From Leifsonia sp. ZF2019 (lineage in GTDB: Bacteria; Actinomycetota; Actinomycetes; Actinomycetales; Microbacteriaceae): a stretch of 64,000 nucleotides of DNA. Where the stretch lies: NCBI RefSeq assembly GCF_019924635.1, contig NZ_CP065037.1, positions 1,302,001 through 1,366,000 on the forward strand, written 5' to 3'. The position numbers and the translations under genes are program-made. This document shows positions 1-64,000 of the stretch, piece by piece. Below the pieces are notes generated by a model, which worked only from the letters and a program-made list of their open reading frames with translations, was not told the DNA's origin and searched no databases. Position 1 is the stretch's first letter, and every line of letters begins with the position of its first letter.

Positions 1-1394
1 GCGATCGCGCCGAGGCCGCAGATGGCCCAGACGAGCATGTAGCCGAACAGGCTCGCGGCCGTCGCCGTGACGGTCGCGGCGCCCGCCAGAAGGACGACGC
101 CGAACACCGCGGAGGCGAAGGAGCCCCCGACCGTCTTCGTCGTGTTGGTCATGGCCGTGGCGACACCGGTCTGGCCGCGCGGGGCAGCTGCGGCCGCCGC
201 GGCGGGGAGAGCACCGACGAGCGCGCCCGAGCCGATGCCCGCGATCGCCATGTTGGTGAACACCTCCCACGTCTCCAGGTGGAACGGCAGGAACATCAGG
301 TAGCCGATCCCGACCAGGAAAGCGGCGATGATGAGCGTGATCCGCGGGCTCAGCCAGGACGAAACGAGCGGGAAGAGCACCGCGCCGACGATCATGGAGA
401 TCAGGTAGGCGCCGATCAGGATGCTGCGCTGGCCGGCCGTGAGACCGAGGCCGTAGCCGTTCACCGGGTCGGTTCCCGCATACGTGCTGAGCGGTGCCTG
501 CGCGCCCAGGAGGCTGATGCCCACGAGACCGGCGGTGAGCTGGATGGGCCACATGTTCGGGCGGCGCAGCACCCGGAGGTCGATCGCCGGGTCGGACTGC
601 CTGAGCTCCCACCGGCCGAAGGGCACGAAGGCGAGCACGCCGACGACGATGAGCGCCCACACCCACCACGTGCCGACACCGTTGATGCGCAGGAAGGTGA
701 GTCCCGAGGTGATGAGCAGGAGCGCGAGGGTGAGGAGGACGAACCCGACGCCATCGAGCCTGCGGTCGGGCGTCGGCTCCGACTCCGGCACGCCGAAGAG
801 GATGGCGAAGAAGACGAGGGTGACCGCGATCGCCGGCACCATCAGCGTGACGCTGAGGTTCTCGCCGACCGCCTCGAACAGCAGCCCGGCACCGACCGCG
901 CCGAGGATGGCCCCGAGCTCGAGGGCGACGACGAGCAGCCCCGCCGCGCGCCGCCTCTGCGACGCCCCGGTGCCGGAGCGGCGTCCGCGGTCGAAGATGA
1001 GCGCCACCTCCAACGGCAGCCAGACCACATAGAACCCTTGCAGCGCGAACGCGATGAGGAAGGTGACGAAGTTGCCGGAGAACGCGAGGGCCCACGTGGA
1101 GAGTGCGGTGATCACGGTCGCGATGAGCAGGACGCGCTTGTGCCCGAACATGTCGCCGAGCTTCGCGAGCGGCGGCACGACGAGGGCGGAGAGCAGCAGC
1201 TGCGCGGCCTCGAACCAGTTGTAGTCGGCGTCGTGGATGCCCAGGTGCTTGACCGTGTCGGAGATCAGCGGAACGTAGTACCCCTGCAGGATCCCGCTGG
1301 TGAGCTCCACCAGCGCCAGCCACCCGATGAGCCCGGCGGTCACGCCGATCGCGACGGTCGCCCGGCGGGACGAGACGGTCTTCTCTGAGGTCAT
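1..1394 (-). CDS. MFS transporter, partial (3' end outside window)
   Basis: Reading the minus strand from ATG at 1394 gives about 464 codons that run off the window start. The product is strongly hydrophobic with repeated membrane segments and the MFS loop motif GDMFGHKR between helices 2 and 3. The many helices and the late charged loops suggest the DHA2-type (14-helix) drug exporter group, but substrate cannot be read from sequence. A TAGCAT -10-like box lies 5 nt before the ATG, so its mRNA has almost no leader. It is divergent from the phosphoribosyltransferase gene. Confidence is high for MFS, low for any substrate. Confidence 0.85.
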   Translation of the reverse strand, partial: MTSEKTVSSRRATVAIGVTAGLIGWLALVELTSGILQGYYVPLISDTVKHLGIHDADYNWFEAAQLLLSALVVPPLAKLGDMFGHKRVLLIATVITALSTWALAFSGNFVTFLIAFALQGFYVVWLPLEVALIFDRGRRSGTGASQRRRAAGLLVVALELGAILGAVGAGLLFEAVGENLSVTLMVPAIAVTLVFFAILFGVPESEPTPDRRLDGVGFVLLTLALLLITSGLTFLRINGVGTWWVWALIVVGVLAFVPFGRWELRQSDPAIDLRVLRRPNMWPIQLTAGLVGISLLGAQAPLSTYAGTDPVNGYGLGLTAGQRSILIGAYLISMIVGAVLFPLVSSWLSPRITLIIAAFLVGIGYLMFLPFHLETWEVFTNMAIAGIGSGALVGALPAAAAAAAPRGQTGVATAMTNTTKTVGGSFASAVFGVVLLAGAATVTATAASLFGYMLVWAICGLGAI

Positions 1395-1423
1395 GCTGGA
1401 TGCTAGCACCGCTCGCGGGCGGG

Positions 1424-1429
1424 TAACGT
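1424..1429 (+). promoter_or_regulatory. -10 box of a leaderless promoter (phosphoribosyltransferase)
   Basis: TAACGT ends 6 nt before the GTG at 1436, so transcription should begin at or next to the start codon. No convincing -35 box. Confidence 0.5.
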
Positions 1430-1435
1430 AGGGGG

Positions 1436-1954
1436 GTGGCCAGCGAACTCGACGACTCAGGTGCAGGTGTTCTCGCAGAGACCGAACGGGAAGTGCTGGG
1501 CTGGTTGGAGTTCGGCGACGCCGCCCGCCACCTCGCTGGCGAGGTGCTCGAATCCGGGTTCGAGCCCGACATGGTCATCGCGATCGCGCGCGGCGGTCTG
1601 CTGCTCGCCGGGGCGATCTCGTACGCGCTCGGCATCAAGGCGTGCGGCGCACTCAACGTCGAGTTCTACAGGGGTGTCGACGAACGTCTGCCGGAGCCGG
1701 TCGTGCTCCCGCCGATGCTCGACTCGTCCGCTCTGGAGTCCAAGCGCGTGCTGCTCGTCGACGACGTCTCCGACTCGGGCCGCACCCTCGCCATGGTGGT
1801 GGACCTGATCGCCGCCTCGGGTGCCGACGTGCGCACGGTCTGCCTGTACTCGAAACCGCGCACCGCGCTCGAGCCCGACTTCGTCTGGCGCCGAACCGAC
1901 CGCTGGATCACGTTCCCGTGGTCGGCGCTGCCGCCGGTCACCGCGGCGCACTGA
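1436..1954 (+). CDS. Phosphoribosyltransferase family protein
   Basis: 172 residues. The PRPP-binding signature [14 protein letters not shown] (about residues 102-115) is the class I phosphoribosyltransferase loop, with the two acidic residues followed by the small-residue/Thr stretch that holds the phosphate. The [11 protein letters not shown] stretch at about residues 49-59 fits the PPi-binding loop of xanthine/guanine-type enzymes. It probably converts a purine base plus PRPP to a nucleotide in the cytosol, but the base is not certain. GTG was chosen because it is the first in-frame start after a -10 box and gives a family-sized protein. ung follows 8 nt after the stop, so the two are probably co-transcribed. 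Confidence 0.8.
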
Positions 1955-1962
1955 CCACGACG

Positions 1963-2655
1963 ATGGCGAAGACGCTCGCCGAGCTGGCCGCCGACGGTTC
2001 GATGGATCCGGGCTGGGCGAGCGCGCTCGAGCCCGTCGCCGATCGCATCGCGGCGATGGGGGACTTCCTCCGCGCCGAGGTCGCGGCCGGCCGCCCGTAC
2101 CTCCCGGCCGGAGCGGATGTGCTGCGCGCGTTCCGTGCCCCGCTGGCGGATGTGCGGGTGCTCATCGTCGGCCAGGATCCGTATCCCACGCCCGGGCATC
2201 CCATCGGTCTCTCGTTCGCCGTCGAGCGGCACGTACGCCCGGTGCCGCGCAGCCTGCAGAACATCTACCGCGAACTGCGGGACGACCTGGGCGTCGTCCC
2301 TCCGGCGCACGGCGATCTCAGCGCCTGGGCGGACAACGGCGTGATGCTGCTCAACAGGGTGCTCACCGTGCGTCCCGGAGCACCCGCGTCGCACCGCGGG
2401 GCCGGCTGGGAGGCCGTCACCGAGCACGCCATCCGCAGCCTCGTCGCGCGGGGCCGCCCGTTCGTCTCCATCCTGTGGGGCAGGGACGCGGCCACGCTGA
2501 AGCCGCTGCTGGGCGGCAACCCGGTGATCGAGTCCCCGCACCCCAGCCCGCTGTCGGCCTCGCGCGGGTTCTTCGGCTCGCGTCCGTTCTCGAAAGCCAA
2601 CGCGCTGCTCGAGCAGCGCGGGGAGAAGCCGGTGGACTGGACGCTCGAACCGTAA
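1963..2655 (+). CDS. ung: Uracil-DNA glycosylase
   Basis: 230 residues, normal for family 1 UDG. It removes uracil from DNA to start base excision repair. The water-activating motif [10 protein letters not shown] (about residues 67-76) holds the catalytic Asp, and [11 protein letters not shown] (about 187-197) is the minor-groove/leucine-loop motif with the conserved His. The family usually has GQDPYH; here a Pro follows the Tyr, a variant I recall in actinobacterial enzymes. ATG at 1963 is the only start just before the conserved N-terminus. It lies directly behind the phosphoribosyltransferase gene. Confidence 0.95.
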
Positions 2656-2677
2656 CGCGCCCGCAACGTGTGCGACG

Positions 2678-2683
2678 TAGGCT
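2678..2683 (+). promoter_or_regulatory. -10 box of a leaderless promoter (acetyltransferase)
   Basis: TAGGCT ends 7 nt before the GTG at 2691. Confidence 0.5.
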
Positions 2684-2690
2684 TGTCGTC

Positions 2691-3269
2691 GTGCTGGAAG
2701 AGGAATACGAGACGCGTCGCGAGCTGCCGCGCCACCTGCGCAAGCGGGAGGCGCCGGAGCCCGTGTTCGAGTACACCATCCGCGAGGCCCGCGCGGAGGA
2801 CATGCCCGACGTGCGCGCGATCTACAACCATTACGTCGCCAACAGCACCGTCACCTTCGACGAGGACGCGATGACGCTCCGCGAGTGGCGCAGCAAGTAT
2901 GCCTACCTGCAGAAGCTCGGGATGCCGTTCATCGTCGCCGAGTCGCCCAGCGGCCAGATCCTCGGTTACGCCCTCGTCTCGCCGTGGAAGCAGAAGCGCG
3001 CCTACCGGTTCACCGTGGAGAACTCGATCTACCTCGGCGCGGCCTCCACGGGCAAGGGTCTCGGCCCGGTGCTGATGCAGGAGCTGATCGACCGGTCCAA
3101 GGCCGCCGGGCTCAAGGAGATGATCGCCGTCATCGCCGACAAAGGTGCGGAGGCGTCGATCAAGATGCACGAGAACTTCGGTTTCGAGGAGATCGGCAGG
3201 ATGGGCCGCGTCGGCTTCAAGTTCGATCGCTGGCTCGGCACCGTGCTGCTGCAGAAATCGCTCAAGTAA
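2691..3269 (+). CDS. GNAT family N-acetyltransferase (phosphinothricin acetyltransferase-like)
   Basis: 192 residues. After a charged 25-residue leader the GNAT fold starts at about residue 25 (YTIREARAEDMPDVRAIYNHYV), a start shared by the Pat/Bar group. VENSIYLGAASTGKGLGPVLMQELI (split here: VENSIYL then GKGLGPVLM) fits the beta4-motif A region that binds acetyl-CoA pyrophosphate, although the usual Q/RxxGxG/A is relaxed to TGKGLG. HENFGFEEIG is the C-terminal motif B. It likely acetylates a small amine such as an amino acid analogue; the substrate is unknown. The GTG start is set by the promoter 7 nt upstream. Confidence 0.8.
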   Translation: MLEEEYETRRELPRHLRKREAPEPVFEYTIREARAEDMPDVRAIYNHYVANSTVTFDEDAMTLREWRSKYAYLQKLGMPFIVAESPSGQILGYALVSPWKQKRAYRFTVENSIYLGAASTGKGLGPVLMQELIDRSKAAGLKEMIAVIADKGAEASIKMHENFGFEEIGRMGRVGFKFDRWLGTVLLQKSLK

Positions 3270-3302
3270 CGCGGCCTCCCGGGCTGATCCGGACGGCGGG
3301 TC

Positions 3303-3308
3303 TAGGCT
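3303..3308 (+). promoter_or_regulatory. -10 box of a leaderless promoter (EXPERA-like gene)
   Basis: TAGGCT ends 6 nt before the GTG at 3315. Confidence 0.5.
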
Positions 3309-3314
3309 CGCGCT

Positions 3315-3863
3315 GTGAGCACACTGACCCCCGGCACGGACCAGGTCGCCCTCGCCGCTGCCGCGACGCCGGCGAACCTGCCGCTGCGCAGACGCCCGAT
3401 CGACATCTTCTTCCTGGTGATGTTCTCGCTGTTCGTCGTCACCTGCATCATCAGCGACGCCATCCCGACGCTCGGCATCCCGCAGACGGCGACGACGACG
3501 AACATCCTGGCGCAGTGGAACTACACGTATTCATCGCAATACGACCCGCTCTACCAGGCGGAGCCGTTGTGGCTGCGCTTCATCACGGGGACCAGCGCGT
3601 TCGTCTACTTGCCGTTCTACGTGCTGCTGATCGTGTGCCTGGTCAAGGGCTACAACTGGATCCAGCTGTTCGCCGTCATCTACGCGACCATGATCATCAG
3701 CCTGACCGCGATCCCGATCTTCGGCGTCGAGTTCTTCGGCCCGGTGGGGGAGCGGACCCCGAACCCGGTCGTGTTCCTGCTCTACAACGGCCCGTACGTG
3801 CTCGTGCCGTTGCTGCTGCTCATCCGGATGCGCAAACCGCTCCCGTTCACGAGGAGGTTCTGA
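3315..3863 (+). CDS. EXPERA / emopamil-binding-like membrane protein
   Basis: 182 residues with four hydrophobic helices (about residues 29-50, 85-108, 113-136 and 155-172). Helix 1 is preceded by an arginine-rich stretch, and the loops hold conserved-looking aromatic and acidic residues (WNYTYSSQYDPLY, FGVEFFGP). This resembles the TMEM97/EXPERA fold of sterol isomerase relatives; in bacteria the function is unknown. The GTG start sits at the expected transcription start. A 75-residue gene follows 1 nt after the stop and is probably translated from the same message. Confidence 0.65.
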   Translation: MSTLTPGTDQVALAAAATPANLPLRRRPIDIFFLVMFSLFVVTCIISDAIPTLGIPQTATTTNILAQWNYTYSSQYDPLYQAEPLWLRFITGTSAFVYLPFYVLLIVCLVKGYNWIQLFAVIYATMIISLTAIPIFGVEFFGPVGERTPNPVVFLLYNGPYVLVPLLLLIRMRKPLPFTRRF

Positions 3864-3864
3864 G

Positions 3865-4092
3865 ATGCCCCTGCTGGAAGACCTGACCGTCTACGAGGAC
3901 GGCGACGTGTACACCGTCTACGACCACTCCTTCCTCCCCGAGGGGGAGGCGGGGAGAGGGCGCGCGCTCGGCCGGATCTCGCGCGCTGCCGACGGCACCT
4001 ATGAGCCGTCCGGAGTCGGCGCGGTGTTCGAGTACATCGCTCCGGCGACCACTCTCGATGAGGCGCTGGAGGCGTTCGTCGGGTCCGCCTGA
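3865..4092 (+). CDS. Small conserved-looking cytosolic protein
   Basis: 75 residues, acidic, no membrane segment or signal peptide. It starts 1 nt after the EXPERA-like gene, with GAGGAGG-like purine sequence (3850-3857) as ribosome site inside the end of that gene. I do not recognise the family. The sequence YEDGDVYTVYDHSF and the tail TTLDEALEAFV look like a small beta-rich fold plus a helix. Tight coupling to the membrane protein suggests a linked role. Confidence 0.6.
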   Translation: MPLLEDLTVYEDGDVYTVYDHSFLPEGEAGRGRALGRISRAADGTYEPSGVGAVFEYIAPATTLDEALEAFVGSA

Positions 4093-4241
4093 CCCGGGGT
4101 GTTCCTCGGTGTTCCCTTTGTGTCCACGAGGGATGTGCCGAGCGTTCCGTCCGGCGTCGCCCCGCCTCTCTATGGTGAAGAGGACGACATCGTCGGGCGG
4201 CGCACGACACGGCGCCGGCCGAGTGAGGCCGATGAACAATC

Positions 4242-4285
4242 GTGGCCCGGGCGTCCCGTTGTGCGAGGCGGGAGACCCGGGCCAC
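4242..4285. terminator. Bidirectional terminator hairpin
   Basis: GTGGCCCGGG (4242-4251) pairs with CCCGGGCCAC (4276-4285), and the inner CCCG/CGGG extends the stem. It lies between two convergent genes, ending the 75-codon gene and the ABC operon. The rest of the 223-nt gap shows nothing else. Confidence 0.75.
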
Positions 4286-4315
4286 GTCCATGTCCGGTCC
4301 GTGGTGGAGGCGGCG

Positions 4316-5086
4316 TCAGCTCTTCGGGGTCGCCCGCCTCAGCACGGCGTATCCGGCGAGGCCGGCCAGAAGGGTCGGGAGCAGCAGCCAGGCCGTCACA
4401 CCCAGGACCCCATTGTCGTCGAACCACGCTCCCACCGCCGGCCAGCCGTCGGTGAGAGCGATGAGGGCGAGGGCGCCGATGACGAGAAGGGTCAGCGCGG
4501 CGCCCGCTGCGATGATCCCGTACATCCGCCAGCGCATGAACAGCGAAGCGGAGAACGCGCCGACGAAGAAGAAGAACAGCATCCCGACGAAGGCGATGAA
4601 CAGGCGCCCACCGTAGCCCTGGCCCTGGAAGTAGACCGAGGTGAAGATGTGCCCGCCGAGGCCCCAGCCGTTCGTCCACTCCTCGATCGATGCGAGGGTT
4701 GCGAAGCCGATCGCGTAGCCGGCTCCGAGGATCAGGAAGGTGAGCGCGGACCCCAGGGCGAAGTGACGTCGGGTGACGCTGAGACCGAGCGCGAACGGGA
4801 AGGTCGCGGCGATGACCTGGATGCCGACGACGCACATGTACACGAAGATGTAGAACGCGCCGCCGCTCCATTCCGTGCCTTCGAGGGCCGTCGCGCGCCC
4901 GGCTGGCGGGGTGGCCGCCCAGATGATCCACCAGATCAGCCAGTTCACCAGCCAGATGAAGAACATGATGATGATGGGCAGCCAGATGACGGTCCACTTG
5001 TTCACGAGGTTCAGGCGCACGACGCGCCAGATCCGCTGGCCGGAGGTCGGTGCCGCCCCGGGGGCCGCTGAAGATGCGATGGTCAT
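4316..5086 (-). CDS. ABC transporter permease
   Basis: 256 residues with six predicted membrane helices; the first (about residues 33-56) is very Trp/Ile-rich. No binding-protein gene is nearby, so an exporter or lipid/antibiotic-sensing transporter of the YtrBC/ABC-2 kind is more likely than an importer. Its ATG overlaps the stop of the ATPase gene by 4 nt (ATGA), showing translational coupling. It is the third gene of the GntR-ATPase-permease operon. Substrate is unknown. Confidence 0.85.
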   Translation of the reverse strand: MTIASSAAPGAAPTSGQRIWRVVRLNLVNKWTVIWLPIIIMFFIWLVNWLIWWIIWAATPPAGRATALEGTEWSGGAFYIFVYMCVVGIQVIAATFPFALGLSVTRRHFALGSALTFLILGAGYAIGFATLASIEEWTNGWGLGGHIFTSVYFQGQGYGGRLFIAFVGMLFFFFVGAFSASLFMRWRMYGIIAAGAALTLLVIGALALIALTDGWPAVGAWFDDNGVLGVTAWLLLPTLLAGLAGYAVLRRATPKS

Positions 5087-6000
5087 GCGCTCTGCTCGAA
5101 TTCTGTCTCTCGGACGTTGGTCTTGCGGACGATGAGCTGCTGGAGGGAGACCGGCGCGAGCTCGAGGCCGGCGGAGGCGGCGGCGGCCCGGTCGGAGGGG
5201 CTGAGGCCCGAGACGGTCACCGAGGCGAGGCCGCCGATCCCGTCGCGATGGAGCACGTCGTGGCGGGCGACGAACGCGTCCACCGCCGTGCGCGGGCCGA
5301 CGACGGTGCTCGCGGAGCTGCGGAGCGCTTCGGCGTCCTCGTCCATCAGGATGCGGCCCTGGTCGATGACGATCACGTGTTCGAGCAGGTTGGCGACCTC
5401 GTCGATCAGGTGGGTCGAGAGGACGATGGTGCGGGGATGCTCGGCGAAGTCCTCGAGCAGGCGGTCGTAGAAGATCTGCCGCGCCACGGCGTCGAGGCCC
5501 AGGTACGGCTCGTCGAAGAACGTCAGGGGCGCCCGGGAGGCGAGACCGACGATCACGCCGACGGCCGAGAGCTGACCGCGGGAGAGCTTCTTGATCCGGC
5601 GGTTCAGCGGGAGCCGGAAATCGTCGACGAGGCTCTCCGCGAGGTCGGCGTCCCAGTTCTCGAAGAACCAGGGGGCGCTCCGGAACACGTGCTTCGGTCG
5701 GAAGTCCTCCGGGTAGCGCTGGCTCTCCTTGATGAAGCAGACGTGGGAGAGCACGTTCGCGTTCTCGGCCGGCGGCTCGCCGAAGACGCGGATCTCGCCC
5801 GAGGTGGCGAAGTCCTGGCCGGTGAGGAGCTGCATCAGCGTGGTCTTGCCCGCGCCGTTGCGGCCGAGCAGACCATGGATCAGCCCGGGCTTGATGGTGA
5901 CGGAGATGTCGTCGATCGCGGTGAACGACCCGAATCTCTTGGTGAGTCCCGAGACCTGCACCGCCGGGGCGATGGAGGTCGGGGCGGGCACGACGCTCAT
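5083..6000 (-). CDS. ABC transporter ATP-binding protein
   Basis: 305 residues. Walker A is GLLGRNGAGKTTL (about 45-57), the signature is KLSRGQLSAVG (about 138-148) and Walker B with catalytic Glu is LTFFDEPYLGLD (about 158-169). The H-loop is IVLSTHLIDE. The signature is LSRGQ rather than LSGGQ, as in YtrB-type exporters. The C-terminal 80 residues are an accessory domain. It is coupled by 4-nt overlaps to the GntR gene upstream and the permease gene downstream. Confidence 0.92.
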   Translation of the reverse strand: MSVVPAPTSIAPAVQVSGLTKRFGSFTAIDDISVTIKPGLIHGLLGRNGAGKTTLMQLLTGQDFATSGEIRVFGEPPAENANVLSHVCFIKESQRYPEDFRPKHVFRSAPWFFENWDADLAESLVDDFRLPLNRRIKKLSRGQLSAVGVIVGLASRAPLTFFDEPYLGLDAVARQIFYDRLLEDFAEHPRTIVLSTHLIDEVANLLEHVIVIDQGRILMDEDAEALRSSASTVVGPRTAVDAFVARHDVLHRDGIGGLASVTVSGLSPSDRAAAASAGLELAPVSLQQLIVRKTNVRETEFEQSA

Positions 6001-6359
6001 GCGCGCACTCCTTCCGTTTCGATCATCTGGGCGAGCTGGGACGGGTCGATGCCGAGCTTGGCGGCCTCGGCGAGCAGCGGGCGGAGGTATTCGTCGCGGA
6101 ACGCCTCGCGCCGTTTGGCGACGAGCCGTTCCCGAGCCCCCGTGGAGACGAACATTCCGATGCCTCGTTTCTTGTAGAGGATCCCCTCGTCGACGAGGAG
6201 GTTGACGCCTTTGCCGGCCGTGGCCGGGTTGATGCGGTAGAAGGACGCGAACTCGTTGGTGGACGGCACCTGGCCCTCGGCGGGGTAGACCCCGTCGATG
6301 ATGTCGTCCTCGATCTGCTCGGCGATCTGCAGGAAGATCGGCTTGCCTTCTTCGATCAT
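5997..6359 (-). CDS. GntR family transcriptional regulator (YtrA subfamily)
   Basis: 120 residues: a winged helix at about 9-75 (GKPIFLQIAEQIEDDIIDG, then TNEFASFYRINPATAGKGVNLL as the recognition region) and only a short C-terminal tail of about 40 residues. The missing large effector domain is the mark of the YtrA subfamily, which usually represses its own ABC operon. It is first in the operon, just downstream of a near-perfect inverted repeat, so autorepression is likely. ATG at 6359 has purine-rich AAAGAGGTTC upstream. Confidence 0.88.
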   Translation of the reverse strand: MIEEGKPIFLQIAEQIEDDIIDGVYPAEGQVPSTNEFASFYRINPATAGKGVNLLVDEGILYKKRGIGMFVSTGARERLVAKRREAFRDEYLRPLLAEAAKLGIDPSQLAQMIETEGVRA

Positions 6360-6371
6360 GTGAACCTCTTT

Positions 6372-6395
6372 GGTTCGTTACTCATGTAACTAACC
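6372..6395. promoter_or_regulatory. GntR/YtrA-type operator
   Basis: Inverted repeat GGTT-C-GTTAC-TCAT-GTAAC-T-AACC; both outer and inner arms match perfectly around a 4-nt centre. It lies 12 nt before the GntR start and covers the -10 region of that operon. A perfect minus-strand -35 (TTGACA, 6420-6415) sits just outside it. Confidence 0.8.
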
Positions 6396-6414
6396 AACCA
6401 GGTGGGGTCCCGTT

Positions 6415-6420
6415 TGTCAA
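6415..6420 (-). promoter_or_regulatory. -35 box of the GntR-ABC operon
   Basis: TTGACA on the minus strand. A plausible -10 lies about 20 nt further, inside the operator (TTAGTT/TAGTTA), so bound repressor would block it. Confidence 0.55.
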
Positions 6421-6442
6421 GAGCGGGACGGCGGGAGCGGGA

Positions 6443-6448
6443 TAGCCT
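6443..6448 (+). promoter_or_regulatory. -10 box of a leaderless promoter (amidase)
   Basis: TAGCCT ends 7 nt before the ATG at 6456. Confidence 0.5.
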
Positions 6449-6455
6449 GAGCCGT

Positions 6456-7883
6456 ATGGCGGACCTCCATGAGCTCACGGCGCTCGCCCTCTGGCAGGAA
6501 CTGCAGAGCGGACGCATCTCCCCGCGCGAGCTGGCCTCGCACTACCTGAACCGCATCGAGCGGCTGAACCCGGAGCTGGGCGCCTTCGTCACGGTCACGC
6601 GCGACCTCGCGCTCGACCGCGCCGACGAGGTCGCCGAGCGCGTGCCGAAGTCGGCACCTCTGTGGGGTCTGCCCTCCGGCGACAAGGACCTCTGGCTCCG
6701 GGCGGGGGTGCCCGCCGGCTTCGGGTCGCGGGCCTTCGCCGGCTACGTCCCCGACACCACCGACGAGATCGTCGAGACGCTCGACGCGGCGGGCGCCGTG
6801 AGCCTCGGCAAGACCAACGCGCCGGAGTTCGGGCTCCCTGCGTACACCGAGTCGCTCGCCGCGCCTCCCGCCCGCAACCCGTGGGACCCCGCGCTCGGCG
6901 CAGGCGGATCCAGCGGAGGTGCGGCGGTCGCCGTCGCCGCCGGGATGCTTCCGTTCGCGCCCGGCTCCGACGGCGGCGGCTCCGTCCGCATCCCGGCCGC
7001 GGCGTGCGGCCTCGTCGGCCTGAAGCCGACCCGCGGGCTGGTCCCCGCGGGCAGCGGCATCCCCTCGCTCGGCGGGCTGGTCGTCGACGGCCCGCTCGCC
7101 CGCACCACTGCCGACGCCGCGCTCCTCCTCGACGGCATGATCGCCCGGGTCGGCGGCCGCATCGACCACCACTACTCGCTCCGCGCCCCCTACGACGACG
7201 ACGGCCCCTTCCTCGGCACCGCCGTCCGCGGCGAGGGCCGCTTCCAGCTCGGCGTGATGACCACGTCCGCCTGGGACGACGCCTACGACATCGTCGTCTC
7301 GCCGGAGGCCCGCGCCGCCCTCGATGCAGCCGTCGGGGCTTTCAGCGACATGGGGCACGGTATGGAGGAGACCGCCCTCCGCCCCGACCCGACCTATGCG
7401 CCCGCCTTCCGCACCATCTGGCAGGCAGGCGCCGCCCGGGTCCCCCTGGAGGGGGAGGCGCTCGACCTGCTGGAGCCGCTCACTTCCTGGCTCGTCCGCC
7501 GCGGCCGCGAGCTCGGCGCGCGCGAGCTGAGCGAAGCGCTGTCGGCCCTGACCGCCTACGAGCGCTCGTTCATCGCCCAGCTGTCGTCGTTCGACGCCGT
7601 GCTGACCCCCGCCCTCGCGATGACCCCGCGCCCGGTCGGGTGGTACGACGCCGAGGACGGCGAGCACAACTTCGAGCAGCAGGTGCAGTACACGCCCTTC
7701 ACCTCGATGGTGAACGTCACCGGCCTTCCCGCGATCGTGCTGCCGATCGCGCAGACCGACACCGGCCTCCCGATGGGCGTGCAGCTGATCGGCCGCCCCG
7801 GCGGAGAGCGCACGCTGCTGTCGCTCGCCGCGCAGCTGGAGCGCCGCGTCGGGTGGGAGAGGCGGCGCCCGGCTGGCTGGTGA
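6456..7883 (+). CDS. Amidase (amidase signature family)
   Basis: 475 residues, normal length. The catalytic Ser-cisSer-Lys set is visible: Lys in SGDKDLWLRAG (about 72), and the amidase signature GGSSGGAAVAVAAG at about 149-162 followed by GSDGGGSVRIPAA with the nucleophilic Ser. GLKPTRGLVP completes the core. It hydrolyses an amide in the cytosol; GatA-type glutamine chemistry is unlikely because no gatB/gatC is adjacent. ATG was chosen because the promoter lies 7 nt upstream. It is transcribed alone, convergent with the broken membrane gene. Confidence 0.88.
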   Translation: MADLHELTALALWQELQSGRISPRELASHYLNRIERLNPELGAFVTVTRDLALDRADEVAERVPKSAPLWGLPSGDKDLWLRAGVPAGFGSRAFAGYVPDTTDEIVETLDAAGAVSLGKTNAPEFGLPAYTESLAAPPARNPWDPALGAGGSSGGAAVAVAAGMLPFAPGSDGGGSVRIPAAACGLVGLKPTRGLVPAGSGIPSLGGLVVDGPLARTTADAALLLDGMIARVGGRIDHHYSLRAPYDDDGPFLGTAVRGEGRFQLGVMTTSAWDDAYDIVVSPEARAALDAAVGAFSDMGHGMEETALRPDPTYAPAFRTIWQAGAARVPLEGEALDLLEPLTSWLVRRGRELGARELSEALSALTAYERSFIAQLSSFDAVLTPALAMTPRPVGWYDAEDGEHNFEQQVQYTPFTSMVNVTGLPAIVLPIAQTDTGLPMGVQLIGRPGGERTLLSLAAQLERRVGWERRRPAGW

Positions 7884-7893
7884 CCTCAGGCGG

Positions 7894-8190
7894 TCAGAAG
7901 GACTCGGCCCTACTGGTGGCTCCCGGTCGCTCTGCACGGTCCCGGCGGCCGAGCACCCAGCCGAGCGTACCCGCGACCAGTAGGAGGCCCGCCAGACCTC
8001 AGAGTGCCCCGGCGATCCGCGCCGGAGTGATGAAGACCATGCCGGAGAACGTGCAGGCCGTCCCGCCGATCCCTCCCGTGCAGGTGAACGAGGCGGCGCC
8101 TTCCGGCGTGAGGAACAGGAGCGCGCCCCCGAGCAGCACTAGCACCACGGCCGCGATCACGAGCCCCCACGTTGTGATCCTCCCCGGCAT
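7894..8190 (-). pseudogene. Small two-helix membrane protein broken by an in-frame TGA
   Basis: From ATG at 8190 the frame encodes 63 residues: a membrane helix (about 9-28), a Cys-containing loop (FTCTGGIGGTACTFSG), and PARIAGAL, then TGA (8001-7999). The same frame continues without another stop for 34 codons: GLAGLLLVAGTLGWVLGRR, a second membrane helix, a charged tail, then TGA at 7894. The simplest reading is that a Trp codon (TGG) became TGA in a 98-residue protein. A sequencing error is the alternative. Confidence 0.6.
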
Positions 8191-8278
8191 GGGCTCACGT
8201 CAGCCGAGGCGTGCGGGCGGGGCAACGGCCCATGCCGCAGACACAGGTCGGCTCGATCCGGCCGGCGGCGCCGCGGCG

Positions 8279-8665
8279 TCAGTTGACGGGTCCGGTGTAC
8301 TTCTCGCCCGGGCCCTTGCCGATCTCGTCGGGGATGGGGGAGGCCTCGCGGAAGGCCAGCTGGAGCGAGCGGAGACCGTCGCGCAGGCTGCGTGCGTGCT
8401 GGTCGCCGAGGTGCGCGGCGCTGGCGGTGACCAGGCCGGCGAGGGCGTCGATGAGCTTGCGCGCCTCGTCGAGATCGGTCTGCGCGTCGGGGTCGTCGGC
8501 GAGCCCGCACTTGACCGCAGCGGCGCTCATGAGGTGCACCGCCGTGGTGGTGATGACCTCGACCGCCGGTACGTCCGCGATGTCGCGGGTGGCGTCGGCG
8601 ATGGCCTCGTCGTGGTGCTGGCTGTCGGCCTCCTGGTAGGAGAAGGACCCGGAAGTGTCGCTCAC
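8279..8665 (-). CDS. DUF1844 domain-containing protein
   Basis: 128 residues, acidic, all-helical. The region from about 35 to 95 (VITTTAVHLMSAAAVKCGL, then LDEARKLIDALAGLV) is the DUF1844 core, found in actinobacteria beside infC as it is here. Function is unknown. It is transcribed away from infC; their start regions share the 266-nt intergenic stretch. About 88 nt without a visible gene separates its end from the broken membrane gene. Confidence 0.8.
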   Translation of the reverse strand: MSDTSGSFSYQEADSQHHDEAIADATRDIADVPAVEVITTTAVHLMSAAAVKCGLADDPDAQTDLDEARKLIDALAGLVTASAAHLGDQHARSLRDGLRSLQLAFREASPIPDEIGKGPGEKYTGPVN

Positions 8666-8678
8666 TGCATTCCTCTGT

Positions 8679-8931
8679 TAGAATCGTTCGGGCTCCGGGG
8701 CATCTGTCCCGGTACGAAAGTGGAGATTCCTCCCACCCGCGCTTGACCGCTTACAGGTTACCGGGTTGTTGCACTCCGCCGACGCGCTTCGGCGCGGAGG
8801 TAGTCAGGGTGCTGTACCAGGCCTGCGATTCCGTCGCAGACCGTGCTGGTGCGTGGAACCTCCTCTTTCGCCGGATCGTCTCCCGACGGTTCGCGGCTCT
8901 GTGAAGCATCGCTCGATCAGAGGAGACAAAC
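8679..8931 (+). promoter_or_regulatory. infC structured leader
   Basis: Gap of 266 nt before infC without a gene. TAGAAT at 8679-8684 is a good -10, and TTGACC at 8743-8748 a possible -35 of a second promoter. Hairpins include CTGCGA/TCGCAG (8823-8828 with 8834-8839) and CTCCGC/GCGGAG around the CGCGCTTCGGCGCG region near 8778-8805. Autoregulation of infC-rpmI-rplT through a leader is known elsewhere; which protein acts here is unknown. Confidence 0.45.
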
Positions 8932-9587
<656 letters not shown>

Positions 9588-9588
<1 letters not shown>

Positions 9589-9782
9589 TGCCCAAGCAGA
9601 AGACCCACTCCGGCGCCAAGAAGCGCTTCAAGATCACCGGCACCGGCAAGGTCATGAAGCAGCAGGCCGGCATGCGCCACAACCTCGAGGTGAAGAGCAG
9701 CGACCGCAAGCGCCGCCTCAACGCCGACCAGGTCGTGCCCGAGGTGGACGCGAAGGTCGTCCGCCGGATGCTCGGCAAGTAA
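9588..9782 (+). CDS. rpmI: 50S ribosomal protein L35
   Basis: 64 residues, very basic, full length ([18 protein letters not shown] start and the [10 protein letters not shown] middle are diagnostic). It is part of the large ribosomal subunit. The ATG overlaps the TAA of infC (TAATG), so translation is coupled. Second gene of the classical infC-rpmI-rplT operon. Confidence 0.97.
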
Positions 9783-9814
9783 CCCACCCGACGTACTTTA
9801 AGGAAGTCTGACAA

Positions 9815-10201
9815 ATGGCAAGAGTGAAGAGGGCTGTCAACGCCCACAAGAAGCGTCGGGTCATCCTCGAGCGCGCCGAGGGCTACCGCGGTCAGCGGTC
9901 GCGCCTCTACCGCAAGGCGAAGGAGCAGGTCACCCACTCCCTCGTCTACTCGTACCGTGACCGCCGCCAGCGCAAGGGCGACTTCCGCCGCCTCTGGATC
10001 CAGCGCATCAACGCGGCGAGCCGCGCCAACGGCCTGACCTACAACCGCTTCATCCAGGGCCTCGGCCTCGCGGGCATCGAGGTCGACCGTCGCATCCTCG
10101 CCGAGCTGGCCGTGACGGAGCCGGCCACCTTCGCGGCCCTCGTCGAGAGCGCCAAGAAGGCCCTCCCCGCCGACACCTCGGCACCGAAGGCCGCCGCGTA
10201 A
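9815..10201 (+). CDS. rplT: 50S ribosomal protein L20
   Basis: 128 residues. [15 protein letters not shown] is the L20 start, followed by [19 protein letters not shown] and the [19 protein letters not shown] stretch that binds 23S rRNA domain I. It is needed early in 50S assembly and represses its own operon in some bacteria. AAGGAAG lies 13 nt before the ATG. Last gene of the operon; a strong hairpin follows. Confidence 0.97.
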
Positions 10202-10222
10202 GGCGCGCACTGCACCACGGGG

Positions 10223-10256
10223 AACGGCCCGGTCGACTCCGGTCGGCCGGGCCGTT
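10223..10256 (+). terminator. Terminator of infC-rpmI-rplT
   Basis: AACGGCCCGG (10223-10232) pairs perfectly with CCGGGCCGTT (10247-10256); 14-nt loop. No U tract, as is common in high-GC actinobacteria. Confidence 0.8.
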
Positions 10257-10284
10257 CTGCGCGTGCGCGGGTGCCCGTGGTCGC

Positions 10285-10362
10285 TCCGGAGATCTTCCGC
10301 GGCGCGCCGCTCAGCTCGCCGTCGTTCCGGCGTTCTCCGCCTCGGCCGGGCAGATCTCCGGA
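10285..10362. repeat. 11-bp inverted repeat upstream of the rRNA methyltransferase
   Basis: TCCGGAGATCT (10285-10295) and AGATCTCCGGA (10352-10362) match perfectly, 56 nt apart, in a 200-nt gap with no gene. Could be a widely spaced operator or the base of a long hairpin. Confidence 0.5.
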
Positions 10363-10392
10363 TCCAGCCGGGAGGGGCGAGGGGCGTGGCCC

Positions 10393-10398
10393 TAAGCT
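10393..10398 (+). promoter_or_regulatory. -10 box of a leaderless promoter (rRNA methyltransferase)
   Basis: TAAGCT ends 6 nt before the ATG at 10405. Confidence 0.5.
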
Positions 10399-10404
10399 GG
10401 TCGC

Positions 10405-11205
10405 ATGCTTGACAATCCGCGCTCCCCGCGCGTCCGGGCCGTGGCGAAGCTGGCGAAGCGCGCCGCGCGGTCCGAGACCGGTCTCTTCCTCCTCGAGGGC
10501 CCCCAGGCGGTCGCCGAAGCGCTCGGGTTCCGTCCGGAGCTCGTCGTCGAGCTGTATGCGACGCCCACGGCCCTCGAGCGCTACACCGACATCGCGCAGA
10601 CCGCCGTGGAGGCCGGAGTCGACGTCGAGTTCGTGACGGAGCAGGTGCTCGACACCATGGCGGACACGGTCACCCCTCAGGGCTTCGTCGCCGTCTGCCG
10701 CCAGTTCCCGACGTCGGTGAAGGACATCTTCGCCGACTCCCCGACGCTCGTCGCCGTGCTGGAGGAGGTGCGCGACCCGGGCAACGCCGGCACCATCATC
10801 CGCGCTGCCGACTCCGCGGGGGCCGACGCGGTCGTCCTCACCGGGCGCACGGTCGATCTCTACAACCCGAAGGTCGTCCGCTCCACGACCGGCTCCCTGT
10901 TCCACGTGCCGGTCGCAGTGGGAGCCGACCTCGCCGACGTGGTGGGCCGTGCTCGCACCGCGGGCCTCACGGTGCTCGCCGCGGACATCAAGGGCGAGGA
11001 CCTCCTCACCGCCCGCACCGACGGCCTCCTCGCCCGCCCGACGGCGTGGGTGTTCGGCAACGAAGCGCACGGTCTCGCCGACGAGCACCTCGGCCTCGTC
11101 GACCGCGCGGTGACAGTCCCGATCTACGGCAAAGCCGAGTCGATGAACCTCGCGACCGCGGCCTCCGTCTGCCTCTACGAATCGGCTTTCGCGCAGCGGT
11201 CCTGA
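10405..11205 (+). CDS. TrmH/SpoU family RNA methyltransferase
   Basis: 266 residues. The N-terminal substrate-binding domain (about 1-105) contains [13 protein letters not shown], and the SPOUT knot domain carries the three motifs: [17 protein letters not shown] (motif 1), [12 protein letters not shown] (motif 2) and [15 protein letters not shown] (motif 3). It transfers a methyl group from SAM to a ribose 2'-OH, probably in 23S rRNA. Its place between rplT and pheS is common in actinobacteria. Leaderless ATG start. Confidence 0.9.
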
Positions 11206-11243
11206 CCCCTGCTCCGCGGCCTGTGCGCGCGGTGCCCGGCGGC

Positions 11244-11249
11244 TAGACT
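11244..11249 (+). promoter_or_regulatory. -10 box of the pheST promoter
   Basis: TAGACT ends 8 nt before the GTG at 11258; no T-box or leader peptide fits in this gap. Confidence 0.5.
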
Positions 11250-11257
11250 TGGGAACC

Positions 11258-12298
11258 GTGTCTGAAACCACCGAAATCACCGAAGGATCGGTCGAAGCGG
11301 CGGTCGAGGCGGCGCTCGCTGCCATCGACGCCGCGGGCGACTCGGCCGCGCTCAAGGCCGTGCGGCACGAGCACACCGCGGAGGGCTCGCCGCTCGCCCG
11401 CCTGAACGCGAGCATCCGCTCCCTGCCGGGCGACCAGAAGGCCGCCGCGGGCAAGCTCGTCGGCGGCGCGCGCGGCCGCGTCAGCCAGGCCTTCGCCGCC
11501 AAGGAGCAGCAGATCGCCGCCCAGGAGGAGGCCGCCGCGCTGGCCGCCGAGACGGTCGACGTCACCGCGCTCCCCTCGCGCTGGACCCCGGGCGCGCGCC
11601 ACCCGCTCGCACTGCTTCAGGAGCGCATCGGCGACATCTTCGTCGGCATGGGCTGGGAGGTCGCGGAGGGCCCCGAGCTGGAGAGCGAGTGGTACAACTT
11701 CGACGCGCTGAACTTCGACGCCGACCACCCGGCGCGAGCGATGCAGGACACCTTCTTCGTCGAGCCGACCGATGCGCACCTCGTGCTGCGCACCCACACC
11801 TCTCCCGTGCAGCTGCGCGCGCTCCTCGGCGACGAGCTGCCGGTCTACCGCATCGCGCCCGGGCGCGTGTTCCGCACGGACGAGTTCGACGCGACGCACC
11901 TGCCCGTCTTCACCCAGATCGAGGGCATCGCCGTCGACAAGGGCCTGACGATGGCGCACCTGCGGGGAACACTCGACCACTTCGTGAAGACACTGTTCGG
12001 CGAGGGCGCGAAGGTGCGCCTGCGGCCGAACTACTTCCCCTTCACCGAGCCGAGCGCCGAGCTCGACCTGTGGCACCCGACCTTCAAGGGCGGCGCCCGC
12101 TGGATCGAGTGGGGCGGCTGCGGCATGGTCAACCCGAACGTCCTCCGCTCCGCCGGCATCGACCCCGACGTCTACTCGGGCTTCGCCTTCGGCGTGGGCG
12201 TGGAGCGGGCACTGATGTTCCGCAACGACGTCAAAGACATGCGCGACATGGCCGAGGGCGATGTCCGGTTCTCCCAGCAGTTCGGAATGGTGGTCTGA
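11258..12298 (+). CDS. pheS: Phenylalanine--tRNA ligase alpha subunit
   Basis: 346 residues. An N-terminal coiled coil that contacts tRNA (about 1-100) is followed by the class II catalytic domain: motif 1 near [14 protein letters not shown], motif 2 [10 protein letters not shown], and motif 3 [13 protein letters not shown]. It charges tRNA-Phe as an alpha2-beta2 enzyme with PheT. GTG at 11258 fits both the promoter and the homologous N-terminus; a TTG three codons upstream lies inside the -10 box and is unlikely. The stop overlaps the pheT ATG by 1 nt. Confidence 0.96.
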
Positions 12299-14841
12299 TG
12301 CGCGTCCCCCTGAGTTGGCTCGGCGAGTACGTCGACCTCGAACCCGGAACCACCGCCGACGAGGTGCACGCCGCGCTCGTGGCGGTCGGGCTGGAGGAGG
12401 AGGACGTCCACACGTTCGAGATCTCCGGCCCGGTCGTCGTCGGCGAGGTGCTCGACTTCGTCGAGGAACCGCAGAGCAACGGCAAGACCATCCGCTGGTG
12501 CCAGGTGCGCGTCGCCCCCGAGGGGCGGAGCGCGGCCGACGGCGGCGAGGACGTGCGCGGCATCGTCTGCGGCGCGAGCAACTTCCTGCGCGGGGACAAG
12601 GTCGTGGTGACCCTTCCCGGCTCGGTGCTCCCCGGTCCGTTCCCCATCGCGGCGCGCAAGACCTACGGCCACGTGTCGGACGGCATGATCGCCTCCACGC
12701 GCGAGCTGGGCCTCGGCGACGACCATGCGGGCATCCTGCGCCTGGTCACCCTCGGGCTCGACCCCGAGGTCGGCACCGACGCGATCTCGCTGCTCGGGCT
12801 CGACGACACGGCGGTGGAGGTCAACGTCACCCCGGACCGCGGCTACGCGTTCTCGATCCGCGGCATCGCCCGCGAGTACTCGCATGCCACGGGCGCCGCC
12901 TTCCGCGACCCGGCCGACGCCGTCGCCGTCGCCCCGGCCGGTGCACACGCGCACGGGTTCTCCGTCGCGATCGACGACCGTGCCCCGATCCGCGGGCGCA
13001 TCGGCTCCAGCGTCTTCGTCACGCGCGTCGTGCGCGACGTCGACGGCAGCCGCCCGACGCCGCCGTGGATGGTGTCGCGGCTCACGCTCGCCGGCATCCG
13101 CTCGATCTCGCTCATCGTCGACATCACGAACTACGTGATGCTGGAGCTCGGCCAGCCGATCCACGCCTACGACCTCGACAGGATCGCCGGCGGCCTCGTC
13201 GTGCGCCGCGCGCACCCGGGCGAGACCCTCGTCACGCTGGACGAGCAGGCGCGCGCACTGCACGTCGAAGACCTCCTCATCACAGACGACTCGGGGGCCA
13301 TCGGCCTCGCGGGTGTGATGGGCGGCGCCTCCACCGAGATCGGCGAGGGAACGACCAACGTGCTCATCGAGGCCGCGAATTTCGACCCCGTGTCGATCGC
13401 CCGCACCGCGCGCCGGCACAAGCTGCCGAGCGAGGCGTCCAAGCGCTTCGAGCGCGGCGTCGACCCGCGCGTGGCCGTTGCCGCCGCGGCGCGCGTGGTG
13501 CAGCTGCTCGAGCAGCTCGCCGGCGGTCACGCGGACGAACTGGGCTCGCTCTACGACGAGGCCGCCGACGCCCAGGCGATCACCCTTCCCGATGGTTACA
13601 TCGCCTCCCTCATCGGCGTCGACTTCACCGACGACGAGGTGCGCGGAGCGCTCGCCGAGATCGGCGGCTCCGTCTCCGAGGGCGCCGGTGCACTGCTCGT
13701 CGTGCCGCCGAGCTGGCGCCCCGACCTGCTCGACAAGTCGGACCTGGCGGAGGAGGTCGCACGCATCGTCGGCTACGACCGCATCCCGTCGGTGCTGCCG
13801 GTCGCCCCTCCCGGGCGCGGGCTCAGCCGCGAGCAGAAGCTCCGTCGGGCGGTCGCCCAGACCCTTGCCGACAACGGCTCGACCGAGGTCCTCGCCTTCC
13901 CGTTCGTGAGCGCGGCGCAGAACGACCTGTTCGGCGCCCCGGAGGCGGGCGGCGTGCGGGCGGTCAAGCTCGCGAACGCCCTCGATGCCACCGCGCCGTT
14001 CCTGCGCACGTCCCTGCTCCCCGGTCTGATCGATGTCGCCAAGCGCAACATCGCCCGCGGGCTCGTCGATCTCTCCGTCTACGAGATCGGGACGGTCTTC
14101 CTCCCGGGGGACGCGCCGCTCGGCAGTGCGTCCCTCCCCGTCGGCGCGGCCCTGCCCGACGAGGGGACGCTGGCCGCTCTGAACGCGGGCATCCCGGCCC
14201 AGCCGCGGCACCTCGCGGGGCTGGTCGTCGGCAACCGGGTCGAGAAGCAGCCGGGACAGGACGCCGTTGCGGCGGGCCTGGCGGATGCGCTGGCGATGGT
14301 GCGGCAGGCGGCGGTCGCGGCCGGGGTGGAGGTCCGCGTCGAGCAGGCCCGCCACCAGGCGCTCCACCCGGGACGGACGGCACGCGTGGTCGCACGGGCC
14401 GGCGACGGCACGGAGACGGCCGTCGGCTACGCGGGCGAGCTGCTCCCGGCCCTGTCGGCCGAGCTCGACCTGCCGCGCGTGGTCGCGGTCTTCGAGCTCG
14501 ACCTCGACGCGCTGATCGCCGTCGCCCCGGCCGATGTCGTCGCGCGTGTGATCGCCGGCTTCCCCGCGGCGACGCAGGATCTGTCCCTCGTCGTCCCCGC
14601 CGAGGTCCCGGCCGCCGAGGTCCTCGCCGCCGTGCAGACCGGTGCCGGAGCCCTCCTCGAGGACATCCGTCTGGTCGACGACTACCGCGGAGCGGGGCTG
14701 CCGGAGGGGGCGAAGAGCCTCACCTTCGCTCTGCGCTTCCGCGCGGAGGACCGCACCCTCACCGCCGCCGAGGCCAGCGAGGCCAAGCTCGCGGGAGCGG
14801 CGCTGGCCGCCGAGCGGTTCGGCGCGACCGTCCGCGAATGA
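12298..14841 (+). CDS. pheT: Phenylalanine--tRNA ligase beta subunit
   Basis: 847 residues, full length. [14 protein letters not shown] start; tRNA-binding EMAP-like domain (about 40-160), B3/4 editing domain (about 220-400), B5 domain (about 405-480), catalytic-like core and a C-terminal FDX-ACB anticodon-binding domain (ending ALRFRAEDRTLT...). The editing domain removes mischarged Tyr-tRNA-Phe. ATG overlaps the pheS stop (TGATG). A 14-bp hairpin follows 4 nt after the stop. Confidence 0.96.
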   Translation: MRVPLSWLGEYVDLEPGTTADEVHAALVAVGLEEEDVHTFEISGPVVVGEVLDFVEEPQSNGKTIRWCQVRVAPEGRSAADGGEDVRGIVCGASNFLRGDKVVVTLPGSVLPGPFPIAARKTYGHVSDGMIASTRELGLGDDHAGILRLVTLGLDPEVGTDAISLLGLDDTAVEVNVTPDRGYAFSIRGIAREYSHATGAAFRDPADAVAVAPAGAHAHGFSVAIDDRAPIRGRIGSSVFVTRVVRDVDGSRPTPPWMVSRLTLAGIRSISLIVDITNYVMLELGQPIHAYDLDRIAGGLVVRRAHPGETLVTLDEQARALHVEDLLITDDSGAIGLAGVMGGASTEIGEGTTNVLIEAANFDPVSIARTARRHKLPSEASKRFERGVDPRVAVAAAARVVQLLEQLAGGHADELGSLYDEAADAQAITLPDGYIASLIGVDFTDDEVRGALAEIGGSVSEGAGALLVVPPSWRPDLLDKSDLAEEVARIVGYDRIPSVLPVAPPGRGLSREQKLRRAVAQTLADNGSTEVLAFPFVSAAQNDLFGAPEAGGVRAVKLANALDATAPFLRTSLLPGLIDVAKRNIARGLVDLSVYEIGTVFLPGDAPLGSASLPVGAALPDEGTLAALNAGIPAQPRHLAGLVVGNRVEKQPGQDAVAAGLADALAMVRQAAVAAGVEVRVEQARHQALHPGRTARVVARAGDGTETAVGYAGELLPALSAELDLPRVVAVFELDLDALIAVAPADVVARVIAGFPAATQDLSLVVPAEVPAAEVLAAVQTGAGALLEDIRLVDDYRGAGLPEGAKSLTFALRFRAEDRTLTAAEASEAKLAGAALAAERFGATVRE

Positions 14842-14845
14842 CCCC

Positions 14846-14880
14846 GTGCGGCGCCCGCCGAGTGGCGGCGGGCGCCGCAC
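14846..14880 (+). terminator. Terminator of pheST
   Basis: GTGCGGCGCCCGCC (14846-14859) pairs perfectly with GGCGGGCGCCGCAC (14867-14880), 7-nt loop. Confidence 0.85.
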
Positions 14881-14886
14881 GCCCGC

Positions 14887-14892
14887 TAGGGT
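14887..14892 (+). promoter_or_regulatory. -10 box of the arg operon leader
   Basis: TAGGGT, 6 nt before the ATG of the leader ORF, directly after the pheST terminator. Confidence 0.5.
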
Positions 14893-14898
14893 GGACGC

Positions 14899-14985
14899 AT
14901 GCTTTCCGTCCGGTGCACCGCGAGTTCGCGTGCGGCCCTCGCCGCCCGTGCCCTGCGCCGACGCCTGCGCGACCGCCGAATCTAG
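14899..14985 (+). CDS. Putative arginine-rich leader peptide (arg attenuator)
   Basis: A 28-codon ORF ending 83 nt before argC. Nine of 28 residues are Arg, six of them within residues 20-27 (RRRLRDRR). It is placed for leaderless translation. The stop codon lies at the edge of a hairpin (CCGCC 14973-14977, GGCGG 14985-14989). Downstream, GACCC/GGGTC (14999-15003 with 15008-15012 approximately) competes with CTCGGGCGAC (14992-15001) pairing to GTCGCCGAG (15028-15036). A ribosome stalled on Arg codons would favour one fold. Known actinobacterial attenuators concern trp, ilv, leu and others; I know of none for arg. Chance in GC-rich DNA is the alternative. Confidence 0.5.
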   Translation: MLSVRCTASSRAALAARALRRRLRDRRI

Positions 14986-15068
14986 GCGGCGCTCGGGCGA
15001 CCCTTCGTGGGTCGACGTGGGCGTCGCCGTCGCCGAGGCCCCTGTCGTCCACTCACTAAGGAAGTAGC

Positions 15069-16112
15069 ATGACCTTCTCGGTCGCCGTCGCCGGCGCCTC
15101 CGGATACGCGGGTGGGGAGCTCCTCCGCATCCTCGCCGACCACCCGGACTTCGAGATCCGCACCGTGACCGCCCACCAGAACGCCGGTCACCCCCTCATC
15201 GCGCACCAGCCGCACCTGCGGTCGCTGGCGCACCTCACCCTCGTGGAGTCCACGGCGGAGAACCTCGCGGGGCACGACATCGTGTTCCTCGCGCTGCCGC
15301 ACGGAAAGTCCGGCGAGATCGCGGCGCAGCTGCCCGCCGAGACGCTCGTCGTCGACTGCGGTGCGGACCACCGCCTGGAGGACCCGGCCGACTGGGCGGC
15401 GTTCTACGGCGGCGAGCACTTCGGCTCGTGGGCATACGGCGTCCCCGAACTGCCCGTCGGCGCGGGCCGCCAGCGCGACCACATCATCGGCGCGAAGCGG
15501 ATCGCGGCTCCCGGCTGCAACGCGTCCGCCGTCTCGCTCGCACTCGCTCCGGGCATCCAGGTGGGGCTGATCGACGACCAGGACATCGTCGCCGTCCTCG
15601 CCGTCGGGCCGTCCGGTGCGGGCAAGAGCCTCAAGACGATGTACCTCGCGAGCGAGATCCTCGGCTCGGCCAACCCGTACGCGGTCGGTGGGACGCACCG
15701 CCACATCCCGGAGATCCAGCAGAACCTCCGGAAGGCGGGCGCCGCCGAGCCGACGGTGTCGTTCACGCCGGTGCTCGTGCCGATGTCGCGTGGCATTCTC
15801 GCCACCTCGACCGCCCGGGTGAAGCCCGGCGTCACCGCCGAGCAGGTGCAGGAGGCCTGGGCGCACACCTACGCCGACGAGCCGTTCGTGCACGTGCTGC
15901 CCGCCGGAACGGTCCCGCGCACGGCCGATGTGCTCGGGTCGAACACCGTCGCGATCGGCGTGGCCCTCGACGAGGCCGCCGGCCGGGTCGTGACGGTGCT
16001 CGCGATCGACAATCTCTACAAGGGGACTGCGGGCGCCGCCATCCAGTCCGCGAACATCGCCCTCGGTCTCGACGAGACCGCCGGGCTCAGCGTGAATGGA
16101 GTAGCACCCTGA
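15069..16112 (+). CDS. argC: N-acetyl-gamma-glutamyl-phosphate reductase
   Basis: 347 residues. NADPH-binding Rossmann motif [15 protein letters not shown] at the N-terminus; the catalytic Cys lies in [14 protein letters not shown] (about 150); the His of [10 protein letters not shown] acts in phosphate binding. It reduces N-acetylglutamyl phosphate to the semialdehyde, step 3 of arginine synthesis. AAGGAAG (15058-15064) precedes the ATG. First gene of a run argC-J-B-D-F-H that continues with overlaps. Confidence 0.96.
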
Positions 16113-16162
16113 TGAGCATTTGTGTCACTGCGGGCATCGTCGAGGTCGGAGCCACATCATGA
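16112..16162 (+). CDS. 16-codon ORF bridging argC and argJ
   Basis: ATG overlaps the argC stop (TGATG) and its own TGA overlaps the argJ ATG (ATGA), so it spans exactly the 46-nt gap. Such a chain could carry ribosomes from argC to argJ. The peptide ([16 protein letters not shown]) has no recognisable feature; it may be accidental. Confidence 0.3.
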   Translation: MSICVTAGIVEVGATS

Positions 16163-17313
16163 GCGTCACCGCAGCATCGGGATTCAGCGCGGCAGGCGTC
16201 GTCGCCGGGCTCAAGTCCAGCGGCAAGCGCGACCTCGCGCTGGTGCGCAACCTCGGCCCGCTCACCGCGGCCGCCGCCGTCTTCACCACCAACCGCTGCA
16301 AGGCCAACCCGGTGCTGTGGAGCGAGCAGGTCATCGCCGACGGCGTCGTCTCGGCCATCGTGCTCAACTCTGGCGGCGCCAACTGCTATACCGGTTCGCA
16401 GGGCTTCCAGACCACCCACTCGACCGCGGAGGCCGTGGCCGAGCGGCTCGGCGTCTCGGCGGGCGATGTGCTCGTCTGCTCGACCGGGCTGATCGGCGAC
16501 CAGCTCGATCTCGCGAAGCTCGTCGCCGGCGTGGAGTCCGCCTCGGCCGCTCTCGCGACGGATGCCGGTCTGGGCGCGGCCGAGGCGATCATGACCACGG
16601 ACACCCGCCCCAAGGAGGCCGAGCACCGCGCACCCGAGGGATGGACGGTCGGCGGCATGGCGAAGGGCGCGGGGATGCTCGCCCCCGGCCTCGCCACGAT
16701 GCTGGTCGTGCTCACCACCGACGCCGTGCTCGACTCCGGCCAGCTGGACCGCGCACTGCGCGCCGCGACCCGGGTCACCTTCGACCGTCTCGACTCCGAC
16801 GGCTGCATGTCGACCAACGACACCGTGGCCCTGTTGGGCTCCGGCGCCAGCGGCGTCGTCCCGGACGAGGCCGCCTTCGCGCTCGCACTCACCGATGTCT
16901 GCCGCAGTCTGGCCGAGCAGCTCCAGGCGGACGCGGAGGGCGCCTCGCACGACATCGCCATCCAGGTCGTCAACGCGCACTCGGAGGACGACGCCGTCAC
17001 GGTCGGCCGCGCCGTCTCCCGCAGCAATCTGTTCAAGGCCGCGATCTTCGGCAACGACCCCAACTGGGGCCGGGTGCTCGCCGCCGTCGGCACGACCGAC
17101 GCGGAGTTCGACCCGTACGGAATCGACGTCGCCATCAACGGCGTCCAGGTGTGCACGGCGGGGGAGCCGGACCAGCCTCGCGACCTCGTCGACCTGCACC
17201 CGCGCGCGGTCCACGTGCTCATCGACCTCCACGCCGGCGACGAGACCGCGACCATCCTGACCAACGACCTCACGCATGACTACGTGCACGAGAACAGCGC
17301 CTACGCGAGCTGA
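16159..17313 (+). CDS. argJ: Glutamate N-acetyltransferase / amino-acid acetyltransferase
   Basis: 384 residues. The self-cleaving site is [14 protein letters not shown] (about 170-183): the Thr of the ATML motif becomes the N-terminal nucleophile of the beta chain. The bifunctional enzyme moves acetyl from acetylornithine to glutamate, making the pathway cyclic. SFG-like C-terminal [17 protein letters not shown] is typical. ATG at 16159 starts the conserved [12 protein letters not shown] region; a longer upstream frame has no support. Confidence 0.95.
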
Positions 17314-17314
17314 C

Positions 17315-18237
17315 ATGACGACGAACGCAGACACCGACACCGAGGCCGTCGACGACGGGGCGGAGCAGTCCGCCGCCGCGGCGAAGGCCGCCACCCTCAT
17401 CGAGTCGCTGCCGTGGCTCAAGCGGTTCCACGACCAGATCATCGTGATCAAGTTCGGCGGGAACGCCATGGTCAGCGAGGAGCTCCAGCGCACCTTCGCC
17501 GAGGACATGGTGTACCTCCGCTACGCCGGCATCCGCCCCGTGGTGGTGCACGGCGGTGGCCCGCAGATCTCGGCGATGCTCGACCGGCTCGGAATCCACT
17601 CCGAGTTCCGCGGCGGGTACCGCGTGACGACCCCGGAGGCGATGGATGTGGTCCGCATGGTGCTCACCGGGCAGATCAGCCGCGACATCGTGAGCAACAT
17701 CAACAAGCACGGGCCGCTCGCCGCCGGCCTCTCGGGGGAGGACGCCGGCCTGTTCCAGGGCCGTCGCCGCGGCGCGATCGTGGACGGCGAGGAGGTCGAC
17801 CTCGGTCTCGTGGGCGATGTGATCGGCGTGAACCCGGAGGCGGTGCACGCGCAGATCGCGGCCGGCCGCATCCCGGTCGTCTCGTCGATCGCGCCCGACG
17901 TGGACGACCCCGGTCAGGCCCTCAATGTGAACGCCGACGCGGCGGCCGCCGCCCTCGCCGTCGCGCTCGGAGCCGCCAAGCTCGTCATCCTGACGGACGT
18001 CGCCGGCCTCTACAGCGACTGGCCGGACCGCGACTCGCTGCTGTCGAAGATCGACGCGGACGACCTGCGGGCGCTGCTGCCGTCGCTCGAGTCGGGCATG
18101 ATCCCGAAGATGGCGGCCTGCCTCGACGCGGTCGACGGCGGAGTGCCGAAGGCGGCGATCATCGACGGGCGCGTGCCGCACTCGATCCTGCTCGAGGTGT
18201 TCACGCAGTCCGGAATCGGAACGGAGGTGGTGCCCGC

Positions 18238-18241
<4 letters not shown>
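17315..18241 (+). CDS. argB: Acetylglutamate kinase
   Basis: 308 residues. Amino acid kinase fold: [10 protein letters not shown] (phosphate/ATP Lys), [14 protein letters not shown] (substrate glycine loop), [13 protein letters not shown] and [11 protein letters not shown] (Asp of the active site). The N-terminal 35-residue extension with the helix before the kinase core is the element that makes arginine-inhibited enzymes hexameric, so feedback inhibition is likely. ATG lies 1 nt after the argJ stop. Confidence 0.96.
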
Positions 18242-21870
<3,629 letters not shown>

Positions 21871-21871
<1 letters not shown>

Positions 21872-21996
21872 TGGCCGGCCCCGACAAGACCCCGGCCAAG
21901 CGTCCCTGGCTCATCCCGCTCATCGTGGTGGTGGCGGCGGCGGTCATCGTCGTCGGCCTGATCGTCGCAGTCGCCGCGGGCGGCCGGATCTTCTGA
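21871..21996 (+). CDS. Small single-helix membrane protein
   Basis: 41 residues: a short Lys-rich cytosolic start (MAGPDKTPAKRPW) and one helix (about 14-38, LIPLIVVVAAAVIVVGLIVAV). The ATG overlaps the argH stop (TGATG), so it is translated with the arg operon. No family recognised. Short but the coupling and clean hydrophobic helix support a real gene. Confidence 0.6.
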
Positions 21997-22009
21997 CGGC
22001 CGCCGCACC

Positions 22010-22642
22010 GTGATGCCGTTGCACCACCCCCGACGCGAGGCCTTCGCGACGTCGTCGCTGGAGGTGGCGCCGCGGCTCCTCGGCGCGGTGCTCCGTCACA
22101 CCACCGCGCAGGGCACCGTGGGCCTCCGCATCACGGAGGTGGAGGCGTACATCGGCGATGGGCTCGACCCCGGGTCCCACGCGTTCCGCGGACGCACCAA
22201 GCGCAACGCGGTGATGTACGGGCCACCCGGCCATCTCTACGCGTACTTCACCTACGGGATGCACGTGTGCGCGAACGTCGTCTGCTCGCCCGAGGGCGAG
22301 GCCACGGCCGTACTCCTGCGCGCTGCGGAGGTGATCGAAGGGCAGTCGCTGGCGGAGGAGCGCCGCATCGGCGCCTCCCGCCGGGCCATCCCGCACCGGG
22401 ACCTCGCCCGCGGCCCGGCGCGCCTGGTCGTGGCGGCGGGCATCGCGCTCGCCGACGACGGGGCCGACCTGTTCGGCGGTCGCTTCGAACTGCTGCTGCC
22501 GGACGAGCAGGCCGAGTACGCGTCCGGGCCGCGGACGGGCGTCTCCGGCCCGGGTGGAGGAGCGGCGTTCCCCTGGCGGTACTGGTTGCCGGGAGACCCG
22601 ACGGTGTCGCCCTACAAGCGGCACCCGAAAGCGGACGACTGA
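22010..22642 (+). CDS. 3-methyladenine (alkyladenine) DNA glycosylase, MPG/AAG type
   Basis: 210 residues. LEVAPRLLGAVLRH, TEVEAYIGDGLDPGSHAFRG (catalytic Glu in EVEAY and the Asp/Pro/His loop), VMYGPPGHLYAYFTYGMH and GPARL are the AAG motifs. It removes alkylated purines from DNA. GTG at 22010 or ATG at 22013 may be the start; neither has a clear ribosome site. It ends the arg transcript, 13 nt behind the small membrane gene. Confidence 0.9.
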   Translation: MMPLHHPRREAFATSSLEVAPRLLGAVLRHTTAQGTVGLRITEVEAYIGDGLDPGSHAFRGRTKRNAVMYGPPGHLYAYFTYGMHVCANVVCSPEGEATAVLLRAAEVIEGQSLAEERRIGASRRAIPHRDLARGPARLVVAAGIALADDGADLFGGRFELLLPDEQAEYASGPRTGVSGPGGGAAFPWRYWLPGDPTVSPYKRHPKADD

Positions 22643-22652
22643 GGTCAGGGCT

Positions 22653-22686
22653 CGTAGCGCTCCGCGCGCACGAGTGCTGCGCTACG
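22653..22686. terminator. Hairpin between convergent genes
   Basis: CGTAGCGC (22653-22660) pairs with GCGCTACG (22679-22686), just after the glycosylase stop and before the end of the opposing membrane-protein gene. Confidence 0.55.
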
Positions 22687-22746
22687 GGACGACCGCTGCG
22701 CGGCGCGCAGCCGCGCTCGTCCCCGCCGGTGGCAGTCGGGGCGAGC

Positions 22747-23343
22747 TCAGGCCGCCACGAACCGGAACAGGCCGGCGCACACGCAGGCCCACACGATGCT
22801 CACGAGGGTGCCGATGATGAACCGTTCACGCGCCTCCGCGGCGTCCAGCTCGGTGAAGCGGCCGACGCCCTTGATCGCGACGATGATGCCCAGCGCCTCC
22901 GGGAATCCGGCCATGATCGCACCGGTGGTGGCGAAGCGTTCGAGGAAGCCGATGGTCGTGCCGCCGCGCAGCACCTCCCTGGTCGCGTCGGCTCCAGTGG
23001 TGCGGTCGTGGACGACGATGCCGCCGTGGTCGCCCGAGACGGTCGTGCTGCGCGTCGCCAGGGCGAGGACGAGCTGCGAGGCGGGGCCGCCGCCCGCGAC
23101 GCTCAGGGCCAGCGTCGCGATGCCGATGAGCACGCGGAACTCGATCGGCGCCTCCTGCTGCGGAAAGGTCGCGAGGAGGAACGCGAGCGCGAGGAGGCCG
23201 GTGCCGGTATAGACCAGCGGGCGACGCGGCGTGCGCAACGTCGCGACCATGCAACCGAGGGCGCCGATCGTCAGCAGCAGGATGAGCACCCACAGCACGT
23301 GCGGGAACCAGAACGCGAGGAAGGCCGGCGGCAGTGTCGTCAT
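22747..23343 (-). CDS. Multi-helix membrane protein paired with SatD-like regulator
   Basis: 198 residues, about four membrane helices (roughly 12-34, 42-62, 70-98 and 180-196) with a hydrophilic stretch at 100-170. Family not recognised. Its ATG overlaps the stop of the SatD-like gene by 4 nt, so the two form an operon. In Firmicutes SatD proteins are also paired with a membrane partner; the sequence here does not obviously match that partner. Confidence 0.65.
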   Translation of the reverse strand: MTTLPPAFLAFWFPHVLWVLILLLTIGALGCMVATLRTPRRPLVYTGTGLLALAFLLATFPQQEAPIEFRVLIGIATLALSVAGGGPASQLVLALATRSTTVSGDHGGIVVHDRTTGADATREVLRGGTTIGFLERFATTGAIMAGFPEALGIIVAIKGVGRFTELDAAEARERFIIGTLVSIVWACVCAGLFRFVAA

Positions 23344-23978
23344 TCGTCCTCCGAGTCGGCGGCGGTGGGGGAGGCGCCTGCGCGTGAGGCGTCGGCGCTC
23401 GCCAACAGCCTAGTCAGGGCGGGCACGGCCGCCAGTTCGACACGGAGGCCGGCGGCACGGGCGCGGTCGCTCACCGACTGCGGGGTGATGCCGAGGCGCG
23501 CGCCGGCCTGGGCCTGTGTGAGACCGGCCGTCACGAGGTCGTACAATTCCCAGCCCGCGGCGGAGCGGCCGTCGCGGAGGGTGAGCAGCAGATCGGTGAG
23601 GGCCTCGACATCGGCGGCGGCCTCGGGAGCCGTGAGGGAGTCCACCGCGAGGCGGGTCGGGGATCTCTTCGCCCGGCCCACGGCCGTGCGCGCGGCGACG
23701 AACGCGTCCCCGCTCGCCGCGCGCGTCTGAGCGGGCAGCGGGCTGCGCACGGCGCCGATGCCGACCCCGACGCTCCAGAGGCCGTCGCGGGTCAGCTCGA
23801 GCACGAGTGCCAGCGCAGTGGCCGGGTCCGCCGTCAGCGCCTGGAGCTCGTCGCCGGCGTTCCGGTCGACCGGCAGGGCGAGGCGCTCGCCGTGGCGTTC
23901 CTGCACGACGGTCATCGTCTCGGCGGCCAGATCGGGACCGGTGCGGCTGCCGACCTGGTCGGCGGTGATGACGAACAT
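23340..23978 (-). CDS. SatD-like DNA-binding protein
   Basis: 212 residues. The N-terminus (MFVITADQVGSRTGPDLAAE, then LALPVDRNAGDELQAL) follows the SatD pattern, where ITxGDEFQ is typical. A helix-turn-helix at about 150-180 (LVTAGLTQAQAGARLGITPQ) gives DNA binding. GGAGG lies 4 nt before the ATG. The divergent region to tyrS carries five CCTGAT/ATCAGG boxes, so the protein probably controls its own operon. The biological role of the family is not well known. Confidence 0.7.
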   Translation of the reverse strand: MFVITADQVGSRTGPDLAAETMTVVQERHGERLALPVDRNAGDELQALTADPATALALVLELTRDGLWSVGVGIGAVRSPLPAQTRAASGDAFVAARTAVGRAKRSPTRLAVDSLTAPEAAADVEALTDLLLTLRDGRSAAGWELYDLVTAGLTQAQAGARLGITPQSVSDRARAAGLRVELAAVPALTRLLASADASRAGASPTAADSEDE

Positions 23979-23990
23979 GCTGCCTCCTCG

Positions 23991-24049
23991 ATCAGGACTC
24001 CAGACCTGATGGCAATGATATCAGGCTTGGGGACCTGATGGCAATCAGG
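23991..24049. promoter_or_regulatory. Cluster of CCTGAT/ATCAGG operator boxes
   Basis: Perfect hexamers at 23991 (ATCAGG), 24005 (CCTGAT), 24020 (ATCAGG), 24034 (CCTGAT) and 24044 (ATCAGG). The last two form the palindrome CCTGAT-GGCA-ATCAGG. GACCTGATGGCAAT is repeated exactly at 24003 and 24032. Confidence 0.7.
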
Positions 24050-24100
24050 TCAGGCCTTCAGGCCTGTTGTCGCGAGAGAAGGAGAGCATCCTCCCGCTGA

Positions 24101-24106
24101 TAATCT
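24101..24106 (+). promoter_or_regulatory. -10 box of a leaderless promoter (tyrS)
   Basis: TAATCT ends 6 nt before the ATG at 24113. This excludes a T-box leader. Confidence 0.55.
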
Positions 24107-24112
24107 GAGCAG

Positions 24113-25414
24113 ATGTCCGACTCCGTGACCCTCGAATCGCAGACCATCGACCCGTCCTTCGACACCGTGTGGGACGAGCTCGTCTGGCGCGGCCTCGTCC
24201 ACGTCTCCACCGACGAGGCCGCACTGAGAGAGCTCCTGGCGGGCGGACCGGTCACGTATTACTGCGGTTTCGACCCGACGGCGGCGAGTCTCCACCTCGG
24301 CCACCTCGTGCAGCTGCTGACCATGCGCCGGCTGCAGCTGGCCGGGCACAAGCCGCTCGGGCTGGTCGGTGGCTCGACCGGGCTGATCGGCGACCCGCGG
24401 CCGACCGCGGAGCGCACGCTCAACACGCGCGAGACGGTCGCCGAGTGGGTCCGCTCCCTGCAGGCGCAGGTGTCGAAGTACCTGAGCTTCGAGGGCGACA
24501 ACGCCGCCCGCCTCGTCAACAACCTCGACTGGACGGCTCCGCTGTCGGCCATCGACTTCCTGCGCGAGATCGGCAAGCACTTCCGCGTCGGCACCATGCT
24601 GAAGAAGGACGCGGTCGCCGCGCGCCTGAACTCCGACGAGGGCATCTCCTACACCGAGTTCAGCTACCAGATCCTCCAGGGGCTCGACTTCCTCGAGCTG
24701 TACCGCCAGTACGGCTGCGTGCTGCAGACCGGCGGCAGCGACCAGTGGGGCAACCTGACCAGCGGGACGGAGCTGATCCGCAAGGTCGAGGGCGTGCACG
24801 TCCACGCCATCGGCACGCCGCTCATCACCAACAGCGACGGCACCAAGTTCGGCAAGAGCGAGGGCAACGCGATCTGGATCGACGCGGCTCTCACCAGCCC
24901 GTACGCGTTCTACCAGTTCTGGGTCAACACCGACGACGCCGATGTGATCGCGCGCCTCAAGGTCTTCACCTTCCTCACCCGCGACGAGATCGCCGAGTAC
25001 GAGCGCGCCGTGGCGGACGAGCCGTTCCGCCGCGCGGCCCAGCTGCGGCTGGCGCGCGACGTCACCGCGCTCGTGCACGGGGTCGAGCAGACCGAGGCGG
25101 TCATCGCGGCGACCGGGGCCCTGTTCGGTCAGGGCGACCTCGCGTCGCTCGACCGCGGCACCCTGGAGTCGGCCCTGCGCGAGCTGCCGAACACCACGAC
25201 GGCGCCGAGCACCACGATCGCCCAGGCGCTCGTCGACACCGGCCTCACGAAGAGCCTCGGGGAGGCGCGTCGCGCCGTCGACCAGGGTGGCGTCTACACC
25301 AACAACGCGAAGGCGGAGGACGCCGAGGCGCCGATCGGCGGGGCTGCCCTCGACGGCGGGATGGTCGTGCTGCGCCGCGGCAAGAAGACGCTCGCCGGGG
25401 TCTTCGTCGAGTAG
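24113..25414 (+). CDS. tyrS: Tyrosine--tRNA ligase
   Basis: 433 residues. Class I motifs: FDPTAASLHLGHL (HIGH variant HLGH, about 50-62), GGSDQWGN, and SDGTKFGKSEGNAIW (KFGKS in place of KMSKS, as in TyrRS of this type). The C-terminal S4 domain (about 370-433) binds tRNA-Tyr. Adds tyrosine to its tRNA in the cytosol. It lies 134 nt from the divergent SatD-like gene and starts at its own transcript start. Confidence 0.96.
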   Translation: MSDSVTLESQTIDPSFDTVWDELVWRGLVHVSTDEAALRELLAGGPVTYYCGFDPTAASLHLGHLVQLLTMRRLQLAGHKPLGLVGGSTGLIGDPRPTAERTLNTRETVAEWVRSLQAQVSKYLSFEGDNAARLVNNLDWTAPLSAIDFLREIGKHFRVGTMLKKDAVAARLNSDEGISYTEFSYQILQGLDFLELYRQYGCVLQTGGSDQWGNLTSGTELIRKVEGVHVHAIGTPLITNSDGTKFGKSEGNAIWIDAALTSPYAFYQFWVNTDDADVIARLKVFTFLTRDEIAEYERAVADEPFRRAAQLRLARDVTALVHGVEQTEAVIAATGALFGQGDLASLDRGTLESALRELPNTTTAPSTTIAQALVDTGLTKSLGEARRAVDQGGVYTNNAKAEDAEAPIGGAALDGGMVVLRRGKKTLAGVFVE

Positions 25415-25433
25415 CCGGGCCCGGACGGAGGGG

Positions 25434-25439
25434 TAGCCT
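25434..25439 (+). promoter_or_regulatory. -10 box of a leaderless promoter (small gene before tlyA)
   Basis: TAGCCT ends 6 nt before the ATG at 25446. Confidence 0.5.
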
Positions 25440-25445
25440 GAACGC

Positions 25446-25604
25446 ATGCCCGAACAGGACCGCGACCACGGAGACGACGCGCTGGTGGAGCGCCTCGAGG
25501 TGATCGAGGAGCAGCCGCTCGCCGCGCGCGCCGACGCCTACGCGCAGCTGCACGCCGAGCTCTCCGACCGGCTCGAGGGAGCCGACGTCCGCCGCGATGG
25601 CTGA
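25446..25604 (+). CDS. Small acidic protein upstream of tlyA
   Basis: 52 residues, acidic and helical (DALVERLEVIEEQPLAARAD). It has its own leaderless promoter and overlaps the tlyA start by 8 nt, so it probably couples translation into tlyA. A short protein in this place recurs in actinobacteria to my recollection; function unknown. Confidence 0.65.
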   Translation: MPEQDRDHGDDALVERLEVIEEQPLAARADAYAQLHAELSDRLEGADVRRDG

Positions 25605-26388
25605 CCGGCTCGACGTCGCCCTGGCCGCGCGCGGGCTGGCCCGTTCGCGCACCCACGCCGCGACGCTCGTCGCGCAGGGCCTCGTGACGGTGGACGGCGT
25701 CCCCGTCGTGCGTGCGTCCGCCAAGGTCGGCGAGTCCCAGGCGATCGAGGTCGCGGGCGCCGATCACTACGTGAGCCGTGGCGCCCACAAGCTGATCGCC
25801 GCGCTCGACGCCTTCGCGGTGCCGGTGGACGGGCGGCTCGCACTCGATGCGGGCGCCTCGACCGGCGGCTTCAGCCAGGTGCTCCTGGAGCGCGGCGCCG
25901 CGCGGGTGATCGCCGTCGACGTCGGCCACGGCCAGCTCGCCCCCGAGCTGCGGCAGGAGCAGCGGCTGTCGTCGTTCGAGGGCGTCAACGTGCGCTCGCT
26001 GACGGCGGGCCAGCTCGCCGGGCTGACCGGGAGCGAGGTCCGTCCCGACCTGGTCGTCGCCGATCTCTCCTTCATCTCCCTCGGGCAGGTGCTGCCCGCG
26101 CTACGCGAGACGGCGGTGCGGGAGGCCGATTTCGTGCTCCTGGTCAAACCGCAGTTCGAGGTCGGTCGCACGGGAGTGCGCGAGGGGATCGTGCACGACG
26201 CCGGGCTGCGGGCGGACGCCCTCACCGGCGTGCTCTGGGCGGGCTTCGACCTCGGTCTCGGCACGGCCGGAGTCATCGCGTCGCCGATCGCCGGATCGCA
26301 CGGCAACCGGGAGTTCCTCGTGCATCTCACGCAGCGCGGCACGAACCCGACCGGGTGGCTCGACCGGGCGCAGGAGCTCGCCCGCTGA
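25597..26388 (+). CDS. tlyA: TlyA family rRNA (cytidine-2'-O)-methyltransferase
   Basis: 263 residues. N-terminal S4 RNA-binding domain (about 1-60, LDVALAARGLARSRTHAATL), then an FtsJ-type SAM domain: ALDAGASTGGFSQVLLERGA binds SAM; Lys in HKLIAALDAF, Asp in VVADLSFISL, and Lys in LLVKPQFEV give the K-D-K part of the catalytic set. It methylates rRNA; in mycobacteria loss gives capreomycin resistance. Older annotations call it hemolysin. Confidence 0.92.
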   Translation: MADRLDVALAARGLARSRTHAATLVAQGLVTVDGVPVVRASAKVGESQAIEVAGADHYVSRGAHKLIAALDAFAVPVDGRLALDAGASTGGFSQVLLERGAARVIAVDVGHGQLAPELRQEQRLSSFEGVNVRSLTAGQLAGLTGSEVRPDLVVADLSFISLGQVLPALRETAVREADFVLLVKPQFEVGRTGVREGIVHDAGLRADALTGVLWAGFDLGLGTAGVIASPIAGSHGNREFLVHLTQRGTNPTGWLDRAQELAR

Positions 26389-26521
26389 GCCCGGAGCGCA
26401 CGCGGCGCAGGGCCGGCGGAACATCCCGTGAATTCTCCACAGGTGACGCCGATCCGACCGGATCGCGCCGATTCTCCGACAGAATGGGATGACGACCACA
26501 CGAGCAAGAGGAGTGACGGGT

Positions 26522-27439
26522 ATGGGAGCAGCGACGCGATACATCCTCGTCGTCGCGCACACCGGTCGTCAGGACTCGCTCGAGGCGGGCGTGCGCGTGT
26601 GCACCCAGCTGCTGGAGGCGGGCGTGATCCCGGTGCTGAGCGCCGACGAGCGCCGCGACCTGCTGGCGGCCGAGCCCGGTCTCGACCGGATCGCCCTGCT
26701 CGGCGACGAGGTGAAGCCGAGCGAGCTCGAGCTCGTGATCGTGCTCGGCGGCGACGGGACCATCCTGCGCGCGGCCGAGCTGGTCAGAGGCTGTGCGGCT
26801 CCGCTGCTCGGGGTGAACCTGGGTCATGTCGGCTTCCTCGCCGAGAGCGAGCGCGACGACCTCGAGATCGCCGTCGCCCGGGGCCTCGCCAAGGACTACG
26901 AGGTCGAGGAGCGCATGACGCTGTCGGCCCGGGTCAAGGTGGGCGACGAGGTCGTCTACGAGAGCTGGGCGCTCAACGAGGCCACGGTCGAGAAAGCCAG
27001 CCGCGAGCGGATGCTCGAGGTCGTCATCGAGGTCGACGGCCGCCCGATGTCGAGCTTCGGCTGCGACGGCGTCGTGATGTCGACGCCGACCGGCTCCACC
27101 GCCTATTCGTTCTCCGCGGGCGGCCCCGTCGTCTGGCCCGGCGTCGCCGCCCTGCTGCTCGTGCCGCTCAGTGCGCACGCGCTCTTCTCGCGGCCGTTGG
27201 TGGTCGACGCGGAATCGTCGCTGGCGGTCGAGCTGCTCGACCGCGCCGGCGGCGCCGGGATCCTCTGGTGCGACGGGCGACGGGCGTTCGACCTCCCGAG
27301 CGGTGCGCGCGTCGTCGTCCGGCGCTCGCCCATCCCGGTGCGCCTCGCCCGGCTGCATCCCGGGCCGTTCACCGACCGGCTCGTGCACAAGTTCGATCTT
27401 CCCGTCACGGGATGGAGGGGACCAGCGGGCCGTGACTGA
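26522..27439 (+). CDS. nadK: NAD kinase
   Basis: 305 residues. VIVLGGDGTILRAAEL (GGDGT, about 77-92) and NEATVEKASR plus STPTGSTAYSFSAGGP are the diagnostic motifs. It phosphorylates NAD to NADP. ATG at 26522 was preferred over ATG at 26489 because AAGAGGAG (26506-26513) is well spaced and a CAGAAT -10-like box (26480-26485) would place the transcript start after 26489. The 133-nt gap after tlyA holds only this promoter. Confidence 0.94.
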   Translation: MGAATRYILVVAHTGRQDSLEAGVRVCTQLLEAGVIPVLSADERRDLLAAEPGLDRIALLGDEVKPSELELVIVLGGDGTILRAAELVRGCAAPLLGVNLGHVGFLAESERDDLEIAVARGLAKDYEVEERMTLSARVKVGDEVVYESWALNEATVEKASRERMLEVVIEVDGRPMSSFGCDGVVMSTPTGSTAYSFSAGGPVVWPGVAALLLVPLSAHALFSRPLVVDAESSLAVELLDRAGGAGILWCDGRRAFDLPSGARVVVRRSPIPVRLARLHPGPFTDRLVHKFDLPVTGWRGPAGRD

Positions 27440-29156
27440 CGTGCGTGGAGCGATCGAGGAGATCTCGATCAAAGATCTGGGCGTCATCGCGGACGCCTCC
27501 CTGCCCCTGGGGCCGGGATTCACGGCCATCACCGGCGAGACCGGTGCGGGCAAGACGATGGTGGTCTCGGCGCTCGGGCTGCTGCTCGGCTCGCGGGCAG
27601 ACACGGGCGCGGTGCGGTTGGGCAGTGGTCAGGCCTGGGTCGAAGGCCGCTGGCGCGTCGCCGACGCGGGCGACGTCGTCGAGCGCGTCCGCGACGCGGG
27701 CGGCGATGTCGACGCCCTGGGCGGGGGAGAGGCGGAGCTGGTGCTGAGCCGGGCCGTCTCCGCGGAGGGCCGGTCGCGCGCCGTCGTGGGCGGCCGCAGT
27801 GCGCCGGTGAGCGTGCTGACCGAGCTGGGCGAACAGCTGGTCGTCGTGCACGGCCAGTCCGATCAGATCCGCCTGCGCTCCGCGGTCGCGCAGCGTGAGG
27901 CCGTCGACCGCTTCGCGGGGCCGGACTTCGCCGCCGCCGTCGAGGCGTATGCGCAGGTCTTCCATCGCTGGCGCGACGACCGCGCCGAGCTCGACGAGCT
28001 GATCACCGACCGCGACCGCCGCTCGCGCGAAGCGGAAGACCTGCGCGTCGCCATGTCCGAGATCGAGACCCTCGCCCCGCAGCCCGGCGAGGACGACGAG
28101 CTGGCGGAGCGCTCCGAGCGGCTGACCAATCTGGAGGAGCTGCGGCTCGCCGCGGCCGGCGCACGCGAGCTGCTCTCGGCGGAGGAGTCGGAGGGCGCCG
28201 ACGCGCTCGGGCTGCTCGACAACGCCCGCCGCCAGCTGGAGCGCATGGCGCCCCACGACACCGCGCTGGGGCCGCTGGCGGAGGCGGTGGCCAACGCGAA
28301 CTACCTCGTCTCCGACATCGCTGCCCAGCTGTCGACCTACCTCGACGGGCTCGACACCGACGGCGCCCGCGAGCTGGAGATCGTGCAGGAGCGGCGGTCA
28401 GAGCTCGCCGCCCTCGTGCGCAAGTACGGTCCCACCCTCGACGACGTCATCCGCACGCTCGAGACCGGCAGCCTGCGACTGCTGGAGCTCGACGGCGACG
28501 CCGACCGCATCGAGGCGCTGAGCCGGGAGGTCGAGGCCGACGAGGCGCTCGTGGCCGAGCTCGCCGCCGACCTGGGCGCGCGCCGGCGCGAGGCCGCCGA
28601 GCGTCTCTCCGCCGCGGTCTCCGACGAACTCTCCGCCCTCGCCATGCCCGACGCCCGAGTGGTCGTCGAGGTGACCGAGCGCGAGGAGTACTCCTCCACC
28701 GGGCGCGACCAGGTGTCCATCCTGCTGCAGCCGCATCCCGGCGCGGAACCTCGACCGCTCGGCAAGGGCGCCTCCGGGGGCGAGCTCTCACGCGTCATGC
28801 TCGCGATCGAAGTGGTCATCGCCGGGGCGGACCCGGTGCCGACGTTCATCTTCGACGAGATCGACGCAGGCGTGGGCGGCGCCTCCGCGATCGAGATCGG
28901 CCGGCGGCTGGCGCGGCTCGCCGAGCGCGCGCAGGTGATCGTCGTGACGCACCTGGCCCAGGTGGCGGCCTTCGCGACCAACCACCTCACGGTCGTGAAG
29001 GGCAACGACGGATCTGTCACGGCCTCCAGCGTGCGCCGCCTCGACGGCGACGAGCGCATCGCCGAGATGGCCCGTCTGCTGTCCGGCCTCCCGGACTCCG
29101 AGAGCGGCCTCGCGCACGCCAGGGAGCTCGTCGAGATGGCGGCCGCCGCGCGCTGA
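27432..29156 (+). CDS. recN: DNA repair protein RecN
   Basis: 574 residues. SMC-like ATPase: Walker [14 protein letters not shown] (about 36-48), long coiled-coil arms (about 150-340), signature [14 protein letters not shown] and Walker [15 protein letters not shown]. It acts early in double-strand break repair. GTG at 27432 overlaps nadK by 8 nt; GTG at 27441 is a possible later start. Adjacent nadK-recN is conserved in actinobacteria. Confidence 0.95.
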
Positions 29157-29207
29157 TCCGTCGGGCGAGCGCGGCATCCCGTGCGGCGGGGACCGAGCCG
29201 ATGGTGA

Positions 29208-29213
29208 TAAGCT
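29208..29213 (+). promoter_or_regulatory. -10 box of a leaderless promoter (pyrG)
   Basis: TAAGCT ends 8 nt before GTG at 29222. Confidence 0.5.
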
Positions 29214-29221
29214 GCAAGCCC

Positions 29222-30927
<1,706 letters not shown>

Positions 30928-30928
<1 letters not shown>

Positions 30929-31560
30929 TGGGGGACCGTCTGCTGTCGGACGAGCCGCTCCACCCCGAGGTGGTCTCCTCCGAGAGGGTCTTCGAGGGCA
31001 AGGTCTGGGACCTGCGTCGCGACGTGTTCCGCTACAACGGCGAGGACATCACGCGCGAGTATGTGGACCACACGGGCGCTGTCGCGGTGTTCGCGCTGGA
31101 CGAGCAGGACCGAGTGCTGCTGATCAGCCAGTACCGGCATCCGGTGCGTCATCGCGACTGGGAGATCCCGGCCGGCCTGCTCGACATCCGCGGCGAGGAG
31201 CCGCTGGTCGCAGCGCAGCGCGAGCTGGCGGAGGAGGCCGACCTCGTCGCCGACGAGTGGAACGTGCTGAACGACATCTTCACGAGCCCCGGCGGCAGCG
31301 ACGAGGCCATCCGCATCTACCTGGCGCGCGGCGTGCGCCCGGCGGCGGAGGCCTTCGCCCGCGAGGAGGAGGAGGCGGACATCGAGACGCGGTGGCTGCC
31401 GCTGGACGAGGCGGTCGACGCCGTGCTCGCCCGCACCGTGCACAACGCCCCGCTGATCATCGCGCTGCTCGCGGCGCGCACGGCCCGCGAGAAGGGCTGG
31501 GCGACACTCGGCCCGGCGGACGCGCCCTGGCCGACCCACCCGAAGCTCGGCAGGGGATGA
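30928..31560 (+). CDS. NUDIX hydrolase (ADP-ribose pyrophosphatase type)
   Basis: 210 residues. The Nudix box starts at [18 protein letters not shown] and ends AEEADL (about 90-112), with the REL-EE metal ligands intact. The upstream [22 protein letters not shown] strand and the downstream FTSPGGSDE loop are typical of ADP-ribose pyrophosphatases. ATG overlaps the pyrG stop by 1 nt (TGATG). Confidence 0.88.
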
Positions 31561-32462
31561 CCGCTGCGGCGGAGGTGGACGCCTACCTGCGGCACGTGAC
31601 GATCGAGCGCGGGCTCTCGGCGAACACCGTCGCCGCCTACCGGCGTGACCTCGCCGTCTACACCGGCTGGCTCGACGAGCGCGCGGTGACCGACCTGCGA
31701 GAGGTCACCGCGCCGATGGTCGCGGAGTTCGTCGGCCACCTCGGAACGCGCCCGGAGTCGCCGCTCACCGCCTCCTCTCTCGCCCGCGTGCTCTCGACGG
31801 TGCGCGGCCTCCACCGCTTCCTCCTGGAGGAGGGCCGACTGGAGCAGGACGTCGCGCACGAGGTGCGTCCCCCGAAGCTGCCGAGCCGCCTGCCGAAGGC
31901 GATCACGATCGACCAGGTGGCGGCCCTGCTGGCGGCGACGGACGGGGAGGAGGTCGCGAACCTCCGCGACAAGGCCCTCCTCGAGCTGATGTACGCGACG
32001 GGCGCACGCGTCAGCGAGGCGGTCGGCCTCAACGTGGACGACGTGATCGACGCCGACATCGTGCGCTTGACGGGCAAGGGGAGCAAGCAGCGCATCGTCC
32101 CCCTCGGCAGCTACGCGCGCGCGGCCATCGACGCGTACCTCGTGCGCGCCCGCCCGCTGCTCTCGGCGAAGGGGCGGGCGACGCCCGCGCTGTTCCTCGG
32201 GATGCGCGGGGCCCGTCTGTCGCGGCAGAACGCCTGGCTGATCATCCGGGCCGCCGCGGAGCGCGCGCAGCTGCCGGTCGAGATCTCGCCCCACACCCTC
32301 CGGCACTCCTTCGCCACCCACTTGCTGGCGGGCGGGGCCGACGTGCGCGTTGTGCAGGAGCTGCTTGGGCACTCGTCGGTGGCCACGACCCAGATCTACA
32401 CGCTCGTGACGGCGGACACGCTGCGTGACGTCTACACGTCGGCGCACCCGCGGGCGCGCTGA
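31557..32462 (+). CDS. xerD: Site-specific tyrosine recombinase XerD
   Basis: 301 residues. SAM-like N-terminal DNA-binding domain (1-105), catalytic domain with Arg in [13 protein letters not shown], Lys in [29 protein letters not shown], then [12 protein letters not shown] with the nucleophilic Tyr. It resolves chromosome dimers. It overlaps the NUDIX gene by 4 nt and sits before parA-scpAB, as in other actinobacteria, so it is the housekeeping enzyme and not part of the islands further on. Confidence 0.92.
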
Positions 32463-32529
32463 GCCGCCCGGCCGCGCGCCCTCCCGCGAACCGCCGCCCG
32501 GCCGCCCCGCGGCACCGTTGCGCCGCGGA

Positions 32530-32535
32530 TAGACT
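32530..32535 (+). promoter_or_regulatory. -10 box upstream of the ParA-like gene
   Basis: TAGACT. A TTG 6 nt after it could be a leaderless start, but a GTG at 32581 has a good ribosome site. Confidence 0.45.
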
Positions 32536-32580
32536 GTCCCCTTGAACAGACCGCCTAGGAGAGGGACGAGGAACACCCCG

Positions 32581-33463
<883 letters not shown>

Positions 33464-33480
<17 letters not shown>

Positions 33481-34318
33481 CGACGCGCCGCCGGGTGAGC
33501 CCGCGGTCGACGCCGTGGTCGTCGAGGAGACGCCGGGCACCGGCTTCCGCGTCGCCGTCGGCACCTTCGAGGGTCCGTTCGACCTCCTGCTGTCCCTGAT
33601 CACCAAGCACGAGCTCGACATCACCGAGATCTCGCTGAGCCGGGTGACGGACGAGTTCATCGCCTACCTGCGCGCGCTCGAGACGGAGGACAGCCTCGAC
33701 GAGGCGAGCGAGTTCCTGCTCGTGGCCGCGACCCTGCTCGACCTCAAGGTCGCCGGACTCCTCCCGCAGGGCGAGCTCGTCGACGCGGAGGACGTCGCGC
33801 TGCTCGAGGCGCGCGACCTCCTCTTCGCCCGCCTGCTGCAGTACCGCGCGTTCAAGGAGGCCTCGGCCTGGTTCGGCCGTGCGCTGGAGACCGAGAGCGC
33901 CCGCCACACCCGCACCGTGCGGCTGGAGGACAAGTTCCGCCAGCGTGACCCGGAGCTGGTCTGGACCCTCGGCCTCGACGACTTCGCGGCACTCGCGGCG
34001 CTGGCGATGACCCCGCGGGAGATCCCCGTCGTCGGGCTGGACCACCTCCACGCGCCGCTCGTGAGCATCCGGGAGCAGGCGGCGATCGTCGTCGGCCTGC
34101 TGCGCGGCGGAGACCAGCTGTCGTTCCGGCAGCTGGTCGCGGGCGCCGATCAGAAAGGCGTGGTGATCGCGCGCTTCCTGGCGGTGCTGGAGCTGTACCG
34201 GCACGCGGCCATCGCCTTCGAACAGCTGGAGCCGCTGGGCGAGCTGACCCTGCGCTGGACCGCGGAGCACTGGTCCGAGGAGAACCTGACCAACCTGGGA
34301 GCGGATTATGACGGTTGA
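33464..34318 (+). CDS. scpA: Segregation and condensation protein A
   Basis: 284 residues. The kleisin N-terminal domain begins FEGPFDLLLSLITKHELDI, followed by EFLLVAATLLDLKV; the C-terminal winged helix (about 215-265) binds the SMC head. Works with ScpB and SMC to compact chromosomes. GTG start overlaps the ParA gene; the scpB start lies inside its last codons (11-nt overlap). Confidence 0.92.
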
Positions 34319-34928
34319 GGATGTGACCGAGGCGACGGACACGACGGAGGTGCCGGCGCCCGTCGACGACTCCGAGATCGAGCGCGCGCTGGAAGCGATC
34401 CTCATGGTCGCCGACGAGCCGATGAGCGTCGTGACACTCGCCACGGCTGTCGGGGCGCCGGTGAAGCGCGTGCGGCAGGCGATCGACGTGCTCGTCGAGG
34501 ACTTCGACGGCGCGGCACCGGGCGGCAGCATCCGGCGCGGATTCGAACTGCGCGAGGTCGGCGGCGGCTGGCGCGTCTACGTGCGCGCGGAGTACGACAC
34601 GGTCGTCTCCGGCTACGTGCTGCAGCAGAACCCGACGAAGCTTTCGCAGGCGGCGCTCGAGACACTCGCCGTCATCGCGTACAAGCAGCCGATCAGCCGC
34701 GGCGCGATCGCCTCCATCCGTGCGGTCAACGTCGACTCGGTCGTGCGCACCCTCCTCGGCCGCGGGCTCATCACCGAGCTCTTCACCGACAGCGAGACCG
34801 GAGCCATCAACTACGGCACGACCGATCTGCTGCTCGCCCAGCTCGGCATCAACTCACTGGACGAGCTGCCCAAGATCTCCCCGCTGCTGGCGGACGGAGC
34901 GGAAGGATTCGACGCCGATGTCCGCTGA
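34308..34928 (+). CDS. scpB: Segregation and condensation protein B
   Basis: 206 residues. Two winged-helix domains: ALEAILMVADEPMSVVTLA and QAALETLAVIAYKQPISRGAI, the second the best ScpB marker. Dimer that stabilises the ScpA kleisin on SMC. Overlaps scpA by 11 nt and rluB by 11 nt. Confidence 0.92.
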   Translation: MTVEDVTEATDTTEVPAPVDDSEIERALEAILMVADEPMSVVTLATAVGAPVKRVRQAIDVLVEDFDGAAPGGSIRRGFELREVGGGWRVYVRAEYDTVVSGYVLQQNPTKLSQAALETLAVIAYKQPISRGAIASIRAVNVDSVVRTLLGRGLITELFTDSETGAINYGTTDLLLAQLGINSLDELPKISPLLADGAEGFDADVR

Positions 34929-35682
34929 GGATGAGCGCGTGGACGCCCCGCAGGGCGAACGCCTGCAGAAGGTCATGGCCGCGGCCGGAGTCGCCTCCCG
35001 CCGCGTCTCCGAACAGCTGATCGTCGAGGGCCGCGTGACGGTCAACGGCCAGGTCGTGACCGAGCTCGGCCGCCGCATCGATCCGGAGCAGGACCGCGTC
35101 GCCGTCGACGGTACGGCCGTGCAGCTCGACACCAGCCGCCGGTACATCATGCTGAACAAGCCCGTCGGAGTGGTCAGCTCGATGCGCGACGAGCAGGGCC
35201 GTCCCGACCTCTCCCGATTCGCGGCGGAGTTCGACGAGCGCCTCTTCAACGTCGGCCGGCTCGACGCGGAGACCTCCGGCCTCCTCATCCTGACCAACGA
35301 CGGGGAACTCGCCCACGTGCTCGCGCACCCGTCGTTCGGTGTCACCAAGACGTACATCGCGCGCGTGCGCGGCCTGGTCACCCCGCAGACGATCGCGCGG
35401 CTGACCCGCGGCGTGGAACTCGAGGACGGCCCCATCTCCGCCGACCGCGCCCGCCTGCTCCAGTCCAGCGGCGGGGGCAAGGACAGCCTCGTCGAGGTGA
35501 CCCTGCACTCGGGCCGCAACCGCATCGTGCGCCGCATGATGGCGGAGGTCGGGCATCCCGTGATCGAGCTGGTGCGCCGGCAGTTCGGCCCGCTGCACCT
35601 CGGCACCCTGAAGGTGGGGGCCATGCGTGACCTCACCAAGGAGGAGCTCGGCAAGCTCCTCACCATCTCCCGCGAGGGCTGA
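34918..35682 (+). CDS. rluB: Pseudouridine synthase RluB/RsuA family
   Basis: 254 residues. N-terminal S4 domain (GERLQKVMAAAGVASRRVSE), then the catalytic domain with NVGRLDAETSGLLILTNDG, where the Asp is the nucleophile. It isomerises a uridine, most likely in 23S rRNA helix 90 region by analogy to RluB. Follows scpB in most Gram-positive bacteria. ATG overlaps scpB by 11 nt. Confidence 0.92.
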   Translation: MSAEDERVDAPQGERLQKVMAAAGVASRRVSEQLIVEGRVTVNGQVVTELGRRIDPEQDRVAVDGTAVQLDTSRRYIMLNKPVGVVSSMRDEQGRPDLSRFAAEFDERLFNVGRLDAETSGLLILTNDGELAHVLAHPSFGVTKTYIARVRGLVTPQTIARLTRGVELEDGPISADRARLLQSSGGGKDSLVEVTLHSGRNRIVRRMMAEVGHPVIELVRRQFGPLHLGTLKVGAMRDLTKEELGKLLTISREG

Positions 35683-35705
35683 GCCTCCGCGCGGCCCCCA
35701 TGCCG

Positions 35706-35760
35706 ATTCGGACCGAATGTCGCCTTCGGCGCCGGCGGAGTCGACATTTGGTCCAAATGT
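35706..35760. repeat. Two palindromes forming a hairpin, rluB-tyrA gap
   Basis: ATTCGGACCGAAT (35706-35718) and ACATTTGGTCCAAATGT (35744-35760) are each palindromic. Also GGACCGAATGTCG (35710-35722) pairs with CGACATTTGGTCC (35742-35754) with one wobble. It may end rluB transcription or act as a double operator before the tyrA promoter. Confidence 0.6.
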
Positions 35761-35802
35761 GCGGAGGGAGGAGGAGCGGCGGTGCGCGGTGTCGCCGCTG
35801 AC

Positions 35803-35808
35803 TAAGGT
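35803..35808 (+). promoter_or_regulatory. -10 box of a leaderless promoter (tyrA)
   Basis: TAAGGT ends 6 nt before the GTG at 35815. Confidence 0.5.
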
Positions 35809-35814
35809 GGATCC

Positions 35815-36903
35815 GTGAACGAAACCGCCTCCCGGCTCGCCGGTCCCGTCCGCGTCGTCGGTGCAGGGCTCCTCGGTGCTTCCGTCGGCCTCGGGCTGCG
35901 CGCCCGCGGGGTCGACGTGCTGCTCGCCGACGCCTCGCCCGCCCACCTGCGGCTGGCCGCCGACTACGGTGCCGGCCGCGCGGACGACGGGGGAGCGGAG
36001 CCGGCTCTGATCGTCGTCGCGGTGCCGCCGGACCTCGTCGCACGCGTCGTGGCGGAGGAGCTCGCCGCGCATCCCGACGCCGTCGTCACCGACGTCGCCA
36101 GCGTGAAGGTCGCTCCGCTCTCCGAGCTGGAGGAGACGGGAGCCGACCTCACACGCTACGTCGGCTCGCACCCGCTCGCCGGCCGTGAGCGCGGCGGCCC
36201 CAGCGCGGCGCGCGCCGACCTCTTCATCGGCCGCCCCTGGGTCGTCGCCGCCCGGCCGGAGAACCCGCGCGACGCGGTGAGCCTGGTGGAGGCGCTCATC
36301 CTCGACCTCGGCGCGAACCCGGTCGAGATGCCCGCCGCCGAGCACGATGCCGCCGTCGCGCTCGTCTCGCACGCGCCGCAGATCGTCTCGAGCCTGATGG
36401 CCAAGCGGCTCGCGGGCTCCACGGATGCCGCGCTCGGCCTCGCAGGCCAGGGCGTGCGCGACGTGACCCGCATCGCGGCGAGCGAGCCGGAGCTGTGGGT
36501 GCAGATCCTCGGGGCCAACGCTCCCGCGCTCGTCGAGATCCTGCGCGCCTACCGCGACGACCTCGACCGGGTGCTCGCCGCGCTCGGCGACGTGGACGCC
36601 ATCGGCTCGCGCCGCACGATCGCCGAGGAGATCGCCGGCGGCAACCTCGGCGTCGCCCGTCTGCCCGGCAAGCACGGCCAGGACAAGCGCTACAGCTCGC
36701 TCATCGTGATGGTGGAGGACCGCCCGGGCGAGCTCGCGCGCCTCCTCAACGAGCTCGGCGAGCTGGACGTGAACCTGGAGGACCTGCGGCTCGAACACTC
36801 GCCGGGGGCCGCGTTCGGCCTGGCCGAGATCGCCGTGCTGCCCGAGGTGCTGACCCGCACCGTCACCGACTTGACCGAACGCGGCTGGAGGATCGCCGGA
36901 TGA
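35815..36903 (+). CDS. tyrA: Prephenate dehydrogenase
   Basis: 362 residues. NAD-binding [17 protein letters not shown] at the start, the [16 protein letters not shown] substrate loop with catalytic His, and a C-terminal ACT domain (about 295-362, [20 protein letters not shown]) that should sense tyrosine. Oxidatively decarboxylates prephenate. Overlaps cmk by 4 nt. Confidence 0.92.
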
Positions 36904-37583
36904 CCGAGCTCGCACAGACCCCGATCGTCGTGGCGGTCGACGGCCCCGCGGGGAGCGGCAAATCCTCCGTCTCGAAGGCCACCGCCCGCCGGCTCGGCTG
37001 GGCGTACCTCGACACGGGAGCCGCCTACCGCGCGCTCAGCTGGTATGTGGTCCACCGCCAGGTCGACCCGACCGACGCGGACGCCGTGATCGACGCGCTG
37101 CCCGACTTCGACTACCGCATCGGCACGGACCCCGACGGTTACCATGTGTTCGTCGGCGACCACGACGTGACCGACGCCATCCGCGAGCCCGACGTCACCG
37201 CCGTCGTGAGCGCGATCGCGCGGGTGCCGGAGGTGCGCGCGTTCCTCACCGCCCTGTTCCGCGACATCGTGCGCCGCACCGACCGGCCCGGCATCGTCGT
37301 CGAAGGCCGGGACATCACCACGGTGGTCTGCCCGGACGCCCCCGTGCGTATCCTGCTCACCGCCGACGAATCCGTTAGAATTGCCAGACGTTCTGCTGAG
37401 CTGACCGGCCATTCCGCCACTCATGTCGGCGAGGCGCTGCTCCGGAGGGACGCGGCCGACTCCCGGGTCGTCGACTTCATGAACGCCGCGGACGGTGTGA
37501 CCACCGTCGACTCCACCGACCTCGACTTCGACCAGACCGTGGATGCGGTCATCCAGGTCGTACAGAAAGAGACCCATGTCTGA
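36900..37583 (+). CDS. cmk: Cytidylate kinase
   Basis: 227 residues. P-loop [43 protein letters not shown] (the family usually has GRDIGTVV; Thr replaces Gly here) and RRDAADSRV. It phosphorylates CMP and dCMP. ATG overlaps tyrA by 4 nt and der starts 8 nt inside its end. Confidence 0.93.
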
Positions 37584-39081
37584 CATCGATAACGAGCCGA
37601 CCGGCGCCGACGACCTCGTCGACCGGATGGCGGACCTGGACGACGGTCTCGCCGTCCAGCGCGCCGCCGCCCTGCGCAGCGGCCTCGACGACTACGAGCT
37701 CGACGAGAGCGACCTCGACATCCTCCAGACCGTCAGCGAGGACCCGGACGCGATCACGTATCTCCCGGCCCTGCCGGTGCTCGCGATCGTCGGCCGCCCG
37801 AACGTCGGTAAGTCCGCTCTCGTCAACCGCATCCTCGGCCGTCGCGAGGCCGTCGTGGAGGACACCCCCGGTGTGACCCGCGACCGCGTCTCCTACCAGG
37901 CGGAGTGGAACGGCCGCCGCTTCACGGTCGTCGACACCGGCGGCTGGGAGCCCGATGCCCGTGGCATCGACGCCTCCGTCGCCGCACAGGCCGAGGTCGC
38001 GATCGACCTGGCCGACGCGGTGCTCTTCGTCGTCGACGCCACCGTCGGCGCGACCGCGACGGACGAGCACGTCGTGCGGCTGCTGCGCAAGAGCGACAAG
38101 CCCGTCTTCCTCGGCGCGAACAAGGTCGACGATGCCCGCCAGGAGCCGTACGCGACCGAGCTGTGGTCCCTCGGCCTCGGCGAGCCGCGCCCGGTGTCGG
38201 CCCTGCACGGCCGCGGCGTCGCCGACCTGCTCGACGACATCCTGAAGGTGCTGCCGGAGGTCTCCGCGGTCGCCAAGCAGGAGGTCGGCGGCCCGCGCCG
38301 TGTCGCGATCGTCGGCCGCCCCAACGTCGGCAAGTCCTCCCTCCTGAACAAGGCGGCGGGGGAGGAGCGCGTGGTCGTCAACGAGCTCGCCGGCACCACC
38401 CGCGACCCGGTCGACGAGCAGGTCGAACTGGCAGGCAAAGTGTGGCGCTTCGTCGACACTGCCGGCATCCGACGCCGCGTGCACCTGCAGCAGGGCGCCG
38501 ACTTCTACGCCTCGCTGCGCACGTCCACCGCGCTGGAGAAGGCCGAGGTCGCCGTCGTCGTCCTGGACGTCAGCGAGCCGATCAGCGAGCAGGACGTGCG
38601 CATCATCGACCTCGTGCTCGAGTCGGGTCGCGCGCTGGTGCTCGCCTTCAACAAGTGGGACCTGCTCGACGACGAGCGCCGCCGCTACCTGGAGCGCGAG
38701 ATCGAGCAGGACCTCGCCCACGTCTCCTGGGCCCCGCGCGTCAACATCTCGGCCCGCACCGGCCGCCACCTCGAGAAGCTCGTCCCGGCGCTGGAGCAGG
38801 CGCTCGAGTCGTGGGACACCCGCATCCCGACCGGCAAGTTCAACGCCTTCCTCGCCGAGCTCACCGCGGCGCACCCGCACCCCGTGCGCGGAGGAAAGCA
38901 GCCCCGCATCCTGTTCGGCACGCAGGCCTCCAGCCGCCCGCCGACATTCGTGGTCTTCACCACCGGGTTCCTCGACCCGGGCTACCGGCGGTACATCATC
39001 CGCCGGCTGCGGGAGGTGTACGGCTTCGAGGGCACACCCATCGTGCTCAACATGCGCGTGCGCGAGAAGCGCCAGCGCTAG
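37576..39081 (+). CDS. der: Ribosome biogenesis GTPase Der (EngA)
   Basis: 501 residues. Two GTPase domains: [14 protein letters not shown] with NKVD (about 72-230), and [14 protein letters not shown] with NKWD (about 250-420), then a KH-like C-terminal domain ending [13 protein letters not shown]. The N-terminal 65-residue acidic extension is typical of actinobacteria. Acts in 50S maturation. ATG at 37576 follows AAAGAGA in cmk. A strong hairpin follows the stop. Confidence 0.95.
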
Positions 39082-39103
39082 CGCCGCGCACAGCCTCGGG
39101 CGT

Positions 39104-39160
39104 CGAGGTTCACGTCGTTGTCGTCATTCCGCCGGAATGGTCGCAACGACGTGAACCTCG
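39104..39160. terminator. Long hairpin after der
   Basis: CGAGGTTCACGTCGTTG (39104-39120) pairs with CAACGACGTGAACCTCG (39144-39160), 17 bp, and an inner CATTCC/GGAATG stem follows after a 4x4 internal loop. Likely der terminator; its length suggests it could also be a dispersed palindrome. Confidence 0.7.
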
Positions 39161-39223
39161 GCGCCCTTTCGCGTGCGTCAAGCGACACGCGGGGGCGGAT
39201 CCTGAGAAAAATGGTTACGAGTC

Positions 39224-39285
39224 ACCCCCAAAGCAGGGGCGACCCTGTTGGGGGTATTTGTCCCCCATCGTGTCCTCACTAATGT
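39224..39285 (+). promoter_or_regulatory. Promoter and hairpin upstream of the GT2 gene
   Basis: TTGTCC (39258-39263), 16 nt, TAATGT (39280-39285): a good promoter giving a leader of about 70 nt. Just upstream ACCCCCAA...CAGGG pairs with CCCTG TTGGGGGT (39224-39255). GTTAC-GA-GTCAC (39214-39225) resembles an MtrA-type direct repeat; that link is a guess. The 278-nt gap holds no gene. Confidence 0.55.
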
Positions 39286-39359
39286 GGACATCCGAGAGCT
39301 AACCCGACCGCGCCGACCCGACGGTGCGGGCTCTCGTCTCAAAGGACGCATACCCGAAC

Positions 39360-41708
39360 ATGAGTTCTCCAACTTCATACACCCCTGCCCGAAAGCGCCA
39401 GCTCGGCTCCGAGAAGCGCACATCCCCGCTCCCGACGGTCCACCCGAAGCCGTCGGATCGCAAGATCACCTGGAGCCGCGTCGCCATCGTGCTGACGATC
39501 GTCTTCTGGGCGATCTACATGGTGACCACGATCATCCGGCAGTTCCTCGTGCTCGGCACGCAGGACTTCCGCTTCACCATGGAGGCGATCGGCTACGCGG
39601 TCGTCGTCACCTTCCTGACCTTCTCCGCGCTGATGTACCTCGTCGCCCGGCAGGGCGCGCTCCAGCGCTTCCAGAAGCACGTGCGCGTCCCCCGCGCCGA
39701 GCTCGACCGCCACTTCTCCGAGAACCAGCCGACCATCACCGTGCTCGTGCCCTCCTACGCGGAGGAGCCGGAGGTCGTGCGGATGACGCTGCTCTCCGCC
39801 GCGCTGCAGGAGTTCCCCTCCAAGCGGGTCGTGCTGCTGCTCGACGACAACCCCACCCCGACCGACCCGGCCGTGATCGACCGCCTCGAGGCCACGCGCG
39901 ACCTCGCCCGCAGCATCAGTGACCAGCTGTCGGAGCCGCGCTTCCGCTTCACCGACGCGCTCCTGCGCTTCGAGCTGGCGGACGGCCGTGCGTTCGCCAC
40001 CGAGGACGACGCGCGAGAGCTCGCCGACCACTACACCTGGGCCGCTGAGTGGCTGTTCGCCCAGGCCGACGCCCACACCATCGACGACCACGTCGACATC
40101 TTCTTCTCCGACCAGGTGCTCCGCGCCCTCGGCGACGACCTCGCCCTCACCGGGGAGGCCGTGCGCGCGGCGATCGACGAGGGCGCTGCTCTCGCGACGG
40201 AGCGCGTCGCCCAGCTCTACCGCCGCCTCACCTGGACGTTCGACGCCGAGCTCGCGGTCTTCGAGCGCAAGCAGTGGGCCTCCCTCTCGCACGAGGCCAA
40301 CAAGGCGATGAACCTCAACGCGTACATCGGCCTCATGGGCGGCGTGTACCGCGCCGAGCAGACGCCGGACGGCCCCATCCTGAGCCCGGTCGCCGCCGGT
40401 CAGCGCCGCGCGGGCGACATCGAGGTCCCGGACAGCGACTTCCTGCTCACCCTCGACGCCGACTCCATCCTGCTGCGCGAATACTGCCTGCGCCTGACGT
40501 ACTTCCTGCAGCAGCCGGACAACGCCCGTGTGGCCGTCACGCAGACCCCGTACTCGTCGTTCCGTGGTGCAGGCACCCGCATCGAGCGCCTCGCCGGGGC
40601 GACCACCGACATCCAGCACATCCTCCACCAGGGCAAGTCGTACTACGGCGCGACCTTCTGGGTGGGCGCGAACGCGGTCATCCGCAAGCGCGCGCTGGAG
40701 GACATCGTCGAGACCGAGTTCGTCGGCGGCTTCGAGGTGCGCCGGTACATCCAGGACCGCACCGTCATCGAGGACACCGAGTCGAGCATCGACCTCGGCA
40801 CCCACGGCTGGACCCTGCAGAACTACCCCGAGCGCCTGAGCTACTCCGCGACCCCGCCGGACTTCGGTTCGCTGATCGTGCAGCGCCGCCGCTGGGCCAA
40901 CGGAGGGCTGCTGATCCTTCCGAAGCTGTGGCGCCAGGTCAAGGAGCGCCGCCGCCGCGGTGAGAACGTCTCCCGCATCGAGCTGCTGCTGCGCGTCAAC
41001 TACATGGCCTCCATCTGCTGGGCGAGCTTCGGTCTCGTGTTCCTGCTGGCCTACCCGTACGACGGCCGCCTGCTCAGCCCCGTGGTGCTGCTGGCCGCGA
41101 TGCCGTACTTCATCAGCCAGGCCTCCGACCTGCGCTACTCCGGCTACAAGGCCACCGACATCTTCCGCATCTACGGCTTCAACCTGATCCTGCTGCCGGT
41201 CAACCTGGCCGGGGTGCTCAAGTCGATCCAGCAGTCGCTGACCGGCAAGAAGATCCCGTTCGCCCGCACGCCGAAGGTCAAGAACCGGACCGCGTCGCCG
41301 CTGCTGTATGTGATCGCGCCGCTCGCGATGGTCGCCTTCTCGCTGTTCACCCTGTGGCGCGACTGGAATGCGCAGAACTGGGGCAACGCCGCGTTCGCCG
41401 CGTTCAACGCCACCCTCGCGATCTGGGCGATCATCTCCTACATCGGCATCGGCGCGACCATCGTCGACATCTGGCTCGGCCTGACCAAGCCGCTGTACGT
41501 CGAGAAGGGCGCGAAGCGCGCCGTGGAGGCTCCCGCTCCCACGACCGAGTCGATCGACTGGCGCTCGGTGCTCTACCACGGCCACACCGGCGGACAGGTG
41601 CCGCACGTGGAGCGTGCCGCGGTCGCGACGACCGGCGCCGGCGCCGCTATCGGCGACACCGCCATCGGCGACACCGTGCTCGACGACACCGAGCGGCAGG
41701 CCGCCTGA
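39360..41708 (+). CDS. Membrane glycosyltransferase family 2 (polysaccharide synthase-like)
   Basis: 782 residues. Two N-terminal membrane helices (about 40-62 and 72-92), a GT2 domain with TITVLVPSYAEEPEVV and VVLLLDDNP, an insert of about 130 residues, the DxD-like LLTLDADSIL, the acceptor motif VIEDTES and QRRRWANGG (QxxRW), then four to five C-terminal helices. This layout is shared by cellulose, chitin and hyaluronan synthases, which polymerise and export a sugar chain. Product unknown. ATG follows AAAGGA by 13 nt. Its stop overlaps the GH18 gene start (TGATG), so the pair is coupled. Confidence 0.8.
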   Translation: MSSPTSYTPARKRQLGSEKRTSPLPTVHPKPSDRKITWSRVAIVLTIVFWAIYMVTTIIRQFLVLGTQDFRFTMEAIGYAVVVTFLTFSALMYLVARQGALQRFQKHVRVPRAELDRHFSENQPTITVLVPSYAEEPEVVRMTLLSAALQEFPSKRVVLLLDDNPTPTDPAVIDRLEATRDLARSISDQLSEPRFRFTDALLRFELADGRAFATEDDARELADHYTWAAEWLFAQADAHTIDDHVDIFFSDQVLRALGDDLALTGEAVRAAIDEGAALATERVAQLYRRLTWTFDAELAVFERKQWASLSHEANKAMNLNAYIGLMGGVYRAEQTPDGPILSPVAAGQRRAGDIEVPDSDFLLTLDADSILLREYCLRLTYFLQQPDNARVAVTQTPYSSFRGAGTRIERLAGATTDIQHILHQGKSYYGATFWVGANAVIRKRALEDIVETEFVGGFEVRRYIQDRTVIEDTESSIDLGTHGWTLQNYPERLSYSATPPDFGSLIVQRRRWANGGLLILPKLWRQVKERRRRGENVSRIELLLRVNYMASICWASFGLVFLLAYPYDGRLLSPVVLLAAMPYFISQASDLRYSGYKATDIFRIYGFNLILLPVNLAGVLKSIQQSLTGKKIPFARTPKVKNRTASPLLYVIAPLAMVAFSLFTLWRDWNAQNWGNAAFAAFNATLAIWAIISYIGIGATIVDIWLGLTKPLYVEKGAKRAVEAPAPTTESIDWRSVLYHGHTGGQVPHVERAAVATTGAGAAIGDTAIGDTVLDDTERQAA

Positions 41709-43318
41709 TGGCGCGCGACACGCAGGCCGCCGAGGCGGCCCAGATCGAGCGCGCCCAGGCTCCGGAGTCGACCTCCGGCCGTCGCCTCGGGTTCTGGCGG
41801 GTCGTCGGCGCGACGCTCGTCGCCGCGTTGGTCGTCACCGGCGGCGTCGTCGGCTTCCAGTGGTGGAGCGCGCGCGCCGCCGTGGACTCCAAGCCCTGGT
41901 TCGCCTCCTACGTCGACGTGACCGCCACCCCGCGGTTCGCGTTCGAGAACATGGGCGCCACGGACTCGAAGGATGCCGTGCTCTCGTTCATCGTCTCGTC
42001 GAAGCAGGACGCGTGCACCCCCTCCTGGGGCGCCGCCTACACCCTCGACGAGGCCCGTTCCTCGCTCGACCTGGACCGCCGGATCGCGCGCCTCCAGCAG
42101 CAGGGCGGCACCATCGCGGTCTCCTTCGGCGGTCTGAACAACGACGAGCTCGCCGTGAACTGCACCGACGAGGCGGCGCTCAAGAAGGCGTACGCCTCCG
42201 TCGTCGACCGCTACAAGATCGGCACCATCGACCTCGACCTCGAGGGCGACGGCCTGACCGATTCCGCGGCGACCGACCGTCGCGCGTCCGCCATCGCCGA
42301 CTTGCAGAAGGAGCGTCGCGCCGCCGGCAAGAGCCTCGCCGTGTGGCTGACCCTCCCCGTCTCGCCCAGTGGCATGACCTCCGACGGCACCAATGCCATC
42401 GCCGCCATGCTCAAGGCCAAGGTCGACATCGCCGGTGTCAACGTCATGACCATGGACTTCGGCACGTCGAAGGACGCCAAGAAGTCCATGGCGCAGAACG
42501 CGGAGGCCGCCGTCACCGCCGCCCAGCGTCAGCTCGGGGTGCTGTACGACCGGGCCGACCTGCACCAGAGCGATCCCAGCCTGTGGGCGAAGATCGGCGC
42601 CACCCCCATGGTCGGCCAGAACGACGTCGAGGACGAGGTGTTCAGCCTCAAGGACGCCACCGCCTTCAACGCGTGGGCCGTCTCCGAGGGCGTCGGCCGC
42701 ATGTCCATGTGGTCCGCCAACCGCGACAAGACCTGCGGCTCCAACTACGTCGACACCTCCGTCGTCTCGGACGCCTGCTCCGGTGTGGACCAGGGCAAGC
42801 AGACCTTCGCCGGTCTCCTCTCGAAGGGCTTCGACGGCCACATCTCCCTCGGCGAGTCGTCCGTCACCACCGCGGAGCCCACCAGCACCGCCGTCGCCGA
42901 CGACCCCGCGACCTCCCCGTACCCCATCTGGACCCAGACCAACTCGTACCTCAAGGGGACCAAGGTCGTCTGGCACCGCAACGTGTACGTCGCCAAGTGG
43001 TGGACCAAGGGCGACGTGCCCGACAACCCCGTCCTGAACCAGTGGGAGACCCCGTGGGAGCTCGTCGGCCCCGTGCTCCCCGGTGAGACGCCCATCCCGC
43101 AGCCGACGCTGCCGGCCGGCACCTACCCGGCCTGGTCGGGCACCACCCCGTACGACAAGGGCCAGCGCGTCCTCTTCGACGGCGCCCCCTTCGAGGCCAA
43201 GTGGTGGACCCAGGGCGACAGCCCCGAGGCCGCCAGCTCGGACCCCGACTCGTCCCCCTGGACCCCGCTCACCCAGGACGAGATCGACCAGATCCTCGGC
43301 GGAACCACCGCCGGATGA
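41708..43318 (+). CDS. Membrane-anchored GH18-like chitinase with two CBM5/12 modules
   Basis: 536 residues. One N-terminal membrane anchor (about 28-52, VVGATLVAALVVTGGVVGF) places the rest outside. The barrel (about 60-370) has IGTIDLDLEGDGL, a DxDxE form of the GH18 active site, and VNVMTMDFG. Two modules at the end (about 395-450 and 470-515) each carry the AKWWTxGD motif of chitin-binding CBM5/12. Similar extracellular proteins cut or bind beta-1,4-GlcNAc chains. Coupling to the GT2 synthase suggests it trims or holds the polymer made by that enzyme. Confidence 0.8.
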   Translation: MARDTQAAEAAQIERAQAPESTSGRRLGFWRVVGATLVAALVVTGGVVGFQWWSARAAVDSKPWFASYVDVTATPRFAFENMGATDSKDAVLSFIVSSKQDACTPSWGAAYTLDEARSSLDLDRRIARLQQQGGTIAVSFGGLNNDELAVNCTDEAALKKAYASVVDRYKIGTIDLDLEGDGLTDSAATDRRASAIADLQKERRAAGKSLAVWLTLPVSPSGMTSDGTNAIAAMLKAKVDIAGVNVMTMDFGTSKDAKKSMAQNAEAAVTAAQRQLGVLYDRADLHQSDPSLWAKIGATPMVGQNDVEDEVFSLKDATAFNAWAVSEGVGRMSMWSANRDKTCGSNYVDTSVVSDACSGVDQGKQTFAGLLSKGFDGHISLGESSVTTAEPTSTAVADDPATSPYPIWTQTNSYLKGTKVVWHRNVYVAKWWTKGDVPDNPVLNQWETPWELVGPVLPGETPIPQPTLPAGTYPAWSGTTPYDKGQRVLFDGAPFEAKWWTQGDSPEAASSDPDSSPWTPLTQDEIDQILGGTTAG

Positions 43319-43455
43319 GACTCGGCGGCGGGATGCAGACCCCCTGCTCGCATCCCGTCGTCGACCAGACTGGACACATCCGCTGCGGGGCGGAGGTTCC
43401 AGATGCCCGGACGCGCCGGCTTCGTCGGGAAGCCGTTCAGCGCGCGTCCGGCACC

Positions 43456-43514
43456 GTGTCGGCGGGGCCGTCGAGGCGCCTTCGGGTTGGTGCACGACGC
43501 ACCCCCGCCGACAC
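43456..43514. repeat. 12-bp inverted repeat before tRNA-Pro
   Basis: GTGTCGGCGGGG (43456-43467) pairs perfectly with CCCCGCCGACAC (43503-43514). It ends 2 nt before the -10 box TAAGAT (43517-43522) of the tRNA. Could terminate the GH18 transcript or regulate the tRNA promoter. Confidence 0.5.
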
Positions 43515-43516
43515 GC

Positions 43517-43522
43517 TAAGAT
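43517..43522 (+). promoter_or_regulatory. -10 box of tRNA-Pro
   Basis: TAAGAT, 46 nt before the mature tRNA 5' end; -35 weak. Confidence 0.45.
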
Positions 43523-43568
43523 AGTGGAGTTGCCTCGCTCGGAGCCTCGCGCCCGGGTGGGGGAGCAA

Positions 43569-43642
43569 CGGGATGTGGCGCAGCTTGGTAGCGCACCTGA
43601 CTGGGGGTCAGGGGGTCGCAGGTTCAAATCCTGTCATCCCGA
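43569..43642 (+). tRNA. tRNA-Pro (anticodon GGG)
   Basis: 74 nt. Acceptor CGGGATG/CATCCCG, D stem GCGC/GCGC, anticodon stem CCTGA/TCAGG with loop CTGGGGG (anticodon 43603-43605), T arm GCAGG-TTCAAAT-CCTGT, discriminator A. No encoded CCA. It is the attachment site of the island that follows; its 3' half recurs at 54135 and 62525. Confidence 0.95.
43612..43636. other. attL core in tRNA-Pro
   Basis: 25 nt (starts GGGGTCGCAGG, ends ATCCTGTCA) identical to 54146-54170 and 62536-62560. Confidence 0.8.
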
Positions 43643-44500
43643 CAGAAAAGCCCAGGTGAGAGTACGTTTCTTTCCTGGGCTTCGTCGTTCCCGTCCGAGG
43701 GTTTGTGGGGACCTCCACGGGCTAGATTCCGTTGCGTCACGATGTCCACACGTGGGTGGGTTGCCACGCGCCGGGACACAGCCGGGACCGGTGCCCGATT
43801 TCCGGCTCGTGAGGCGGATCACCGGTGTGGTGAGGGCCGCGTCCCGCCGGAGGTTCGGAAGGGTGCCTGCCGCTGTTCTTGGGCGTCGAGGAATGCGTTG
43901 GCCTGTTCGGCGGCGGAGGCGAGGTGGCGAGTGTCGGGGTGCAGATAGCCGCGGGTGGTCTCGATGGATTTGTGGCCGAGGAGACATGGCGTATTGGCGT
44001 TTGAACGCGCGGCTGGCAGCCGATCGGCTCGACCAGCCGGATTCGCGGGCGGCGACGGCCACAGACAAATGTTGGGTGGATAGCAGGTGCTTCATATGCT
44101 CCAGTCGGGTTCGCCAGATCAGCGCGTCAGGCCCGAGTCCTAAGTGTTCGCTATGAATCCGCGTGAGTTGCGACTTCGAGAGCGGCGCGCATTTCGCAAG
44201 CTCGTCGACCGTCCAGAGATGGCGTGGTGAGTGCTCCAGTGCGCGCACTACTTCGGATGCCCGCTTCGAGAGATTCCCTATCTTGGCTCCTTCCCGGTCA
44301 GGAGTATGCACGCGTGGGAGAAAGTCTGTCGCTGATGCACGGCGGGCCTCAGCCGCTGAGATCCTGTGGAGTATGTCAGCCGCCAGGGCGACCATCCCGA
44401 GCTCGTCACCCCGCCCCCAGCTGCAACGCGAGAGCAGATGGGCGGGACGAGCGCAGGCCGTTTCGGCATGCCATCCAACGAGTGCTCCGTGTGTAGGCAC
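43634..44500 (-). CDS. AraC-family regulator with 3' end replaced by unrelated sequence
   Basis: The frame gives 288 residues. The AraC helix-turn-helix pair runs from about 80 to 172 (WTVDELAKCAPLSKSQLTRI, then SVAVAARESGWSSRSAASRAF) and ends FKRQYAMSP. From about residue 173 it becomes an Arg/Pro-rich out-of-frame reading of an integrase gene and ends at the tRNA, so the original C-terminus is lost. The start is uncertain; ATG at 44395 would drop 35 unconvincing residues. May be a pseudogene; the DNA-binding part is intact. Confidence 0.5.
   Translation of the reverse strand: MPTHGALVGWHAETACARPAHLLSRCSWGRGDELGMVALAADILHRISAAEARRASATDFLPRVHTPDREGAKIGNLSKRASEVVRALEHSPRHLWTVDELAKCAPLSKSQLTRIHSEHLGLGPDALIWRTRLEHMKHLLSTQHLSVAVAARESGWSSRSAASRAFKRQYAMSPRPQIHRDHPRLSAPRHSPPRLRRRTGQRIPRRPRTAAGTLPNLRRDAALTTPVIRLTSRKSGTGPGCVPARGNPPTCGHRDATESSPWRSPQTLGRERRSPGKKRTLTWAFLSG
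43648..43682 (+). terminator. Terminator after tRNA-Pro
   Basis: AAGCCCAGG (43648-43656) pairs with CCTGGGCTT (43674-43682), 17-nt loop. Confidence 0.65.
43819..43983 (-). pseudogene. Tyrosine integrase C-terminal remnant
   Basis: Minus-strand codons read LLGHKSIETTRGYLHPDT then HLASAAEQANAFLDAQEQ and stop at TGA (43821-43819). GHKSIETTRGYLHPD is the end of a phage-type tyrosine recombinase, including the nucleophilic Tyr. Upstream of 43983 the frame is lost and AraC-like sequence begins. It lies 180 bp from the tRNA, as expected for the island integrase. Confidence 0.75.
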
Positions 44501-44576
44501 GGCGCGGTCGCACTCTCATCGTCGTCGATCGCGAGGACTCGGTGTATCGCGCAGATGGGCCGAGCGCGGTGTTGTA

Positions 44577-44590
44577 TCGAACTGTTTCGA
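44577..44590. promoter_or_regulatory. LacI-type operator 1
   Basis: TCGAA-CTGT-TTCGA, 17 nt before the small membrane gene. Same layout as sites at 44824 and 47759. Confidence 0.65.
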
Positions 44591-44607
44591 GTCTGCAAGC
44601 TCGGACC

Positions 44608-44775
44608 ATGACGAAGATTGTTCTGTATTACGTGGCGGCGGCGGCGTTCTTCATCGCCGCGGGAGCCAGCGCGCTCGGGGCCCAGTGGGTTCTTGCGGGT
44701 GCCTTCGCAGCAATCGGGGCCGCCTTCTTGGTCATCGCGATCCGTTCGGGTCGAAAGACGCCACCGACACAGTAG
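44608..44775 (+). CDS. Small two-helix membrane protein
   Basis: 55 residues: helix 1 about 3-20 (IVLYYVAAAAFFIAAGAS), helix 2 about 26-45, then a basic tail SGRKTPPTQ. It follows a TCGAA-N4-TTCGA operator and lies 113 nt before the secreted hydrolase gene, which has its own operator. Family not recognised. Confidence 0.55.
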   Translation: MTKIVLYYVAAAAFFIAAGASALGAQWVLAGAFAAIGAAFLVIAIRSGRKTPPTQ

Positions 44776-44823
44776 GCGGGCCAGCGCGCCGGACGCTGTC
44801 CCTGGTGAGTCTGGGGCATTGCG

Positions 44824-44837
44824 TCGAAAAACTTCGA
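44824..44837. promoter_or_regulatory. LacI-type operator 2
   Basis: TCGAA-AAAC-TTCGA, extended to GTCGAAAAACTTCGAC, 51 nt before the hydrolase ATG. Confidence 0.65.
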
Positions 44838-44888
44838 CTCTCACACTGATCCTCGGCGTTTCCGCCTCAACGATGAGGAGTCGATTGA

Positions 44889-46748
44889 ATGACCACAAGT
44901 GCCCGTTCTTCCCGCAATGTTGCGCGACGGCTCATAGCCGCCACAACTGCGTTGTCCGCATTCGTGACCGTGATTGTCTCATCGCCCGCCGCGGCACATG
45001 ACATCGTGTCCTCAGGGGCGGGAGAAACCGGCGAGGGCTCGTCCGTCGGTTGGGATGCAACGCTCTATATCCCCGGCGTCACGGCGGACGGGAGTAGCTG
45101 CGTTCTCATGGCCACATTGTCCGCACCGGATGGCGTGGACGCTGCGCATCCGGCGCCGGCGGTGATTCTCGGTCACGGCTACGCGCAGGATCGTTCGTCG
45201 ATGACGCCGATGGCAGAGCTCCTGCAGCAGCACGGATACGTGACGCTGACATTCGACGCCCCCGGATTCGGGCAGTCCACATGCGGTGTGGGTCTCGCGG
45301 ATCCGGCTGTCGATGGAATGGTGATGCGCTCTCTGGTCGACGTCCTGGGTGGCAAGCCCGGAACGGCATTTACCGATCCGGCTGCGCACACGCCGGCAGG
45401 AACCGTCGACTTCGTCATGCGAGACGACGACCCGGACTCAGCTACACACGACCCTCGTGTGGGGGTCCTGGGGGCCAGTTACGGCGGCGGCCTGGCATTC
45501 GCGGTGGCGTCGGTCGACCCACGGGTCGACACCATCATCCCCGCTGCGACGTTCAACGACCTCGAGTACTCGCTCTTTCCCCAAGCCGCCGGTCTCACCG
45601 AGGGGGTGCAAGCCCGTTCCGTGGGCGTCGCCAAGACAACCTGGGGGCTGGGGTTGGTGGCCGGCGGCCAGGTGATGTCCACGTTGCAGGGTCTCGGGAT
45701 AGATCCAGGACGCGCGGTTCGATGCCATTTCGCCCGCGCAGAGACCTGCGGAGACATGATCGCGGCCGCTCTTCGCGGATTCCCGGACGAAGACTTCCGT
45801 GCCTATCTCGATCAGATATCACCGCACGCGAGCATCCCGCGCATCACCGCTCCCGTGTTGCTGATCCAGGGCGAGTTCGACACCCTGTTCACCTTCAACG
45901 AGGCCTTGGCTAGCTACCGACAACTGCAGGCGCAGGGAAACACCGTTCGCCTCGTGTGGGGGTCGCTGGGGCACAACGGTGGGTCATCGCTGGACTATGA
46001 CGGTGCCTCGCCCTCGACGTCTCAGCCCATCGTCGCCCGGATCATCGGCTGGCTCGGCCACTGGCTGAAGGACGACGGATCGGACTTGGGTGAGCCGTTC
46101 ACGTTCACCAAGACCTGGGAAGCGGCCCCAGAGTCGGGCACCGCATCGGACCCTGACGCTCTCGCGCGCATCACGATGTACCTGGGTGCCGCCGGCAGCC
46201 TTGCCGAAACACCCGCGACACAGACTGCGCCGAACAGAAAGCAGGCGCTGCTGGCGAATGTACTGGCACTTCCGACGAGTGTCGGCCACGTCGATGCCGC
46301 GAGCATCGACCACGAGAACGGCGTATACGCCGACTACTCGCTTCCGGGTACCCAGGCGTATTGGCAGGGAGAGGTGCTGCGTTCTCCGGTCGACGTGGTG
46401 GGAGTGCCGAGGGCCACGCTCTCGGTCTCGACGCCGTCGGAAGCGTGGCGGGCGCAACCGGGGAACATCGCTTCTCAGGTGACGCTGTACCTCAAAATCT
46501 ATGACGTCGCGCCCGACGGGAGTCGCAGCGTGGTCGGTGCGGTATCGACCCCGGTTCGGGTGGACGATACGCGGAAACCGGTCGACATTGAACTGCAGGG
46601 CATCGTGCATCGCTTCGCCGCAGGACACAGGATCGGGTTCGCCATCGCCGGGGGTGACCTCAACTTCCGTGGCGGCATCACCCCGGCGCTGGTGACGATC
46701 GACGCCGGCGTCGATGGGCAAACTCTCACCCTGCCCGTCGCGGAGTGA
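44889..46748 (+). CDS. Secreted CocE/NonD-type (X-Pro dipeptidyl-peptidase-like) hydrolase
   Basis: 619 residues. A signal peptide (RRLIAATTALSAFVTVIVSS, cleavage after AAA at about 36) sends it outside. The alpha/beta hydrolase domain has VILGHGYAQDRSS, the nucleophile elbow VGVLGASYGGGL (Ser about 197), Asp in LIQGEFDTLF and His in WGSLGHNGG. The C-terminal 200 residues are a jelly-roll as in PepX_C/CocE proteins. It probably cleaves an ester or acyl bond of an external compound. GAGGAG precedes the ATG. Its last 23 nt overlap the opposing lacI-type gene. Confidence 0.78.
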   Translation: MTTSARSSRNVARRLIAATTALSAFVTVIVSSPAAAHDIVSSGAGETGEGSSVGWDATLYIPGVTADGSSCVLMATLSAPDGVDAAHPAPAVILGHGYAQDRSSMTPMAELLQQHGYVTLTFDAPGFGQSTCGVGLADPAVDGMVMRSLVDVLGGKPGTAFTDPAAHTPAGTVDFVMRDDDPDSATHDPRVGVLGASYGGGLAFAVASVDPRVDTIIPAATFNDLEYSLFPQAAGLTEGVQARSVGVAKTTWGLGLVAGGQVMSTLQGLGIDPGRAVRCHFARAETCGDMIAAALRGFPDEDFRAYLDQISPHASIPRITAPVLLIQGEFDTLFTFNEALASYRQLQAQGNTVRLVWGSLGHNGGSSLDYDGASPSTSQPIVARIIGWLGHWLKDDGSDLGEPFTFTKTWEAAPESGTASDPDALARITMYLGAAGSLAETPATQTAPNRKQALLANVLALPTSVGHVDAASIDHENGVYADYSLPGTQAYWQGEVLRSPVDVVGVPRATLSVSTPSEAWRAQPGNIASQVTLYLKIYDVAPDGSRSVVGAVSTPVRVDDTRKPVDIELQGIVHRFAAGHRIGFAIAGGDLNFRGGITPALVTIDAGVDGQTLTLPVAE

Positions 46749-47727
46749 CCTCACCGATGTCGCGGGCCGCTGTCGTGCTCCGGTTGACGACAAGACGAGG
46801 GGCAAGAGTCAGGACCGACAGGGATGAGTGTTCGCCTTCGAGGAGCTGCATCAGCAGGCCGAACGCAGCACGACCCGATTCCTCGAACGGCTGCCATACG
46901 GTAGTGATGCCCAAGGCCGCCGCCAGGTCGCTCCCGTCGTAACCGGTGAGGGGGAGGGGCGCGTCCTGTTGGGCCGGGGTTGCGGCGATGGCTGCGGCAA
47001 GAGCGTCATGATTGGCTGCTATCACCGTGATCGATGGATCCTTGTGAACCTCTGCCACGACCGAGGCGACATCGTCAGCGGGCTTCACAGGAATGCTGAC
47101 ACATTCCAGGTGCGTCGCGATTCCATCGGCACGCAGCATGCCCGCCGACAGGTAATCCGGAGACCGTTGTTCTTCGTGGAGGAACGCGACGCGTGTATGA
47201 CCCAGACCGACGAGGTGTTCGCCGAGCAGCGCCCCGCCCCGGTGGTCGTCGATGAGGACCGTCGGGATGTCGGGATGACGTTGAGTATTGTCGGGGACGT
47301 CCACCAAGACCACGGGGGGTCCGGGGAGAGCGGGCGACTCGGTGGCGTGCGGGGACAGCGGCGCTCCCATGACGATGATCCCGTCGAGATCGGTTTTCAC
47401 CGGCAACGTGTCCAGAACCGGGGCGTCTTCGGCCGCCGTGGAGGGCAGGTCGTGGACGATGATGTGCGCGCCGACGGACGCGTTCGCCGCGAGGATGCCG
47501 GTGAGCCGGGTGTAGTACGACGGGTAGCTGGAAAAGGGCGCGGCGACCGCGATTCTTTGTCCGGTTGCGACCTGTGCGCCCCGGTAGCCCATCTCGACCG
47601 CGACGGCGATGATCGCCCGGCGGGTGACCTCGTTGACGCGGTGCGGGTGGTTAATGGCCAGGGACACCGTGGACACGCTCACCCCGGCCCGCTTCGCAAC
47701 CTGTGTGATCGTCGCCCGCCCGCCCAT
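46726..47727 (-). CDS. LacI family transcriptional regulator
   Basis: 333 residues. N-terminal helix-turn-helix ITQVAKRAGVSVSTVSLAIN followed by the hinge helix, then a periplasmic-binding-like sensor domain (LDGIIVMGAPLS, LGHTRVAFLHEEQRSPDYLS). ATG at 47727 was chosen as it places the HTH at residue 6; a longer frame to 47946 crosses the operator and the divergent gene. A perfect palindrome lies 31 nt upstream. Likely inducer: a breakdown product of the island substrate. Confidence 0.9.
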   Translation of the reverse strand: MGGRATITQVAKRAGVSVSTVSLAINHPHRVNEVTRRAIIAVAVEMGYRGAQVATGQRIAVAAPFSSYPSYYTRLTGILAANASVGAHIIVHDLPSTAAEDAPVLDTLPVKTDLDGIIVMGAPLSPHATESPALPGPPVVLVDVPDNTQRHPDIPTVLIDDHRGGALLGEHLVGLGHTRVAFLHEEQRSPDYLSAGMLRADGIATHLECVSIPVKPADDVASVVAEVHKDPSITVIAANHDALAAAIAATPAQQDAPLPLTGYDGSDLAAALGITTVWQPFEESGRAAFGLLMQLLEGEHSSLSVLTLAPRLVVNRSTTAARDIGEVTPRRAG

Positions 47728-47757
47728 TGCCGCTCCGTCCGCCGAATCAACTCTTGT

Positions 47758-47773
47758 ATCGAAATATTTCGAT
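47758..47773. promoter_or_regulatory. LacI-type operator 3
   Basis: ATCGAAATATTTCGAT, a perfect 16-bp palindrome between the divergent regulator and esterase genes. Confidence 0.8.
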
Positions 47774-47806
47774 TGCGCACACTGTAGTCGAGAGGACGGT
47801 GAAACT

Positions 47807-48844
47807 GTGTGGGAACTAACGAAGACCGATCCGTTCGTCATCGAACTCGATCGTCGCCTCGGGACCGGCGGGGTAAGGATGCCGACGGACCCGGTTGCTC
47901 GCCGCGAGCACGTACGGGAAGCGGATGCGCGCGCGACAGCGCTCATGCAGATCGACGCGCCGGACGTGGCGAGCGAGGACCACGTCGTTCCCGTGGCGGA
48001 TCATCCCGCGGTGCGGGTGCGTGTGTTCTGGCCGTGGCCCGCGGCGAACCGGGACGAGGCGGTGGAGCCGCTTCCGGTCTTGGTGTACTTTTTCGGCGGA
48101 TCGTTCACGATGGGCGGCATCGACTGGGCCGGATGGGACGCGGTCTACCGTGCCCGCGCCGCGGACGCAGGTGTGATCGTGGTGGCGGGGGAGTACGCGC
48201 TCGCTCCGGAGCATCGGTTTCCGGCGCAGCCCGAGCAGTGCTGGGCGGTCTTTGAGTGGGTGCACGCTCATGTCGCGGGGCTCGGCGGTGACCCCAACAG
48301 GATCGCTCTGGGTGGGGCGTCGGCGGGAGCGAACCTCGCTGCGGCGGTCGCCTTGATGAACAGGGACCGCAACAACCGCGCGGTGCGGCTCCAGATTCTG
48401 GAAGTGCCGGTGCTGGATCTGACGCTGCGCCATGTAGACCCTGGCGCGATTTCTCCCCTCCTGCCGCAACGTGTCGTCCGCCGAAGCGGCCGACAGGTCG
48501 TCCGCGACTATCTCGGACCAGACCCGGCCACTCGCCGTGATCCCTACGCGTCCCCCCTGCTCGCTGCCGACCTCGGGGGTCTCCCGCAGACCGTCATCTA
48601 CACCGCCGAGAAGGACCCGCTTCGCGGCGACGGGGAGTCCTACGCGCGCGCGTTGCTCGATGCGGGAGTGCCCACGACGTGCGTGCGCTATCTGGGGCAG
48701 ACCCATGGCTCCGGGGGATACCGACGGAACACGGCCGCCGCCGACCATCTGCATCGAGACGTCGTGGCTTCGCTGCGCGCGATGAGAGAACCCGCCCCGA
48801 CCTACCCGCGCGCACCATCCATCACACAGGCCGCGCGCTCATGA
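47807..48844 (+). CDS. Alpha/beta hydrolase, HSL-type esterase
   Basis: 345 residues, no signal peptide. The oxyanion motif is VYFFGGSFTMGG (HGGG is altered to FGGS), the elbow is LGGASAGANLA (GxSxG form GASAG), with Asp in YTAEKDPLRGDG and His in GQTHGSGG. Hydrolyses a carboxyl ester in the cytosol. GTG at 47807 follows GAGAGGA; ATG at 47879 is a later possibility. Its stop overlaps the next esterase ATG by 4 nt. Confidence 0.8.
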   Translation: MWELTKTDPFVIELDRRLGTGGVRMPTDPVARREHVREADARATALMQIDAPDVASEDHVVPVADHPAVRVRVFWPWPAANRDEAVEPLPVLVYFFGGSFTMGGIDWAGWDAVYRARAADAGVIVVAGEYALAPEHRFPAQPEQCWAVFEWVHAHVAGLGGDPNRIALGGASAGANLAAAVALMNRDRNNRAVRLQILEVPVLDLTLRHVDPGAISPLLPQRVVRRSGRQVVRDYLGPDPATRRDPYASPLLAADLGGLPQTVIYTAEKDPLRGDGESYARALLDAGVPTTCVRYLGQTHGSGGYRRNTAAADHLHRDVVASLRAMREPAPTYPRAPSITQAARS

Positions 48845-49824
48845 CGATGCCCACAAAGTTCGACGTGGCGATCGTACGGTGGGCCGGACGCATCGAAGAG
48901 CTCGCCGCCGACCTGCCGGACCTGTCCAGCACGGACTTCTCTGCTCGCCGTGTGGCGGAGAAGACTCTTTCCGATGAAGTGGCCCGAGAGTTCACCACTC
49001 CGGCAGCGCCCGAGGTGACCGTGTCGGCCGTCGAGATTCCCATCGCGAAAGCTGCCCCGATTCGGGCCCGACTCTATCGACCCGAGCACCTGCTCGGCAG
49101 CGCACCGACGCAGCTGTTCCTTCACGGTGGAGGCTTCGTATCCGGCACCGTCGATGAGCTGATCAATGACCGACTCCTCACGTTCCGTGCCCGAGCCGCC
49201 GATATCCAGATCCTCTCCATCGAGTACCGCCTTGCTCCCGAGCATCCGTACCCGGCGGCGGTCGACGACGTCCTCGCCGTGCTCGCCGCCCTTCGCGACA
49301 ACCCGGGGTTCCTGTCCGTCGATGCGACCCGCGTGGGTGTCGGCGGTGCATCGGCGGGCGCGAGCATCGCCGCCAGCGTCGCGCTGCGCGTGCGTGCGGA
49401 CGGCGGGTTCGCACTCCTCCACCAAGCCTTGGAGGTGCCCGCCCTCGCCCTGCGCCCGATGGGGGAGTCAGCCGCCCTGTACGCGCGCGGGTACGGGCTG
49501 GACGGGTACGAGCAACTGGGGGCGCTCTATCTCCCCGATCCGAGCCCGCCGGACGCCTATGCCGAGCCCGCTCTACTGACGGATCCGATGGATCTGCGGG
49601 GACTGCCCGAGACCTGGATCCAGGTAGCCGAACACGATCCGCTGCGAGACGCGGCACTGACCTTCGCGGAGGCTCTGCGACGCGCCAATGTACCCGTCAC
49701 CGTCGAGGTCGGCGAGGGCCACGTTCACGGATCGCCGGGACTGACCGCCGTGTTCGAACCCGCCCGCCGCTGGCAGCGCCACCTCGCCGCTACCCTCCGC
49801 CGCGCCTACCACCCCGCTACCTGA
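48841..49824 (+). CDS. Alpha/beta hydrolase, HSL-type esterase
   Basis: 327 residues. Classical LFLHGGGFVSG oxyanion loop, elbow VGGASAGASIA, Asp in VAEHDPLRDA and His in GEGHVHGS. IEYRLAPEHPYPAA is the family strand. Paralogous in type to the preceding gene and coupled by ATGA; the two probably act in sequence on related esters. An MFS gene follows 30 nt downstream. Confidence 0.85.
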   Translation: MTMPTKFDVAIVRWAGRIEELAADLPDLSSTDFSARRVAEKTLSDEVAREFTTPAAPEVTVSAVEIPIAKAAPIRARLYRPEHLLGSAPTQLFLHGGGFVSGTVDELINDRLLTFRARAADIQILSIEYRLAPEHPYPAAVDDVLAVLAALRDNPGFLSVDATRVGVGGASAGASIAASVALRVRADGGFALLHQALEVPALALRPMGESAALYARGYGLDGYEQLGALYLPDPSPPDAYAEPALLTDPMDLRGLPETWIQVAEHDPLRDAALTFAEALRRANVPVTVEVGEGHVHGSPGLTAVFEPARRWQRHLAATLRRAYHPAT

Positions 49825-49854
49825 CCAAGCCAGCCACAACTCTTGGAGACGATG

Positions 49855-51153
49855 ATGTTTTCCGCCACACCCGCACCGACACCCGCGCCTCGAGCAGCCA
49901 CGGACACCTCTTCTCCGCTGCCGGACGACGCGCCTGGCGTCCCTCAACCACGTCTGTTCCTGCCGCTGTTCATCTTGGCGTGGTTCGGCGTCACCTTCGC
50001 GCTGGGCACGATCAGCGGTGCCTCCATACCCAAAGCCCTCGCCTACCTCGACGATGCCGGCAAGGCCACGAACCTGTCCGTGATCGCCGCGATCGGGGGG
50101 GTCGTCATCATCGTGACGACGCCGTTGTTCGGACGGCTCTCCGACCGGACCATGTCTCGCGCCGGGATGCGTAAGCCCTGGCTGGTCGGCGGCACCCTCG
50201 TGGCGGTCGTCGGCGTCGTCATCCTCTCCACCACACAGGGGGTGGCGTGGACGATCATCGGGTGGGTGACGGTGCAGACCGGATTCAGTGCCACCAACAT
50301 GGTCATCCATGCCCTCCTCGCCGATCAGATATCGGCCCGCATCCGTGCGCGCGTCGCCGCTGCCGCGGGGGTGGCCACCGGGCTCGGGCTGATCATCGGC
50401 GCGCAGGTCATGGCGATGCTGCCCAACGACGCCCAATGGACGTGGTTCGCGGTCCCCGGGCTTGTCGGCGCGTTGCTCAGCGTGGTGATGATCTTCAGCT
50501 TCCGCGACATCGTCCGCACCGAGCGCGCTCCCCGCATGCGGTGGGCCGACGTGGTGTCCACCTACTGGCTGAACCCGCTGCGGTATCGCGACTTCTTCTG
50601 GGCGTGGGCATGCCGGTTCCTGGTAACAATGTCCATCACCGCCATCTCCACCTACCTGCTCTTCCTCATCCTCGACCGCCTGGACATCCCCATCGAGGAC
50701 GCCTCTGGTGTGCAGGCGATGGCACTTCTCATCTTCAGCGTCGGCAACATCGTCACGGCGATCTTGTTCGGCTGGATCTCCGACCGCACCGGAAGACGCA
50801 AGATGATCGTTCTTGCCTCGAGTCTGTTGAGTGCAGCGGGGCTGGCGATCGCGATGATCGCCCCTGACGTCGGTGTGTTTCTCCTTGGCATCGGGATCGT
50901 CGGAGCCGCGCAGGGCGCGTACGTCTCGGTCGATGTCGCCCTGATGACCGAGGTGCTGCCCAGTTTTGCCGAGGCCGGCAAAGACCTCGGAATCGTCGCC
51001 CTGTCCTACCAGATCCCGCAACTCCTGATCCCCATTCTGGCTCTACCTCTCCTCGCTGCAGCGGGAGGCAGTTACGACCTGTTCTTCATCGCTGCGATCG
51101 TCCTGGCGATCGTCGGCGGGCTCGCTGTCATCCCTATCCGCTCGGTTCGCTGA
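49855..51153 (+). CDS. MFS transporter
   Basis: 432 residues, 12 membrane helices after a 45-residue Pro/Ala-rich cytosolic start. [18 protein letters not shown] is the loop 2-3 motif and [15 protein letters not shown] the loop 8-9 copy. ATG at 49855 is preferred (GGAG with 6-nt spacing) over ATG at 49852. Fourth step of the LacI-controlled run; it likely imports the substrate freed outside by the secreted hydrolase. Confidence 0.85.
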
Positions 51154-51215
51154 GTCGGGTGTGCAGATGGCGACTCAACTCGGGTAGCACTGCCGTCGAT
51201 GAAAGGAAAAACACC

Positions 51216-51969
51216 ATGACCATTCCTGCGACCGGTCGATTCCCCAACGACTTTCTCTTCGGTGTGGCCACCGCCGCCTACCAGATCGAAGGTGCCGCCC
51301 ACGAGGACGGCAGAAGGGACTCCATTGGGTACACCTTCGCACGACTCCTCGCAGCTATTCTCGACGGAGCCACCGGAGACGTCGCCTGCGACCACTATCA
51401 CCGCTACCGGGAGGATGTCGCGCTCATGGGCGACCTCGGAGTGAACGCGTACCGGTTCTCCACCTCGTGGGCCCCGGGTGCCCCGACGGCACCACCCCCA
51501 ACCCGCGAGGGATCGACTTCTACAAACGCCTGGTCGACGAACTCTTACATCGAGGCATCACGCCGTGGGGCACCCTCTACCATTGGGACCTCCCGCAGGC
51601 ACTCCAAGACCGGGGCGGGTGGACCAGCCGCGATGCCGTCGACGCCTTCACCGCCTATGCCTTGACGCTGCACGACGCACTCGGCGACCGGGTAGCGCAC
51701 TGGACCACACCGAACCAACCCCAGTGCTCCGCCTTCGTCGGCCATATCGCCGGCCAGCATGCCCCGGGCCATACCTCCGTCGGCGAGGGTCTCCTCGCCG
51801 CTCAACACCTTCTCCTCGCCCACGGGCGCACCGTCCGAGCGCTCGAGACCGGGACGACACCCTGCGGCTGGGCATCACCCTCAACCTGACAGTGGCCGAC
51901 CCGGTCGACCCCGTCAGTACGGCCGACCTCGACGCCGCCAGACGATTCGAGGGTCAATTCGTGGCGTGA
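51216..51969 (+). pseudogene. GH1 beta-glucosidase, frameshifted and truncated
   Basis: Starts [20 protein letters not shown] and continues in frame to AYRFSTSW (about 51470), then shifts to another frame ([36 protein letters not shown], then HTSVGEGLLAAQHL) and again near 51850 (LRLGITLNLTVADPVDPV), ending at 51969. Only about 250 of the usual 450 residues remain; the second catalytic Glu region is missing, and TPNQP replaces the TxNEP acid/base motif. Follows the MFS gene, so the operon once handled a glucoside. Confidence 0.85.
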
Positions 51970-51992
51970 TCCGTGACGCGGTCGATCGGCGG

Positions 51993-52565
51993 TCACGGTG
52001 CGTCCAGCACGGCCTGCAGAGCGAGGGCGAGTCCATTCGCCAACGCGTCGTCGTCGGCATCGACGAGAGGCGGCAACTGAACGACGTATCGGCTGAACGC
52101 GAAGCCCATGATCAGCGAGCTGACCATGCCCGCCCGCAGCGCGGCATCCTGTCCGCCGGGGGGAAGGAAGGGACGCACCTGGCTCTCGAAGATCGAGCGC
52201 ACGCGGGCCGCGGCCTGAGGATCGTGTGCGGACGCGCGCAGCAGAATGCGCAGTGCCCGGCCCGGGTTCTCGCTGCCCCACAGCTCGATGGCGTGACGCG
52301 CGAGGGCTGCCCCGAGATCGCGCGCATCGACGGCTTCGGCGTGGGGGATGTCGATCGTCGGCGTGGTCGCTTCGACGAACAGGCGTTCCTTACTGGCGAA
52401 GTAGCGCACCACCATCGCGGGATCGATCCCGGCGTCGGTGGCGATCGCGCGGATGGTGGTTCGTTCGAAGCCATCGGCTTCGAAGCGGCCGGTGGCTGCG
52501 TGGAGGATCGCGTCGCGTGAGCGTCTGCCTTTGGCAGTGAGCGCGGGTCTGTCGTCAGTGGGCAC
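51993..52565 (-). CDS. TetR family transcriptional regulator
   Basis: 190 residues. HTH at about 17-60 (SRDAILHAATGRFEADGFER, then IRAIATDAGIDPAMVVRYF), followed by a ligand domain. Divergent from the flavin monooxygenase gene with 57 nt between, so it most likely represses that gene. Ligand unknown. Confidence 0.88.
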   Translation of the reverse strand: MPTDDRPALTAKGRRSRDAILHAATGRFEADGFERTTIRAIATDAGIDPAMVVRYFASKERLFVEATTPTIDIPHAEAVDARDLGAALARHAIELWGSENPGRALRILLRASAHDPQAAARVRSIFESQVRPFLPPGGQDAALRAGMVSSLIMGFAFSRYVVQLPPLVDADDDALANGLALALQAVLDAP

Positions 52566-52584
52566 GATCCCAAATTAGCAACAA

Positions 52585-52622
52585 GCGTTGACTTTTGTGT
52601 GGGTGTCTGAAATTGTCAACGC
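52585..52622. promoter_or_regulatory. Inverted repeat between tetR-type and monooxygenase genes
   Basis: GCGTTGAC (52585-52592) and GTCAACGC (52615-52622). Each arm contains a -35 (TTGACT on plus, TTGACA on minus), so it may be two facing promoters, a TetR operator, or both. Confidence 0.55.
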
Positions 52623-53816
52623 ATGGTGACTTCTACTCCTCCCCAGGTCGACGTTCTGATCGTCGGCGCAGGTGCCGTCGGTCTGACCGCGGCAGTCGCT
52701 CTCCGTCGACGCGGTGTCCGCGTCCGAATCGTCGACGCCGCACCCGCGGGGGCCACGACGTCGCGGGCTGCGGTGATCCATGCCCGGACCCTGGAGGTCC
52801 TCGACGAGATCGGGGTCGCCGCGCGGATCCGCGACGAGGGCGTGGTCGTGCCGGACTTCACTGTCCGCGAGCGTGCGAGGACGCTGGCGCACATCGATTT
52901 CCGCGGCCTCCGCACGCCGTACCCGTTCACTCTGATGCTGTCCCAGGCACGCACCGAGGAGATCCTCGATGCCGCGCTCATCGACCTCGGCTGCCGAGTG
53001 GAGAGAGATGTCGAGTTCGTCTCGTTCGCCGCCCCGGGGCCGGGGGAGCGCGCGCTGCTCCGTCATCGCGACGGAGCCCTCGAGACGGTCGCCGCTCGAT
53101 TCGTGATCGGCGCTGACGGGCTGAGAAGCCGCGTCCGCCAAGAGCGGGCCATCGCCTTCGACGGGGACGAGTATGAGGCATCCTTCGTCTTGGCGGATGT
53201 CTCGCTGAGCTGGCCGCTCCCGGCTGCGGAGGTTCAACTGTTCTTCGGGGAGCGCGGCCTCGTCGTCATCGCACCCCTCCCGGGTGGGCGGCACCGCATC
53301 GTCGCCACGATGGACGACGCCCCGGCGCAGCCGACGGTTGCCGACGTACAGCGCATCCTCGACGACCGCGGACCGGGTGAAGCCGTCGTCCACTCCGTCG
53401 CCTGGAGCTCACGTTTCCGTGTGGCGCACCGGCTCGCGGCGAGGTTTCGGGACGGGAACGTCTTCCTCGCCGGTGATGCCGCCCATGTGCACAGCCCCGC
53501 GGGCGGCCAGGGGATGAATCTCGGAATTCAGGACGCCGTGGCTCTTGCCGCGCTGCTCGCCGATGTCCTTGTAGGCAGCCGCTCCGACGAAGACCTCGCC
53601 GACTACGAGCGCACGCGACGAGCCGCGGCGCGGCGCGTGATCGCACTGACCGACCGAATGACAAGGCTCGCAACTCTCCGCAGCCCGATCCTTCGATCGA
53701 TTCGCAACGCCGTGATCGGCGTACTTCTGCGCTCGCCCCGCCGTCGGAGCGCCCTCGCGCGACGAATCGCCCAGCTCGATGGGCCCGTCGAGGTCACTCC
53801 GCCTCGACGGGGGTGA
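52623..53816 (+). CDS. FAD-dependent aromatic-type monooxygenase
   Basis: 397 residues. VLIVGAGAVGLTAAVALRRRG binds FAD ADP (GxGxxG), the middle DG motif VIGADGLRSRVRQ and the GD motif VFLAGDAAHVHSPAGGQG are intact. Members hydroxylate phenols or similar rings with NAD(P)H. Adjacent to TetR. The ATG at 52623 starts immediately after the inverted repeat and is probably leaderless. Substrate unknown, perhaps the aglycone released by the other island enzymes. Confidence 0.88.
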   Translation: MVTSTPPQVDVLIVGAGAVGLTAAVALRRRGVRVRIVDAAPAGATTSRAAVIHARTLEVLDEIGVAARIRDEGVVVPDFTVRERARTLAHIDFRGLRTPYPFTLMLSQARTEEILDAALIDLGCRVERDVEFVSFAAPGPGERALLRHRDGALETVAARFVIGADGLRSRVRQERAIAFDGDEYEASFVLADVSLSWPLPAAEVQLFFGERGLVVIAPLPGGRHRIVATMDDAPAQPTVADVQRILDDRGPGEAVVHSVAWSSRFRVAHRLAARFRDGNVFLAGDAAHVHSPAGGQGMNLGIQDAVALAALLADVLVGSRSDEDLADYERTRRAAARRVIALTDRMTRLATLRSPILRSIRNAVIGVLLRSPRRRSALARRIAQLDGPVEVTPPRRG

Positions 53817-53835
53817 ACGTCCCAGCCCGCCGCGC

Positions 53836-53994
53836 TCACGAGAGCGCACTCGAGAGCGCCGGGAGGCCGAGGCCGATCACATCGAACGCCCAGTGCCCGA
53901 GAATGAGCGCACCGAGCGTGACGCAGCGGGCTTGCATGACGCCGGCACTGATCGAGCGGCGCAGCCTCATGGAGAAATCGGCGTAGGAGGCACC
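53836..53994 (-). pseudogene. Fragment resembling a CPBP-type membrane protease C-terminus
   Basis: Minus-strand codons read YADFSMRLRRSISAGV and then TLGALILGHWAFDVIGLGL, stopping at 53836. The His-x-x-x-Asp in a hydrophobic end resembles CPBP family proteins. No start is present; upstream merges into the element arm. Rest of the 460-nt stretch 53817-54276 holds the att arm and core only. Confidence 0.35.
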
Positions 53995-54172
53995 TCAAGA
54001 GATCCCCGGAGCCCTCCGCGAGCGCGACCAGGAGGGGATCAGATTCATGGAAACTATGCATCTCGTGACGCGCTTTGCATGATCTTGTGCCCGGAGTTAC
54101 GCGGAAATCGGTCTCGCGGGAGCCATCTGGACGCCTGGGGGTCAAGGGGTCGCAGGTTCAAATCCTGTCAGC
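53993..54172. other. Middle att copy with element arm
   Basis: 54135-54172 repeats the tRNA-Pro 3' half; the 25-nt core is 54146-54170. The 142 nt before it align with 62381-62524 at roughly three of four positions, sharing ATGCATC, CGTGACG and TGCATGATCT blocks. It marks the right end of island 1. Confidence 0.75.
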
Positions 54173-54276
54173 CTGCCGATCTGCAGGCCATCACAACCTG
54201 CTTCCCGACAGCGGATCATCAACTTCTTCTAGATCCCAGTTACGAACCAGAGCGGAGCGGGGCTGAGGACACGAGC

Positions 54277-54459
54277 GTGCCGGGGCCGGACCCGGTGAAT
54301 ACGGCGACTTTCAAGATTTTGCAGAATTACGTCAAGGTCAATCTCGTTCGCCCCGTAGGCGCACCACATATGTGGCACGCAGCCATGCAGAGCAAGGCTT
54401 GCGAACTGACCGTCCTCGGACAGCACTACTGGAAGCTCGTCAAGCAGGGGTTGATCTGA
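54277..54459 (+). CDS. Small protein upstream of the RyR-like gene
   Basis: 60 residues from GTG at 54277 (VPGPDPVNTATFKILQNYVK ... ending LGQHYWKLVKQGLI). Only 1 nt separates its stop from the next ATG. No family recognised. The DNA here is clearly AT-richer than the core genome, as expected for acquired sequence. Start is uncertain. Confidence 0.5.
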   Translation: MPGPDPVNTATFKILQNYVKVNLVRPVGAPHMWHAAMQSKACELTVLGQHYWKLVKQGLI

Positions 54460-54460
54460 G

Positions 54461-54784
54461 ATGGAGGACCAGACCAAAGGGCTAAGGGCCGCGCTAGAGA
54501 GCGATGAGCTCTTGGAGGAGTTGGCGGCCATCGAGCACGAACGGTGGTCTCACTGGCAGCGCTACCTCCATGATCAGTGCACACCTGGACCGGATGGCTC
54601 TCTGATCATTCCGGCGAACCAAGCGCGGCGATGGTCGACGCAGATGAACACGCCGTACAACCAACTATTCGACGACGAACGCGAGAGCGATCGCGAACAG
54701 GTTCGCCGCTACCTTCCGATCATCGCAAGAACGCTAGGTGAAGCTACCACCGACTGCGACGAGCAGCCCGATACAGCGGAGTAG
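54461..54784 (+). CDS. RyR-domain-like protein
   Basis: 107 residues. LAAIEHERWSHWQRYLHDQC, DGSLIIPANQARRWSTQMNT, then YNQLFDDERESDREQVRRYL follow the pattern of the RyR domain found in phage and mobile-element proteins (conserved HExW, SDR). Function in bacteria is unknown; in some systems the domain binds nucleotides or ligands. Second gene of an apparent four-gene unit. Confidence 0.65.
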   Translation: MEDQTKGLRAALESDELLEELAAIEHERWSHWQRYLHDQCTPGPDGSLIIPANQARRWSTQMNTPYNQLFDDERESDREQVRRYLPIIARTLGEATTDCDEQPDTAE

Positions 54785-54793
54785 GGAGCACCA

Positions 54794-55324
54794 ATGGCCA
54801 GTGGCTTTAAAATCAACAAACAGGGCATCCGGCAGATGACCCGGGAGATCGAACGTGAATTCGCCAAGAACCCCGTTCGCGTTCCACTTCAGGCCGACTC
54901 CACTGGAGTTCATCTGCCGCCTGCGACGACGGTCAACAACTACAACGGCCCGGTAGTTACGATTACCGGAGACCATGCGCAGGTCGCATGGAACAATCAT
55001 GATGTCACTCAGTCGCGGGAGACAAGCGAGCAAGTCGCCCCAGGGTATGAGGAACTGGCCGACATTGTGACTCGGCTCTTGGCGAGCCTCCCCTCACTCA
55101 CCCTCGACCTCGACGACGACACGGAAGCGTTGGCCACCAGCGAGACGATCTTGCGTGAGGTGGTGAAGACGGAACCTGACAGAGGCATTGTGAAGCGAGG
55201 CGTCACTATGCTCAAGGGGCTGTTGGCGCCCGTCTCGTCAGGCGTCAGCAAGGCGGTCACTCAGGAGTCTGCTGATCTGGCTCGGCAGATGATTGAGTCA
55301 TTGGGAAACGCGCTTCCGTCGTGA
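54794..55324 (+). CDS. Hypothetical protein of the defence-like cluster
   Basis: 176 residues. N-terminal FKINKQGIRQMTREIEREFA is helical and basic, the middle TVNNYNGPVVTITGDHAQVA is a beta-hairpin-like segment, and the C-terminal half is helical. The NNY-G-N-V-G-A-AW pattern occurs next to effector domains in some defence proteins to my recollection. ATG lies 9 nt after the RyR-like gene with GGAG upstream. Function unknown. Confidence 0.55.
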   Translation: MASGFKINKQGIRQMTREIEREFAKNPVRVPLQADSTGVHLPPATTVNNYNGPVVTITGDHAQVAWNNHDVTQSRETSEQVAPGYEELADIVTRLLASLPSLTLDLDDDTEALATSETILREVVKTEPDRGIVKRGVTMLKGLLAPVSSGVSKAVTQESADLARQMIESLGNALPS

Positions 55325-55447
55325 GCCACGCAGATCAGCAGAATCCGCCAGTTCTCGACCACCCATGCCTCTAGCGAGCAGCCGTACACTGCTGTGCCCG
55401 GTGGCTTGTGGTGACGTCGTTAGGCAGTGGACATCGTTGGCAGGTGC

Positions 55448-56581
55448 ATGAGCATGGTGGGGATGGGAGAGCACGACGAACTCGAGAACCGATACATGCC
55501 AAGGTTCGAGACGTTGCTCAGCGAGAGCGGAGTCGTGGTCGAGTACCGGCGGGACCGCGCCGGTATCGATACAGGGCTGCATCTGTTCGCGCGTGAAGAG
55601 AAGCCCACGAGGCAGGGTGGAGAACGGCCGTACTGGCGTGCGCTCGCCGGCCGGGTGTGGTTTCAGCTCAAGGGCGTCCACGCAGCGACGATGTCCGCAG
55701 ATGAGTTCCATGCAGCCGAGCGCGTCACGGTGAAGGTGGGGGTCAAGCATCTCAGATTCTGGTTCGCCGCACCGGAACCGGTCTACTTGATCGTGTACGT
55801 GGAGTCGGTCGATGCATTCGTTGGCGTCGATGTCCGTGAGCTAGTTGAGCGAGAGTGGGGCCCAACGTTCTACGCTTCCATGCGCGATCGCAGCGGCGAG
55901 GTCACCGCCCATGTACCAACTGCATCGGTCATGAACTCCGAGCGCATCGCATCGCTGGTGAACCATCGCAGCATGCGTATCGACGGGCCGGCATTCCGTG
56001 GGCGCCCGCTTGGACACCGCATGGACCCGCTCAGATCGGTCCTCGCGTACCCCTCGGAGGAGCGTTGGATAGAGATGGTGACCCGTCTCCTGCAAGTCCA
56101 CGATTTCCGCGAGGCGTCACGGCACCAGGTCGGTGAGCTGACGGTCCTTCACGGCGTTATCGCGCAAACGCTGCTATGGCAGTCGCCTGCCTTTGCGGAG
56201 TATGGCTATCGGTATCTGGGGGAGGTGCGTGACGAGCCTGCACCCGAACAAGTCTTCGGCGATGTGCGCGTCATTCTCGACGGAGCCAGAGACCGGACCA
56301 CCTTCTCCGCCGAGGAAGTAGCGGCCGTGTCCGAACTTATCGACGCGGCTGCTACAAACGAGGAATCCGTTGTGCTGTTTTTCCGTGGCCGTGGCCGTGA
56401 CCTCAGCGGCACGGGCGGACTATGGCGCAGCACGGCTCGTGGGTCGATGGCGAACGGTTGGAGCAGAATGTGGCACCAGCTTGGGCTTGAAGCGCTGAGC
56501 TTTCTCGTACTCACCGCCACCCTTGTATACCTTGAGTTCGCGCCGGACCTCGACTGGGATAACGCAAACTATATGGACTGA
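55448..56581 (+). CDS. DUF4365-like putative nuclease
   Basis: 377 residues. ELENRYMPRFETLLSESG, then GIDTGLHLF (Asp about 41) and VWFQLKGVHA (QxK about 73-75) give the PD-(D/E)XK layout of DUF4365. The rest (about 110-377) is a mixed fold with a hydrophobic C-terminal stretch. It would cut DNA in the cytosol. ATG at 55448 preferred; GTG at 55427 is possible. Its end overlaps by 13 nt the end of the opposing large NTPase gene. Confidence 0.65.
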   Translation: MSMVGMGEHDELENRYMPRFETLLSESGVVVEYRRDRAGIDTGLHLFAREEKPTRQGGERPYWRALAGRVWFQLKGVHAATMSADEFHAAERVTVKVGVKHLRFWFAAPEPVYLIVYVESVDAFVGVDVRELVEREWGPTFYASMRDRSGEVTAHVPTASVMNSERIASLVNHRSMRIDGPAFRGRPLGHRMDPLRSVLAYPSEERWIEMVTRLLQVHDFREASRHQVGELTVLHGVIAQTLLWQSPAFAEYGYRYLGEVRDEPAPEQVFGDVRVILDGARDRTTFSAEEVAAVSELIDAAATNEESVVLFFRGRGRDLSGTGGLWRSTARGSMANGWSRMWHQLGLEALSFLVLTATLVYLEFAPDLDWDNANYMD

Positions 56582-59500
56582 TCGAGGGTTCCGGCGTTGG
56601 CAGAGCCAAGATGAACAGCAGGAGCTAGAGAAAGGTCAGTCAGGGCTTGCCAAAGACCCGCCTCGATGGCTGCTGCGGTGGGTCCTTGATCGACTACGTC
56701 GAGCAGTTCCCCAGCGAGTGTCAGAGCCGTGGGCTCTTGCAGTTCCGATTCGACTTGCGCGACCAACGTGCTCAGGGCGGCCCCGAGGACCGGCCCCACG
56801 GAATCTGGCAGTTGTGCGACCGCGGTCTGGGTCGCGATTGCCACTTGGGCGAGCTCGTCGGCAGTTGGCGCTGGTACCGTGGCCGGCCATTCGGCTGGCC
56901 GTCGTCGATGCAGGGCCAACGACCATGACGCGCGGGCTACCGACGCGGTTAGCTCACGGACCTTCTCGGTGGCGGTGTCTGCCGCCTGCGCCAGTCTGAG
57001 TCCGGCAGCCGTGAGGTGCTGTTCGAGAGATTCACCCGCTAGTGGAAGAACGGGGTGCTCACCGTGATGCGCCATGATTACCGCTAGCGGAAGTGGGCGA
57101 ACGCCGTCGACCGCGAGCGCCCATACGTTGCAGTCGAGAGCGTGACGCGCCTCAGCGTCGATGTTGGCCAAGGCATCAACTGTTTCATCCCAGTCCTGTA
57201 GCCCCGCTGTCACCAACCATCCGGTCTGATCGATGCTGCTGGGGAAGGGTGTGGGATCCGACACCGTGCGAAGAACGGCTTCGGGAACGGCGGCTTCGAT
57301 CACGGACAACACCGCGCGTTGTTGCTGCTGGGCTGCGATTGCCGAGGATGCCGTGATCGCATCGACTGTGGTGTGGTCGCCGAATCGGACTGAGCGCCAG
57401 GCGTCGGGGTCGTTTGCGGCGCTGATCGCGGCCCGCGCCAGCCGTTCGAGTTCACTGCCGAGTGCATCGGGGACCGGTTGATCGAGGCCGAAGTATGTCG
57501 GTGTCAGCGATCGCGCATGTTCGACCTTGGCGGCCGCATCTCGAAGCGACATCGCCACCGCGACGCGATTATCGTTCGTCCTGAGATTGCTCAGCGCCTG
57601 CGCGGCGGCCCCGTGCGCTTGCGACACCGGGTCGTTCTGTCGTTGAGCATCGTCCTCGCTGGCGTGGGAGGTGGCTCTTTCCTTCGATCCGTCCTTCGGT
57701 TTGGAGGCTAGTTCGCCGGCTCGCTCGCTTGCAGCTTGCACACGCTCGGCCCAAGCTTGTGCCTGGTGAGACGGGTCGTTGGCCCGTAGCCGGAAGGCGC
57801 CCTCGCTTGCAAGATCGACGAGTGCCTGGGCAATCTGCGACTGTTCGAGGAGCAGGGCTGTCCATGTGGGTGCCGCCGACAGCATCCGGACGGCTCCCTG
57901 GAAGCCGACATTACGTCGGACTCCAGCACGCTCTTTGAAGACCTCACGTGCCATGTGTTTGAAGCCGGGCTCAAACCCTCCGGCCCTGTAACGCCGTCCT
58001 GACGGTGTGATTGTGATGACCTCGACGTGACTTGCTTCTGGGCACGCGAACGCCAACTGCCGCGCCAACGTGACGACGAAGTCGTTGAGGGCATCGCTGC
58101 TGCTTGAGGATGGGGCGTCCCAGGTCATGCCGGGCGACTGCTCCTGAACATCAAGACCATGCATGACCGTCACGGACGGATTAACCTCCATCTGCATGGT
58201 TAACGCGACGGCCGAAGGCTCGGCTCGCGCGATCGCCAGGGCACGGCTCTCCACCGTTCCGAAGGTAGCGTCTCGGTTCTCGGCGGAGACGAATGGGCTC
58301 AGCGCATCGATCAGACGCGCCCAAGCGTCGGCTTGCGTGGCGTTGGTCGGCTCGTCAAACTCCTGGAATACCGCGCCAGCCTCCGATGCGCTGAGCGGCA
58401 CGGTTCCGGCCAGGGCCTCCAAGAGACGGACGGCCTCGACGAGAGTCCCTGTAATGAGCAAGCGCACGACGAGGGCAGAATCGAGCTGCGTGGTAATGGC
58501 TTCCAACACTGGCGAACTACGCGGCGGCAGCGCTCGCGCGATCCGGATCATCTGCGTAGCTGCTCGATCGAACGTTGGTGAGCCGATCGGGTCGAGGGCC
58601 GTGTCCTGGTTGCGAATTCCATAGACGAATGGAGCTATCAGCGTCGGCGAGACCCCAGGAGGGGCGAGGCGTCGAATGATCGGAAGACAGGTGGTGGCGT
58701 ACGCGACGTTGTCCGCCCGCTCGGCTCCTTCGAGGAGTTCGGCCACCCCCGAGGAGGCGGTACCCGGCGCGTGGAGATGACCTGCAACGGCGCCGGCAAC
58801 AGCGACGACGGTCTCCGGGAAGCGTTCGGCGGAGCGACGCAGCAACCAGCCCGCTTCGTCGGCGGGGAGCAGCCGAGCTATAACGCTTAGGGTGTCGCCG
58901 AGCGCAGGGGGTGGGGCGTCGTGAAGCAGAGCGGTCAGGGTCTGCGAACGAAGTTCGTGGAGTCCTGTCCAGATGTCACCGTGGTCGAGAACGACATGTT
59001 CGTTTTTCAGCGTCGCCAGGGCGTCGCCTACCGCGCTGTTGCTTCCAGCGACGGCGGCAAGCGCCTCTCCGAGCATTCGGGCGGTCAACGACAATCCAAC
59101 TGCGTGAGCTGCGAGAACGAGGCGAGCGGCCTCTCGCTGAATCTCTCGTCCAGGAGTCGCCAGCTCGGCGGCTTGTGAGGCAAGGACCTGTTCCAGGTGC
59201 TTGCCTTCGCGCAGCAAGGAGAGGAACTCCATGAGCAGACCGTCACTGCGCGCGAGAGCTTCTGTGGTGGCCATCTTCGTCCTAAGCTCCGCGCGCTCGA
59301 CACGCTCGGCAATCAGCTCAGCGGTGGGGCGGTCGAGCAATGGCCTGATGACACGGGTGCTGCCGTTCAATAGACGGGGGCTGAAGTCCTCTTCGCGTGC
59401 CGCACCGATGACGAAGATATGGGGAACCTCGCGCAGGGCGGCAACAGCATCCGGCCACGCGCTCGTGGAAGGGCGGCCGAGGTTGTCCGCTGCGACGACG

Positions 59501-60153
59501 ACCGGAGAGGTCGCAGTAGCACGAAGCAACTCGACGTGTCGGACCAGCAGCCGGGCGTCCTCGTCCGTAGCCACGCGGGCGACACGAACGACGCGAGCGC
59601 CCAGGATCACGTCGCGGCTTGCGCGCCAGAGGAGCACCGATTTGCCCGAACCGGACGGGCCGACGATGACGGTGTACTCGCCTTCTTGAGCTGCCTGTGT
59701 GATCTGATCCATCTCGTCGGCCCTGATCACATCCAGGCCCTGTGCGATGTGGATAGGCGCCCCGTCCACGCCCAGATAGAACCGGCTGGCGGATGTCACC
59801 CTTGTGGTCGAGTAATCCGCGGGGCGGCACACGCCTGCGGACACCGCAGCGTCCAAGCCGGTCACGTCGACTGCTGACTGGACCACATGCAGCGCGGTGT
59901 CAACGTCGCCGAGCGTTAGCGTTCGAGCCTGATCGAGGCCTAGATGACGTTGGTCTGCACTCGCAATCCCGAAGGCTTCGTACAGCGCGCCAACGGTGAA
60001 TGACGCAACGGATGGATGAACACCCTGTCTATCGCTGAGGAGCGCTTCGGTCTGTTCGCGTAGGTTCCACGGCAACGACACGAGGTGGACACGTCCCAGT
60101 GCAGTGGTTGCGTCTGTTCGGGTCAGGCCCCGGGCGACAAGAGCGTCGACTAG
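56569..60153 (-). pseudogene. Large STAND/Avs-like NTPase, 3' part (IS-interrupted)
   Basis: 1,194 codons. In intact numbering (N-part 159 residues plus this piece, 1,353 in all) Walker A GPSGSGKS is at 324-331 and the Walker B-like VVVAADNL about 377-384, followed by a sensor-like IFVIGAAREED. The remaining 900 residues are helical and repeat-like, without a recognised family, fitting the ligand-sensing half of STAND proteins. A GTG at 60081 could restart translation of this part. The frame runs unbroken to the IS end at 60153 and on into the 5' part beyond the IS. Confidence 0.8.
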
Positions 60154-60201
60154 GGCGTGTTGCTAAACGCATTTGGGTGCGTTGGGGTGAGTCTTGGACC
60201 C

Positions 60202-60579
60202 GTGTCGCGTGATGTGATCTCGGATGAGGCGTGGGCGGTGATCGGTCCGTTGTTCCCATCGGTGAAGTCGACGGGTCGGCCGCCGGTGGATCGGCGTACG
60301 GTGGTCGAGGCGACGGCGTGGCGGTTCCGGACCGGGGCGCCGTGGAGGGATGTGCCGGAGCGGTTCGGGAACTGGAACACGATCTACAAGAACTTCAACC
60401 GGTGGTCCGGGCAGGGTGTGTGGGCGCGGGTGTTGGAGAAGACGCAGTCGCTCGCGCAGCGGTCCGGAGATTTGGACTGGGTCGCGTCGATCGATTCCAC
60501 GATCGTGCGCGTGCACCAGCACGGAGCGACCCTGCCACGCGCCACGGGGGGCTACATCGAACTACAAGAAGTTTGGTGA
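60202..60579 (+). CDS. IS5-family transposase, orfA
   Basis: 125 residues. SDEAWAVIGPLFPSVKSTGR, then ATAWRFRTGAPWRDVPERFG is the DUF4096-type N-terminal domain; SIDSTIVRVHQHG holds the first catalytic Asp. The frame leaves the family pattern at a six-G run (60546-60551) and stops at 60579. GTG at 60202 is the likely start. Confidence 0.8.
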   Translation: MSRDVISDEAWAVIGPLFPSVKSTGRPPVDRRTVVEATAWRFRTGAPWRDVPERFGNWNTIYKNFNRWSGQGVWARVLEKTQSLAQRSGDLDWVASIDSTIVRVHQHGATLPRATGGYIELQEVW

Positions 60580-61084
60580 CGAGCCGCCCGATCACGCGAT
60601 CGGTCGCTCCCGCGGCGGTCTGACGACCAAGAGCCACCTCGTCTGCGACGGGAAGGGCCGCGCGCTGGCGTTCGTTCTCACGTCAGGGCAGACGGCGGAT
60701 ACGAGCATGCTGACCGCGACGCTCAGCGAGATCCGCGTCCCCGGTGCCCGCGGCAGACCACGCTCACTCCCGGACCGAGTGCTCGCGGACAAGGGCTACC
60801 CTTCGAAGGCGAACCGGGCTTGGTTGCGGGAACGAGGGATCGCCGCGACGATCCCCGAGCGCGACGATCAGATCACGCACCGACGCAAGCGGCGCGGGCG
60901 GCCGATCGACTTCGGTGAGCAGCAGCGGGCCCGCTATCGCGGCCGCAACGTCGTCGAGCGGTGCTTCAACAAGCTCAAGCAATGGCGCGGGATCGCGATG
61001 CGCTCAGACAAGACCGCCCGCAACTACTATGCCGGGCTCTGCCTCGCCGCCACCCTCCACTGGGTAGGGACGCTCACGACCTGA
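60545..61084 (+). CDS. IS5-family transposase, orfB
   Basis: About 179 codons in the frame one base later than orfA. RGATSNYKKFGDEPPDHAIG, RVLADKGYPSKANRAWL (second Asp) and RGRNVVERCFNKLKQWRGIA (Glu) complete the DDE set. Joined to orfA by +1 (or -2) slippage on the G run, as in many two-frame IS5 relatives; a chance frameshift would instead mean an inactive copy. Confidence 0.8.
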   Translation, partial: RGATSNYKKFGDEPPDHAIGRSRGGLTTKSHLVCDGKGRALAFVLTSGQTADTSMLTATLSEIRVPGARGRPRSLPDRVLADKGYPSKANRAWLRERGIAATIPERDDQITHRRKRRGRPIDFGEQQRARYRGRNVVERCFNKLKQWRGIAMRSDKTARNYYAGLCLAATLHWVGTLTT

Positions 61085-61103
61085 CGAGCGCGAGGTCGGA
61101 CCT

Positions 61104-61625
61104 TCAGATGTCGAGGTCCTCGACGTCGGGGACCGTGAGCGCTGTCATCGTGGCTTGGACCAGCTCTGGCGGTAACTCGTTCGCCATCGCCGCAGTATCG
61201 GGGAAGACCGACAGAGATCGTTGACCTGACCGCCACCAGTCTTCCGACCACGTCCTTGGGTTGTTCCATACGGGGGCGTCCTCGTGTGGTGAGATGAAGA
61301 GTCGCCAGTTCGGACCCTCGCGCTGGTAGACCGCGATCTGTCCTCCGGAGGTCGCATACACGCGGTAGGTGATCGAGCGCGAACCGTCCTGACTCTCGAA
61401 CCGCAAGAGCTGACGCCCCGTAAAACGCTTCACCGTGATCACCGGGCCATCGCTGACGTCGACTTCGACTTCGCCCATCTTCTCCGCTCCTCGCTCCTGC
61501 TCTCGTGCTGCGACGAACAACCGCAGGCCTGAAGCCACTGCGGCAGAGAGCCCCCCGGCAAGTTCCGCCGCCCGGTCGAATAGCGCCGCATCGTCAGCAG
61601 ACACATACACGTTCCGAGTAGCCAT
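61104..61625 (-). CDS. EXLDI family protein carried by the IS
   Basis: 173 residues ending VEDLDI, the tail that names the family. N-terminal ATRNVYVSADDAALFDRAAE and LAGGLSAAVASGLRLFV form a ribbon-helix-helix-like region; the middle KRFTGRQLLRFESQDG, then YRVYATSGGQIAVYQRE is beta-rich. EXLDI proteins are thought to be regulators. ATG at 61625 lies at the edge of an 18-bp palindrome; ATG at 61631 is within it. It lies inside the IS and converges on the transposase with a 19-nt gap. Confidence 0.75.
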   Translation of the reverse strand: MATRNVYVSADDAALFDRAAELAGGLSAAVASGLRLFVAAREQERGAEKMGEVEVDVSDGPVITVKRFTGRQLLRFESQDGSRSITYRVYATSGGQIAVYQREGPNWRLFISPHEDAPVWNNPRTWSEDWWRSGQRSLSVFPDTAAMANELPPELVQATMTALTVPDVEDLDI

Positions 61626-61642
61626 GCGCATAAGTATGCGCA
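61625..61642. promoter_or_regulatory. Palindromic operator of the EXLDI gene
   Basis: TGCGCATAAGTATGCGCA, a perfect 18-bp palindrome that contains CATACT/TACTTA (-10-like) and touches the ATG. Suggests self-repression. Confidence 0.65.
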
Positions 61643-61701
61643 CATCTTGGAGCCGAGTCAACCGGCCATCTCGATCGCACGACGCTCTTTAGCAACACGG
61701 C

Positions 61702-62182
61702 CTAGGGCGATGCACCGCTCAGGCTGTGCGGCAAGTGGTTCGTCCCATCCGGTGAACTGCAGGCCTGAACCGAGGCTGCCATCGGTGACGATAACGATCG
61801 GGCCGGTCGTCGCATTCATAGCGTGCAGGATCGCGTCGCGGATTCTGGAAGTCTCTAGCTGTCCCGCTCCAGCGCTGACCTCCTTCACCTGCACCAAAGT
61901 CTCGTCGCCTGTAGCTGTGCGACAGTCGAGGTCCTCGAAGCCTTCGGGAACTAGCGTGGTGAACGGCAGGACGCCTGCACGAGACATCACAAGCACGTGC
62001 ACCGAGACAGCAAGTTGCCAAGTGACGCCTGCGACGTTGCGCGAGCCGTGTCTCAGCTTCCCCCATAGCTCTTCGCGGGCGTCGCTGTCCGCAGGGTGTG
62101 GCGGCGTCGGAGCGTTGGCATCTCGTGGCGTGGTCGGGCCTCGTCTACGTGGCCTCTTTCGACCCCTGCCAGACGAACCCAT
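61702..62182 (-). pseudogene. Large STAND/Avs-like NTPase, 5' part (IS-interrupted)
   Basis: 159 codons from ATG at 62182 (GAGGGA 6 nt upstream) to the CTAG next to the IS. After a basic, Pro-rich start of 35 residues comes a PD-(D/E)XK-like domain: GVTWQLAVSVHVL (Gln 56), VPEGFEDLD (Glu 80, Asp 84, Asp 86) and ETLVQVKEVS (Gln 98, Lys 100). This matches the layout of Cap4/DUF4297-type DNA nucleases at the front of defence NTPases. Its frame joins the 3' part exactly (CIA-L-VDALVARG) once the IS and one CTAG are removed. Confidence 0.78.
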
Positions 62183-62215
62183 GGTGCTTCCCTCGCGAAG
62201 GCCTACTCCGGTCGA

Positions 62216-62236
62216 TCGAGCGCGGGTTGCGCTCGA
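62216..62236. promoter_or_regulatory. Palindrome upstream of the large NTPase gene
   Basis: TCGAGCGC-N5-GCGCTCGA, perfect 8-bp arms, 33 nt before the ATG at 62182. A possible operator. The rest of 62237-62380 shows no gene. Confidence 0.5.
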
Positions 62237-62380
62237 CCCATAGAACGACGATAGCGAGGGTGACCGACATCGCAGGCGTCTGCGGCCCGGAGAAGCGCTG
62301 GAGAGTGCTGCCTCCTTGACCGGATCAAGTAGCCGCTGGTCGCGCGATGCGCTCGTCAGGAGAAGCCGGCGTGTGGGGTG

Positions 62381-62565
62381 CCTCAGGAGAGTCCTTCTGC
62401 CTCCTTGGCGAGGGGGACCAAAAGGGGACCAGAAACATGCAAACCATGCATCACGTGACGTGTTCTGCATGATCTGAGGCCCGGAATCACGCGGAATCCG
62501 GCCTGACTGATGCCGACTGGACGCCTGGGGGTCAAGGGGTCGCAGGTTCAAATCCTGTCAGCCCG
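62381..62565. other. attR with element arm
   Basis: 62525-62565 repeats the tRNA-Pro 3' half (core 62536-62560), reading CAGCCCGAC at the end where the tRNA has CATCCCGAC. The arm before it matches 53993-54134. It marks the right end of island 2. Confidence 0.75.
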
Positions 62566-62567
62566 AC

Positions 62568-62635
62568 GTCACGACAAGAAGAGAGGGCCGGAGAGTTCGC
62601 GATGCGAACCTCCGGCCCTCTCTTCTTGTCGTGAC
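62568..62635. terminator. Very long hairpin next to attR
   Basis: 26-bp stem (GTCACGACAAGAAGAGAGGG... 62568-62593 with 62610-62635) plus inner GTTCGC/GCGAAC after one bulged A. Probably the original terminator of the tRNA-Pro gene, now separated from it by the islands. Confidence 0.75.
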
Positions 62636-62759
62636 TCGCTGCGGACTTCCCGGGTCCCCGCCGCGCGGGGCCCCGGGCGCCGTCAAACGCGAAGCGTGCG
62701 GGCGGCGTTTGGGGGAGCGGTGGGGTGCAGCCCGACGTCAGGGCCGTTTGCGTAACTAT

Positions 62760-62954
62760 TTACGAAACCGCCCGAAAGAGAATCGCCCCGGAGAAATCTC
62801 CGGGGCGATTCTCTTTCTGGCGGCCCGTATCTGGGTTGTAGTGCTCGCGGTCGCATCGTCGTACCTTGGGGTCCTTCGGTTCGCTTCGAGTAGCGTTGGC
62901 GATGAACGAGCTGATCTTGCGCATGTTGAACGCCGCAACGATGAGCGTGATCAT
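62760..62954 (-). pseudogene. Possible transposase C-terminal remnant
   Basis: Frame reads MITLIVAAFNMRKISSFIAN and continues for 64 residues, running through the hairpin. The AAFNMRKI...F pattern resembles the end of DDE transposases. No start-side domain is present. Could be noise. Confidence 0.3.
62774..62817. terminator. 21-bp perfect hairpin
   Basis: GAAAGAGAATCGCCCCGGAG... (62774-62794) pairs with 62797-62817 with a 2-nt centre (AA). Lies inside the end of the transposase-like fragment. Likely a bidirectional terminator. Confidence 0.65.
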
Positions 62955-62967
62955 GAACGCACCGCCG

Positions 62968-63351
62968 TCAGCCGGCCGACGGCGAGCGGCCGATATCGTC
63001 CGCCTCCGCCGGCTCCCGGAACTCGGTGACCTCGGAACCGTGCTCCGCAGCCCAAGCGTTGAGCGCCTCGATCGGTGACTGCAGACTGCGGCCGAGCTCG
63101 GTCAGCTGGTACGTCACCGTGCGCGCGCTGGCAGCGTGGCGCTCGACCAGCCCGTTCTGCTGCAGGTGCCGCAGCGTCTGAGTCAGCACCTTCCGCGAGA
63201 CGCCGCCGATGAGGGTTACCAGCTCCGCGTGTCGAAGAGGCCTCGGGATCAAACCCTGGATGACGAGGACGGACCACTTGTCGGAGAGGAGTTCGAGCGT
63301 GAGGCGGGCGGGGCAGTCCGCGAGGAAGACGTTCCCTGGTCGATCGAGCAC
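62968..63351 (-). CDS. HxlR family transcriptional regulator
   Basis: 127 residues. ADCPARLTLELLSDKWSVLV (Cys-Pro and DKW are HxlR marks), then LRHAELVTLIGGVSRKVLTQ and LRHLQQNGLVERHAASARTV form the winged helix. GTG at 63351 gives normal family length; ATG at 63414 would add residues across the operator region. Divergent from the oxidoreductase and probably its regulator; HxlR proteins often sense reactive aldehydes or quinones. Confidence 0.88.
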   Translation of the reverse strand: MLDRPGNVFLADCPARLTLELLSDKWSVLVIQGLIPRPLRHAELVTLIGGVSRKVLTQTLRHLQQNGLVERHAASARTVTYQLTELGRSLQSPIEALNAWAAEHGSEVTEFREPAEADDIGRSPSAG

Positions 63352-63369
63352 CGTCCAAAGGTACCTCGG

Positions 63370-63386
63370 GGTAACGCATCGTTTCC
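63370..63386. promoter_or_regulatory. Putative HxlR operator
   Basis: GGTAACG-CAT-CGTTTCC: arms match at 6 of 7 positions, between the divergent genes. Confidence 0.45.
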
Positions 63387-63449
63387 TACCGTGGAGATCG
63401 AGTCGTCGTCGCACTGCTCGGCGTTATCGAACCACTCACGGGAGAAACC

Positions 63450-64000
63450 ATGTCACGCGTCGTCGTCTTCGATCGCTTCGGCGGTCCAGAGGTCCTTCGG
63501 GTCGTCGATGAGGAGCCTGCCGCCCCGAGATCCGGCGAGGTCCGGATCCAGATCGAGGCGGCAGCCGTCAACCCCATCGACATCCTGAGTCGCTCCGGCA
63601 CTTCGCCCGCGCATGTCGCCCTGCCGCACGCCCGCCTCGGCGTCGAAGCCACAGGGGTGGTGGAGGCTGTCGGCCCCGAGACGTCGGGATTCCATGTCGG
63701 GGATCCGGTGATCGTGACCGCCATCCCGGACTTCGTCGCCCGTGGCAGCTACGCCGACCGCCTCACGGTGCCCTCGAGTGTCCTGATCCTCCGCCCTCCG
63801 CAGCTGACCGTTCCGCAGGCCGCCGCGAGTTGGGTGGCGTTCTCGACGGCGTACGGCGCCCTGGTCGGTGCGGCCGGGACGCGGCCCGGAGACCGTGTGG
63901 TCGTCTCCGGCGCCTCCGGTGCCGTCGGCCGGGCGGCGATCCAGGTCGCCCGACTCGTCGGCGCGGTCCCGATCGCGCTCACACGCAGGCGGAACGGCGT
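63450..64000 (+). CDS. NADP-dependent quinone oxidoreductase (zinc-free MDR family), partial
   Basis: About 183 codons to the window end. GroES-like start (VVVFDRFGGPEVLRVVDEEP), AAAVNPIDILSRSG and the NADPH-binding VVVSGASGAVGRAAIQVARL at about 150-170. Lacks the Zn Cys cluster in the part seen, so it is QOR-type. GGAG lies 5 nt before the ATG. Likely controlled by the divergent HxlR protein. Confidence 0.88.
   Translation, partial: MSRVVVFDRFGGPEVLRVVDEEPAAPRSGEVRIQIEAAAVNPIDILSRSGTSPAHVALPHARLGVEATGVVEAVGPETSGFHVGDPVIVTAIPDFVARGSYADRLTVPSSVLILRPPQLTVPQAAASWVAFSTAYGALVGAAGTRPGDRVVVSGASGAVGRAAIQVARLVGAVPIALTRRRNG

Follow-up and report, generated by a model that had tools for sequence, protein, structure and literature searches.

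Two minus-strand reading frames (62182-61706 and 60153-56569) lie on either side of an insertion sequence (IS) in the window, by which we mean the whole 64,000-nucleotide stretch of the Leifsonia sp. ZF2019 genome analyzed here. The initial annotation had joined them into one nuclease-NTPase gene of defense type, and the locus thus raises the question of whether the two frames are indeed one gene, what its intact protein would do, and where such a protein stands among known antiviral systems.

Continuity of the Interrupted Gene

The two frames are a single gene broken by the IS, as had been proposed. Both are open over their entire length (477 nt in the 5' and 3,585 nt in the 3' frame, no internal stops), and against the intact 1,353-aa homolog P0006 the N-terminal piece aligns up to residue 159 (133/159 identical) and the C-terminal piece from residue 160 onward (1048/1194 identical), with zero residues lost or duplicated at the junction. 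With the 3' piece (P0001) as sole query, 117 homologs were retrieved, the searches having scored the 8000 candidates that shared most words; 68 of the 117, chosen by length, were aligned. All 68 span the IS site on both sides and none of them ends at the IS boundary, the pattern named beforehand as contrary to a split gene. Since the aligned homologs are continuous and the junction on P0006 is exact, natural intact relatives can stand in for the gene, and we have used them throughout in place of a joined sequence. The start codon of the 5' piece was set by homology and is uncertain, as P0004 and P0010 extend for some 30 residues more. The coordinates of all features are collected in Table 1.

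Table 1. Features of the locus in window coordinates.
Feature	Position	Strand	Remarks
tRNA-Pro(GGG), attachment site of island	43569..43643	+	3' end repeated downstream
Repeat of tRNA-Pro 3' end, boundary between two island segments	54135..54173	+	sequence repeat
DUF4365 gene, second island segment	55427..56581	+	convergent with broken gene, 13-nt end overlap
3' piece of broken gene	56569..60153	-	residues 160-1353 and stop
C-terminal tail, predicted sensor	56572..58875	-	residues 586-1353; fastest-diverging large part
STAND NTPase and winged-helix part	58876..59778	-	residues ~285-585
Walker A GPSGSGKS	59638..59661	-	residues 324-331
TA target duplication, left copy (target CTAG)	60151..60152		flank comparison of copies
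IS5-family insertion sequence	60153..61702		1,550 bp; one of at least 8 full-length genomic copies
DDE transposase frame of IS	60350..61084	+	PF01609
EXLDI-family passenger gene within IS	61104..61661	-	TIGR04342, 3.3e-23
TA target duplication, right copy	61703..61704		flank comparison of copies
5' piece of broken gene	61706..62182	-	residues 1-159
PD-(D/E)XK (Cap4-like) nuclease domain	61733..62071	-	residues 38-150; conserved residues, model, fold matches
Repeat of tRNA-Pro 3' end, right island boundary	62525..62567	+	sequence repeat

The excess sequence still amounts to a net 1,552 nt; the ends of the IS (initially 60154-61701) and the nature of its duplication had to be corrected. The genome contains at least eight full-length copies, six chromosomal and two on the 102-kb second contig (40 of 137 candidates scored). 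TA is found on both flanks of all eight, within YTAR (C/T before, G/A after), and CTAG, previously taken for the duplicated sequence, is the target, its outer bases differing between the two sides in four of the eight copies (L004, L005, L006, and L008). Assignment to the IS5 family follows an annotated relative in Microbacterium sp. BDGP8 (87% identity over the first 910 bp). In the plasmid collection, matches were confined to parts of the first 912 bp of the IS, the transposase half (8 records), so that the EXLDI-family passenger gene looks like an added part of the element.

Four of the copies, the present one included, are identical, while two others are 99.87% and a further two 99.2% identical to it. 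Four identical copies point to a recent burst, and the insertion is taken to be young for this reason, its age in turn explaining why the frames have not decayed; the recent insertion suggested at the outset is supported by the identical copies and by the undecayed frames. That both frames are intact, and that translation of a 1,170-aa C-terminal protein could begin from a GTG at 60081, might also be read as two pieces forming a working split protein or as a C-terminal piece that regulates alone. We regard this as highly improbable: the youth of the insertion already accounts for the intact frames, the continuity of all 68 aligned homologs across the site speaks against it, and the nuclease piece, whose reading continues for 15 codons inside the IS before a stop (predicted product of 174 aa), would be severed from the NTPase.

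Effector and Switch Domains

The PD-(D/E)XK-like front suggested for the protein is borne out by conservation as well as by structure prediction. Its motif comprises E80, D84, D86, Q98-x-K100, and H120, with E80, D84, D86, Q98, and K100 invariant in 69/69 rows of alignment A2, and the N-terminal part is modeled as a PD-(D/E)XK-type fold of alpha-beta3-alpha-beta topology; the core with the E/D...QxK pattern that characterizes Cap4/PF14130 is thus present in model and alignments alike. The fold-match scores are middling (best 7.8, in a range the tool calls common). The first eight matches are AF1548, tRNA-splicing endonucleases, and TBP-interacting protein, with defense nucleases absent from these eight; Holliday-junction resolvases, EndoMS, and FAN1 are also among the fold matches, which include PD-(D/E)XK enzymes. 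In the Pfam scan, the N-terminal piece of the window gave no match to PF14130 at E <= 0.1, its sole match being a phage tail-completion family below the cut-off (17.4 versus 24.5), which we attribute to chance. A weak match of this piece to DUF4297_antiphage (0.097) came from a separate scan. Among six relatives, two scored above the PF14130 cut-off of 26.2 (31.8 and 27.4), two below, and two had no match; those above are L019 and L026, the latter annotated as a dsDNA nuclease domain protein. LmuA matches were seen in relatives as well, one of which weighs little alone because an equally strong match of the tail to apolipoprotein A-IV (2.1e-4) is surely due to chance.

Behind the nuclease, the predicted P-loop is present as annotated. 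G324, S326, G327, G329, K330, S331, and D382 are invariant in 69/69 rows of alignment A3, such that both Walker A and Walker B of the STAND superfamily are found. The C-terminal part is modeled as a STAND-type NTPase with a winged helix after the NTPase core, as anticipated, and the top solved fold match of the NTPase part is EfAvs5, tied with an archaeal ATPase; we read both the archaeal ATPases and GLHELR as STAND-type. The structures of Avs3 and Avs4 were absent among the best 50 fold matches of the NTPase, which excludes nothing. At the profile level, PF25199 (nSTAND_NTPase5) matched 20/20 members of alignment A4 at E <= 0.01 (best 3.7e-9) and is the precomputed Pfam annotation of 109/117 homologs; P0006 (31.5) and the 3' piece (28.2) both score below its cut-off of 34. 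In a sequence search of the PDB with the A4 and A2 profiles, the phosphate-loop protein 6c2u was the sole match below 0.001, the others being weak P-loop or helical matches. An NTP-dependent nuclease directed against plasmids or mobile DNA, or a modification-dependent restriction enzyme, would be another way to combine these two domains in place of a phage-protein sensor, but the best matches of the NTPase are winged-helix STAND proteins and the Pfam scans revealed no domain that would read DNA, for which reasons we consider this alternative unlikely.

The tail, initially described as 900 helical residues, is indeed mostly helical in the model, but comprises about 770 residues after the winged helix and includes two small alpha/beta parts, one around C-piece residues 646-735 and the other around 960-1037. 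Aligning it with itself by hhalign revealed no off-diagonal match above 1% probability; sequence repeats were not detectable. Mean pairwise identity among the 68 homologs amounts to 0.57 in the nuclease, 0.42 in the linker (151-284), 0.58 in the NTPase, 0.54 in lid and winged helix, and 0.28-0.39 in the tail; the corresponding values for nine close homologs are 0.91, 0.88, 0.93, 0.89, and 0.75-0.87. The linker being divergent too, rapid change is not peculiar to the tail, whose fast divergence would nevertheless fit a sensor.

Occurrence and Genomic Setting

Intact relatives, roughly 1,300 aa long, were found across at least three phyla, mostly under the names 'hypothetical' or 'ATPase', besides 'P-loop NTPase', 'ATP-binding protein', one EcfA2, and one 'Cap4 dsDNA endonuclease'; the best named homolog is a 1,252-aa protein of Microbacterium sp. 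Mu-80 (90% identical). A mainly proteobacterial sister family came to light with a fragment of a Ruegeria plasmid protein as query (366 matches, with 'hypothetical protein' as every name shown among the 120 listed); its profile can be aligned to that of the actinobacterial family across positions 32-1227 (E 2.8e-90). A more distant relative resides on a Hymenobacter plasmid. E80, G81, D84, Q98, K100, and the Walker residues are common to sixteen sequences from at least three phyla. Among the matches listed in the contig scan, there was one long relative, in Kribbella (L009); two short matches (L010 and L011) were set aside. Phage records gave no match, and of six stretches matched in viral contigs none was confirmed.

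The resolvases, EndoMS, and FAN1 among the nuclease fold matches could be taken to indicate a chromosomal DNA-repair or stress factor with no part in defense. We find this hard to believe in view of the patchy occurrence of the gene, which is found in 5 of 28 genomes of the genus (own included, the other four relatives being only 28-33% identical) and in 2 of 199 genomes of the family sample (own included; stricter limit, best 3 candidates per genome scored), and of its location, which is an island with att boundaries in this genome and plasmids in other cases.

The island occupies window positions 43644-62567 and consists of two tandem segments at tRNA-Pro, with three copies of the 3' end of this tRNA. 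In genome G013, the tRNA end joins directly to the counterpart of 62525-62732, and in G001 the stretches that come after it correspond to 62728-62824 and 62823-62956; both are sites without the island. Of the 27 other genomes in the genus, 10 have a long upstream match that breaks off precisely at the final base of the tRNA, and several carry further downstream copies of the tRNA end. No integrase was found among the scanned genes of either segment. The stretches of roughly 205 bp that lead into and cover the second and third tRNA-end copies (53971-54173 and 62359-62563) are 78% alike, suggesting that the segments are related elements. In the first segment, a piece of a family-1 glycoside hydrolase (51467-51889, profile positions 86-208 of 453) is apparently a remnant.

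The second segment holds the broken gene, the DUF4365 gene, and two small genes. A 176-aa protein encoded there (54794-55324) has weak PADLOC matches to PDC-M14B (2.6e-5) and AbiTi (0.05) and may be a second defense gene. A role of the DUF4365 gene as an obligate partner is not supported: it has no match in the 27 other genomes of the genus and hence occurs in its own genome only (1/28), yet distant relatives of the broken gene are present in four of the others.

Neighbors of the relatives vary, with SIR2 and an LmuB-like SMC in L039, PDC-S28 in L009, and TrwC and ArdC in L036, which L037 and L038 resemble by gene sizes. In L039 (3555-12704), the relative forms a row on one strand with SIR2, a small gene that matches Avs2 weakly (2.5e-4), and the LmuB-like SMC. 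Two short relatives (L025 6121-9435, 1,104 aa; L026 5977-7875, 632 aa) are located directly before IS21 elements; loss of such genes by IS may therefore recur, although two cases prove nothing.

Discussion

The Avs plan has been described as effector, NTPase, and sensor, with nuclease-driven cell death in Avs1-4 (PMC12931631). The family shares with Avs (AVAST) proteins, above all the nuclease-bearing Avs1-4, the order of N-terminal effector, STAND NTPase, and C-terminal sensor in one chain; the models bear out the nuclease-STAND-tail arrangement that had been likened to this plan, with the tail as the presumptive sensor. It differs in matching PF25199, whereas nSTAND3 is reported for Avs5 (PMC12931631), and in a tail devoid of detectable sequence repeats, EfAvs5 being at the same time the leading solved fold match of the NTPase part. 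No Avs model matched P0001, P0002, or six relatives (E <= 0.1) or 20 A4 members (E <= 0.01) in PADLOC, which includes an Avs2 model, or P0001 and P0002 (E <= 0.1) and 16 A6 members (E <= 0.01) in NCBIfam; the PADLOC matches of P0001 and A4 were weak and P-loop-type. As no Avs model matched in either library, Avs membership by profile was rejected and the protein is not assigned to Avs1-5, in agreement with the initial failure to place its tail in a known type. The family is thus not filed as Avs1-5 but looks as if it works like one.

Cap4/DUF4297 and LmuA nucleases have the PD-(D/E)XK-type core and the E...D...QxK pattern in common with the family, whose nuclease differs in that it shares its chain with a STAND switch. 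The scanned window proteins include neither a SAVED domain nor a HerA or SMC gene, which also sets the locus apart from Lamassu, where LmuA is paired with the SMC partner LmuB. The likeness to plant NLRs, apoptosomes, and other STAND proteins is at the fold level only, effector and tail being different. A literature search returned no mention of PF25199, nSTAND_NTPase5, or nSTAND5 and no publication recognizably describing this family, though this falls short of proving that there is none. The protein is an antiviral-type STAND protein, a kind already known. Whether it stands for a separate unnamed antiviral STAND lineage, one that combines a Cap4-like nuclease with an nSTAND5-type switch and a non-repeat, alpha/beta-containing sensor in at least three phyla and perceives a ligand unseen by Avs1-5, is a proposal to which we give an even chance.

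The family is best read as one of Avs-like sensors whose effector would cut DNA, presumably serving defense and knocked out in this strain; the locus probably encoded, until its recent inactivation, an intracellular alarm protein made from a single gene, in which a STAND switch controls a DNA-cutting nuclease. The analysis itself shows the one split gene, the invariant putative catalytic residues, the modeled nuclease and STAND folds, the fast-diverging tail, the island location, and the recent IS. In intact relatives, the C-terminal tail would most likely bind an invader-made molecule, which would free the central STAND NTPase to oligomerize on bound nucleotide; this might bring the N-terminal Cap4-like PD-(D/E)XK domains into contact, with DNA cleavage and the death or arrest of the infected cell as the outcome, in a putative antiphage role. 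This scheme is modeled on the Avs plan (PMC12931631) and on the dimerization of nuclease domains that the STAND domain of Avs3 is reported to mediate (PMC12198126).

In the present strain, the protein should be non-functional because the IS separates the nuclease from the switch, and the host should lack the function of this protein. Defense is less explored in actinobacteria than in enterobacteria. The locus points to a large conserved family of putative single-gene nuclease sensors, uncharacterized as far as our searches show and well represented in actinobacteria. Natural intact members exist, among them the genes of Kribbella albertanoniae (L009 7644-12020) and Marinovum algicola (L041 6046-9864). 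The broken copy captures gene loss soon after the event and bears on the cost of self-destructive immunity.
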